A stretch of 64,000 nt of DNA from positions 19,184,734 to 19,248,733 of the forward strand of contig NC_089738.1 in the NCBI RefSeq assembly GCF_035083965.1, in the 5' to 3' direction. A program made the position numbers and the translations under genes. The DNA is from Branchiostoma lanceolatum (taxonomy: Eukaryota; Chordata; Leptocardii; Amphioxiformes; Branchiostomatidae). Shown in pieces: positions 1 to 64,000 of the stretch; positions within the stretch are counted from its first letter, which is position 1; each line of letters begins with the position of its first letter. Under the pieces are notes generated by a model. The model did not search any database. It was not told the DNA's origin and was given only the letters and a program-made list of their open reading frames with translations.

Positions 1-522
1 CCCAAAGAAATTATATTCATATAAGAGATCTTTATGAAAAGTCTCCACAATTTCAATAGAATGATGAATGGACGGCATTACGGAAAACATTGAAAGACAC
101 AGAAATATCCCATCTACATGAGTCTTCATGCATATTGCTTCCAATGCAATTGTATTGACTTCGGTTGCAAAGCTGACCAAAGTGATGATGTAGGTAGCGA
201 TATATACATAACCTCCACTATGTGAAAGAGGTCCTTTGCGTAGTGCACGCGATATATCAGAAAAGGAGTATGAAAAGATTCATGTAACGTTACGTACTTT
301 TTACCCCTCTAGAAGAGAATGGAACAGTCCAAGGTAGGTCAGGTGAAGGTTAGTAGAGTAAACAACAACCACTCAACCAAAACAACCAAAATGGCGGACA
401 GGTAGGCGGAAACTTTACCCCACCGTTATACTTCCCGACCAAACATAATCCTTATTACATGTACTACCGACGACAAGGAAGGCACATAACTCATCGTTGA
501 GAAGACGTACAAGCTACACAAG

Positions 523-3500
523 ATGTCCAAGAGGGATCTTGAACGGGTGAGCTCTTTTAGTTACATTGTATAGTTATTGAATGCAATGTTTGTAGTTTCT
601 AAGCCCGTGGTTCGTTGTGGCCACTTAAGGCGAAGAAACTCTGCTTGAATAGCAGCACACCAGGGAACGTTACGCTGAAGGAATTGAAATGATTATGATA
701 TTTATTTCATGTTTAACCTGATTTGAACAAAAATCTGTACAAAATAGATTTGTATCAAAAATACCCTGCGTGCACCGTGTACGTGCCCCAGCGCCTGTGG
801 ACTTTGAACGTCTGATGCCAACGTCACATGTCTACCTGATAACCGTATCCCACCTGATAATCAGCAACATATCTCGCTATCGGAATGTTTAAAGAACAAA
901 TATTGACGAATACGTCTGAATACCTGGGTTAATATTAAAATAGCCCGACTAGTTGCAGAGTCAGGACATAAAGTCCATTGCATTGTTTTAACTAAGGCCA
1001 CAGCAAGTAATTTTTATGGATGACATCAGCGCGCTCATTAATTTTCGCCTGATTTCGAAATAAAAAACAAGAAATTTCATTGCCCGACGACGGTGGTCAA
1101 CATGCCAAAAATTGGCAAATATGTGGTAAAAGTTGACAGTCTAAGGTGTTTCATTGTATATGAATACCCAGCGTAGTTCCTGTCCATGATGGTATAATAA
1201 CAAGCTATTTTCTGCATTTGTTCTAGCAGGGACATTATATGAATAATGTGGGGGGGGTCTAGTTAATTGAGATGTATACATATCTACAAGGACATGTTTA
1301 CTATTGAATCAAGGAGGATTTATATTGTATATGAATGAATACAAAACTAATACATTGGTTGAATACAGGATTAAAAGACCTGTTGGTCATGATATCATAT
1401 TTCGTCACCTCAATTCTTGTTTAACAAGAATTATGATCTCAAAATTTGAAAATATAGGAATCTTGTTTTTTTGGGCCCGCCTTGTTTTTTTTTCGCCCTA
1501 TCTCATTAATTTTGGAGTCTGTGGAGGATGTCATCCATACAATTTACTTGCTGTGGCCTAACCGTTATGTGAAACTTCGTGGTTCCTCTTCTATGTAAAA
1601 TTACTGGCAACAACAGGCCCCAAATACAAACTTAAGTTGTATACACTAAGCAACATTGAAAGTGTTTGTCATCATTACGTTAAAATAATGACTACTAAAG
1701 ATAAAACATGACTCAATATCCTTAGGAAGGTAGAACTACTTATCATCAGATAAACTAGATACTTTAACAGGACAAGTTATGATATTGCCTTTGTTGCTAC
1801 CTGTGTTTTGTTTGCATAGCTGATGTATATATCATGTTGATAAATGCCGCTTTCTTTAGGACCTTTTGCGTGCAGCTCGGAAAGGAGATGTAGAGACAGT
1901 GGAGCGATTAATCCAACAGAAAGTTGATGTCAACTGTAGGCTGGTAAGTAGGAAAGAACCACTTTTTCTGTCGCAGACCCGTGTTTCAGCAAAGGTCAAA
2001 GTGGGCTGGAATTAGGTATCTTCCCCCGTGCCATTAAAACATGGTTATGGTCCCTGATATAGGTGGCTCCTTTTTCTTTCTAAGTCTCTAAATATTCCGT
2101 TTCTCATGCATTACTGAAAACAGCGCTGTCCATTTCGATCACAAACACGATCTAATGTACTAATCCCCATTGCTCCTAAACTCATCACTACGCACGTGCT
2201 TACAGCACGGCGGGATTTGGTAGAATGTTGGTCATAAATATACACCGTAGCACTGGCCTTATCAAATTCTGCAGAACGGTAGCTTGCTGATTAAAAATAT
2301 GTTAGATTGTGCTCAATTATGTATGATTATATTTCTTCATGATGTATAGAGCAAAACGTTCAATTATTTTTCTAATGATGTATATGTGTCCAGGGAGCTA
2401 GAAAATGCGATACCATGTGTTCTCTCACCCCATCCAGCGTGGAGAATTTTGATAAACAAATTAGCAAACTGCTGAGCAGGGTACTTTTAGCCAAGATACG
2501 CGTGTAGACTACGCGCGGTACCGTACGTAGCACCTACAATGACAAATGTTGGGTGGTACTACGTTTAATTGACATGAAAATCATGATCATGTTCCCTGTA
2601 GTGCAATGATACACGGTTTCACATGGCCAGTTCTATGGTGCAAATTGTTGACCAACTTTCCGCAGTTTGTTCAAACCCCTACCAGTGCTAACAGCACCTC
2701 GGCTCTGTTGAAGTGGCTTCTAAGTTGGGTGATACCGAACATGATCATACATTTGTGGAAAAAGGGAAGAAAATTCACATCGGTACCCAGTAATCTTCAA
2801 TCGATGAGGGACGAAATTGTCTGCGTAAGCATTTTTGTCAACATCCATCAAAGATTTGACGGGAAATTCAAATCCCCATGGTGCCTATATCAAATAGCAG
2901 GTCGTTGGAAAAATGACCAAAAAAACGCTGCTATGTCACTACTATGGGACGATCCGTATCAATTGTTACCTGAAAGATATGTCGTTACTTACAATATTTT
3001 AAAAGTTTTTATATGATTATATATATATATGATCGTTACGTATCACTTCGAATATCAGCTGTAGGTTCCTATTATGATTTGATACCATCGTTGTTTCTGC
3101 TGTTTCAGGATGAAGCCACGCCACTTCACTATGCAGCTTCAGGAGGACATGTTGGTGTTGCTGAACTCCTCCTGAAGGCTGGAGCGCAGGTGGACAGTAG
3201 GGATGGGGTAAGGGTTGATGCTTTCTACAGGTGATTGACATGTTTGAGTGTTGAACATCACGCATATTTAGTGTTTATTATGATATGTAGACAGGATTCT
3301 GTTTCCATGTTATGTTATCTCTGTTCCTGCTGCTACAGTCTGGATACTCACCACTTTATAAGGCAGCTTCAGGAGGACATGTTGGTGTTGCTGAACTCCT
3401 CCTGGAGGCTGGAGCACAGGTGGACAGTAGGAATAAGGTTAGGGTTGATGCTTACTACAGATGATTGACATGTTGAGGGTTTGCTATACATATTCACTGT

Positions 3501-6500
3501 TTATTATGATAATGAGGATAGGCATCCCTTACCATGGAACATCATCTCTGCTCCTGCTGTTACAGCATGGATACTCACCACTTCACCATGCAGCTTCAGG
3601 AGGACATGTTGGTGTTGCTGAACTCCTCCTGAAGGCTGGAGCACAGGTGGACAGTAGGGGTGAGGTAAGGGTTGATGCTTACTACAGGTGATGTACATGT
3701 TTGAGTGTTGAACATTCTGCATATCTACTGTTTTTCTAGGTTAATCGAGGTAGGCTTCACTTATAAAGCAATGTCATCTCTGTTCCTGCTGTTGCAGTAT
3801 GGAGGCACACCACTTCACCGGGCAGCTTTAGGAGGACATGTTGGTGTTGCTGAACTCCTCCTGAAGGCTGGAGCACAGGTGGACAGTAGGACTGTGGTAA
3901 GGGTTGATGCTTTCTACAGGTGGTTATCATGTTTGAGTGTTCAACATCGAAAATATTTAGCGTATATCACTGTGGTTTAAACAAGCTTACTGTACTTCTG
4001 ATCATATTTTTTGAAATCATATTACAGGTATGCAATTTAGGTAGTGATTTTTCACAACGTTGTGACTGTAAACATGGTGATGGTCCTCTTACCAGGTAAT
4101 GTACATTAGGTTAATGGCTCAATAATGCTGTTACAGTTGAAATCCCCACCACTTCATAATGCATACAATATATAATGCAATATGATGTGATACTTTGAAA
4201 ATGTGTTAATCATGCATGAAACTTAGATAAACTTTTCGCACCATGTACTGAAAGGCATCTTTTTCCATTGACGCAATGTCATCTCTGTTCCTGCTGTTAG
4301 TGGGAAGCCACGCCACTTCACAAGGCAGCTTCAGGAGGACATGAGGGTGTTGCTGAATTCCTCCTGAAGGCTGGAGCACAGGTGGACAGTAGGGATCAGG
4401 TAAGGGTTGATGCTTACTACAGGTGATTGACATGTTTAAGTGTTGAACGTCACACAAATTTAGTGTTTATTATGATATGTAGACAGGACTCTGTTACCAT
4501 GTAATGTCATCTCTGTTCCTGCTGTTACAGTATGAAGACTCGCCACTTCACCAGGCAGCTGTAGGAGGACATGTTGGTGTTGCTGAACTCCTCCTGAAGG
4601 CTGGAGCACAGGTGGACAGTAGGAATGAGGTAAGGGTTGATGCTTACTACTGGTGATTGACAGGTTATGAGTGTTAAACATCATTCATATCTATGATGTT
4701 TAATAGGATAAAGGGGACAGGCGTCTCTCAGGCTAAGTAAAGTAATTTTTTCCTGTAGTATTCAACAAATGTTACAGTACAGCATTTCCGCTTTATTTAA
4801 GGCAAATTCAGGAGTGAGGTTGAAGGAGTAAGAATGGAAGTGTGATATTTATATCTCTTCATGAAAGAAAGCGAACCTTTCTATAGATATACGTCACGAG
4901 ATCTCAAGAAGACAAAAGGGTTGTCCAATTTATTTGTTTGTTTGTTTGTTTGGATGTTGTCCAAAACTTTGTACTTGGATAATTCATCCATATCTCTAAA
5001 ATCTATAATTTTTGTCTTGGAATAACTTCTCATCGATTTCATGTCCGCTGTTTTCTACGTAGAACGGCGAGACTCCTGAAGACATAGCAGCACGTGAATA
5101 CGTTCCACCGTGGGGTAGGAATAAAGATTACGTTCTGGATGGGCGGAAGAAGATTCTCGAGCTTTTTGCAGCAGAAAAGATGAAGCGGTAGGTAACAAAT
5201 CCGGTTATAGGTGTGTGTTGTAAACGGTGATAGGGCCTAATCAGCAGGGCTCTTTCCAATCATCACATTAAACAGTACACTTCTAAGCAACATGGATAGA
5301 ATTGGGAAACTTCCAAAACTTCTAAATTTCTAGCTGCTTCAGTAACTACCTGTTACCTTGCTTATCCCATGACCAGGATGTTTAAACTACATGGACATTA
5401 CATTCCAAGAGAATTGAAATAGGTCAAATACAGCATCACTTATTACTTCGGACCACCAGATATTTGTTGAAATTCTCACCCTTTGATTGATATCATTAAT
5501 TCCGTTCTTCTTTATCATTTTTCTTCATAATGCTTTACGTTCAATTTTATTTCAAAGCCCTTACAGGTGCAAAGTGGGTCCAGAAGGAGGTGAACTTCAA
5601 ACCGCGTCTTGTACCGTCACTTTGCCACGTGATGCCGTTACCATGGAAACGGAAATTACCTGTCAGGTCATCAACCCCAGTGACGTCACCCTCCCACTCA
5701 AGGATGGAGAGATGTTAGTGAGTGACATCATAGAGCTGGGTCCGCACGGGACAACCTTCCACCAACCTGTCACTGTACAGATGCATTACAGCAGCACGTC
5801 GTCAGGTGGCGCCATGAAAGCTGTCGTGTGGGTCACTGAGGACAGGTCACAATGGACAGAACTCAAGACCACTGAACTAGTATGTTGACAACTAAAACAT
5901 TCTGTAAGAGTACAAATTTCAAAAGTCCTTTATGTTCATATTCGCCAATATGTAGACGAACTCGCAACTCAACCATTGAAAAGATATTGTATTGCTACTA
6001 GCATCTGAAATGCGATCTAAGAAAGACAATGAAGTCCATTTTCATTTTTCACTGTAGACCACAGACAAGCTCACGGTGTCAGTGGACCACTTATCAATCT
6101 CTGCCGTCATCCGCCAGCCCAAACAGGACATGTTCACTGTGCCCACAGAAGGGTTTGAACTGACGTCATCAACGCAGCCTGAGGTTCAAATCAGCTTCCC
6201 AGAACAGTCTGTGAGCACAGCGACACAAGTCAACATACAGGTTAGGGTTGTTTCATTCAGTTTATCTTAAGAACCGTTAGATGAATTGTGATGATATTTG
6301 GTTTGGTCGATTTTGGGCCTCCTGGTGGTTTACCTTGGTAATGCAGCATGAAAGAAATATGCTGTAATTTGTTGCAAATGTTATCCTTCTAGTTGCGACT
6401 ATATCAGTATTAGCCCGTAAGCCCATGGTGATCGATGTACATGTATGATCAAAGTTGAGTCAGTGATAAGCATATGCACCAATTGATAAACATGTTATGA

Positions 6501-9282
6501 TAACCTTTGTGAAATGTATTGAAAAGAAAACACCACAGTGCAGATTTAGAAATCAGCGAAAACAAAGACATTTAGACAATTTTGATGCCCGCGTCACTTT
6601 GATGCTGATGTGATATTGATATAAACTTTACCTTGTACGTGAATCTACAATGAAAGTATAGTTGACATTATTAACGCAGCCTTTCACTTCAACGTTAGGT
6701 GCAAGAAGTTCCAAAAAGGGCGGTTGATGAGATCAGGGCGAAGGACCAGTCTTCCCGCGGTCTTGTCAGCACCAGTCCGATAGTCAAGGTGGAAACAGAG
6801 TCGGACTCCGAAGTCAAGTTTCTCAAACCAGCCAGATTGCGAGTCCCACATCCTAAGGACAAAGCCCAAGATGACTTACCCAACAAAACATTAAAAGTGA
6901 TGTCATCTAAGAAAGGGGCAGAAGACTGGATAGATGAAACTAAAAGCGCTAACATCCAGGAGTTTGAGGAGAGTGTGGAATTTGACGTCAGCTATAGTGC
7001 CAGGTAATTTTAATGACTCCTTATCTTTATTAATAAACTATAGCTAGGGACAGGGAACATGACAATTTACGAAATGTAGTTATGTTACAACTCACATATT
7101 AAGGACGTGACGTTGATCGAATGCACAGGTACAGCACAGAAAATTTCAGTTATATCACTTAGCTTGAAATGTATGTGTGTCTTTGTTATTCTGTTAAAAC
7201 GAAACATTTGTCAAAATGCGTCTGCCACTCAAGTAAATAAACAATTGTGTATTTAACTTCCAGATGGATTGTAATCGTTGTCACAGACGACTTCGATGAC
7301 CCAAAAGAATTTGGGCCGATCCCACTAAAGCTCTGCCGATGGCTTCAGAATCGTGACGTCCAGTTCATACTACTGCAGCGGGAGGACAACGCAAACGAAG
7401 TCGTCATTGAATGCTCATCGGCTCGCAATGCGAAAGAGATTCGCGCAAAGCTGATGAAGGAAGGCTATAAGGCTCCATTGCCTTCTGGTACAGTAAAGCT
7501 CTTCGAAGGACAAAGGGTAGAAGTAAGCTTGCTGGGAAACGTTTCAATCGCTGCATTTGGAGGCAGCACGAAACAACAGATCACCTTCCACAGTCAGAGA
7601 GACAACCGACTTCACATACAGGTTATGGGTCTGAAGGCAAAGGGCCAACTGGGTCTAGATGGTAGAGGAAGAGCCATGTTCTTTGCCTTGCAAAAGGTCG
7701 AAGTCTCAAGAGAAAATGAACAGAACGTAAGGGCAGCTGTGGAGCAGAAGGCAACTCATAGAGTTGAGGAGTTTCCGGAGCCAGAAATGCTTTGCCAGCT
7801 CCCGATCCATGTGCCTTATCCAAAATCGGTAAAACAGCTCTTTGTGCTTGTATTAAGTTGTTGGCAACAACAACAACAAAAGAATAAAGAAAATGCTAAG
7901 GGCAGAATCGATATCGTCCGAACTTACACCAAATGTGATTGCTCAATTTTTTACGCAGAAAGTGTCATATTATCAGCCTCTACCAGGCTCCGCCCGATCG
8001 CTGGGAAAATAGTAGAAATCGGCCAAATAGAGTGAATGGTATGTCAGGGCTAGTCCTCTATACAGTAAAGCTCAACAGGCGATCTACGCTTGTCCGTAGA
8101 TCGCCTATGGAGCGTCACTGTATAGAGAACTACCCTTGACATACTATTCACTATATTCGGCCGATTTCTACTATACTGTTAGAGGCTACCATATCATAAT
8201 CAAAACGGCTATTTGCAATTGGTTTGTAACACTTTCCTGCTCCTCCATAACATGTCTCAGGTACGCTAGTATATGGTACTGCTTCGCCGACCCTTAAGTA
8301 ATAAACCTTGCTCTAGTAAAACATCAAATATCAGAATAAGGCAATAATATGTTTGCGTTTTGTTTACAGGTTGAAGAGGCAAGTGCTTCAATTGAAGGTG
8401 AGGCAGTGACTTTACAAATGAAGTCATCAGTTATAAAATAAGTACCACGAAAACTTAAACATATCACACCCTCTTTGTACTTCTTTTGCTCAATTGTGAT
8501 AATACCACAGTGGGCATTGCTGCCACCTTTCTCTAACTTTCAGGCTCTTCATAGTATTGTACATTTCTGTCCTTCAACACATAATTTTTCGAATCGATTT
8601 TCTTCGATTCGATGGAAGTTCTGAAACTTAAACATATATATGAGTTCTATATGTTGTACTTTTCACCTTTTTCATCTTCCAGGCGTCGAGAAGTGCTTCT
8701 ACTTCATCAAGGAAGAAGTGAGCACGGACTGGGGAGATTTGGCCTTCCATCTTGGATTTAACTGGGCTGCCATAAAAAACATCACCGGCAGGAACCATGA
8801 CGACAAGTCCCGCTGTTTTGACCTGCTGTTTGAGTGGAAGAAGCGGAAGGGAGACGCCGCTACCGCCGAGGTCCTGATGGAGGCTCTAGCACAGGCGGAA
8901 CTAAAGAGCGTCGTGGACGGTTTGAAAAAGAAATTTCCAGATATCGGTAGGTTCCATGAAGGAGTATTTTATGTATGTTATGAATAGAGAAGTAGAAATA
9001 TTTCAATTCATTTGTTTTCTCTGTATGTTGGGTTGTGTTGCCCGCGAGATTCCTTACCGAATAAAATCATCATCATCATCAAATCATCAAATCATCAAAT
9101 CATCATCATCATCATGTTATCAGTTTGTTGCTATATCGTTTGTAATAAAGACAAGTACCTAATTGGCCTTGAGAAACTCGTATTCTTCTGTTTCTGTATC
9201 TATGTAGCCGGTATAATCAACATCTGCTCTTATTTTCTCGCCTCTGTCAGTGGTAGCAGACCAATACGAGGGAAGGGACTGA
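523..9282 (+). CDS. Ankyrin-repeat / ZU5 / UPA / death-domain protein, copy A
   Basis: Exons by splice logic: 523-546, 1860-1943, 3109-3207, 3339-3437, 3566-3664, 3798-3896, 4301-4399, 4531-4629, 5063-5187, 5567-5879, 6058-6240, 6699-7003, 7264-7828, 8370-8397, 8683-8946, 9251-9282; all phases agree. The product is about 838 aa. Residues 9-36 are an ankyrin cap (starts DLLRAARKGD) and 37-234 are six 33-aa ankyrin repeats. ZU5 starts near 276 (KVGPEGGEL), a second ZU5-like part spans about 390-543, UPA about 543-720, and the death domain about 741-828 ([12 protein letters not shown]). This order resembles ankyrin, PIDD and UNC5CL, so a cytosolic death-fold adaptor is likely. The ZU5 ends read HLS and YSA, not HFS as in PIDD. 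No signal peptide or membrane segment is seen. The C-terminus is uncertain: the consensus donor at 8947 leads to a stop at 9280, while a weaker donor four bases later (GTTCCA) would open two further exons (9251-9298, 9519-9639). Exon 1 is the least certain. Confidence 0.8.
3109..4629 (+). repeat. Array of six one-repeat ankyrin exons in near-identical 230-bp units
   Basis: Each unit is a 99-nt phase-0 exon (one complete 33-aa ankyrin repeat) plus an intron of about 130 bp ending in a similar tract (gctgttacag). Unit starts at 3109, 3339, 3566, 3798, 4301 and 4531 are 227-232 bp apart except around a decayed unit near 4137. The exon core [21 protein letters not shown] is almost invariant, even at synonymous sites. 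Differences cluster at residues 1-3, 8 and 32-33. The fifth exon has a shortened acceptor (gttag), shared with copy B at 14889, so those two exons are orthologous. Confidence 0.9.
4137..4165 (+). pseudogene. Decayed ankyrin exon remnant
   Basis: After an intact acceptor (gctgttacag, ending 4136) the sequence reads about ten codons of an ankyrin exon start, including PLHNA, and then runs into unrelated AT-rich sequence. The region between the fourth and fifth exons (3897-4300) is longer than the other introns, as expected if a former unit sat here. Confidence 0.7.
7970..8192. mobile_element. Foldback MITE in intron of copy A
   Basis: A long imperfect inverted repeat is centred near 8085. The arms include aatagtagaaatcggcc at about 8008 and its complement near 8160, ctctatacagt and its complement, and gcgatctacg/cgtagatcgc at the centre. 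Outer ends read cagcctcta and tagaggct. It lies between the UPA exon and the small exon at 8370. Copy B has no equivalent in its shorter intron, so it probably inserted after the unit duplication. Confidence 0.65.
9066..9115. repeat. (ATC)n simple repeat
   Basis: About 50 bp of ATC/AATC trinucleotide repeat in the intron after the death-domain exon of copy A. Confidence 0.85.
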
Positions 9283-9864
9283 AATGCCCACTGGAAAGGT
9301 AAGTGGCAGGTACAATATCTGTTTTACATAGATAAATTACCACTAAATATTGCCATCCATCAAACTAATGTTGATTGAATTCATGAAGGTCCATTAATTT
9401 ATTTCCCCTGCTCTTGTGCGTATCATTTTGGTATACTTGGCTAGATAGCACAAGGCAGTGAACACAATTATAAGACAGTTTTTCCATCTCTAAATAGATT
9501 TATTGTTATTTTCTGCAGTAACAGAGACGTTGGCTATACGCGCTGGTACAGCCGATGTAACAGAAGTCTTCATCAACAAGACCTGCCAAGACGATCCTTG
9601 CCCGTCATGGATCCACCCAGCTATCAACTTAATGAGTAAACCTAACGTTCAAAGTAGTTCTCTGGTTCTCTTCCATCTTTGGCCCAGTATGGCTCGCAAA
9701 CAATCATCAGTTGCCGTGTAAACATGCATTGTTACACGCAATACGATGTTTGTATAATCTTATCTGTAATGATCAGAAGTAATATACAGTAGTTTACTCA
9801 ATAACATCCGTTGCTACTTATAATGGGGAGGCGAGTTGACAAGTTTTGACGAGTTCTCCTGTAT

Positions 9865-11250
9865 CTGCAGCATGCATGTTTTACTAGCATGTCACTCAAT
9901 CTCAAACCGTGTTTTAGTGATTAGTCTTGTTTCGCTCATGAGTTTCATGAAGAGGGCCGCCCTCACATTCATCCGTTGTATAATGCTAAGATTTTATTAG
10001 CTGTTTGACTATAGCTGTGTTTTGGTTTCTCTGTTTGTAACATTTCTTGGCTTTTTTGGAGAACGACTATCCTTTGCCTGCAGTACGCATGCTCTTCCAT
10101 TGAGTTTTATCCACATGCTATCTAATCTGAATAAACCGCTTGGGTGAGTAATTTTTTACAGGGCTGAATTTCAGATGAGGGGTAGTCCTCACTGTCATTA
10201 CTGTAAAAGAGATGGACCAATGTCGAATGTACAATAGAAAACGTTGTAAATAGTAATAACAATCATGACCTCCGACTAATTCCATTTCTTTGTTAAGCAG
10301 GTTAAGTTTATGATATGCTTATTTCAGAGGTTCTAGCGGCTACGTTTGTGACTGCAGCGACTTTCTTTGTACATGTACCTCATATGATTTGCATCATTTT
10401 TATAATCCCAAGCTTTTATAGGCCTTTTGACTAGTGGTGCGGATCGGTCCAGCCGGACCGGTTCCGGACTTGTAAAACGTTTAGGTTCAAGTCCAAAAAA
10501 ACCTAAACGTCTGGAAACAAGTCCGGACTTGAAAAAAAATCTCTCACTTGTACACTCCTTTTTGTTTCAAACCATCTTAAACCTTCCTTAGATCGTGAAA
10601 TTTGCACTAGAAAAATATGAAAACATTGCTGTTTTTGTGTTTATAACTGAACCTTTGTGTTAATTACTGACTGTATATAATTCCGTATATATAGTTTTCA
10701 AATTACATGTAAAATATCTGCCAATTTGCAATGTTACATGTAACACGGAAAACATTTCCACAATTGTTGTTCAGGTCCGGACTTTCAAGTCCGGACCTGA
10801 ACCTAAACCTCTGGACTCGAGTCCGAACCTAAACCTAATCTCGGGTTTCGATCCGCACCACTACTTTTGACTATGGCTGTGTTTTTTGTTTCTCGGTTTG
10901 TAACAAAATAAATTCTGAGAAACGTTACGGATGGACCTGTGTTTGTTGATTGGTGTGTTAAGACGTTCTGAGAGAGGGTGAGGGAGAGAGAGCGAAAGCT
11001 ACACAGACGGAAACACAATGTGTTACGCCTGAAGGTGGTTATTCCCATTATGCAGTGTGAACGCAGAACGCTATGGTTCGGTGCCAATTAGCGATTGACG
11101 TGGGAGGCTAGAAGAGTTGTCCTTTCTCTCCAGTCCGCATGTTCGAGTATGGAGGTTCCTCAACATGTCATTCCATCTCACTAAGCCGTTTGTTTGGGGT
11201 GATACTTTCCATAGGGCTGAGTTTCAAGTGAGGGGTAGTCCTCATACCCA
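9865..11250. repeat. Three degenerate copies of a 3'-flanking motif block
   Basis: A block of about 110-130 bp begins ctgcag-cgcatg, passes through an aatctgaataaaccg-like stretch and ends gaggggtagtcctcac. It occurs at about 9865-9965, 10078-10198 and 11117-11250; a fourth copy lies after gene B at 20498-20630. A hAT-type insertion separates the second and third copies. I see no convincing coding potential. The stretch 9640-11880 otherwise shows no gene. Confidence 0.6.
10424..10871. mobile_element. hAT-type MITE with 8-bp target-site duplication
   Basis: The 15-bp ends TAGTGGTGCGGATCG (10432-10446) and CGATCCGCACCACTA (10849-10863) are perfect inverted repeats. They are flanked by the direct repeat CTTTTGAC at 10424-10431 and 10864-10871. 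Sub-terminal inverted repeats (aagtccggac and related) run further inward. An 8-bp target duplication with ends starting TAG-G fits the hAT superfamily. There is no transposase reading frame, so it is non-autonomous. Confidence 0.9.
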
Positions 11251-12398
11251 TTGCCTGGGGTGTGTGAACAGGTTTCAGAGACAAAGGATATTCACGAGTT
11301 TCCACAGTTTCTGCAAAATGTTGTGTGAATAATTTTACGGACGATAGAAACAGAAAGTTAATTTTCCAATTTTCATAGTCATTGTTGTCAATGTGATGTT
11401 ATTGTTTTACCAAGCTGGACTGTTTTACTGTTTTTATTTCGGAAAATATCCCAAAATGACACATTTGACTTTCCCATACAATATAACATAACACAAAAAT
11501 ATTGCATATAGCCTCCAATGTATGAAAAAATGTTGTATCTTAAACAACGAAAATTGTGACCATTAAAGAAAACAACATGTTTAGTTTCCTATGCCAGGAT
11601 CGTCATCGGCTAAAGTTCCAGTCTCATCTGCTAGGGGCGCTCGTTTGCGTCGTTTGCTGTAGTTCAGCTTGACCGAACCATGCTACATCTATCCAACCCA
11701 TTGGCCTGGCCAGCAGGACTGCGTTAAATACATGGTTCATTTCTTGAGATAACGATATATGTGTCATGAGTGATGATTGAACATGTTCGAAAATTGTAAG
11801 GAAAAATGATATTGTTCCTTGTATAATTTTAATGGTTAAATGGTCCTGAAATAGTTTGAGAGAAATATCTTTTTTTAAACCCAAAGGAATAATATTTATT
11901 TAAGTGATCTTTATAAAAGTCTCCACAAATTTCAATAGAATGATGAACGGAGGGCATTACAGAATACATTGAAAGACACAGAAATATCCCATCTACATGA
12001 GTCTCCATGCAAATTGCTTTCAATGCAATTGTATTGACTGCGGTTGCAAAACTGACCAAAGGGATGATGTAGGTAGCGATATATACATAACCTCCACTAT
12101 GTGAAAGAGGTCCTTTGCGTAGTGCAGGCGATATATCAGAAAAGAAGTATGAAAAGATTCATGTAACGTTACGTATTTTTTACCCCTCTAGAAGAGAATG
12201 GGACCGTCCAAGGTAGGTCAGGTGAAGGTTAGTAAACAACAACCACTCAACCAAAACAACCAACATGGCGGACACGTAGGCGGAAACTTTACCCCACCGT
12301 TACTTCCCGACTGAGATACGTCTTTCCTGATTACCCGTACCTGTGGCGACAAGGAAGACACACAACTTATCACTGAAAAGACGAACAAGCCAGACAAG

Positions 12399-15300
12399 AT
12401 GTCCAAGAGTAGGCTTTTAGTGGTGATCTCTTTTATTTACTTTCTGTAGTAAATAAAATGCACTGTTGGTAGTTTTAGCCCGTGGTCAGTTGTGGCCACT
12501 GAAGGTGAGGAAACTCGACTTGAATGGTAGCATAGCAGGTAACGTTACGTCGATAGAAATAAAGTAATTATGCTATTCCATTTTTTTTACCTGAATTCGA
12601 ATAAATCTGTACAGAATTCGTATTATAGAAATACCTTGGGTGTACTGTGTACGTGGTCCGACGTCTGTGGACTTTGAACGTCTGATGCAACAGCTTAGTC
12701 ACATGTTTACCTGGTGACCGTATTCCACCTGATAACTGGCTACAGGATTCGCTGTCGGCATGTTCAAAGAACAAATATTGACGTGTACGTCTGAATACCT
12801 GGGTTGATAATAGCCCGAGTTAGTTACAGAGTCAGGTCATGAAGTCCATTGCATTGTTCTAACTATGTGAGATTTCGTTCTTACCTGTACCTCTTCCATG
12901 TAAAAATTACTGGCGGCAGGCTCTACATACAAACTTAACATCAAGCAACATCGCAGTGTTTGATATTGACTATTAAAGATAATACATGACGCAATATCCT
13001 TAGATGCGTAGAATTAATCATCAGAAGATAAACTAGATACCCGTAACAGGACGAGTTATGATATTGCCCTTGTTGCCACTTGTGAACTGTTTGTAGTGCT
13101 GATGAATATATCATGATGATGATGCCGCTTTCTTTAGGAACTTGCAGTTGCAGCTGCTGGTGGAGATATAAAGACAGTGGCGCGACTGATCCAACAAGAA
13201 GTTGATGTCAACTGTTGGTCCAGCGTGGTAAGTAAGGAGGAACCACTTTTTCTGTCACAAACCTGTTTCAGCACAAATCAAAGGGGGCTGGAATTAGGTA
13301 TCTTCCCCCCGTGCCATTAGAGCATGTTTATGGTCCCTGATATAGGTGGCGCCTTTTTCTTTCTAAGTATCTAAATATTCCGTTTCTCATGCATTACTGA
13401 AAACAGCGCTGTCAATTTCGATCACAAACATGATCTAAAGTACTAATCTCCATTGCTACTAAACTCATCACTACGCACGGTGAGATTTAGTTAAAAGTTT
13501 GTCATGAATGTACACCCAAGGAGATTATATGTAAAACCTTCTTGGTACACCGTAGCACCGGCCTTATTGAATTCTGCAGAATGGTCTTGTCTGGCTTTAA
13601 GGCCACGGTAGCTTATGTTTCATCATTTCTAATAATGTATATGTGTCCGGGGTGAGAGCTAGAAAAGGCAGTACCCCTCCAGTGTGGAGAATTTTGATAA
13701 ACAAATTAGCAAACTGCTGAGCAGGGTACTTTTAGCCAAGATACGCGCTGTACCGTACGTAGCACCTACAAAGACAAATGTTGATCATGAGTGGTACTAC
13801 GTTTAATTGACATGAAAACCATGTATTAAGTTCCCTGTACGGCAATGATACACGGTTTCACATGGTCAGTTCTATGGTGCATATTCTTGACTAACTTTCC
13901 GCAGACGTTGTTCAAACCCCTACCGGTACTAACAACACCTCGGCACCGTTGAAGTGACATTGTTCCTAGGTTAAGTCGGGTGATACTGAACATGATACAT
14001 TTTTGAGGAAAGGGAAGAAAATTCACATCGGTGCCCAGTAATCTTCAATCTACGAGGGACGGAAGTGTCTGCGTAAGCATTTTTGTCAACATTCTCGAGG
14101 AAATCAAAGATTCGACAGGAAATTCAAAACCCAATGGTGCCTATGTCAATTAGCAGGTCGTTGGAAAAATGACAAAAAACACTGCTATATCACTACTATG
14201 GGACGATCCGTATTAATTGTTACCTGGAATATATGTTGTTACTTGAAATATTTTAAAAGTTTTGATATGATTATACATATATGATCGTTACGCATCACTT
14301 CGAATAACAGCTGTGGGGTCCTATTATGATATGATACCATCTCTGTTCCTGCTGTTACAGGATGGATACTCACCACTTCACCATGCAGCTTCAGGAGGAC
14401 ATGTTGGTGTTGCTGAACTCCTCCTGAAGGCTGGAGCACAGGTGGACAGTAGGGATGGGGTAAGGGTTGATGCTTACTACAGGTGATTGACATGTTTGAG
14501 CGTTGAACATCACACATATTTAGTGTTTGTTATGACGTGTAGACAGGATTCTGTTACCATGTAATGTAATCTCTGCTCCTGCTTTTACAGTATGGAGACT
14601 CACCACTTCACAAGGCAGCATGTTTCGGACATGTTGGTGTTGCTGAACTCCTCCTGAAGGCTGGAGCACAGGTGGACAGTAGGGATCGGGTAATGGTTGA
14701 TGCTTACTACCTTAGACCTTAGTCCTTAGATCGTCCCGCAGCTTTGTTGCAACTTGGCGTCGATGTTTACTACTGGTGATTGAATTTTTTGTGTGTTACA
14801 CATCACAGATGTATATATCTAGTGCTTATTAGGATAATGAGGATAGAATTCTCTCACCATGTAATGTCATCTCTGTTCCTGCTGTTAGTTGGAAGCCACA
14901 CCACTTCACAAGGCAGCTTCAGGCGGACATGTTGGTGTTGTTGAACTCCTTCTGAAGGCTGGAGCACAGGTGGACAGTAGGGATCGGGTAAGGGTTGATG
15001 CTTACTACAGGTGATTGACATGTTGGAGTGTTGAACGTCACACATGTATGATGGGTGGGGTAGGATTCTGTTACCATGTAATGTCATCTCTAAGGGTTGA
15101 TGCTTACTACAGGTGATCGACATGTTTGAGTGTTGAACATCACGCATATTTAGTGTTTATTATTATATGTAGACAGGATTCTGTTACCATGTAATGTCAG
15201 CTCTGTTCCTGCTGTTACAGGATGAATCGACACCACTTCACAAGGCAGCTTCAGGCGGACATGTTGGTGTTGCTGAACTCCTCCTGAAGGCTGGAGCACA

Positions 15301-18300
15301 GGTGGACAGTAGGGATCGGGTAAGGGTTAATGCTTACTACAGGTGATTGACTGGTTATGAGTGTTTAACATCATTCATATCTATGATTGTTTATTATGAT
15401 AAAGGGGATCAGTCTAAGTAAAGTAGTCTTTTTTTCCTGTAGCAAATAAATGTACAGTATTTCCGCATAATCTAAGGTAAATCCAGGAGTGAGCTTGACG
15501 GAGTAAGAATGGAAGTGTGATATTGTTATGTATATCTCTTCATGAAAGAAAGCGAACCGTTCTATAGATATACGTCACGAGATCTCAAGAGGACAAAAGG
15601 GTTGTCCAATTTGTTTGTTTGTTTGTTTGTATGGATGTTGTCCAAAACTTTGTATTTGGATAATTCATCCATATCTCTAAATAGCTAATTTTTGTCTTGG
15701 AATAACTTCTCATTGATTTCATGTCCGCTGTTTTCTACGTAGAACGGTGAGACTCCTGAAGACATAGCGGCACGTAAAGACGTTCCATCGTGGCGGAATA
15801 AAGATTACGTTCTGGATGGAAGGAAGAAGATTCTCGAGCTTTTTGCAGCAGAAAAGATGAAGCGGTAGGTAACAAATCCAGTTATACTGTAGGTGTGCGT
15901 TATAAACGGTAAAGGGGCCTTATCAGCAGGGTTCTTTCCAATCATCACATTAAACACTACAGTTCTAAGTAACATGGATAGAATTTGGAAACTTCCAAAA
16001 CTTCTAAATTTCTAGCTGCTTCAGTAGCTACCTGTTACCTTGCTTATCCCATGACCAGGATGTTTAAACTACATGGACATTACATTCCAAGAGAATTGAA
16101 ATAGGTCAAATACAGCATCACTTATTACTTCTGACCACCAGATATTTGTTGAAATTCTCACCCTTTGATTGATATCATTAATTCCGTTCTTCTTTATTAT
16201 TTTTCTGCATAATGCTTTACGCTCAATTTTATTTCAAAGCCCTTACAGACGCAAAGTGGGTCCAGAAGGAGGTAAACTGCAAACCGCGTCGTGTACCGTC
16301 ACTGTACCACCTGGAGCCGTTACCATGGAAACAGAAATCACCTGCCAGGTAATCAACCCCGATGACGTCACCCTTCCTCTGAAGGACGGAGATATGTTAG
16401 TGAGTGACATCATAGAGCTGGGTCCGCACGGGACAACCTTCCTCCAACCTGTCACTGTACAGATGCAGTACAGCAGCACGTCGTCAGGTGGCGCCAGGGA
16501 GGCGGTCGTGTGGGTCACCCAGGACAGGTCACAATGGACGGAACTCAAGACGACTAAATTGGTACGTGAACAATCACAGATTTTTCAGAGTTCAAAATTT
16601 TCACATCAAGTCTTCCATTATTATTCACCAGTACTCGGTAAAATATACAACTGCCATTATTGGAGATATTGCTAGCACGGGAAATGCCGTCCACTATAAT
16701 AGCAAATGTATTCATTTTTTGTTTCATATTAGAGTGAGGACAAGCTTGCCGTGTCAGTGGACCATTTCTCCATCTTTGCCGTCATCAGTCAGCCCAAACA
16801 GGACCAGTCTACTGTGCCTATAGAGGGGCGCACTCTGACGTCATCAACGCAGCCTGCGGTACAAATCTGCTTCCCGGAACAGTCTGTGAGCACACCGACC
16901 CAGGTCATATTACAGGTCAGGGCATTATGTCATAGGTAAATCAATTCTAGAAAAGAATCGCAAAAGATATTTACAACGGATCTTGTTGCTATGTATGGTA
17001 ATAACCCACAACGGTATATGTCAACTACAGGTCCAAGAAGTTCCAAAAAGAGCAGTTGAAGACATAAAGGCAAAGGACCAGTCTTCCCCGCGCCTTCTGA
17101 GCAGCAGCCCGATTGTTCACGTGGAAACTGTTTCGGACGCCCAAGTCCATTTCCACAAACCAGTCACAGTGCGAGTCCCACATCCTCAACACTACATGGG
17201 CGTCCAACATGAGGGACCCGCCAAACTGAGAGTTATGTCATGTGAGGAGGAGACAGAAGACTGGGTGGATGTGACAGACGACACATCTATCACCTTGGTC
17301 ACAGAGGAGTATGTGGAGTTTGAAGTCAGCCATTTTACCAGGTAATGTAATTTCTTGGTCACTAGAATCTGTGTCGGGGACGTAGGACAGAACTATCAAA
17401 AGTCAAATTACATCAAATAGATTCCTTTCTTGGGACAGTTTAATATCAGTGATTTGATCGGTGATTTAATGCCATTGAGAGACAACGGCATTCCATCGAT
17501 GTATCCTTCGTCATCTAAAACTGCACATTTCTTGAAGTTAGGGGCTATCCTTAAAGCATTTTTTCGGTTTATCTGATTTCCAGATATATTTTACTCCTTG
17601 TCACGGACATCTTCCATGACCCGGAAGTCCTAGGCCCAATCCCGTTGCACCTTTGCAAATGGCTCGAACATCGTGCCGTGCAGTTCATACTTCTGCAGCG
17701 GGAGGACAACATGAAACAAGTCGTCATAGAATGCACACCAGCTGAAGAGGCAGACACCGAACATACAAAGCTACAGCAAAAGGGTTACAAGGGTCCGTTG
17801 CCTTCTAAGTCAGTCACGTTATTCGAAGGACAAAAGGTAGAAATACGTTTGCTGGGTAATGTGTCAATCGCGTCATCCTGCACGCAACCACACATCACCT
17901 TCCACAGCCAGAGACGTAACCGTCTCCAAATTCAGATCGAGGGCCGAGATGGTTCAGGCGGCAACGGAACTGTTGCGTTCTTGGCCTTGCCACGCGTCAA
18001 AGTCCAAAAAGAGAAAGATAACGCAAAAATAAGGAACGTGCGCAGAAAGCTCGAGAAACTCGGGAATCCCACAGACGAAGACGATCTACAATCAAAAGAG
18101 CTTTGCTCACTCCCGATCTACGTGCCGTGTGATTCTTCAAATGGGGTAAGATAACATTGATATATCTGTTTTCGTTGGGAAAGAAAGGAGGAAATAGTTT
18201 ATATAGCATGAAAGAAATAGACAACTATGACATTCACATTGTTAGGGAATTTTCTCTCTGTTATTTGCAATATAGCCTTGCCCCTTTTTTACATTTCAGG

Positions 18301-20134
18301 TACTCATCGAAATTATATCATAGGCCAAAAAATACCCACACACCCAAAAAGGCTGATCACCTAATGATCTAAACGCAGTTGTTGTATAATTTCACGTCAT
18401 AGTCCAAAACGACAATAAAGTAATAATAGTTTTGCTCTTATTTACAGACGTCAGAAGGAGCTGCAGGTGGTGCAACTTTCAAAGGTAAGGTAACATTTTT
18501 TTTCACAAAGAAAAGGTGCGACGTCACGTAGATGTGAAGTGTCGCGAAAGGTGTATCTACGAAAGGAAGAGAGTAGGAGTTACTCTGCTGCTTTTTCACA
18601 ATCATTCCATTTGGTTGGTCGCAGTCCTTTCTTGCACGATAGCCTTAGAACAGACAATAATCCCCACTACCTGCTCTTATAAGATAATATCTAGACATAC
18701 TGAGGCATCCATGCCTTGGGCTGGTTTATTGGTTTATTGGCAAAAAGACTTCCATTAGTGAAGTACACAAGTGTACTTCACTTTTCTTACTATGGAGTCA
18801 CATAACATACACATTACATTGGAACACATACGCATAATATTACATCATATATATACATTTACACATGTTCCGGTGGGACAGGTCATTCCGGCTTAAAACA
18901 GGGAGTTCCGATAAGCGACCTCTAGTATTTGTTTCACATAACCGTCAACCATAATTTCGTCATAACTGAATTGCTAGAGATGGCTTTTTACACTTGAAGG
19001 TAAAAGGTGTGTATGTTCTTATCCAAAACATATATTCTGTGGTCTACGCTGTCTTTCAGGCGTTGGGAAGTACTTCTATTTCATCAAGAAAGAGGTAAGT
19101 TCGGACTGGAAGGATTTGGCCTTCCATCTTGGATTTGAGGGGTCAGACATCAACAACATTGCCGGCAGAAACCCCGACGACAAGTCCCGCTGCATGGACA
19201 TGTTGAGGGAGTGGCAGAAGCGGGAGGGAAACTCCGCGACCTTAGAGGTCCTGAAAGAGGCTCTGTTGAACGCTGGGCTGAAGAGCGTTGCGGATGATTT
19301 AGAGATCAAACACCCACAACAAATTGCTAGATACGGGTAAGTATACATTGCTTCATGGAAGTACTTTTCAGATAGAAGAATTGCAAGTTCTTGCCCGAAG
19401 GCTTTTCTTCAGATATATGACTTTTTCGACATGATATTTTACAAGACAAGCAGGAACCTAAGGGAATTCTTCCATTGCCACATTCTTTATTATAGTGTTT
19501 GTCATCTAAATGATACCGTTTGTCACATCAATCAGACAAATACATCCCTGGTTTTGAAAAGTTCATCTGTATGTAGTTTTCTCCTTATCAGACAGACCTC
19601 CACAACAAGGGGAGAAGAAGAGATATGCCCTCCAAAAAGGTAACGTATTATGCATCGACATGTTTTACAGTACGAAACGATTTTAACGCGACCATCAACT
19701 TTGGTTATTACTAATAATATATTCATGGTTATAAGTGACGTTAAAAAGGGCAACTCTACTATACGCTGTCAGAGATACCAACGAACCAACCAACGAACCA
19801 ACGAACCAACGAACCAACCAACCAACCAACCAACCCGCCAACCAACCAACCAACCAACCAACCCGCCAACTAACCATTCATTCATTTCATTCAACCAACG
19901 TTGTACGTATTAGTTCCAAAATATAAAGATGGCTTTTTTGCCACATCCCATGGATGGAGTGACACCAAAATGACCCAGTTGCTTTTTTTATTTGCTCGTT
20001 CGTCTGTTACGCTTAATATAAGCATGTGCATTTATATCCTCTTCAGTGAAGAAGACTCCATTGCTACGATGGTGACACGTGTATTTGCAGCTGGCGCAAC
20101 ATCTATTAGACAAATCTTCAACAGGAAGAAGTGA
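12399..20134 (+). CDS. Ankyrin-repeat / ZU5 / UPA / death-domain protein, copy B
   Basis: Exons: 12399-12422, 13138-13227, 14361-14459, 14591-14689, 14889-14987, 15221-15319, 15743-15864, 16249-16561, 16733-16915, 17031-17341, 17584-18145, 18448-18484, 19060-19336, 19592-19639, 20047-20134. All phases close and give 816 aa. Ankyrin cap 9-38, four ankyrin repeats 39-170, linker to 211, ZU5 about 211-330, second ZU5-like module about 335-480, UPA about 480-660, death domain about 680-770, then a basic tail ending NRKK. ZU5 modules end in H326-F327-S328 and H477-F478-T479. These match the His-Phe-Ser autoproteolysis site known in PIDD and UNC5CL, so B may self-cleave into up to three pieces; this is inference. 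The exon-1 donor is GTGATC rather than GTGAGC as in copy A, which makes exon 1 uncertain. The protein is probably cytosolic. Confidence 0.82.
14361..15319 (+). repeat. Array of four one-repeat ankyrin exons
   Basis: 99-nt phase-0 exons start at 14361, 14591, 14889 and 15221, with the same intron framework as copy A. The second has CF in place of the usual SG at positions 11-12. The last three all end in DR. Between the third and fourth exons, intron 3' sequence (catctct, ending 15091) joins directly to intron 5' sequence (aagggttgatg, from 15092). This marks a lost exon. Confidence 0.88.
14713..14768 (-). mobile_element. 5'-truncated non-LTR retrotransposon 3' end
   Basis: About 55 bp in the second ankyrin intron read ccttagacc-ttagtcc-ttagatc followed by sequence similar to the element at 63838-64000. 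On the minus strand this is the last codons of the same reverse-transcriptase-type ORF, its stop, and the taaggtc tail repeats. It is absent from the matching introns of copy A. It interrupts the otherwise regular ttgatgcttactac intron motif. Confidence 0.65.
19777..19875. repeat. (AACC)n simple repeat
   Basis: About 100 bp of AACC/AACG tetranucleotides in the last intron of copy B, between exons 19592-19639 and 20047-20134. Apparent Asn-Glx-Pro-Thr open frames here are artefacts of the repeat. Confidence 0.9.
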
Positions 20135-20497
20135 GAAGTAAAGAGACGATCTTCAATCGTCAGTGGTCCTGACTGCTGTAAGCTTGCAAACAACAAAAAC
20201 AAAACAAAAACCTTCGCAGTCGAAGAAGTAGTATCTAGTCATAACTTAGTCTAGTTCTTTTGAATCTTTGGCAAAACTCTTATCCAAGCAGAAGCTGTGT
20301 TAAAATTGTTGGACGCAAAGACAGAAGTACTAGTACGAAGTACTAATCTAAGACCTTACTAAAAAAGCTGGTGCATTATGCCGATGGGGGTCGTATACAA
20401 GAGATAGCATGTACATACAGAATGCTATAGTTATTACCAATTGGCGATAAATCGTGCAAAGAGAGTCGACAAATATTAATTACTCAGTTTTCATTTC

Positions 20498-20630
20498 TCT
20501 GCAGCACGCCTGTTTTAGCACAGTTTGCATGTATCAGCATGTCATTCAATCTCAATCTCAACAAGCCGTTCGAGGAGGTAGTTGTCTCATAGTACTGAGT
20601 TTCAGGTGAGGGGTAGTCCTCACATTCATT
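20498..20630. repeat. Fourth copy of the 3'-flanking motif block
   Basis: Starts ctgcagcacgcctg and ends gaggggtagtcctcac, matching the blocks at 9865, 10078 and 11117. It lies about 360 bp after the stop of gene B and supports extension of the segmental duplication past the gene. Confidence 0.6.
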
Positions 20631-23197
20631 GTCTTGTCTTAGAGAGATCAACCAAAGTTGAAGGTAAACTAGGAAATTGCAATAGCAATCGTGACATCCA
20701 CCAGCTAATTCCATGACAGCTTACGTGTGGCTTTCTGTGTAGCTCTCCTTGTTAGCATCCTTCGCCAAGCTGATCTGCCAAAGACATGCTTGTACGGTAT
20801 AACCTAAAATTCAAGCCACAATATCCTGAAAATAAGCAAATTAATGATGTTTATAGTGAATTTCAAGTAGAATCATTATTATTAGTCAAGAGTTTCTAAT
20901 GATATCTGCACATAAGGTGACTGTATATCTTTAAAGGTTCAAGAGGACATTATTGACAAAAAGACATGCCATGGATTTAGTATATTTATAATCATCAATG
21001 TCATCATCAGTTAAAAAGGTGCTGCTGAAAATACATCAATAATGATATAGTGACATATTTTCTTTACGCTTATAAAGGAGAGATACACACAACATTCATT
21101 GTTAAAGAACGAATCTCGAGACACATTTTGGTGAAGCACAGTTTATTTTGTAAATAGATAGATCTGTATAAATATAGTTCATAGAGCCAGCACACAAGTG
21201 GAACAACAACCGTTACAGTTCGTCAACCACGAAGCGTGGCAACATGATATGCATACCGTAAGTTGCCTTAGTTTTGCTGAAAGGAGCTTCTGGCACCAGG
21301 ATTTTCTATGTACGTACTGTATACAGTCTAATTTGTACACCAGTGTTTATGCCAATGAGAATAGAGGTGAAGCGATTAGCTGCTGTGAGAACTATGTGGA
21401 TAGTTTGTACAATATTTGTGGTTTGAACATTTTGTACAGTTCTTGTGGTTTTCTAGTAAAGGACAATCTTACAAACAGTATTCTTGCATTTTCTTCCTTC
21501 TGCACAAGCAGTTTCATTCCATAACAGTTATGGAAACATAAAATCCGTAATGATCTCAGAATCCCTGTCAAAAGATTTCTTTGGAGAGTTTAGATTTGTA
21601 AAGTACATGAAATTCATGTCAACCTATCCCTTAGTTTTTACGTCTCCTAAAAGGAAATGCAAACTGAATTGTACTCCCTCCCCCCAAAAACATTTTCGTT
21701 GACAAGTGCACTGATACATGTCATCTGATATGGTCTATTGCCTTTAAGAATTTACAATGAATTCTAAGACAACTCTTGCACAAACAGGCGTCATTAAATT
21801 TGTTTGATGGATCCCCACAAATTCTTTTAATAGTTATGATGACATGTATAACTATAGTTTTGATGGGAAGGATTTGAAAGGCAGTGGACTAACGCACATG
21901 TTCAGAGTAGCTCACCGAACTAAGTTATGATTCAGCATAGTGTTCAAATTTCCAATTCTTCGCAATCCCAAGTTTGAAAACACTCAGTTGCATCAGGAAC
22001 ACATAATATGTATGCACAAAGTTAAAGTGAAAGAAATTTACATCCAAGTTTTGCCACTGGCTGCTGCCTAATGCACAGATGTCAGCATGCCAAGATATTG
22101 AAAGTCTATCCGAACAAATTAATTTACATGAAACTGAAACATCAAATTCTATTTAAACGTCACACTTTAACTTCTTAATCTTAAAGACTTTGGGATGAAC
22201 AAATTTAAGTGGCCTAAATTCAACCAAGTTGCTCAAATTCTTAGAAACATTGCCATAAAATGCAGCTTTGGAGTTTCAAGTTAAGATCAAACATTTTTTT
22301 ATACTGGACTATTTACATGAGACAAAATGGAACCATCACGAAATCATAATTTTTGCATTTTCGTTTTCTTTGTTGGCTTTGGCATCGCCAAACTTACTAG
22401 TAACACTTCTTCAATTCTGTCTATCAGCACATTAAGATTGCTTTTATCACTTAAAGCATGAAGAAAGGACACCAAGAAAATCTCAAATTCATAACGTTTC
22501 CGCAACATACAAAGTCCACTTATGGCTCAAAACTCACTTAAATTGCATATTATACATGGGCTTTGTCAACATTGTAACAGTTACTAAATTTGCCCCATTG
22601 TACTCGTACTAGCAATTAAACTTTGAACTGTCTTTGCCAGTTATTGACTTTTGAACAAATAATACAGGGAAAAATAGCTCTTAAGATATTCTAAACATTA
22701 CCAACCACAAAATAGCTCTTATGATTGACTTAAATTCGAAGGATCATTACCTAATACTCAAACCACAAGTCTTAAGATTGTGATACATTCTTTCTTAATA
22801 TCACCAACATACTTCCCTCAGTCTTCTTCACCAGATTGTCTCACAGTCTTCCTCACGTCTGTCTTGACCTTGTGGTCTCAAGGTCAAACTTCATTTCCAA
22901 CCTGATTGCCGAACAACATCGCTACCCGATCAACTTTCATTAAGTTCTGCCACCAACGCGCCTTTATAGGATTTGTCAAATATAATCCAATACTTATGGG
23001 AAAACTATATTCATGCTGTAATATTCTTGATGTCAAGAGGAATCAAAACTTACATCGTTAAGGTAAAATATCAATGTAACATGATGATTGTAATGAACTG
23101 TACGGAGCTGATATTTCAAATCAAATTTGCAGCTTTAATGTGCCCTTTAGGACTGACAATGGAGAAATCGTTTCACTCTGTCCAAGCTCCTCGAACC

Positions 23198-23413
23198 CAG
23201 GGCTGTCTCCAGGACCCGTCCCTCCGTCTGGGGCAGAAATCTGTTTGTTGGGACAGACAAAAATTTCACCCAAAAAGATTTGTACAAATAATCTTGACCT
23301 TATGACCTGAAATTTATGAAAACGTATTTCCTTGGGCTTAAAATGACAGATTTAACAAAAAAAAACAAAAAAATGAGTGGGATGGGGAAAATGTAAAGCT
23401 AGAGATAGCCCTG
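23198..23413. mobile_element. MITE with CAGGGCTGTCTCCAG ends, copy 1
   Basis: The left end is CAGGGCTGTCTCCAG at 23198; the right end is a two-mismatch complement (ctagagatagccctg) ending at 23413. Inner sequence (gggacagac, caaaatttcaccc) recurs at 29380-29614, 31214-31440 and 54529-54749. No coding capacity. Confidence 0.8.
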
Positions 23414-24399
23414 TTTAAATCCGATACATTCTGAATCCAAAATTGCTCAGTCAAAATTACCACATTTTGGTGCATTACACACCTGCTTTGCCGGCATCAG
23501 TCTGTGGCTGGTTATATCATACAGAATACCTTGCCTAAACCATTCCTATATCTGGTTCTCACTGTACTGTACTGTACTGAAGAGTACCTTGATTACATTG
23601 CAAGATCCTATTGACACAGTCTTTCCATACAGCTTTCAGATACTTTCCTTTTCAACCAACTTCAACATTTCCCACAATATTCCTTGACATCACTTTCATT
23701 TCACTTCTTCCAAGAAAACACCAACCATATTCTTCTCTTAAGACAGCCCTTTTAGACAAGATCCCTTTCCACATAATGATAATAATAATGATAAAACTTT
23801 AATGTAACTAGTAGTAAACTATATTGCAGAAGGTCAATTAAATACAACTACAATATACAGGTAATATGACATAAAACTTATGAAATATTAACATCAACTT
23901 TACAATCATCATTTTAATACTTAAAGTGCAATAAGATGATTCCTCTCTGAATCATCATTTTCAACTAATATCAACTTGACAATGACTTTGCCGATGAAGC
24001 TAAATGCTTTACGATGTTTCTCTTATCAAATGATTTTGGCAAGCATAAACAGAACGCATCTTTATGCGACAGATGCTCTTATCATAAAAAAAAGAAATCA
24101 GCACTAAAAAAAGTGACTTGCCCCCATAGTGACTTAAACAAGTTGCAAATAAAAGAAGGAAGTTTTGAAGGGTCCTCCCAAACATTTTGTGATATCCGGT
24201 AAAGAAAAAACTTTCTCCTATCGCCTTCAAGTTTTAGACTAGAAAACTCTGCTGGAGAAAGGAAGTCTTACACAACAAAATGTTCTTTTATCCTTGGCAA
24301 CCTTCCAGCAACCTACTGAAGGCGTAAATGATGAATGCCCTCCCATCAATGTGACTACGACTGTTTGTGGTAAAGGAAGTACCATTATAGCCTTTTTAG

Positions 24400-24640
24400 G
24401 CTGTAAGGGCAGTAGGTTGTTTATCCACTGTGCATGTCAAGGGCATGGGACTGGAAGGCGGAGCCCATCCCTCTTGTTCTACTGCTTTTTACCTCCCCAA
24501 CCAAAATCAGGTACCCATTGGGGAAAGTGCCTTTCCCAAGGACACAACGTTTAGCAAGAAAACGCCGATCAAACCCGTGGCCTCTCGATCTTGTGTCCAT
24601 GCACTAGCCTAGCCATTCAAGCTTGGCCATTCGATGCCAC
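24400..24640 (-). mobile_element. tRNA-derived SINE copy
   Basis: On the minus strand there is a tRNA-like head (ggccacgggtttgatcggc, a B-box-like segment). It is followed by a body shared with other copies here: cttgggaaaggcact, a loop containing ggtaaaaagcagtagaac, and gggatgggctccgcc. Related copies lie at 41230, 46335, 51930, 57985 and 63235. Confidence 0.65.
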
Positions 24641-24814
24641 TGGGACTGCATCTCCTCTCATTTAAAAAAATGCAGGCCAGATGAAAAGAGTATTTGGTTG
24701 TGTGTGTGTGTGTATACACAGTTGTAAACTACAATTGACAAGAATTCCTTTGTCAAAAAACTACCATTTTTTTCTAATGAAGTTATTCACAGACTGAGAA
24801 CAACCCTGTTGTTG

Positions 24815-27800
24815 CTACACCGACGTCTCCCTGAACCCGTTCTTGCCTCCCCTCTTCACCCCAAAGTTCACCACCATCACCGTAATATTATCCAGCGATC
24901 CGCGATAGAACGCCTGTAACGTGATACTCTTCGCTCCAAAGTGCGGCTCGTCAAGACGTTCCTTAATGAAATCCACGGCCTCCTCGTTGCTAAACGCGTC
25001 CCACAATCCATCGGTGGCGAGAATCATGAATTGCGGCCTGATGTCCCTCAAGTCAAACGACAAAATGTCCGGGTCCGCCACGATGTAACTCCTGTCCTTT
25101 AATGGATAGTCCCCTAAGGCACGCGAGGTCGCCAGCACTCCCTGCACCCTCCACACCCCGTTATAACTAATGAATCCCCCCGCCTTCTTTATCCTCTTGC
25201 GCTCCTTGAGGATCTGCGGCTTGTGGTCGAACGAGAGCGGGATGGCTCGCCCCTCGGCGTCGCAGATGACACCTCGCGAGTCACCGACGTTGGCCACCGT
25301 CAACTGGTTGTCTTCTAACAACGCCACCAGTGCTGTCGTGCCTGGGAAAGGAAAATTGACAAACGTTAGTCTAGAACATTTAAAAATTTGAATCGAAAAA
25401 TATAATCTTGTAGTAACCCAGAATGTAATGTGAGATAAATCATCATATCCAAAAATAATTACTCAAGCAACTGCTGGATATAATTTTGAAACAGTCAGAT
25501 GTTTCAGACAGTGTCCGCTGTCTCTCATGATCAGTGACTATACGGAAAGGACTGGGAAAGCTGGAAAATTGTCTTAACCTCATTAACCTCATCTATTCAG
25601 AGTTTTGGTATAAAACCTGGTTGACATTATATTCATAACAACAATAATTATTTTCCTGAGTGTATTTCTGCAATCCATTTTGGTCTTTTCAAAATGCACA
25701 TTGAGTACTAACAACTACATGCACCATAAATACTGTATTACTTTAGGCACACAAAATCCTTTCATTTCCTCTGCTTCCTTTCCTAACCCCCCTTACATTA
25801 TTGATGGACCAGCTAAAGACTCCATTATTACGTCTGTATCTCCCTCATAAAGCCATTAACCATGTGTCATAATACACAGCCTGGCAAACTCATTTCTATT
25901 GCCAGCTTTAGATCTATAGGCCCAATCAATACATTTCTATGGTTCTCAGACATCTAAAGGTAAGAATTTGTTTGTTTGAATCTTTGTTTATTCATGAGAA
26001 GCTTGAATCAGCCTGCAGGCCGCTTTTCATTGAGTTCATGAGGTTCTAGCTCTAGCTCTAGTTCTAGTAAATAATTATGTAACTGTTAAGTCAAATCAAG
26101 TAATTGTTGGCGCAATTCATGTGGATATTTTATTTTATATAAATGTCACATGCAATGCCAATCAGAAAGAAAGTCGAATCTGAATCTAGTTCAGCATTTA
26201 TAATTCTTTAAATCTAGGCACCAACAAATTGATTTACAATGGCCTAATATATCCATCATGCTCTCTGCGTTTCCCTTATAAAGCTATCATCCATATGTCA
26301 CAATAGAGATCCTGCCGAACTCATTCCCTATTTGCAGCCTTAATGATGCAAGCACAGTACAATTGTACAGTCATGTGTTACCCCTTCACATAAAGACTAG
26401 TGGAGTTATGCTTCTGGGTTATGAAAAGTTCAACTCATACTTACAGCTCTTCCAGACTTTGCATTCATAGATCATTTATGGGGTAATAATGCAAGACATT
26501 TGTGTCTTTTGGACCAACTTATGAATTCTAATCAAGGAGGCAGAAGAGACTCTTGACAAAACCTTATGCAGACAACAAATGCCATGCCAGAATGACGCAA
26601 TGGTAGCCCTTGCCACAATGGAACGTAGGATGCTATTTGCTGTTTATTTGTTTCTATTTCTTTCCTACGTTTGCCGAACGTGAACGTTTTAACGAGCGCG
26701 TTCGCAGAACAACTTTGTTTGAATAAAGGGAGTTGATTTCGAGGATTGAACGTGTCAAGACGTCTTTTATTTAGCTGCGTGTTGTGTCTTGTCTTCCGTC
26801 GTTTCGTTATCGTCATCGTCACCCCGCCGGCAAGATCCATTACAGAAGGAAGGCTGCCATCCCCTCTTCTTTACATGGGAAAGGTCATACCGATTAAGCT
26901 TGCCGGTTTTCGGATTTAGAAAAAAATGAATCATTTAGATGCTGAACAGGAAGATCAACACGAAAGAGTCTGAGGGGAAAGTCTGTACATTGCTGCACAC
27001 AGTTTCACATGATAAGTAGTCAGGTTTAAGATTTCTTCCCTGCCCTTTTTTTATCTTGACCTCTTGACTGCATTTGTACATTAACTTTAAGACATCTTGG
27101 AATGAGGGAAATAAATTATGGCCTTGAAAAAATAGATACTGTATAAATGGGTTTTCACAGTAATTCGATTTTGTGGCACGAGCAAAACTGAGTCTGGTGG
27201 TTTTAGATTTACAATACATTAACCGCTGAAACAATGGGGCAGGCAGACAGAACGTAATTAAGTCAAGCATTTTTAGCCTGGGTGCCATCCTATTTCTACC
27301 GGGGCTCCTACACTCGCTACCCTAATGTAGGAGCCCGGTAGAAATAGGATGGCACCCAGGCTAAAGCATTTTTGCGGTGGTTTTGAATTCGTGGTGAATA
27401 TGCTTTTAGCCGTGAAAGCCGGGAACATTAAACCACTGCAACATTACAGTATTCTTACCAGCCACGTCCTTGTGTGTTTTTGCTGTTGCGACCAGTTTCT
27501 TGTCCACAGACAGGATCTCGTCTGTGAGGATGGAGAAGTGGTCCTGATGGTTCTTCTCCACATCTTCCCGCATCAGCCTCTGCTCCAAGACTTCTGTCAG
27601 CTTCTTCTCCGCATACTCAGCTGCAAACTGGGGAAAGACATTGAAATTGAGTGTGACTGTGAGTAAGAGGTTTCATATAAATGTTTAAGATTGAAGACTT
27701 AGTGGTTTTATTGTGTCACAGCTAAAATACTAACTCGACCCTAAATCTCTGTTTAAAAGCTTTTTTTCAGCAGCAAACTGGAGAAAAGACACATTGAATC

Positions 27801-30800
27801 CTTTTTTGGCATAATAAATCAATTACTTTATCAAAGACAATCACATACCGGTAATACGTCTGACTCACTATTACAAAACAAGTATCACACAGTTTCATCA
27901 CACAAATCAGAAGTGACTGTAGAATACAGATGAGATTTAAAGAATCATGTACAACACCCCTCATGCCAGAACTGTGTTGCAATGTGAACTACTGATCTTA
28001 GAACTAGTAGTTATAGAACTTAGAACTAGTACTTAGGTTAATCATTTTGTATACCATTGTTTGTTGTTTGCATGTATAGTTGTAGAAGACCTTACGAAAG
28101 TCGCTGTACTTTTGTCGTGTCAATAAAGATTTCTCCATAATATATCATATATAATATATCAACATCACAAAACAAATGTTGTAAGGTTCTAACTGAGTGG
28201 GTTGCACACTTCTTGCACAGTAAACGTAATTAGTCTTATACCCCTCGGCGCTTCTCTTAATTAGAATTACCTTCTGACAATTTAACATAACAATTTCATC
28301 GAAGATTTCGTAATTAGTTTGAGACTGGCAAACTGAGGGACATGATGCATAACTGGTTTCCAACTGCTTTGTCATAATTCTGAAACCCCCTCGATATTTG
28401 TCAAATTCATGTCAATTGACCTAGAAAGCCCTCTTTTCAATGGCACCATGTTAACTTTGCAAACAATGAAATTTCCGGTACCCCCTACTACTAGAAATTA
28501 TCATTATTGGATTTTCTCTTACTAGTAATTTTGAGAAACTCGAAGTATTCAGCACTTCATTTTCACTTCATTTTCATTTCTTTTTCAGGAAGTTCTTGTA
28601 GTTATTGATTAAAAGCAGTGACAGTATACACTTAAATTGCAGTTATCTTAACCTATTTTGCTTGGACTCTTGACCTTAATTCATTTCTAATCTCAGCCAG
28701 TAATGCTTTGGAATGAATTATTAATTAATCAATCAACCTATCAATCAATTAATCAATCCATTGGTTAATTGATTGACTGATTTCTTAATTAGACTCCAAT
28801 TAATGTGAGACTTTCTTCCACATCTAGAGTTGATGTAACAAAACCTGCCTTACTGGGTGACAGATGTGAAAACTATTAGCCTCTATTCAATATTTCTTCC
28901 CCAGCATCCTGTATTTTCTCACTCCTGCAAAGCGAATGACATTCTAATCAACTGTTGCAGAGTCTGATGTGATTACGATGTTCCAGCTAATTAGTGTCGG
29001 GTAATTAATCTGGCCTTAATGAGCTGGAACTAATTGAAATCCCTCCTGGGTTCCACTATTTGTAGCATCCATTTGTACCACATACCATGGCAGCACTGCT
29101 GGGCCAAGTCAAGTCATTCGACTGGTTCTCAAACAATTGGAAGAAGTGAAACTGTAGAGAATGTTAACTTTGAACCCTAAAATATAGAAAAGTGTTGTGG
29201 GTTCCTAAAAGTGATTCAGGTGTGATTCACTTGTACCACAAATCATGGTTACCGTAGTACATGGCAAAATCAAATGATTTATCTGGTATCTTAGACTAGA
29301 GTAAGGATTGAAAACAAAGGAATGCAAACTGCTAGTCTTATAATTATATGATATTATATAGCTGCAAGTACACCACAAGCAGAGCTGTTTCCAGGTTTAA
29401 ATTTTTGTTCTGTCCCATTCATTGTTTTGGAGCCCATGTTGTTGATTTTTGTTGTCAAATCTGTCATCTTACTTTACGAAAGTCATGTTTTCATCAGTTG
29501 TTGTGATGTCATGAATTCAGATTGATTGAATGGATGAAGTTGTGAAATTTTTATCTGTCCAAAGGAGCAAATTTCTATCCCAGGACGGAGGGACGGGTCC
29601 TGGAGACAGCTTTGACCACAAGTTAGGATTCCGGTGGGGCCCGGAAGTCTGACCTCTGCACAGATTACATACCACTGCATGAAAAGTAGGGCATAGTTTC
29701 AATCTAACTCCCATGCAGTCTCCTAGCTGTAAACTGTTACAGACATAGTGCAGCACACAAGTTCCTGTAGTTGGTTAGGGTCACAAGTTACAGTCTGCAC
29801 ATTGAAGAGGGTCTGCAAGCTCTTTTCTGATAAGGCGTATGCAGTCTATTTCTATTTCCTTTGATTCGCAGGGAAAGCCGTCTTATATAAACATGTAATT
29901 CGTAGGGAGGTGAAAAAAATTCCTTGTTCCTTGATCTTAGAGGAATACGTAGGGAGTACTTCAGCTTAAAGCCTTGCAGGGACCCCCATGCAAACCCTCA
30001 CTGAAGGGTTACCACTAGCTCACTCTCCACAAATGGAATACATGTGTGGGATAACTTGGGTTCATTGCCAAGGTCAAGGTCTGGCTTGCCCAAAACTCGG
30101 GACTCCGCTAACTTCCCCTCTGTAGGACTGCGCAATCAGCAGCTTCCAGGGCTGTCGAACTGTCACAAGCTGCCGGACCGGGAGTCAAACCCAGAACCTC
30201 CTGAACCAGACTAGTAGACCGGGAGTCAAACCCGTGACCTCCTGAACCAGACTAGTAGACCGGGAGTCAAACCCAGAACCTCCTGAACCAGACTAGTAGA
30301 CCGGGAGTCAAACCCAGAACCTCCTGAACCAGACTAGTAGACCGGGAGTCAAACCCAGAACCTCCTGAACCAGACTAGTAGACCGGGAGTCAAACCCAGA
30401 ACCTCCTGAACCAGACTAGTAGACCAGGAGTCAAACCCGTGACCTCCTGAACACAATCGTGCTACTCGTACGTAGTACACCGGGATTCGAATTTCAAACC
30501 CCGTCAGCAGACTGTTGGATAAGGATTCGAAACCCATGACCTCCTGAACATGATCCAGACTGCCAGACTAGGATTTGAACTCATGACCTCCTGAACACAG
30601 ACTACTAAGACCAGCCAGGATTCAAACCCGTTGAAGGATTCGTAACCAACAACTTTCTGAATGCAGACTGCCAGCGTGACAGGGAGTAAAACCCAGGACC
30701 TCCTGAACCAGACAACTAGACCAGGATTCCAACCCACAACTTGAAGTTCCTGACTGTTAGACCAGGATTTAAACCCATGACGTTTTGATCGTGATACAGA

Positions 30801-33800
30801 CTGCCAGACTCCTTCAAACACAGACTGACAATGATTCCAACCCACAACTCCTGATCCAGAGTATCACACTGGGATTCGAACCAGACCTCCTGATCCATAT
30901 CTACCAGCCAGACCAGGATTCAAATCCAGACTGCCAGACACACAACTTGTTCCTGACTGTTAACTTAACCGGATTCAAACTCACAACCTCCTGAACACGG
31001 ACTTCTAGACCAAGATTGTACCCCCTAGCCCTCCACTGTGCAAAAGTCCCATGTTTAAGATTATACAGCCCAGGAAGTCTGGCCTGTGAAATCAGAGAAC
31101 ATATTAGGGCTGCTATCAGTTTGTATCATCTGCACTCATGACTTCCCCTTCTGCTAGATGACCCTGACATCCAGCTCAGACCTGCTGGCAACACTGACAG
31201 ATAGAAGTCACACCAGGGTTGTCTCCAGCTTTTTACAAATGTAGGTTCTTTTCCGTCCCACTCCTCATCGTTTGGGAGCCCATGTTGTTAATTTTTATTG
31301 TTAAATCTTTTAAGCTCACAAAAATATATTCTTGCCAATTTCATGTCATAGTTAAATAATTTTTACAGACAGGGTGAAATTTTCATCTATCTGTCCCATC
31401 AAGCGAGTTTCTATCCTGGGAGGGAGGAAGGGAGGGACAGCAATAAGTTACACCCAGTTCCAAGGACTTCCTAGAGCAATCTTCACCCTTGGGAACATAT
31501 AAGGGCACAACCTGGTATCTGTGCCTCTCATCTGTACCCATGACTTCCCCTTCCACAGTGTCGTCATGTCAAACTGACCTGACATCTAGTCTTCGCCAGC
31601 TCGACTAGCAGAAATCACACCCAGTTATGAGTTATAGAGGTAAGATACTCTATTCTTTATACTCTTACTATTTTTGTCAAATGTTTACAGACAAACATTG
31701 GTGTGTAAAGATATAGAAATGTCCAAATTTGAAAACGGCACGCCCAAACACCGACCTGAACATTAAACAATGATGGAAATTTGTACACGACCATGGAAGA
31801 TATAATTCTTTTCAGGATATCAGGGTGTTTTTTTATCATCACATTTAACATTGACAGAAAAATCCTGCAAATAATTTTTTCCCCGTCATCGTGTGCAAAT
31901 TTCCATCGCTGTTCAATTTGCAGACCAGTGTTTGAGCGTGGTTTATTTGAATTTGGACGTTTCCATAGTTTGAAGTTTAGCAACAGATTTTTGTCTGTCA
32001 AGGTTGACAGAAATTGGTCTTTAAAGTTCTTCAGCATACGCAACAAAATTCTGTCAGAGACGGAATGGTCAGCCGAGAGCCCTCATCTCTCTGTATAACT
32101 GTTGATTTTTCATTCATTATATACAATGAGGTCAGTGTCAACATTTTCTTTTCATCTTAGTATATCATATAATCCTTTGATTAGCTTGATTTTTCATCTT
32201 AAGACATTGCTAACTTCAAACTGACAGAATAAATATAGATTGAAGTAACTGTAAGTAAATGAATTTACATAATATTATGATAGATCTTAATTATTTGGCA
32301 GAAACTGAAAGCAGAGTTATCAGGAATATGAGAGAGTATCAGGGTTAGATGTTTTATATTATTAGATAAGCTTGAAATAAATGAAAGGAAACCAACTGCA
32401 ACTTGAAGCTTTATCCCTCTTGCAACAAGAAAAAATGGTGGACTGAGTCTAAGGAAAGAGTTGTACCTTGGCACACACAGTTTCAGGGAGGAAACAGAAA
32501 CACAAGTTTTCCCCCAGCCTTAAGTGTTTTCATAATTCATGATGTCAGTCTTGCTAACATTTTACACAAAAATGTCTGTGCCTTGACTGCCAACATGCAA
32601 ACAAATCTATAACCCTTTCTTCCTGTTCTTCAAAGATGTAATGGACACTAAGCTGAAGATGCTGCTTCTCCTTCTGGTTTTCTTGAAGGAGACTCGCGCC
32701 GCCCCGCCCTGCGATGGAGACTGCTCCACAGCATGCAGCTGTTACGGAAAGAACCTCCTTAAAGTTCCCCACAACATGCCGACCAGTATGACCGCCTTCC
32801 GACTTCAGGAGAATAGGCTTACTTCCTTGGGCAAGAGAGATTTCTCAAGGTAGGTTTCTTCCCTTTCTTAAGATCTGCCTACAGGAAAATAGGATCTAAA
32901 CCTTGGGACAGAGAGACTTCTCAAGGAAGTAGTCACTTCCTTTACGATTTATCCCTTTCCTAAGATCTCCAGACTCTCTAGTTGAGACTTGATCTGGCTA
33001 ACTGTTTCGCTGGAGACTACACTCTCTGGTGGGGAGTTCCAATTGTTCACTGTCCTTGCAATGAACACATGCCCTTTATCTTGATTTGGCCAGAGGTACT
33101 TAAAGTTAAAGCTTAAAGGGGCATATTGTAGAATCTGGTGGGCAAAAACTACAAATAGTAAGAATTTGAAAGATCTACACTAAGATTCACATTTGTAACT
33201 TATTTGTTACTTATTTCCAACATGTTCCCATCATTTTGTCACATTTCCACCATTGATAAACGACGAAAAACGCAAAACGTTTAAAATCTGGTTCATTTAC
33301 GTATTAACTTGCGTCCCGCAATTTAATATGCAAATAAGCCAGCGTAGAACGCTACGAAAAATCTGAATCGACCGTTATGGTCGTAGTTCGAGCTTCACAG
33401 GAAAATCACCAGAAGTAAACAAACTTCAGAACGTCGGGCGTTCGATTGCGTGTTCTGTGGTTCGTCGGAATGTTGGACAAGATGGCGGCCAATTCAAGCG
33501 GCGGCGGGGATTGCGTATATAATTTTTTTTCAAGACGTTCGCACGACACTACAAAGTCGCATCCGTACGTGATGAATATTGCTGTGCAGTGTAATAAGGT
33601 AGATTCAACTAATGATGTATAAAAATAATCATAAACAAAGAATTTTGTTTTATGTTCATGTCACAATATGCCCCTTTAAGGCTATGTCTTCTTGTTACTG
33701 CATTCCCTACACTGTATTCTCTCCCTCCATGTAATCAACAATCTTGAACACTTGAATTGTATACTGTACATCACTTTAACATAGCGGCAGGAAAATATAG

Positions 33801-36800
33801 CGGTTGGGGGAAAAGGGAGTGGGTCACGGCACTTAATTCTAATGGTGGGAACAAACATTACTGTCTCAAATATTAGTGATCAAATATTTGCGATGATGAA
33901 ATTTTAGCTGTTGGCTAGTGACCGTTAGATCAGCTAAAATCAAGCTACAGTTAACAATTAATCAACAATTACAGTATATCGCCCCATCACTCATTTTATC
34001 CAGTTGCTTATTATATTTAAGTAACTATTTTTGGTGTATTTTACTGCCTGGATGTCTATAACCATCATCAACCTATGCCCTCTTGTTACTGCATTCCCTG
34101 CCCTGTATTCTTTCCCTCTCTGTGAATAACAATCTTGAACACCTGATTCACATCGCTTCATCACTCATCAGGTACAACAAGCTGGAGGAGATCTACCTGT
34201 ATGACAACAGCATCCGGTCCATCCAGGTGGGCACCTTCACACCTGTGCCTCACCTGCTGGTGCTCTACCTGAGCAGCAACCACCTGTCCACCCTCCCACA
34301 GGTAGTTATTTATTCTTTGCCATCCTGTGACTCCCCACTCCCCACTCTGGACCTCTGAGAAGAGCGGCTAGCTTTGTTTGTTCGTTCATTTGTTTGTTCA
34401 TTATTCATTCTCAATCATCATTTATTCATTCATTCCTCCACCTATTACTCCATTCCTTCATTTTTTCATCCATCCATCCATCCATCCTTTTATCTATTCA
34501 TTCATTCATTGAATTTCATTCTTCATTCATTTTCTAATCATTCATTCAATGAATTTCATCCATCCATCCATCCATCCATCCATGCATCCATCCATCCAAC
34601 ATCTGTCCATCTGTCCATCCATCCATCCATCCTCCATCCATCTGTTCATTCATTCATTCATTCATTCATTCATTCATTCATTCATTCATTCATTCATTCA
34701 TTCATTCATTCATTCATTCATTCATTCATCCATCCATCCATCCAACATCTGTCCATCCATGCATCCATCCATCCATCCATCCATGCATCCATCCATCCAA
34801 CATCTGTCCATCTGTCCATCTGTCCATCCATGCATCCATGCATCCATCCATCCATCCATCCATCCATCCATCCATCCATGCATCCATCCATCCATCCATC
34901 CATCCATCCATCTGTCCATCCGTCCATCCATCCATTCATCCAATCCATCCATCCATCCATCCATTCATCCATCCATCCATCCATCCATCCATCCATCCAT
35001 CCATCCATCCATCCATCCATCCATCCATCCATCCATCCATTCATTCATTCATTCATTCAGCTACCTGATTCATTAATTGATTCATATATTCATTCATTCC
35101 AAGGGGCTCTTCCATGGGCTGGACCAACTCCAGTCCCTGTACCTCTCCCACAACCGCATCGAAGACGTCCCGTCGTTTTCCGTCACGGACCTGCCGAAAC
35201 TCCAATTCCTCAGCCTCGGGAACAACGGCATCTACTCCATCTCTCCGGACGCGTTCGTTAACCTGCCCAGCCTAAAATACCTGTTCCTCGGCAACAACAA
35301 ACTCACGGAGATCCCGACGATCGAGATGCAGCTCCCCACGCTTGCTACCTTGTTTCTTTACAACAACAGCATATGGGAGATCCCTGACAACGCGTTCTGG
35401 AACCAACCCAACCTCGTGACACTCTATCTTGACACCAACAAGATCTACCACATCGCTCCGAAGGCGTTCCGAGGACTCGACAAGCTGAATAGACTCTTTC
35501 TCTTTGGTAACCAGATATCCGACCTGCCCGATTCGGTCTTCTTCGGTCTAAGTAATCTTGAGGTAATACGTCTTCAAGACAACCAGATTTCTCAGGTGTA
35601 CCCGGACACGTTCGCAGGTATCACCAAACTAGATTACCTGTTTCTGGACCACAACAATCTCTGGGAATTCCCCATGGAGGCTTTCTCCAAAGTCGAAATC
35701 TCCGAGGTGTGGATTTCGAGCAACCAGATAGCAACGATTTCCTTGGAAGTCTACGACTTCCTGCTCTCCATCCCTTATATGGTAATCATCGAGGAGAACC
35801 CCTGGCACTGCGACTGTAAGATGATACCCTTCAGGCAGAAAATGAACGTGACCTTGGATCATTTCTCTCACCAGATAACCTGCTACTCGCCCGGCAAGTT
35901 CTACGGAAAACAACTGATGGACATCGATCCTGAAGACCTCACGTGCGATAACGCCACCTCGGTCGTTCTGGGCATCCTTTTCGCGATTCTCATCATCGTA
36001 GCTATCGTTCTTGTCGTGAGACACAAAAGAAGGGCTAGCAAGAACGTTCCTTCGCACCAAAGGTCCACACTTGCTTCTAACACGTTGACAAGAAATACAT
36101 TGAACAGAAATACGTTGACAAGAAATACGTTGACAAGAAATACGTTGACAAGAAACACACTGACAAGAAACAATGCACCAGGGGGGAGGGGGGCAGCTCA
36201 GGGACCGGGGAGGGCGTACGGAAGGTCGAAACCACCAACGCGACCGCCGCCACCACGTGCAGCAGGCGGGAGGGGGGCCAGACAGCACAACCAGTTCGAT
36301 CCTCACAAAGACCGGTACGTAGGCCTGACCAAGGCAGTGTTATCAATGACAATCACAATGAAGTTTATTGCATATTCATGCCCAACATTACTATTCATTT
36401 TCATTCATTGAATTTTCAGACAGCCCATTCAATTTTGACATATTGATTTTCAATGGGGCCCAGACTATAATGATCCACATGAAGTGATATATGAAGAAAA
36501 TAATAAGAAAACTATGCTTTGCTTCATCTATGATTTACATGTTACTTGTCTCTTCAAGTGTAATTTGATGAATTCTTGGTCACATCGTGATAAGACAACA
36601 TTAGATATGCATACGTTTCCTTTTTTAATGTACATTGTACATATATTTGGTCTAGAAGTGTGGTATTAATATTATAAATTGTGCACATCTTTGTATAGTG
36701 AGCGTTCAGGACCGCCTTCACGACCACCTCCGCCGCTGTCTCCTAAGGGGACTCAGGGACCGAAGACCAGCATCACGGACTCACACAAGGGAGCAACAGG

Positions 36801-39800
36801 ACGTGGCCAACCTCCAAGGCCAACGTTTGCTCCTGGGCAGCGTCCTCAATCCAACCTGTATTCTAATTTAGCTTTCGGGCACGTACACAAACCTGTTGCA
36901 GGACCAACACCAGCAAGGAAACAAGGAGAGAGGAAATCTTTGTTTGGGTTTAGTAATCCTAACAAGGAATCTGCAACAAGCAACCAAACCCAAAGGATCG
37001 AAGCCGGAAAACAAAACCGGTTCGGCTTGATTGGTGGCAAACTTTCTCGGCACACCAGTCTGGCTAAATGTCTACCACCTTCACAGCCACCGCCCCCACC
37101 TCCAACTATAAGCAAGGGGAAAGAAGACGGCCAGGCAGTCTCAAGCAACATTCAGAGGGGTGGGGGAACCCTGACGGACAATCCGCTTACAAAAGTTGAC
37201 AAACAGAGCGACAAATTCAGCCCTCAAGGGAAAGACGCGAGGCACGCCCTCCGACTGGTGATAACAAGACCAAAGCCAAGTTCAAAACCGATGCTGCTGC
37301 CACGACCCGCGTTCCAGAAATCACAGACTGGCAAAACCGAAGGAGGGGATAGGACAAGCGACCAGCCACAAAAGGTACAGTGTCAAATTCTGCACCAGTT
37401 CTTATGTGTGCAGGGCTTGAAAATAATACATTTTGGATCAACTTGCACTCAGTGCACATAAAAAGATCATTTGCACCAGGAAGAAATTACTTGCACAACA
37501 AACTTTTGGCATATTTGGGAATTCGAAAGTTGGATGGCCCTATTCCCCAAAATGGTGACTTTTAAACTTGGTTCAAGGCCAGTAAGTGTGTCCCAAACTT
37601 GTAAAAATGGATTGAATGCAATTACATAATGTTGCTTCGATTCTTCATTCGGAGTCAAAATCATGTGAGGGATACATTTCTACTTGTGGTAACATGCACC
37701 GGTGTAGGTCTTCTTGAAATTACGTGAACGGCTGCAATACTGTAAATGCAATTAAGTTCGCATGGTTTTTATTTTGCGCTATTAAAGGCGAAAATGGAGT
37801 GTTCGCGGTGGTTTTAAGTTCGTGGCAGTGCCATAGTCATATTCTGCTACAGTATTGGACAAAAATTTTCACGGTGGTTTTAAGTTCGCGGTGAAAAGGT
37901 CGCCGCGAAAACCGCGAACATAAAACCACCGTGAATATTTCTGCATTTACAGTATTACGTGCTCAAACTTGCACATGTATTTTGAGCCCTGGTGTATATT
38001 GATTAACTGTGGTCGTGTCCGACACTTTGACATACGTGATGTAACACCAGGTTTGCAGGCATGTGGCAGCTGGTTATGTTACTTCCATCCATTTGTCACT
38101 TTTATATAAGCCCTGCATGTCCAAGTCCAAGTTAGACTTGTCTATTTGAGGCTACTTAATCATCGGAAGAGTTCCTCTGCAGTATTTTACAAACATGTAT
38201 CAAGTTTGAACGAGAAATCTTTATTTCACAACCGAAAGAAGTGCCGCCAATATTTTGGCGACCATCTGTCACCTTCCTCAGGGCAATCTAGACTGGTTCT
38301 ACTTTAATAACTTGAACTGTAGCTTATAGCAGACAGTCACTGAAACGTTGGCTGCTGTAACTCTTTGGTTGTGAATAAAGAACTTGGTCATTCAGTTAAA
38401 TGTACATTTGTACCAGGTTGATGAAATTATTTGAGGATGTGTACGGAGTTTCATTATTATACTCAAACAAAATTCTAACTCCTTACTAGTATATAATTAG
38501 TATCTGTTATATATATATAATGTGTCTGCTTCTTAGAATCTAATTTTTTCTGAGTCGGACTAAGAATTAATATTGTACGGGTTATTTATGATACACGTAT
38601 GTCTAATAACCTATTAATCATGTTTTTATTTCTCTTTGTTCTTCAATAGGACGTTGCACGACAGCATCCTCAACTAACCACACAGCCACCACCTCCAGAG
38701 GAACCTAACCCGAGTAGCCCTCACAAAAGGACAGTTCCTGGGAGCACATCAGAAACGTCAGAATCAACGTCCCGGCCATCACTACAACCTCGCCCAGCCA
38801 ACTCCAAGATCAGCTCCAGGATACAGGCCATTCAGTCTTCACTGAAACAGTGAAACATTTAGACTATATGCCAATCTATTTTCTAATGGCCATCAAGCAT
38901 AAATAAAAAGGCTTTGGCTGAATGGTTCTCAGACTTTTTGGAACAGAAATGTAGGGAGAAGACAAGATCAGAAAACAGTGCGCCTGTAATTTCTCCTATG
39001 AGTTAGACAACAGAACGAACAAAAAACTGAAATAAATTATTGCAGGCTACACTTTAAGTTTAAGCCCAAGTAATTGTACAGTTACTGTGTTTGTTATGCA
39101 GATCAATATCCATAGGCCCTGTTTTCATGTAGATCTTTCAGATCTATTTGATCCCAATTTTCAAACTAGGAGACTGAAACATTTGGCCTTACAATAATGA
39201 TATATCTGAATCAGTTAGAATTGTTTCTAGTGCAGCCAGTTTTGAAATTAATCACATTTCTAGTAACCTTTGGAATCAAATTGAATTTGTACTCACTTAT
39301 TACTGCTATACTGAATACTGAACTCCAGATTATACCACATGAAATAGATATAAGAAGAAGAATTAAAGTTGACAATCATTTTTGTGAACTTTCCAGGCTA
39401 AGAATTGAGCAAAGATGTCCTCTACATTAATGATGCTGTCTGTGAGAAATGTGTTCTATAATTGCTAAGAAAAGCAATAAGTTGTAACGGGAGCTGTGAC
39501 AAAACCAAACGTGTCTTCAGATCTGGAACAACGTCTTGCATACTAATGAGCGGGCATGTTTAATTCTATTTCATAGTTCTCAGAAAAAGAAACAAACAAT
39601 ACAAAATGTAACACCGAATAAGATAATTATGAAATTAAATGAAACTGAATCATATCATTTGTTTCTTATCTTTATGGAAATGATATTTCTATTACATAGT
39701 TCTAGACTGTTGTCCATTGTATAATTGTCTTTCAAAACAGGCTAAGATCAATGTGCTATCAATGCAGATGTTATCCATGGACATAATGAATTCTACAGTG

Positions 39801-42800
39801 CCTGAACAAGTTCCTTTAGGCCACACCATTTTAATTTCTTGGTTAACAGAATTTTAAAAAAAATGCTAGATTGGAAAATCCACATGAAAACAGAATCTCA
39901 CAGGAAAGTTTGTACTTTGGTGCATACAATTTCAGGGAGTGAACAGGGTCAGGTGCAAGTTTTCACCCCGGCCTTCTGTTCTCATGATTTTTTGTGTGCT
40001 AAAATTAAAATAAAAAAATCTTTTAACCAAGAAATTAAATTGGTGTGGCCTTACATTACAATTACAAGGAAGCGTTTTAGGGCCCAGCTCTAATTGACGC
40101 AGACATCCCCCAGACTCATGCTACACCGCATGAATGGTAATGTTACCACTGGTGTCACTGTGACAGACAGTTCAATGTTAACAGTGTTACATCTCCCCAC
40201 TTTGACTGCTGGTGGTTCCACAGCAGAATTATGAACAGTCTAAAACCAGTTAACTGTTTCGGAGTCTCACCACTGACAACTTACAGTCAACTCTCTTAAA
40301 ATTCTAATTCTCTGGCAATTTGGAAAGTGCAATTTTCACACAGTTTCAGATGCAACTGTCCTACTTACAGTTCTAACAATCTAAAAGTAAAAAGCACAAA
40401 CCTCACAATCTCAAAAGTAACAGAAATGTCGACCCCTTCCAAAAAATCATAAAGTAATTAATAATTATAACTGTTTTTTTTTCTTTTTACTTGGACTCTA
40501 TGATATGATTTGTGTTGCCAATTCCCCAGGCAGACCAAAATAACACTTAACACCATGTACCATGCCAGCTTACTCTGCTCTCACTCAACCTAAATAATGC
40601 TTGTCAGGTCACAAAATGTTCACATCTTCCCGTAAATTCCCTTTTAATAAATAATAAATGAGTTTTATAAAAAAAACAAAAAACATAAAAATCCCCAACC
40701 ATATCTCGCACACAAAAAAGAAAACAGCATTTTCCTGATGCCTCATCCTCTCTGACTATGGCCCCCTAACGACCTTTCACCCTTCTTGGAAAACTGCCAG
40801 CTCCTACAAACTGCAGACAGACTCCCTGGACTTGGACCCTGTCCAGAACTCACTTCCTGCAGAAATAGCTACACTTGGAGCACACACACCATTAGGTACC
40901 ATTCGCACCAGAGTTTGACATACATGGGTGGATACTAACAGTAACAGTCTGACATATAAGGGTATACACTGTGAGCTTATAAAAGCAAACATCACAGACC
41001 TCAAGGTGTGTATGGCACATTAAGGTTGTGCAGTCGATCAGTCGAGACTGTACATGTACATGTTTTAGGTGGTCCTTATAATCAGCACCAAAGTTTACTT
41101 ACTAATCATAATTTCCCCATTGACACAAGCATTAAGAATCCTGTCTGTAGTGACCACCTGTTCTCATATCGGTACCCCAGAGCAGTTTTGACTGTACACT
41201 GTCAGCTATAGCCTGTGAAAGCAAACGTCCTATCCAAGGGACGTCCCTAACCAAAGCTTGGTACTCATTTTCACCTGAGGAAAGTGGGGAAAGTCGTGTA
41301 AAGGGCGAGATAAATCAGGGGACCCCGGATTTGAACCCAGGACCTCTAGATCTGGCCATGGGTTCAGGGCCAAACACCCTGCAACTGCGTCACCGCGATG
41401 CCAAACTACTTGGGTAAGAACCAATGAAATGACTTGGTGTAGCCCACAAGCAAACAGAGTATTATGCATGCCTGTCGTACCACGTACAGACCACATGTTC
41501 TAACATTGACGGCTCAGTTCCTCCTAGCGTCACATGTGACATTTAAACTCATCTGAAAGGGAGATGAAATCGTTACCGGAAAATTGCCGTAAGGAGCGAT
41601 CGCTACATTAACCGCATTAAGATCCCAGAGCGCATTGCAACGGACCGACGCACACGGCTTTCATTTCCGTCGCCATTATAAGGTTGGACTGTTTTAGTAA
41701 ATGATGCTATTTAGCTGAACACTGTTGCAAGAAATCTGGAGCAGCCACACTTACATTTTTAAAAGGTTTCTTTCTAATCTCCAAGCAGATGAAAGTATCT
41801 GGCTTAAACTGTTTTACTTCAACTTTGCAACATTCTATTTCTGAGTCTTTTCTCTTGATTAACCTATTTGTTGGATATTGCAGTTTTAAATAACAACAGG
41901 CAAAACCGTTAAATAATACATGGACAATACTAGAATGAGTTACTACTATATTGAAACATTGCAAAAATAGGCGTAAGACAAAAGAATGTGCCAGACCCTT
42001 ACATCTGCTTTGAGGTTTTTTTGTCTGAAAACAAAATGGTTGTGTTGGGATAAAAACATCAATGTTTAAAGGGAATTCCTATGTTCAAGAATATGTGTCA
42101 CGTCTTGTATTCTATATCTTTCCTGGCCAATCAACCTTTAGCATGCTGAAGTAGTGATTTGGCACCCCATTCTCTACTGGTTACAGAGTTAGGCAGCAGG
42201 GAGAAGGTTAAAAATAGATGGTAATCAAACTTATGACCTCTCGACCCCGTGTTAGCTACATGTATAGCTATATAGCCTGACCACTTTACATCGATATCAC
42301 ATGACCATTTAAGCCACATTATGAATCACATGAAGGCCCACAATTAAGAGGTCACATGTACTTCGGCCCTAGCTATTAACACCAAAGTGTTGGAGTTAAG
42401 TGTTAAAGCACTTCTATTACTGGGCTGGACTAGATATCGATCCTCTGTGGTATTTAGTGTAATAGGAAATGCTGACCAGCAGACTTAGGTCACAATCAGC
42501 ATTTAAACATTGTCATTGAAGTATTGTCAGCCCTATCAACATCCAAGTGTTGCTGCAAAGTGTAAAGTACCTATTACTTAGCTTGAATGGATATCAATCA
42601 TTCCTGGTGCTTTAAGAGGAATTACTGACCAACATTTAGACGAAATATTACATAGAGAAAATTAGCGTTGCAGTTTCACAGTTTATCGGCCCTATTTGCA
42701 ACAGTGGGACAATGTCAATGTCAAGTACTTCTATCTATTACTGGGTTGGAGTACTAGACAAGTGTGTATCGATCACTTTTGGTACTTAGGAATTACTGAC

Positions 42801-45800
42801 CAAGATTTAGACCTAAAATACATGTACTTAGTTTCACACTTTTTTCAATTAGTTGGCCCTATTTGTAACAGTGTCACACTAACTGTTAAGTGTTAAATTA
42901 CTTCTATCACTAGGCTTGAGTGGGTATCGATTCTCCCTTGTACTTAGGAATTACCGACCACACATAAAGTCAAATGAAACATACATCACTAGATATATTG
43001 ATAGATTTACACTTAGTCTAAATCAGTGTTGGACTCTTGTGTATTACACATGCATAGTTTGCCTTTTTTTGAAGTTTTATCTATTCAACTATATCTAATA
43101 TGAGGGTTGGAGCAAACTTGTCACAGTTCTGATAAAGTTTTACACTGTCTAATAGTAATGAAATTTGTTGTATATATAGGTTGTAGGGTTGGGGAATAGA
43201 GAGTTAATCAATAAAGCTAATTTAATGGCCAATTCATTGGAAACCGTGTCAACTAAAGCATTAATGAAACGGCTCATTTGACCTAGTTTGGAAACCATTG
43301 TCCGATATTGAACAGTACAGTTAAAATCCTCATAACCAATACAAATTTGGTCCCAAATGGCTACCTGCAGCTGAGCACGCGCAAGTGAGCATGATTCAAG
43401 TTAAAGAATGACCCCAGTATAACATCGTCCTATCGGACGGGTACGTAAAGCCGGCGGCCCCATGTATGAGGGAGCTTTAGCCTCGGGCGTCAAATCTCTA
43501 GATGCACGAAAAAGAACCCAACACACTTATCAAGAAGAGTAGGGGTGACCCAGTGTGCTTGGCCCAAAAATGCAAGCCATAGCGAAGCCGCATTGCACAA
43601 CTACCGGTAGCTAACAAAAAAGTGTTATGCTTAGTCTGATGAGGTTTGGCCGCTTTATACCTTTTAAATAACACATTAATATAATTTTACCCGGTAAGTT
43701 GTGTCTTTAAAGATTGAACAGATAATATTCACAAATTTGTTATTGTAGGAATGACCCAGTGTGCTTGGCCAAAAATGCGAGCCGTAGTGAAGCTGCATTG
43801 CACTACACGCTTCGTCTGAGGTTTGACACGCGTCTGTACATGTAACATTATCTGTATATACCTACGTTTTTCTTTCCCTGATTGTGTTTTTTAATGTTTG
43901 TGCCCAGGCTTGTCTGAAAAGCAGACCCATAGATCTGAGATGTACTCTGGTTAAAAAAAATAAATTCAAAATTGAATTGACAGCTTTATATACCTTCTAA
44001 CACACCCACCGCCCAGACTGTAGACCATGTATGATTCATAAGCACAGTCCATATTGTGTCTATCTGTTATCCCAGCCTCTGGGGAGGGTTGAGCTTTGCT
44101 GACCTGCGCGAGATGGAAACATAATGACTGCTGTCAAGCCTGGAGACGGTGTATTGATGGAACTATTAGTGTAGGGGACACTGTCGGCTTCACAAATGGA
44201 CGGATGTGCACTTTTGCATGGCAGTGTCTGTGTGGCTAATAGTGATCATGACAACATTACCTCCTTGAAACTGTACTATTAGTAAGTATTACTGCATGTG
44301 TGATACTGATAGTAAAATATAAGATACTGAATGAGACATTCTCTTAGAATTTGATCTTGTGTTCATTTTCCAGTTCTATATGACTGGTTTATTGATTGAT
44401 TGTACTCTCTTTGCAGCCAAAAGGCTGAATTGCAAGATTCATTGCACCATAGCTTAAAAACAACTAGCTATAGGTTTAGCATAGGATTCATTTTTACTTT
44501 CCTAAACTGTAAACCAACAAGTCCCATTGATACGGCCCCACCCTCATGTGCTGTGAGTTTAGGTTCAGCTAATAGGTCATGGTTGTCAGACATTGCAAAT
44601 TAACATTTAGCCAGAGATGAAGATAAACAAAAGGCACAGATATTTGGGAGGACATGTACATGTGACTGTGTGATAGAGGATACAGAATGAGATGCATTTG
44701 TATCCTCATAGTCTCTGATCTCATGTTAATTTTCCAGTTCTATATGACTAGCTTATTGACTGATTATACTCTCTTTGCAGCCAAAAGGCTGATTTGCGAG
44801 ATTCACACATCATAGCTTAAAAACAACTTAGGCTTAGCGTAGGATTAAGAATTACTTTCTTAATCTGCTGAGAACCAACAGTTTGACATGATAAGGCCCC
44901 ACCCCCATGTGCTGTGAGTTCAGGTTCAGCAGACAGGTCCTGTGCAGTACTGGTGAGCAGGTGCCGGGCTTACAGGATATAAATAGTTTAGCTACTGCAG
45001 CAGACGCATCATAAACTAAGGATGACAGTTGCTCACAGGATCAGCCCTGGTACAAGAGGCCACAAGCTCATGCAGTATCTCAAGTACACTCTTAAGAATT
45101 TTCCTTTCTAGAAATAGTTTTAAGAACTAAATAGTTTAGCTACTGCAGCAGACGCATCATAAACTAAGGACGACACGAGCTTTCAGCCTTAGCCCTGGCA
45201 CAAGGGGCCACAAGCTCATGCAGTATCTCAAGTACACTCTTAAGAATTTTCCTTTCTAGAAATAGTTTTAAGAATCAAATAGTTTAGCTAGTACAGCAGA
45301 CCACATCATGACACACACTCACAGCCTTAGCCCTGGCACAAGGGGCCACAAGCTCATGCAGTATCTCAAGTACACTCTTAAGAATTTTCCTTTCTAGAAA
45401 TAGTTTTAAGAACTAAATAGTTTAGCTACTGCAGCAGACCGCATCATAAACTAAGGATGACAGTTTATCCTCACACAGCACAGCCACAAGGGGCCACAGG
45501 CTCATGCAATATCTCAAGTACACTCTTTAAAATTTCCCTTCCTAAATAGTTTAGCTACTGCAGACCGCATCATAAACCAAGGATGAAAGTTCACCCTCAC
45601 ACTGAGTCACAGCACATACGAGGGGCCACAAGCTCGTGCAATATCTCAAGTACACTCTTTACAATTTCCCTTCCTAAATAGTTTACCTACTGGAGACCAC
45701 ATCATAAACCAAGGATACAGTCTACCCTTGCACTGAATCACAGCACTTACGAGGGGCCACAAGCTCATGCAATATCTCAAGTACACTCTTTAAAATTCTC

Positions 45801-48800
45801 TTTGCTAAATAGTTTAGCCACTGCAGTAGGCCACATCATAAACCAAGGATGAAAGTTCACCATCACACTGAGTCACAGCACATACGAGGGGCCACGAGCT
45901 CATGCAACATCTCAAGGCCTTTAGTTAGTACTCTCTTCCTAAATAGTTTAGCTAGTCCAGCAAACCATATCATAAACCATGCACACAGCTTTAGCCCTGG
46001 TACACAGGGCAACCATGCAATATCTCATTGACAAGTACTCTCTTTAAAATTTCCCTAATAAGTCAATAATTATCATAATGTCAGTGACCCTTGTCCACAT
46101 AACATACCATCAAAATCCAAACGGCACATATGACATGGGTCATTACTATTATAACAGCCAGCTTCACAGCTGCCAAACCAATATGTTACATGCTCCACTC
46201 CCACTCCCAGGGGAATGTAATAAAGAAATAGCCCACAGTCCCAGTCATGGAATGAAATACCCTGTGACAAGAGTCATGAATAAAAAATAAGTTGTTATTC
46301 AGCAAGTTTTCTGTGTGTATATATAGGATATTGTGTGTCATCGTGTTCATGTAATGGTTAGGGTGCTTGGACCAGAACTCAGAGATCTTGGGTTTGAATC
46401 CCCTAACATGCCATTGATGTTGTGCCCTTGGAAAAGGCAGCTATATAACTGTTCTTGCTCCACCCAGGTGTAAAAATGGCTTAGGTTGAGGAGGTAAAAG
46501 GGTGTGGAAGGAGAGGGATGGGCTCCGCTTTTCAATACATGTACCATGGCCTAGACACAGTTGATAACTATAACCTGGACTACCAAATTATAGCTTTCGT
46601 TAGGGACACACAAACAAACAAAATTCGCCAAAAATCGATATTTCAAAATATTCGCGTAGACACGCATCATTCTTTAAGTATTACTACTACTATCATGTAC
46701 ATTCCTGTAAAGTTATATTGATGAACATCCAAGCACAAGCCAAGGAGAGCGTTTCTTCTGAAAAAGGGGCGTGGCCTTATAAATCTTGATGACGTAATCA
46801 TAACATCATACTAATTTGCATAATTGTCACCTTGCTATAAGGTACTACCTGAAAAAAAAAAAAGGTTGAGGAAGATTTATAAAGCTTAAGAAAGGATTTT
46901 TTCAAAAATATCCCAAAATTCCTCAGCCACCCTTCAACAATCTGTGTTTGAGGAGAGCCATACCTCGAGCATGTTAACTTAGTTAGAGACCCCCCAATAT
47001 TTATTGAAAAGTCTAGAGAATCATGATCATCCCAGATCAAAACCTTATACAGTCTGTGTACCTTGTGTACCTTGCCAGAATGATTATCCAGAAGTTTGTG
47101 GGCACCAAAGGAAAGATACTGTCAACACACAAACTTTTGTGCCAATAAATACTTACGTCTCCTCCGTGTCCATCGAAGATCTCGAAGACGGATGCTCCAC
47201 TCTTCGCGATGTTGGTGATCACGCTGTACCTAAAAAATGAAAGAAGGAAAGAATGGAGGGGTGAATGAGTTAGTAGATGGCAATTCTAGTTAGCTCTGAA
47301 CTGCTTTTGCTAGCTTACCTCAACTTATTTATCCCTTAATATTCCCTCATCTCATTTATTCCCAACTATTTGACCACTGAGGCACCACAGAAGATCTTGC
47401 AAACACCTTTCTCCGCCCTTCTCAGTTTTCTTTTTTTTCTTAATGTTTCACCTTAAGTGTTTTGCCTGTCGGATCTCTATTTAAGATCCTCCCATCTTTT
47501 CTGTTGTCCCCTCTTTCTTCCTCCCTGGAAGCTTCCTTGCATGATAGTCTTGACTGTGACTCATTACTGTACCATTTCAGTATAGTCACTATACTTTGCT
47601 AACTTACACAAAATCAAATTACAGTTTTCAAAATGCAGAGTTCATCAATACCAATTTAAGACATCAAAATATGGTTATGGCAAAAGTTGTTGGAACGACT
47701 CAAATAATAAAACTAAGAATGATGGAGTATCGGATTATTAAACATCAAATTTCAAACTAATGTTCTTTATTGCACCAACAGTTGCAGAACTGATACTATT
47801 CATATCACTTTGCCACATTATGATACACCTGCACCAAAATTATATCGTAACATTTTCTTTCAAATCATTCAATCAGTTGTAGGCATCAAGTCGTGCATGC
47901 ATATGAAATCTTTTATTACACACACCAGTTATTGCAAATGCTTCCAAATTAAAAACTAATAGCAAGACACTAATTCAAAACATCAAAAGACGAATGTTAT
48001 TGTAACGTCTTGTTTTCAGACATATTACCATTCTCCTTTACAGTTTTCAGACACCAATCAAAACTATTCTCTCTAGATGACAGTCTGGATAAAGGCGGAT
48101 ATTACCTGGTATAGACCAATCATAACGCCACACGCTCAACAGAAAAGAATGGTACGTAATACAAAATGGAAGAAATGCTCAATCTGACTAATGCACAGCC
48201 TCTCTTATATGATTGAACTACAGTTTTAACTTACAGTCCTTTTGCAGCCACTCTGTTATTAGGAACAATACTAAAACCCACAATTACACCCTCCTGATTA
48301 TAACCTGCTATTACAGGATACTCAGGTTAGCCTTTATTGCTATATGTAAGTAGAATTTCAAGATTAGCATCTGTATTTTGTAGTTTTGAGTTGACCGTAT
48401 GAAAATCATTGTACATTTTGTTGCGTCAATAAAGCTTTTCTTATTATTAGTTGAACTATAATTTTTACGGATTTGGGACCGTAAGGTACCTACATGTCTA
48501 TACAGCCGGTATAACCGCCCTTCGGTGTAACACACCAGCTTCGCAGGCACACAACGTGGCAGCAGCTGGTTATGTTACACTGAACGACCACAGTCACACA
48601 TAATCTTTGCGCATCTAGCTGCAAGCATTATTTGGGTCTATCTTAGATATAAGTGAGGATTGAACTTGGTTGAACTACAATTTTGATGGACAGCCAGGAT
48701 TGGTCTACCGTAGGGTACTTGTTATCTGTATCTGTCCAGCCTGTTTAACTGCCCTTTGGGGAGTCGGTATACACCAGCTTTGCAGGCGCATTAGCTCTAG

Positions 48801-49835
48801 GAAAAAGTGAATTTCTGAACACATCATCCTAGGTTGATATCTCTGATACTTGAAGGCATGACTATTTCTATTCTGAGCTGGTATTAGATTCTTAATTTGT
48901 ATCTGTCTCACCTAATCTTTGCACATTTAGCTACAAGCATAGTATGGAGCTATCGAGTGAGGATGCTCCTATGTAGCACTTGGTTGAACTATAATTTTGA
49001 CGGACAGTCAGGATCGGTCAATCGTACAGTACTTATATCTGTACCTGTCTAGCCACTGTACCTTCGCAGACATGTAAGTTCTAAGAAAAAGTGAATTTCT
49101 GAACACATCAATCCTAGGTTAATATCTCTGATACTTGAAGGCATGACTATTTCTCTTCAGAAGTGAGCTGGTATACTTAATCTGTACAGGTCTGTCTCAA
49201 CTATTAACCACTTCACATCTAGCTACAAGTATAAGCAGTATTTGGAGCTATCTAGTGAGGATGGTTGTACTTGGTTGAACTATAATTTTGACGGACAGTC
49301 AGGATCGGTCATTCGTACGTTACCTATCTTCCATGTGCTTCTGTCTGGCCCTGGATTGCATAGACCCCCAGGTAATTGCACAGTTTAGATATACAGGAGT
49401 GCATTATACTAGAGATGTTGGGTTGGAGACTGGTTTGGTTTTTTCAGGGTGGTGGAATTATGAACCCTCAGTATATGGTAGTGGATGTTACCTGTCTTCC
49501 ATGTGTTCCCGTCGCCCCTGTATCGCGTAGACCGCCACGTTGTCCTTCCGGAATTCCCAGATCTGCGCCAGTTCCTCTTCGCTGACATCGTCGCTCAGGT
49601 CCAGCTGCGGTTCCTTGGCGGAGGAGTGGTTCTCCTGGATCACAGTGGCCAGCTGGGAAGTTCTGGAGCTCAGAGAGAGCTTGGCCTGGTTAAAAATAGC
49701 CTTGATGTCCCCCCAGTGGTGCACATAGCTGTAGATGGCGACTCCGATCAGCGTCATGAGCCACGTCTCCGGGCGGAGTAAGAGGTGCTTCACCACCCTC
49801 CATAGGAGGCAGAAGAACGCCATGGTGCTGGACAC
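24815..49835 (-). CDS. PPM1L: PPM1L-type PP2C Ser/Thr protein phosphatase
   Basis: Four minus-strand exons: 49835-49492, 47229-47157, 27627-27459 and 25341-24815 (stop included). Phases close and give 370 aa; human PPM1L is about 360. The family dephosphorylates Ser/Thr using two Mn/Mg ions. Vertebrate PPM1L is an ER-anchored regulator of TAK1/ASK1 stress-kinase signalling and ceramide transport. Seen here: an N-terminal hydrophobic anchor at about residues 22-40 after [18 protein letters not shown] near 107-115, the metal-binding DGHGG in exon 2, VANVGDSRG in exon 4, [18 protein letters not shown], the metal-binding [15 protein letters not shown], and DNITVMVV near the C-terminus. All PP2C metal ligands appear present. 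The start at 49835 is preferred over Met5 because it is the first ATG of the open exon; both keep the anchor. Intron 2 is 19.5 kb and contains another gene. Confidence 0.95.
27137..27451. mobile_element. TACTGTAAATGCA-type MITE beside the PPM1L exon-3 donor
   Basis: The left end is TACTGTATAAATG at 27137 and the right end is TGCAACATTACAGTA at 27437-27451. The right half (gcggtggtttt, ttcgtggtgaa, aaaccac) matches the copies at 37738-37954 and 54939-55122; the left half is more diverged. The right terminus lies seven bases from the minus-strand donor of PPM1L exon 3 (27458). A palindromic element is inserted inside it. Confidence 0.65.
27274..27363. mobile_element. 90-bp palindromic element with 9-bp target duplication
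   Basis: The arms TAGCCTGGGTGCCATCC and its complement extend about 38 bp each side of a short loop near 27313-27326 and are nearly perfect. The element is flanked by AAGCATTTT at 27265-27273 and 27364-27372. A 9-bp duplication is typical of Mutator-like elements. It sits inside the MITE at 27137-27451 and is therefore younger. Confidence 0.85.
29380..29614. mobile_element. MITE with CAGGGCTGTCTCCAG ends, copy 2
   Basis: Left end cagagctgtttccag at 29380; right end ctggagacagctttg at 29600-29614. It lies in the opposite orientation to copy 1, judged by the internal cggagggacggg block. Confidence 0.75.
30175..31020. repeat. 41-bp minisatellite derived from a tRNA-like SINE segment
   Basis: Units of 41 bp (agaccgggagtcaaaccc...) start at about 30175, 30216, 30257, 30298, 30339, 30380 and 30421. 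They decay into irregular copies of the same motif to about 31020. The complement of each unit contains gggtttgactccc, close to the tRNA B-box (T-arm) consensus, and aggaggttctg. The array therefore looks like amplification of the T-arm region of a tRNA-derived SINE. Confidence 0.8.
31214..31440. mobile_element. MITE with CAGGGCTGTCTCCAG ends, truncated copy 3
   Basis: Left end cagggttgtctccag at 31214, with shared inner sequence (cgtcccact, gggagcccatgttgtt, gggagggaca). The expected right terminal repeat is missing or highly degraded. Confidence 0.6.
31687..32000. mobile_element. Long imperfect foldback element
   Basis: Sequence at 31687-31795 (acagacaaac, gaaatgtccaaattt, ggaaatttg) recurs as its complement at about 31895-32000 (caaatttcc, aatttggacgtttcc, tttgtctgt). 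It spans a minus-strand open frame of about 129 codons with no recognisable domain, which is best read as chance. Confidence 0.5.
32641..38853 (+). CDS. Single-pass leucine-rich-repeat membrane protein, nested in PPM1L intron 2
   Basis: Five exons with agreeing phases: 32641-32849, 34172-34301, 35104-36314, 36699-37374, 38650-38853; 809 aa. Seen: a signal peptide at about 1-21 ([15 protein letters not shown]), a cysteine-rich LRR N-cap ([11 protein letters not shown]), about twelve LRRs from about 45 to 340 with LxxLxLxxN spacing (for example [11 protein letters not shown]), and an LRR C-cap starting ENPWHCDC at 344-351 and ending near C394. A transmembrane helix lies at about 400-418, followed by a basic stop-transfer (RHKRR). 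The cytoplasmic tail of about 390 aa has repeated NTLTR pentads (about 439-474) and proline-rich stretches such as RPPPP and QPPPPPP, possible SH3 or WW ligands. The ectodomain suggests adhesion or ligand binding. No TIR, Ig or kinase domain is seen, and I do not recognise an orthologue. A 5' non-coding exon may exist. Confidence 0.88.
33113..33679. mobile_element. TTAA-flanked MITE in LRR gene intron 1
   Basis: The ends TTAAAGGGGCATATTGT and ACAATATGCCCCTTTAA are inverted repeats. The outer TTAA on each side could be a piggyBac-type target duplication. The 567-bp interior has no open frame. The superfamily call is tentative because the inner terminus AGGGGCA is not the classic piggyBac CCC end. 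Confidence 0.7.
34381..35060. repeat. 680-bp (ATCC/ATTC)n microsatellite
   Basis: An almost uninterrupted tetranucleotide array (catt, catc, ttcatcca) in intron 2 of the LRR gene. It ends about 40 bp before the exon-3 acceptor (aag, 35101-35103). On the plus strand it is pyrimidine-rich. It produces long His-Pro-Ser-Ile open frames (plus) and Trp-Met-Asp-Gly frames (minus), which are artefacts. Confidence 0.95.
36078..36170 (+). repeat. In-frame 15-bp minisatellite encoding NTLTR pentads
   Basis: Six to seven copies of a 15-bp unit (aatacgttgacaaga) within LRR exon 3, encoding repeated Asn-Thr-Leu-Thr-Arg just after the membrane segment. One copy has Asn for the second Thr. Confidence 0.9.
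37738..37954. mobile_element. TACTGTAAATGCA-type MITE
   Basis: TACTGTAAATGCA at 37738 and TGCATTTACAGTA at 37942-37954 are perfect 13-bp inverted ends. The interior carries internal inverted copies of gcggtggttttaagttcg. It lies in intron 4 of the LRR gene. Related to 27137-27451 and 54939-55122. Confidence 0.85.
38215..38395. repeat. Dispersed repeat fragment (possible retroelement 3' region)
   Basis: Contains gtcaccttcctcagggc and gtcactgaaacgttggctgc followed by gaataaagaacttgg, motifs I associate with the ends of invertebrate retroelements. There is no second copy in this window, so the call rests on recollection only. Confidence 0.3.
38902..38907 (+). terminator. AATAAA polyadenylation signal of the LRR gene
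   Basis: AATAAA lies 49 bases after the TGA at 38851-38853. Another candidate (gaaataaatt) is near 39030. A short 3' UTR is likely. Confidence 0.5.
39818..40051. mobile_element. AGGCCACACCAATTTAATT-type foldback MITE
   Basis: The left end aggccacaccattttaattt is matched by its complement at the right end (ttaaattggtgtggcct), about 30 bp per arm. The interior (tttcaggga, caagttttc) is shared with a diverged stretch at about 32440-32555. A second, smaller member is at 59775-59902. Confidence 0.8.
41230..41405 (-). mobile_element. tRNA-derived SINE copy
   Basis: The minus strand begins with a tRNA-like head that includes cctgggttcaaatccgggg, close to a B-box. It continues into ctttacacgactttccccact, the body shared with 51930-52075. 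Confidence 0.7.
42150..42290 (-). mobile_element. Partial tRNA-derived SINE
   Basis: The minus strand reads gaggtcataagtttgattacc, a degenerate B-box context, with further similarity to the SINE heads listed here. It is short and diverged. Confidence 0.4.
42363..42970. repeat. Four-unit tandem array, about 163 bp per unit
   Basis: The anchor gccctat/gccctag recurs at about 42366, 42530, 42689 and 42855. Each is followed by aagtgttaaag-like, ttctattactgggctgga-like and ggaattactgaccaa-like blocks. Units are well diverged, so this is an old array. No coding potential. Confidence 0.7.
43420..43860. repeat. Dispersed repeat with an internal duplicated segment
   Basis: The block gacccagtgtgcttggcc followed by aaaaatgc-agcc-tag-gaagc-gcattgcac occurs at about 43548 and again at about 43752. 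The upstream part (cgtcctatcggacgggtacg, tatgagggagcttta, aaaaagaaccca) resembles widespread invertebrate SINE/LINE tails, a call from memory. Confidence 0.5.
44340..44935. repeat. Tandem duplication of about 300 bp
   Basis: The segment from about 44345 (attttccagttctatatgac, ctctttgcagccaaaaggctga, catgtgctgtgagtt) recurs from about 44725 to 44935 with moderate divergence. It lies in PPM1L intron 2 next to the array starting at 44981. Confidence 0.75.
44981..46060. repeat. Satellite-like array, eight units of 129-148 bp
   Basis: Units begin aaatagtttagctac at 44981, 45129, 45277, 45415, 45544, 45676, 45807 and 45941. Each carries gcatcataaac, ggccacaagctcatgca and atctcaagtacactctt. The first three units are about 148 bp and later ones 129-134 bp because an 'aatttt cctttctagaaatagttttaag' portion is lost. 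This suggests stepwise expansion of a deleted variant. Confidence 0.88.
46335..46545 (+). mobile_element. tRNA-derived SINE copy
   Basis: The head atggttagggtgcttgg (A-box-like) is followed by cttgggtttgaatcccc (B-box-like). The shared body then runs tgttgtgcccttggaaaaggca, caggtgtaaaaatgg, aggtaaaagg and ggatgggctccgc. This is the clearest complete member in the window. Confidence 0.8.
48440..49320. repeat. Tandem array of about 300-bp units in PPM1L intron 1
   Basis: The motif ggttgaactataattttgacggacagtcaggatcggtc recurs (diverged in the first two units) at about 48446, 48668, 48981 and 49270. Between copies are shared blocks such as gtgaatttctgaacacatca and atatctctgatacttgaaggcatgactattt. 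A single dispersed relative lies at about 57360-57520 in the MINDY4B-like gene. No coding potential. Confidence 0.75.
49318..49375 (-). pseudogene. Ghost copy of the 3' end of PPM1L exon 1
   Basis: About 55 bases match the real exon end and donor at 49487-49545. On the minus strand they read Val-Tyr-Ala-Ile-Gln-Gly, as in the real exon, and then slip by one extra base before cacatggaagatag and a preserved GTAACG donor. The frameshift and lack of an acceptor make it non-coding. It sits between the tandem array at 48440-49320 and real exon 1. Confidence 0.75.
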
Positions 49836-51117
49836 GGGCTCGGGAGGGTGGAGCGGGGCGGGGCGGGCGTCCCGGCGGGCCGTGGTGAGGGTGGGGCCGA
49901 GCGGGGTGGCTGGGCGGCTCGGTGGTGCTGACGTGCCGGGGTGAACAGCCGGGTCAGGCGTGTAACGTTACCGGGTCTGATGACAGCGGGTTGTCATAAC
50001 GCAATGATGTACGGCGCACAGGAGGAGGGGGGGAGGGGCGGCCATTCGGCCTGAGAAATCCCGCCAACAAACTCTTCCACCTCACGACAACATCGTCAAC
50101 TTACAGCGCCTAAAACAAGGAAGGAAAACGTCTTATAAGTCACACAACAACAGTACGTTAAGATCAAAACAACATACTTTGGCGTTGAGACGCAAACGCT
50201 GAAGGAAGAGCGATTTATAAAAGTCGCGATCATTGTAAATTTTCTCAACCCTTCCTCGCCGCATAAGTCTGATATATTTCTCTTACGATCCCACTCCCAT
50301 CTATTTACCAAATCAGATTTCTTAAAGGACCTTCCGACCTCCAAGGAGCCGAGGTTGAAGGGCGTCTTGACGTAAACAAGTTACAGACGACCACGTCAGC
50401 TAAACCTCAGCCCTCGGGGGGATGGGCGAGCCTAGCTCCGGTGGGAACGAAAACACTTTCCGCTCAGTACGTTTACTCGCAAAAACACACGCCTACACAG
50501 CACAAAACACACGCCTACCTCCTACTCCGGCTAGGAGACAAGCCTTCAGATCAAAAAACGTCGGTTTGCGGGTTGATTATAGCAGGAAATGAAAGTTTAA
50601 AGGTAAAACGTGCCCCAGAACTGAACAACTTCCACACCGGAAGTGGAGACGACAGAATTTTCGAACCTGGTGCATGCTGGGATAAATGTAGACGATACCA
50701 TTCAAAATAAAGGGCCATTTCAGATAAGGCCTGAAATTATAAACATTAGGTAGACAATTCTACTAATCTGAATAAGCAAATGAAAATGATTATGATAAAA
50801 ATTTCTAGTCTATATACTAGTTCCAATGTGAAATTATATATGGGTTATTTTGATAGATTGTAAAATTTTGCACCCCTGTAGACAATATAGAATATCCCCC
50901 AGTCAGCTGATCTAATGTAGCGATCAGGTAGCAACTTTGAAAGAAGTCTGAACAGGTAGAAGTTTACCTGGCGGCTCTCTTTGTTCACCTGACGACGGGG
51001 CCAGGTCACGAAGGCAAGGGCACGGAAATGCTTTGTCACACCGGCGTGGTTAAGGACATTTGTTGGGCTTTAAGAGACCAAATTGAGCGTCAAGAAAGTT
51101 TACCGTCTTAGACAACG
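49836..51117. promoter_or_regulatory. Divergent promoter interval between PPM1L and the MINDY4B-like gene
   Basis: The two start codons (49835 minus, 51118 plus) are 1.28 kb apart, head to head. The PPM1L-proximal part (about 49840-50040) is strikingly GC-rich, with overlapping GC boxes at 49852-49868 (ggggcggggcggg), as expected of a CpG-island promoter or 5' UTR. No TATA box is evident. Small open frames in this interval show no domain. Confidence 0.5.
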
Positions 51118-54100
51118 ATGGCAAGGAATTCGCGAAGATTCCGGCTAGATAAGAAGTGGTACTTCAGGTGAATTGGCTCCTTGAGAAGCCGCCAAGAGGT
51201 GTTTTACAGGTAAAGTACAGGTGGGTCAAAGCATGGTGTGCTCGTGTAATGTTGCATAGTTGTTTTTTCAAACTTTTGACTTCGTGTTTGAAAGACATGT
51301 GAGTTTCTTATTTTGGTAAAACTTTGATGTTAAAGACTTAATGAAGTTAATCTATGAAAATCTAAGTGCTTAAACTATTCTGGTCATGAAGAAAGTATTT
51401 TCTCTCTCTATGTCCCAAATAGTACTGTTCTTGTGTTACGTTGTTTTTGTTGTGATATTAATTGTTCTGCCGGTAAGAGTGTCAACCCAAGGTTCAGAAA
51501 GTATGTTATGTGTATGTTGTGGGCAGGGCATGTTTGTGTGTGAATAGTTTTGTGATTGCTCGGCATGTAGTAGTTTTCTTCTTGGTCTAGAAGTGTTTTT
51601 CTTTGCCTTCGTAACTTAGGATAGTTTGTCAATTTATCAATCTATAAATAGCTATCCTCCGGAGAAAGGTATTCTTGTAAGATAAATGTTCTCTTTAAGT
51701 TTTGTCAACAACGCGCTGAAGTAATACAGTCGTGTTCTGGTACAGTGAACAACAGGGACACAGATGGCACAAAGTTATCATAGTTAGTTCTCCGTTTGAT
51801 AAGCTTACATGTAGCCTTTTATGTTTAAGCCCACTAAAAATGATTCAGAAATGCTGTGCGTAAAAAGCTGTGAAGTCCAGTTGAAGCTTAATCTTGACTT
51901 ACGTTTTGAGTATTGGAATAACGCTAATAATATACCCGTTTTTACACTTGGGCGGAGTGAGGAAAGTCGTGTTAAGTGCCTTTTCCCAAGGGTACAACAT
52001 TGGTGGCGCCAGGGGAATCGAACCCGGGACCGCTGGGTTCTGGGCTGAGAACCCTGTCGTTACACTACAGAACACCACAACTCTAAACTCCCCTAATCAA
52101 TTAGAAACAACTGTTACAGGTAAACTGTAGAGGATCAGGTTTCACAGTTATCTTATCTTCAGCCATGTTTCTTTGTTGACTTTCCTTTAAGATTCCTTAA
52201 TTGCTCAACCATTCAAACAAACAGCAGTGCTGGCCCGACTCCCAGAACTTTGTTAATGATTCTCTAGAAAACAAAAAGAAATTGAAAGGCGAGAAGCTAA
52301 TCTTTCCATCAGTACTCTCAGGGGGCGTGAAAACCACCTCCTTGAGGACAACAAAATGTGTATACAGACTTTCTTCCTGTAATTTGTCCAGACCATTTCT
52401 GTGAAGGAAAATAAGGTTACCATAACAAAACCTTTAAGGCATTTACTTGGCCAATGTTTCAGTAAATGTTAGGACCTAAGTGGGCTGTACTACTCCTTTC
52501 CAAAAGGGTGAAGACGTGCATTGAATCAGCATCTTGACTCGTCTCTAGACACAATCTTGGATTTTATTGCTGTCCAAGAATGCAGTGGTTTTAGACAGTG
52601 GACTAAGGAGATTGATTGTTATCTTAGTTGCCATGTCAGTTACATTGTAGTACATCATATTGCTAGGCAACTTTTGTACAGGTAACTCTACAACCTTAGC
52701 AACCACCTGTTGCCTCTATAGGACTTGTCATACATGTATGTAAATCTAAGACAAAGTTATAGATATTATTGTAATTTTAATACAGTCAAACCTGCCAAAG
52801 AAGACCACTCTTGGGCCTGATAAAATGTCGTCTATGTTGACAGGTGGCCACCTTAGACAGGATTCTTAATGCTTGTGGTGACAACAGGACCATAAAAAAT
52901 TGGTCATATTGGCCAGGTGGTCCTTATGTAGAGGTGGTCACTTATACAGGTTTGACTGACAATCAGACTGAGTATACTTTTAAAAAAATCTTGTTGAAAA
53001 ACTCAAGTAGTACAGGAACCCAGTAACTGACTTGAGGTTGCCCGCCCCCCCCCCACATATGTTGATGAACAAGCCAATGTGTCATGATCAGTCAGTACAA
53101 CAGAGTTAGCCGGCGGCAATTGAAGGGTTTAAATTGGCGTGGAGCCATTATTGTATGTACTAGGCAGGGTGCACTTAGCGGTCAATAGAGTCAGCGACAA
53201 GGCAGAGCTGGCTACATTGTAATTCTGCTTTCATTGCCAAACACACCGGGCCAGAGCAAGTCAGTTACTCGGTCATGGGACAGAGTTTCATTAAAGTTTT
53301 CAAGTTCAACCGTATTGGTGGCAATTATTCAGAAAGTTAAACATATTTGCCCGTCCAACCCCAGTCTTTGTCAAGGAATTAGGTATCAACAGAATAAAGA
53401 AAAAAAACTCTCATTAATTCCCCTTTAGGTAGAAGTACATTGAAAATAGGAAGCCTGGAATACCTATCATTAGTAAGTATATAATTTTGCTAAAGTCAAA
53501 TATGTCTGTGTGTTACTCTGAAGGTTGTTCCAGAAATTTGAAATATCAAAATATAAAAAGTAGGTGTGAAATATGCTCTTGCAAGACAGTGATGTGAAAT
53601 TGTACTTTATTTGTTTCATAATATATGTTCCTTGCATGATCATATCTTTTCAATACCTTTAGATATTGCATAATACAGAAATACAAAAGATTATGTTAAA
53701 ACCTGAGACCTATCACTTCAAGTAAACAGCATTTTGCCAAGGCCAAGCTATTGCTATGTAGTGTGCAGTCTCTGATCAAATATTTGTGTATTGATTTTGT
53801 TATACAGTGTCCACAGTAGCCAGGTACCACAGGTGTTTACCTGTCACTGCAGGTGTGTTTAGTTACAGGTGACTGGAAGGAAGTCTTGTCAGGTGAAGTG
53901 TTTGGATAGGTCCTTTCTTTAAGGAGAACTTCCACCTGAAGGGGGTACAATACATAATTGGTGCTATACGTGATAATGATGAGGGTGTTGCGTGCACAGT
54001 TACATGTACAATGTTGTTATTTTTTACCTCTGATGGTGTAGTTTTGGGTATTGAAGGTGAACAATAGAGAGGACTGGTCGAAGATCTGGTGAGTCCGATC

Positions 54101-57100
54101 CTAAATGTGTTGGAAAACTTTTTGCGTGGTGAGGATCACAGAACTTGTCAAATATGCATGTCTCTTGTGCTCGAGAAAGACCATCATTTCCGGATTCAAC
54201 CCTGAAGTTTAGGGGCTCAAAGCACAATACTCCTTTGCGGCTTGTTTCTGCGCTCTTTTCAAACACCCAAAGTATGAAATAATGATGTTAATGTGCTAAT
54301 ATGAGATAGTAATGTCAATTTCATAAAGATTCAGAATATTTGCAGTTTTAACATCCTGATAATGCTTTGGGTGCCTCTACTAGTAATTGGTGGTTGCTGA
54401 GAAGTCCAGTCCTGCCAGAAAACTTCCACATATCAGATTTACATGGTTGGTTAGTGTCACACTAAATCTCACCCTCCAGGGCTATATATGGAGTCCTTCC
54501 CACAGGCCTGACCAGTGGAAGAGTATTGCAGGGCTGTCTCCAGGCCCCGTCCTTCGGTCCCTGGACGGAAATTTGCTTGTTGGGACAGAAGATTCAACCC
54601 CTTCCGTCCCCAAAATATCAAATTCATGAGATAAAACTGATGAAAATTTTGTTAGCTTAAGATGACAAATTCAACAATGAAAATTTAAAAAATCGGCTCC
54701 CAAACAATGGGTGGGACGGCAAAAAAATTAAAAGCTGGAGACAGCCCTGGCTGATACTGATAGAAGTGTGATTTAGTGGCAGGCTAGGTCGGTCAGGTGG
54801 TCTGTATACATAGCTTGAAGTTTTGCACCTTTTTGTGAGGATGAATACTTATTGAAAAAATTGTTGGATTGTGCAGCAGCTCTTCCTGTTGATCATTTAT
54901 GGAACTGCAGCCAAGTTGAAGTCTATTGCTCTATTACATACTGTAAATGCATTTAAGTTTGCGTGGTTTTCATTTCGCGGTTGGGAGGAAATGGAAGGTT
55001 CACGGTGGTTTCAGTTCGCATTTAAAACAATAGTAGCGCTACAGTCATAGGTGGGCAGTGAAAGTTCACCGCGAAAACCGCAAACATGATAAAACCACCG
55101 CAAACATTTCTGCATTTACAGTCTTCTATATAGTCTGGTCTGGTTTATTTCTGGGGTAGACAGAAACCCACATCTGCCACTCAGAGTTTTTTCAGTGACA
55201 AATTATCGTTTCATCTTCCACACTTTGGTGTTTGGCTGGGGGGTCTGTCGTGCTATTGTGTCGGACAATCGTGAATGACGTCGGAGCTTAGAAATCAAAG
55301 GGCAAGGTCGTTAAGTAATCATGAGCCATTCCAAGGTCGTTAAGAAATCATGAGCCAAGGTCGTTAAGAAATCATGAGGTGCAGTCATTTAAGGTCAGGT
55401 ACTGAGGTTCAGGACTTTTAATCATTTAATATAGTTTTTAGACATTGTAACAGTAGAGAAACGTCATAAAAAAATAATCATTAGAAAAATGTGTTTGCTA
55501 ATAAAATAACTTTACAATTGCACGAACTAGCTTGCTACCTTTGAGTAATTAAAAGATGTAAGATTGATTGCATCTATTTTGTCTGCTAAAGACCTATTAA
55601 CCCAATTCACTTAGCCTAATTTTTTTCTAAATACCCTGACTTGTATATCATATCTTGATTGGTGTTGTATATCTTTTTAGATACACAGGTTGTCAGAAAG
55701 GTAGACTAGTGAACTCTTCGCTGTCATTGGTACACAACAGCACACTGTAACAATAACCCAATTTCTTTAGCCTAACTTTCATACAATTAGTTACTCAGTA
55801 CTTACAAGTATATCATAATTCGTGCTTTGTGTCGACTTACAAAAGATATTGATCCACAAGTTATCTGTAAGGTAGACATGCAATAGATAGATCATTGTCA
55901 TAAGTACACAATAACTGTAACAATAACCTAAGGTCACTCACATATCGTTCACTTGCTCATAAAACATGTATTATTTATCAAACAAAGAGGTCTGGAAACT
56001 GTGAATGGTTAGACTATAAGTATCCATTGTGTCTTACAGAACACCACGTCACGAGACAAGGCGTGAGAAGAACGGATCTGTTTCGTCTCAGGACCGTAGT
56101 CCGCGGCAACAAGCAATCATGCAGCGGCGAGACAATCTCTCGAATGGTCCCGCATTGTCTTCAGGACCACCGGAGACTGCACAGCAGAAGAACGGCTTGT
56201 TCCCACCGATCGTGCAACGGAAGGAGGGTTTGTCAAACAGTACTGCGCCGTCTTCGAGACAGAAAGAGATTGTGCGGCAGGAAAACGGCTCGACGAATAG
56301 AACTGTGTCCTCTCCAATAGCGATCGTAAAACGGAAGGAAGTCTTGTCAAACAGTCCGCTGCCGTCGCCAAGACAAAAAGAGATCGTACCGCAGAAGAAC
56401 AGCTTTTCAAAGAGTCCAGCTGTGTCCTCCCCAAGAGTAATTGTACAGAGGAAAAGCATCTCGACAGATAGTCCCGCATCCTCCCCCATTCCAAGACAGC
56501 GTGAGGTTGCACAACGGAAAACTAGCTTGCCAGAAAGTCCTGTAACTTCCCCAAGACAGCGAGAGATTGTGCAGCGGAAAAGCAGCTTGTCCGACAGCCC
56601 AGCGCCTTCCCCAAGACAAAAAGTGATTGCACAGCAGAAAAACATCTTGACAAATAGTCTTGTGTCTCCTCCAAGACAGCAGGAGATTGGGCAACAAAAA
56701 AACAACTTCTCGGACAGTCCTGTGTCCTCCCCAAGACAGCGCAGCTATTCTGACACTCCTGTTACCTCTCCAAGACAAAAAGCGATCGCGCAGCAGAAAC
56801 ACCTCTTGTCAGACAGTCCATTGGCCTCTCCAAGACAGTCAGACAAAGCCACATCCTCCCCAAGAGCCATCGCGGGGCTCAAGGAGATTCTGTCAAACTC
56901 CCCCGCTTCCTCCCCAAGACAACAGCAGAAATACGCCTCGTCTTACAGAACTGGGTCCTCCCCAAGAGCCATTGTGCAGCAAAAGGTTTCGTCGAACAGT
57001 CCAGCTTTGTCTCCGAGACAAAAAGTGATCGTTGGGCAGAAGAACGTCTTGTCAAACAGCCCAGCGTCTTCTCCGAGTCAAGGAGGGTACTTCCCTGAGC

Positions 57101-60100
57101 TGAGGGAAGGTTATAAGGAGGCCGCGGGGATTGTGAAGAATCTCGAAGAAGACATGGCAAACTCACAGGTAACAGAAATACTGACTTTTGTAAATATTAG
57201 TAGAATATAAAAGTCTTTAAAAAGTTTTGCTTTCAAAATGACTTTTTAGGCTTTTTATATTTACTACCTTTTTATATTTACTACCTGAAACTATCCGTGC
57301 ACTAAGGTACAGACTACATTTTCATGTTGATTTTTGAGCTTAATTCTTTATCCAAAGACATGAAGTTATCTGTATCTGTATTGATACCGGGTACTATGGA
57401 TAATTGTAGCCGGTAAAACTGCCCTTTGGTACTGAACATGTCACACCTTTGCACATCTACTGTAGCTGCAACTGTTGTTTAAAGCTATGATCTACATGTA
57501 GTAAGGATGCTCCTATACTGTACTAAATTATTCCGCTCTTCGATAATTGTTGAAAAAAAATTATGCCGATCTCAAATTCTCAACTGTGTGTAGCATTTCA
57601 TTATACAGGTATACCTGCACAAGGTGTACGTAAAGTGCAAAATGGAACGAAATAAAATAAAATGAAGCGAAATGTGGAACGTTCCATTTCATTTGATTTT
57701 TTTCCATTTCGTTCCATTTTGCACTCTGTACATCGCCTGCACATGTACAAGATTTTTAAGAAGCTTTCTCTTCTTCCAGGAGCTGTCGAGGAAAGACTCG
57801 GGTTTCTCCAGCGTGTCTTCAGCAGAGTCTGAGGAGGAGGCAGCGCTGAAGGCAAAGGAGATGGAGAAGGCCCAGGAGAACCTGAAGGAACTCAGCAAAC
57901 TGGCCAAACTCTTCGACAAACAAGGGTAGGGCTCCGAGGCTCAAGACGAGATCATTCTGGCGTGGTGTCGACGTAACTGTAGCAGTGTTTGCCCCAGAAT
58001 TTAATGGTCCTGAGTTTGAATCCCCTGACATGCCACCGATATTGTGCCCTTGACTTTCCTCACTCCACCCAGGTGTAAAAATGGGTACCTGAGTTTGGTT
58101 GGGAGGTAAAAGGTGGTGGAAGGAGTGGGTTGGGCTCTGCCTTCCAATCCCGTGGATAACAACCCACTGCCCCTACAGCTTCAAAACGGCTACGGGACTA
58201 CCTTTGTCTGTTTGGATGAGAACATCTTAAACTTTAAGTTGTAAACTTTAAGACAATACCATTGTAATTCTAGCTTTCTTTTAATTGTGCCAAAACCACA
58301 ATTTGCTGAGCTCAAAACAACACATTTTGAATAGATGAAGTAAAAAATAAACAATTACAGAAAATAGAAAACATCCTACTAGTAGAGACAAATAGACTTT
58401 CTGTCATGATGTTTTATCCAATCCAATGACATATTTCTTGTCTGTTTCAATCTACAGACTGGAATTTACTGATGCACAACCAAAGGTAAGACATAGCTTA
58501 AAGCTATTCATATGACTATTATTATATTATATACACTTACAGTACATATAAGCAGCAAGGAGGTTCAGACCATGGTATCAATAAAAAGTGGTACACATTT
58601 AAACCTCAGTACCCTCTAGACAGAGATGCTGGTTCATACAGACTTGTGTGTAAAGGTAGTTATCGACCCATCCTCTGGACCCACAGGTCATGAGTTTGAA
58701 TCCATGTTCACCCTCCTCTTAAGACGGTAATTGCAGCATTAAAAGCCCTGAAACTCATTTCCATAAGTGAAATGAACAGTGAACCACAGCTTGTATAGCA
58801 ACCATTGTACAATTCAACCCTCTCCATTTAACTCCATTTAGCATGTAATTTGAGCTGTCCAGAAATTAGGCCACCAAACTTTAGATAATCCTTATTATTG
58901 CTTCATTTTCTCTGTTTTGGACAATATTATACCAGTCCAGCAATTTGAAAAAAGGATCCCAAAGTAGATTCTATATTATGGGACCTTAAGTTGTTTATGA
59001 AATTAAAAGATAGTTGAGTTTTCAAATTTGTTGCAGGTTCCAACTTCCTTTGTCCCTCCAAATTTACAGTCACTGCGGCTGGTGTTCTGTGATTTATACA
59101 GCATTTTATTACCTTCAAACAAAAGTACATTGTATTTTACAGACATAAAGCAGTCCTGATGTTATAGAATAAAAGGAATTTCAATGAGCAAAAAAGATTA
59201 ATATGATCGTAATTGTACGAAGCAAAGCAATTCATCCTTTAAAGAGCAGACTGTCCATTATTCTTTGACATGTTTTCAGAAAATTAGGAAAATTTATTTG
59301 AGAAAAAAACTTAGCAATGGATGTGACATTTGTACTTGATAAGTGTTTTGTGTAGATTACATTCGGTCCAACAAATTGCCATTGTAGAAGGCAGAATAGT
59401 TATGATGCATACACACAGGCACCCCAGCAGAGGCAAATTTAATCTATAAATGTCCAGACTAAAATAAAATAATGAACTCTAAATGTAAGCCACAGATAAT
59501 GTATATCCCGTATCACACCTAAAAGTTCAAAGGAGAAAAAACCCGTCTAACGTCTTTCAAACCCCCATAAAAGCATCCGACCTACTAGCCCGGGGTATCA
59601 AATTTCAAGAGGGGGGCAATTAGGATGCAGAAAATTGAGTGAATGTGAAAGCAAGTGATATTGAACCAGTTTAGCTCAATGAAGAGATGATCTTCTATTG
59701 GTCGTGACAGAGAAGACAGACGCTATGTACAGTTTTTACAGGACTGGTTAATTGTACAGGGGAAATTTGCCCTGAGGCCGCACCAATTTAATTTCTTGGT
59801 TAACGGATTCTTATTTTAAAAAAAAAAAAATCGTAGAAAAAAAATGAAAACAGAAGGCTGGCCCAGCCTTCCGTTAACCAAGTAATTAAATTGGTGTGGC
59901 CTTAGCCGTGTTCTTTTACAATTCTTAAGTACAATGAACAGTGGACCACAACTTAACATCTCCTCCAAAGGACTGTGACCCTTTCCAATAGCACACACAT
60001 CAGGTAAGTGGCACAGCCAGGATTCAAACTCATGACTTCTTGGTCCAGAGGCAGGGTCACTAACTGCTGGGCTGCTCACACTACGCAGAAAATTATTGTA

Positions 60101-62811
60101 TTCATTTATCTATTGCAGAATCTGTTTTCTTAATACTGGGTAGGCGCGCTCAGTACTTAACACACTGATTTACAGGCATGCCCCTGTACAGAATAACAGA
60201 AACAAAGCAATAAGAGAAACTAATACACAAAAACAACCCAAAGTTGAGGTTTTCAAATGGCCCCAGTCATACGCGCGGTCCCAGGGGGCACATCGATTAG
60301 TCTGACCTTTATCGCAATAAATATTTCATCTAACTTGTGAGGAATTGTCCAGACAGGTGATATTTTAGAGCAGGTAAGAAGCTTTGTTTTCTCCTGGTGT
60401 GATGTTGACCTTTCTCCAGGCTTTTTATTGAATCATGTCACTTCTGTTTAATGTTTAAGAGTTTGTATAAATCACAGCATTGTTGCATTGTTCATTACTG
60501 AATCCAGTCTCTGAGAAACAGCAGTAATTCCTTTATCATTTCAAACCCCCAGTTTTCTCCCTGGAAATGATTAAGAACTTAGATTGTTGTAATATATTCT
60601 GCAACCAAGACGATGAGTAAGGAAAAGGGCAGGGGGAAGGATTTCTCATATTAATTTTCTTAAAGCTATGATATCCCTTAGCCAACAGTTTAATATGCAT
60701 GCAGATGCGGACAGTCTGCCAGTGCAGGGTTTGTCTTCTGTACCTAAAGCATGATAATACATTTTACTTGTAGTCTGTCAATTTTGTGGGAGGAATGCCC
60801 AAGGTTTTTCTTAAAACCAGTGCTGGACAATTAGGAATGTACTTTGCCTTTCGTCAAAGTAAACAACAATGAATAAATGAAACATGTGACAGTCATTTAT
60901 GAGAATATATGTGTCCAACGTAAAAGAGAGTGTTGACCAAAGAGAAATAATTTTGTTGGAATTCCGGAAAGCTGAGCCTCTATTCCAAGTAGAGGTCCCA
61001 TTATTGGTCCAGATGAAGGGTCAGAGGTTGGGGTCAGGGGTTGGGTCAGAGGTTGGGGTCAGAGGTTGGGTCAGTGTGACTTAGTTAGCCCTGTATTAAG
61101 GCACGGATGATGACAAATTCTAACTTTTAAATGTTTTAAATTTAACTAGAAAGTGGAGAATCCATCCCAAGTGGAGGTTCCGTTGCTGGTCCAGCTGAAG
61201 ATGCAGAGGGAGGAGGAGGAGGTAATGAGGATGGAGGATGGAGCCATGCCCATCACCCTGGAAACGGCACTGGTAAGGCCACGTCAAAACAGTTCAGGGG
61301 TTGGAGGATATAGATTAATTTGAATATGAATATATCAAGTATATAGATATAAAAAGGATAATTGTATATTACTTGAATTAGTAGGGCTTTCAGTAGTGCA
61401 GAGATAGCAATGTGTTGCAAGATTGCCCTGTATATAGCATTGGTAGGGCCACCTCAAAACAGTTAAGTGGTTGTAGAATGATGGGGGAGGGTTTGAAAAA
61501 TATAGAATTTGATTTGAGTTGTATTTGAATTGCTATTTTAGTAGTATAGTGATAGCAGTTTTCAGTGCCAATGTAGATGCTAAGTACTTAATTTTTCGTA
61601 TCAGGTTTTCAAATTTATTAATTTGTTTGTTCCTGATTGAATGATTCTAGTTCATATGCTTTTTTTGTCTCAAGCTTCCCAGCCCTCAAAGCAAGATAAT
61701 ACACTGTCAATGAAGCATTCTAATGGACAAATTTTAATTACTACAAATTACTACAAATACCTACGAGTATATAAAAAACACTAAATTGAAAGGTCCTTAC
61801 CTCCTGATCTGTGCAACATAGTTTTTGTATCAACGTTTTTTTTCTCTCAACCTTATTTTATACCTTGTACTTTTTAATTACTCTCTTTTGTTAGAGAAAA
61901 AAAATTATGTACCAAAGAAAATTATGAGGAATTGATTTGAACCGATGAAACTATTAACTGTGTTTCACCCCCCAGGCCCTGCGTAAGCTGCTGTTTGGAA
62001 CAGGGAACTACGCTTTCAACATCGAGTGGAAGAGAACAAGGTTCACCTTCCGCGACGTCAAGTCCAACTTTCCCTACGGGCTCTTCATGGAGAAGGTAAG
62101 ACTCAGAACCATAAATAAAATCGTAGGATTTGAAACCTGGGATTTCCGTCTTTTTTTTTATGGTGGGCTATAATACAAAACAATGCCTGTACCAAAGCTA
62201 TGGGCCCTTTTTGAAGACTACCCTGAAAATCAAATGTTAGGTCACCCTTGTCGTTAAACAGTTGGCTAACAAAGCACATGTTTTATCAAACTTTATAATA
62301 TTACAAAGCAATGTTTTGGTCCTATTTTCTGTTTCCATAAAGTCACATCTGTGTGTCATTTCAGTGTCCTATATCTTTTCAAAACCTAGCATGGCCTACA
62401 TACTTAAACATCTTCTCTATAGTGTAATACTATACATGTATACTGTCCGCAGCCTAACACTATAACACTGTACATGTATGTTGTCCCCAGTCTTACAGTG
62501 TAACACTGTACATGTATGTTTTCCCTTACAATATAACACTGTACAATCATGTAATGTTATATATTTCAGCATGGGCCCAGAGGCATGACCATGTGTGCCC
62601 AGGCCTACATACTCAAACATCTACTTAAAAATGTAACACTGTACATGTATGTTGTCTCCAGCCTTACAATATAACACTGTACAATCATGTAATGTTATAT
62701 ATTTCAGCATGGGTCCAGAGGCATGACCATGTGTGTGCAGGCCTACATACTCAAACATCTACTATACAGGGATGGCTGTCTACTGGAGGAGAAGGGGAAC
62801 TCCAACAACTT
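51118..62811 (+). CDS. MINDY4B: MINDY4B-like (inactive MINDY-4 family deubiquitinase) protein, 3' part beyond window
   Basis: Exons: 51118-51167, 56040-57168, 57780-57925, 58458-58485, 61150-61272, 61976-62095, 62708-62811; phases agree and the ORF is open at the end. The first exon (ATG GCA AGG, donor GTGAAT) is proposed because its phase 2 fits the next exon; it is the weakest part. Residues 17-393 are a Ser/Pro/Arg/Gln-rich low-complexity region. Residues 394-441 form a charged helix-prone segment (EEEAALKAKEMEKAQ). The MINDY-4 type catalytic domain starts near 493 (ALRKLLFGTGNYAFNIEW). Active MINDY4 has a GGPCG-type motif with the nucleophilic Cys before an alpha helix. Here the matching stretch is HGSRG (533-537), so Arg replaces Cys, as I recall for human MINDY-4B, which is annotated inactive. 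Residues 538-552 (MTMCVQAYILKHLLY) keep the following helix. Later domain exons, including the His region, are outside the window. Confidence 0.75.
51930..52075 (-). mobile_element. tRNA-derived SINE copy
   Basis: The minus strand reads a tRNA-like head with gtagtgtaacgacagggttct and ggtcccgggttcgattccc, a nearly canonical B-box. The shared body cttgggaaaaggcactt and cactccgcccaagtg follows. Confidence 0.8.
52783..52958. mobile_element. CAGTCAAACCTG-type MITE
   Basis: The 12-bp perfect terminal inverted repeats CAGTCAAACCTG and CAGGTTTGACTG bound 176 bp. Internal inverted segments (gaccactcttggg / ggtggtcac) extend the pairing. It lies in intron 1 of the MINDY4B-like gene. Confidence 0.85.
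54529..54749. mobile_element. MITE with CAGGGCTGTCTCCAG ends, copy 4 (best preserved)
   Basis: CAGGGCTGTCTCCAG at 54529-54543 and CTGGAGACAGCCCTG at 54735-54749 are perfect 15-bp inverted repeats. The interior matches copies at 23198, 29380 and 31214. No clear target duplication was recognised. Confidence 0.88.
54939..55122. mobile_element. TACTGTAAATGCA-type MITE
   Basis: Ends tactgtaaatgcatttaag and tgcatttacagt. The interior has ggtggtttcagttcg and ccgcgaaaaccgc as in the copy at 37738. Confidence 0.85.
55295..55380. repeat. Short three-unit tandem repeat
   Basis: The unit aaggtcgttaagaaatcatgagcc occurs three times with spacings of about 27-35 bp. It is in intron 1 of the MINDY4B-like gene. 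Confidence 0.8.
56042..57100 (+). repeat. In-frame coding repeat, about 23-26 aa units centred on SPRQ
   Basis: The large exon encodes some 15 degenerate units of the form LSDSPASSPRQKEIVQQKN. Nine exact SPRQ tetrapeptides can be counted. The region is rich in Ser-Pro, so it has many potential proline-directed kinase sites. It is predicted to be disordered. Repeats are degenerate at the nucleotide level, which implies age or selection on the peptide. Confidence 0.85.
57635..57724. repeat. 90-bp intronic palindrome
   Basis: The arms gtgcaaaatggaacgaaat and atttcgttccattttgcac bound an imperfect palindrome centred on tggaacgttcca (about 57675-57686). It lies 55 bp upstream of the exon starting at 57780. 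It could form a hairpin in the transcript close to the acceptor. Confidence 0.85.
57985..58200 (+). mobile_element. tRNA-derived SINE copy, head degraded
   Basis: Contains tgagtttgaatcccctgacatgcca, tgtgcccttgac, cactccacccaggtgtaaaaatgggtacctgag and gaggtaaaagg. It matches the copy at 46335. Confidence 0.75.
59775..59902. mobile_element. AGGCCACACCAATTTAATT-type foldback MITE, short member
   Basis: aggccgcaccaatttaattt and its complement aaattggtgtggcct form arms of about 35 bp. The arms are separated by an A-rich interior, and ggctgg-ccagcc pairs near the right arm. Related to 39818-40051. Confidence 0.85.
60000..60085 (-). mobile_element. tRNA-derived SINE head fragment
   Basis: The minus strand reads tgagcagcccagcagttagtgaccctg (A-box side) and catgagtttgaatcctgg (B-box side). 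It is a tRNA-like head without a clear body. Confidence 0.6.
60968..61030 (+). pseudogene. Ghost duplicate of MINDY4B-like exon 61150-61272
   Basis: The conceptual translation KAEPLFQVEVPLLVQMKGQR closely matches the start of the true exon (KVENPSQVEVPLLVQLKMQR). The bases before it end in ccgg instead of an AG acceptor. The part matching the Glu-rich end of the exon is replaced by a minisatellite. It is non-functional as an exon by sequence. Confidence 0.8.
61015..61075. repeat. G-rich minisatellite
   Basis: About five copies of a 12-13-bp unit (ggtcagaggttgg / ggttggggtcag) directly follow the ghost exon. Confidence 0.85.
62570..62707 (+). pseudogene. Tandem-duplicated, truncated copy of the active-site exon
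   Basis: A 138-bp segment comprising the first 63 or so bases of the exon plus the preceding intron end is duplicated directly upstream of the real exon (62708). The copy has an intact acceptor and reads HGPRGMTMCAQAYILKHLL. It then runs into intron sequence without a donor and meets a stop in frame after about 34 codons. Shared intron pieces (taacactgtacatgtatgttgt) repeat further left from about 62440. Confidence 0.9.
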
Positions 62812-63234
62812 GTGAGTTACTTTTCATTGTCTTAAATTTTTAAGTTGATGTGTCAGGAAGGACATTAAGGTGTGCGGGCTCACCAGTGTTGACCCGCTGG
62901 ACAGAGCCATTTGGAAGCGCGGTGTGTGAAGACTAGCCGACTGCTGCCCACCCCTGTGTCAGGGAACCCCGCAGCAGTATAATCAAATACTGGATACTAC
63001 AGCCTACATATCACTATTTGATGCAAAGGTTCCTAAAGAGGCCAGAAATCTGGTTGTCTATCCTAAGACAAAGAAGAAAAAGAAAGAAATGCATTTGATG
63101 GAAAGTTCAACTTTACTGTCCTTGGTGCTGAATCCCTGTTCTGTTGTGTCCAGTGTTGTTCTTTCTCTAACCATTAGTTCTCTCTCTCTCTCTTTCTATC
63201 CAATTTAACGTCTTTTGTTCCCCATCATCTGGGG

Positions 63235-63510
63235 GTTAGACGTGCTTGCACATTGATGGGGAAGCCCCAGAACTCCTCATCAAGTGCAAGTCCTTTTTTG
63301 TAGCAAGAGTTTTTACGGCTGGATGCCATTCCTAACGCCAACCCAAACCCTACTGCTGGGCTTAGGACATGGGAAATGTGTGTTAAGTGCCTCTCCCAAG
63401 GGCACAACGTCTGGGTGCATGTCCGGACATGTCTGGGTACTCCACTGGGGATTGAACCTGGGTCTTATTGGTTCATAGCCGGATGCTCTGCCACTGTGCT
63501 ACACAGACGC
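63235..63510 (-). mobile_element. tRNA-derived SINE copy
   Basis: The minus strand has gtgtagcacagtggcagagcatccggc (A-box-like tRNA head) and gacccaggttcaatcccc (B-box-like). The body gttgtgcccttgggagaggcactt follows. It is in the terminal intron of the MINDY4B-like gene within the window. Confidence 0.85.
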
Positions 63511-63837
63511 CACACAGTTCCTCTTGATGAAATCCTGGTCGCTGTGGTTCAAAATGAAACTGCAGACAGGAAGTGTTAAAGAGCGAAATGATTGTTGTAC
63601 AGATGCTGTCCTCAGTGCTGAAGTCCGGGCTGTTGTTAAATTACAACTTCTTTTGACCTGTCCGATGGAAAGTGCCAAACATCGCAGCTTACCAAATTCT
63701 GTTTCCAGCAGCATCGTGTCTTTGATTTGTTGGATAACCTCAGTCAAATTCTATAATGAAGATGAATTAGGTTGGATCACTATATGCACCAGATGAAATG
63801 AGTAGTAGGTAGTAGTAGTAGCCAGTATTTTGATTAT

Positions 63838-64000
63838 TACCTTAGACCTTAGACCTTAGATCCTCCTGCAACTTGGTTGCATAGGTCAACTTGGCTTCGG
63901 ATACTTCTTCTCCAAAGGTTGCGGTCTTGTGCCGCTACTGCCATTTCCTCCAGTGAATGTAATCCCAGCTTCTTCCCGTCGTTTTGCAGTGTTCGCCTGA
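63838..64000 (-). mobile_element. 3' end of a non-LTR retrotransposon ORF, running off the window edge
   Basis: On the minus strand a frame open from the right edge encodes a C-terminus with AQDRNLWRRSIRSQVDLC and a stop at about 63865. This resembles the last residues of endonuclease-reverse-transcriptase proteins, where a DR-x-x-WR-type segment is common. It is followed by tail repeats taaggtc x3. The same tail and C-terminal codons occur at 14713-14768. The family assignment is inference. Confidence 0.6.

Follow-up and report, generated by a model that had tools for sequence, protein, structure and literature searches.

Tandem ankyrin-repeat death-domain genes of amphioxus, one of them carrying two PIDD1-like candidate self-cleavage sites

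A window of 64,000 nucleotides of Branchiostoma lanceolatum DNA (NC_089738.1, positions 19,184,734 to 19,248,733; coordinates below are those of the window) contains two tandem genes on the + strand, copy A and copy B, both encoding ankyrin-repeat death-domain proteins according to spliced models built from the window sequence. The model of copy A comprised 15 exons (523-8946) with GT/AG introns and no internal stop, and addition of a last exon at 9251-9282 brought it to 16 exons, 523-9282, and 838 amino acids. That of copy B comprised 13 exons (12399-19336) with GT donors, AG acceptors and no stop inside; two terminal exons (19592-19639 and 20047-20134), predicted from sequence alone, extended it to 12399-20134 and to a predicted protein of 816 amino acids ending in a stop. 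In copy B, exons 1-7 (12399-15864) encode the start, the ankyrin repeats, matched by Pfam Ank families, and a linker; exon 8 (16249-16561) the first part of ZU5 module 1 (Pfam ZU5, residues 214-300); exon 9 (16733-16915) the end of module 1 and the start of module 2; exon 10 (17031-17341) module 2, both of these assigned with the help of a PIDD1 alignment; exon 11 (17584-18145) the UPA domain; and exons 12-13 (18448-19336) a linker and the death domain (Pfam Death, residues 691-761). Ankyrin-repeat exons of 99 bases number four in copy B, in phase 0, and six in copy A, and part repeats are present in both. Both proteins gave Pfam matches to ankyrin repeats, to ZU5 in two stretches and to a death domain, with UPA below its cut-off; in copy B, UPA_2 (residues 539-621) was just short of it, with an E value of 0.00025, and structural matches to the UPA domains of ankyrin and NLRP1 were found for a family relative. 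On these grounds, the order ZU5-ZU5-UPA-death domain was assigned to copy B, which with its ankyrin repeats has the arrangement of ankyrins; the solved structures nearest by sequence were those of ankyrins 1-3. No leucine-rich-repeat family was found by Pfam in copy B at E values up to 0.1, ankyrin repeats being present instead. Elsewhere in the window, an ORF at 24815-25327 on the - strand is presumably an exon of a PP2C-type phosphatase, and one at 35077-36411 on the + strand is taken by us to encode a leucine-rich-repeat transmembrane protein. Two tRNA-Ser calls by ARAGORN at 30176-30452 are probably false, as they fall within a tandem repeat made of 6.8 copies of a 41-base unit.

Each ZU5 module of copy B ends in a triplet, His326-Phe327-Ser328 for module 1 (site 1; 16763-16771, in exon 9) and His477-Phe478-Thr479 for module 2 (site 2; 17331-17339, at the end of exon 10), both placed by the gene model, the rows of related proteins, the PIDD1 alignment and the structures of relatives. 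By gene model and PIDD1 alignment, the equivalents in copy A, also on the + strand, are HLS (residues 391-393; 6088-6096), which keeps base and nucleophile and has Leu for Phe, and YSA (residues 540-542; 6993-7001), in which base and nucleophile are gone. The residue numbers and coordinates that an earlier note had assigned to all four triplets were reproduced exactly by the spliced models. Its statement that copy A has lost both sites held for site 2, where YSA offers neither base nor nucleophile; as a settled statement for the pair it was rejected, HLS at site 1 having kept His and Ser. With Leu in the middle, H-X-S/T is the usual motif of GAIN autoproteolysis, and BAI2 has HLS yet is uncut there (PMC13062082), so that a correct triplet is not enough for cutting. 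The predicted copy A protein shows a clear loss at site 2 only.

Two predicted proteins of B. lanceolatum in the database correspond to parts of these genes. Over the 376 residues encoded by exons 5-10, both triplets included, P0088 and copy B agree without exception. P0089 matches copy A at every one of 320 residues, which run from within exon 12 through exon 15, and ten further residues agree with exon 16, the match thus extending over the last 330 residues of copy A; P0089 begins inside ZU5 module 2 and covers YSA, not HLS. The database thus splits both genes, and since P0088 stops right after HFTR, without UPA or death domain, full-length copy B is a predicted transcript only. In both copies, read-through of the donor that follows site 2 meets an immediate stop (AGG TAA; 17340-17345 and 7002-7007). 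A protein ending at this exon-10 donor stop, as P0088 does, would resemble the N-terminal product of a cut at site 2, and possibly is an annotation artefact.

The condition of copy A could also be that of a decaying gene, in which case its difference from copy B would be functionally meaningless. Its site 2 is lost and, in a quick tree of the family (see below), its end branch is fairly long (0.29 versus a median of 0.13). Against this, copy A has 16 open exons joined at GT/AG splice sites, with no stop inside, part of it is covered by a predicted database protein, and dN/dS versus copy B was 0.42 to 0.53 over 554 codons; decay was held to be the least probable of the explanations considered.

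Comparison of the two copies revealed a mosaic. At the DNA level, copy A and copy B are 80-86% identical, introns included, up to window base 6247, the alike 5' stretches being 1-6247 and 11880-16922 on the + strand. The intron before ZU5 module 1 showed 95.5% identity, intron identities being inflated where intron lengths are very unequal. Beyond 6247, only three stretches matched, all of them on exons and at 71-77%, so that the join lies just past the exon that holds site 1. In protein comparisons, the ZU5-1 part of copy A had copy B as its nearest relative (84% identity, rank 1 among the other members), and for ZU5-2, UPA and death domain copy B ranked 41st, 31st and 31st, 30 or more other members being nearer to copy A. 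In reverse, the ZU5-1 part of copy B ranked copy A ninth by score, yet at the highest identity shown, 83.5%. The possibility that the tandem pair is a simple duplicate was considered and fits these ranks poorly. Because ZU5-1 is nearest to copy B and the downstream domains are nearer to other members, the two genes appear to have like sensor halves and different processing halves, for which gene conversion of the sensor half would be the likeliest cause.

To place the pair among its relatives, the tail of copy B was searched against the database, in a search that required shared 5-residue words and scored only the 7993 candidates sharing most of them. Of 84 proteins returned, 50 (P0001-P0050) bear ZU5, and all of these whose names show an organism are from Branchiostoma; the other 34 are death-domain carriers matching about 15% of the query. 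The 50 relatives were drawn from several genomes and therefore do not represent 50 genes of one animal, but eight rows are named B. lanceolatum, evidencing several paralogues per genome. Their automatic names are "p53-induced death domain-containing protein 1-like" in 23 cases, ankyrin-like in 12, "positive regulation of extrinsic apoptotic signaling pathway..." in 13 and otherwise in two. A second search gave 60 matches, among which the organism-bearing names were all Branchiostoma except for P0093, an ankyrin-like protein of fish. The suggestion that an ankyrin-repeat protein with two PIDD-type sites would be a new sensor design found no support, since there are 50 ZU5-bearing relatives in the database, 23 of them PIDD1-like by name, and the domain order is that of ankyrins. 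Among the titles and abstract openings of the matches listed in a literature search for the family, no description of it was found, and the terms ZU5, ankyrin, ANK and PIDD are absent from the main text of PMC2575513.

The triplets are widely conserved in this family. HFS was present at site 1 in 39 of 49 readable rows, with Ser at the nucleophile position in 44 of 50. Site 2, readable in 48 rows, reads HFT in 29, HFA in six, HFS in four, HCT in three, RFA in two and otherwise in four; HFT and HFS together account for 33 of 48. The nucleophile position of site 2 holds Thr or Ser in 40 of 49 rows and Ala in nine, and Cys stands at the Phe position in five of 49. Both sites conform to HF[ST] in 29 of 50 family rows, and by these counts copy B is typical and copy A the exception. 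Thr at site 2, which had been called unusual, is so with respect to PIDD1; within the family the claim was rejected, HFT being the commonest form. An alignment of 52 rows, made up of family rows and the two window copies after P0049, P0050 and P0087 had been dropped from 53 family proteins for short coverage, contained 77 HF[ST] triplets, 72 of them at the two sites, compared with 4.2 expected in all from composition: the triplets are present beyond chance. Sorted by triplet alone, 29 of the 52 rows have both sites, seven have site 1 and a broken site 2, three have site 2 and a broken site 1 (P0038, P0044 and P0047), and three have both broken (P0041, P0045 and P0048), a state that copy A nearly shares; the remaining ten are intermediate or gapped, including copy A (HLS and a broken site 2) and one alike. 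P0044 has Cys at the nucleophile place of site 1 and might still react there. Losses at the two sites coincided among 47 readable rows (Fisher p 0.02), which is suggestive only, since the rows are related.

Site 2 is the more variable of the two, which raised the possibility that only site 1 works, site 2 surviving for structural reasons as a slow or inactive remnant; N and C fragments would then be made and no CC fragment. The occurrence of Ala at its nucleophile position and of Cys at its Phe position is in line with this, and so was a quick tree built with the site columns excluded, PIDD1 as outgroup on a long branch, SH-aLRT support only, and the three short proteins left out. Fewest changes of the intact state on this tree were two at site 1 and five at site 2, and seven rows that combine HFS at site 1 with HFA or RFA at site 2 form one clade. 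As its organism-named members are from B. belcheri and a floridae x belcheri hybrid, that clade may reflect one species' history. However, Thr or Ser has been kept at site 2 in most rows, three rows that lost the site 1 triplet keep site 2, and Thr is a normal nucleophile of GAIN domains (PMC13062082) and a known one of such autoproteolysis in general (PMC3210808, PMC13062082), Ser, Thr or Cys being able to start these reactions (PMC3210808). Restriction of activity to site 1 was thus considered unlikely, if the strongest of the competing explanations. In the same tree, the rows nearest to the PIDD1 outgroup have HFS/HFT.

Equivalence of the two sites to those of PIDD1 was assessed with database PIDD1 sequences, collected with a human PIDD1 sequence as bait. 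This search gave 640 matches, the best 120 of which are nearly all mammalian PIDD1 by name, the rest being nameless or hypothetical. The tail of copy B aligned end-to-end with one of the PIDD1 proteins, P0095 (162 bits, 26% over 588 columns), and its HFS and HFT fell in the same alignment columns as both HFS sites of PIDD1, bearing out their description as PIDD-like. Cleavage of PIDD occurs at HF/S behind each of its ZU5 domains, with S446 and S588 as nucleophiles, and replacement of Phe by His abolished or severely impaired cutting in CARD8, PIDD and Nup98, whereas Nup98 depends less on the triplet's His (PMC3210808). In the best 120 of the 640 rows, site 1 of PIDD1 reads HFS in 116, with four unmatched by the search pattern, and site 2 reads HFS in 95 and RFS in seven, with 18 unmatched. 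The RFS rows (P0135, P0147, P0164, P0195, P0201, P0205 and P0208) belong to whales, pig, deer, sheep and cattle. Wild-type BAI3, with Arg at the place of His, was uncut in the tests of PMC13062082, and the second PIDD1 cut may for that reason be weakened in these mammals. ZU5 activity has also been assigned to a CxH motif (PMC3482391); the Cys is missing from copy B, Val standing there at both sites, and PIDD1 rows are likewise without Cys two residues before His. Copy B and PIDD1 share ZU5-ZU5-UPA-death domain and a pair of HF(S/T) triplets that coincide in the alignment. They differ in that copy B has ankyrin repeats where PIDD1 has N-terminal leucine-rich repeats, in the conservative change of Ser to Thr at site 2, in the several paralogues per genome, and in that Peptidase_S68 (PF10461), listed for PIDD1 rows, was found neither in copy B at E values up to 0.1 nor in six of six family proteins at E values up to 10 in a search whose HMMER filters drop most weak matches.

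Structural models of relatives were inspected for the position of the triplets. In that of P0003, 73% identical, strands 106-113 and 116-123 flank HFS (113-115), and strands 257-264 and 267-274 flank HFT (264-266), each triplet being in a tight turn. In structural matches to GAIN domains, the two His residues map to latrophilin-1 836, BAI3 855 and BAI2 910, if the aligned ends are ungapped, and these are GAIN base positions (PMC13062082). Placement of the triplets away from the scissile loop, which the earlier note had set against its own proposal, was not what the models of relatives showed: both occupy the turn at which cleavage of GAIN domains takes place. The likeness to GAIN domains of adhesion GPCRs comprises H-X-S/T in the same structural place, with His as base and Ser or Thr as nucleophile; GAIN differs in being an extracellular receptor domain with Leu mid-motif and without UPA or death domain. 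Matches were also obtained to NLRP1/CARD8 structures (7crv, 7crw, 7jn7), whose FIIND is a ZU5-UPA unit cut at F/S at the ZU5 end (PMC3210808, PMC8081665). These proteins have a single ZU5, SF/S rather than HFS, the catalytic His elsewhere and a CARD, a layout unlike that of copy B with its two ZU5 modules, HFS/HFT and death domain. UNC5CL is anchored in the membrane and combines a single HFS-bearing ZU5 with UPA and a death domain.

The top Foldseek match was the ZU5-ZU5-UPA-DD tandem of ankyrin-B (E 6e-32), with a whole-length TM of 0.24, by which the ankyrin-B domain arrangement is not reproduced; given this loose fit and the low pTM of the models (0.45 and 0.39), domain placement is unsure. 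Ankyrins (ANK1-3) share the domain order of copy B and are its top PDB matches by sequence and Foldseek, but have HFS/HFT at neither position, reading DFPQY and VSAR there, and the ankyrin-like P0093 has FPQ and VSA in the two triplet columns. The ankyrin solenoid has about 24 repeats, whereas the amphioxus copies have four or six whole repeat exons, and their linker between the ZU5 modules is shorter. Scores over the two ZU5 modules were 92.6 bits for copy B and PIDD1, 75.1 for copy B and P0093, and 51 for PIDD1 and P0093, which places the family between the last two. Two divergent relatives matched P0093 as well as or better than PIDD1, P0038 scoring 70.5 with PIDD1 and 69.2 with P0093, and P0045 48.2 and 68.6, respectively. 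These matches, the shared domain order, the Foldseek result and the uncut HLS of BAI2 (PMC13062082) would fit uncut scaffolds of ankyrin type, in which retention of the triplets would reflect the need of the inter-strand turn for a buried Phe and a small residue. Yet ankyrins, with the same domains, manage without HFS, and what has been kept includes the catalytic letters beyond Phe, which are common to PIDD1 and a bacterial-looking ZU5 protein. Such scaffolds were judged improbable, about on a par with decay of copy A and marginally ahead of it.

Taken together, the most favored reading, to which a probability of about 65% was given, is that copy B is an adaptor that cuts itself in the manner of PIDD1 and that copy A has a similar sensor half and a site 2 that cannot be cut. 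The adaptor would consist of an ankyrin-repeat sensor, a pair of ZU5 autoproteolysis modules, UPA and a death domain, and most likely would undergo an N-to-O acyl shift that breaks the chain at Phe327-Ser328 and at Phe478-Thr479. Predicted fragments are an N fragment of about 35 kDa, a C fragment of 54.7 kDa that comprises ZU5-2, UPA and death domain, and a CC fragment of 37.8 kDa in which ZU5-2 is missing. PIDD1-C and PIDD1-CC, of about 51 and 37 kDa, lead to NF-kB and caspase-2, respectively (PMC8385073), and the similar masses predicted for the copy B fragments were counted in favor of PIDD1-like cutting, as were the alignment with PIDD1, the conservation of the triplets, the HFS/HFT rows next to the outgroup, the GAIN-like turn and the lack of the triplets in ankyrins. 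Weighing against it are the uncut HLS of BAI2, the missing Peptidase_S68 match, the CxH motif proposed for ZU5 activity, the low pTM and loose whole-length fits, the early end of P0088, Ala at site 2 in nine of 49 rows and the UPA_2 match below its cut-off. We infer that the ZU5 pieces would restrain the part made of UPA and death domain until a trigger is sensed by the ankyrin repeats, and that the fragments may connect to NF-kB and caspase-2 as those of PIDD1 do. With no cut possible at site 2, copy A would make at most a C-type product, and none if HLS is dead.

At the place of the copy B triplet, P0094, a bacterial-looking secreted ZU5 protein of 382 amino acids from ENA, reads TAFHFSVFAPV. 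Since HFS is present in this protein, animal ZU5 domains may derive from a form with HFS, which ankyrins would have lost. A broader and more tentative proposal, which we consider possible but doubtful, is that the ankyrin-repeat adaptors of amphioxus form a set, the two-cut switch of PIDD being fixed gene by gene with both sites, site 1 only, site 2 only or neither, and that similar sensor halves are combined with differing processing halves through gene conversion, of which copy A would be an instance, so that one trigger could reach different outputs; the family may also preserve a form ancestral both to ankyrins, in which the sites were lost, and to PIDD1, in which the ankyrin repeats were replaced. 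If this is true, two-site self-cleaving ZU5 adaptors are not bound to leucine-rich repeats, and the question whether ankyrins had self-cleaving ancestors is touched as well. With paralogues in which both sites, a single one or none has been retained, the division of labor between C and CC fragments would become testable in an invertebrate chordate without designed mutants.
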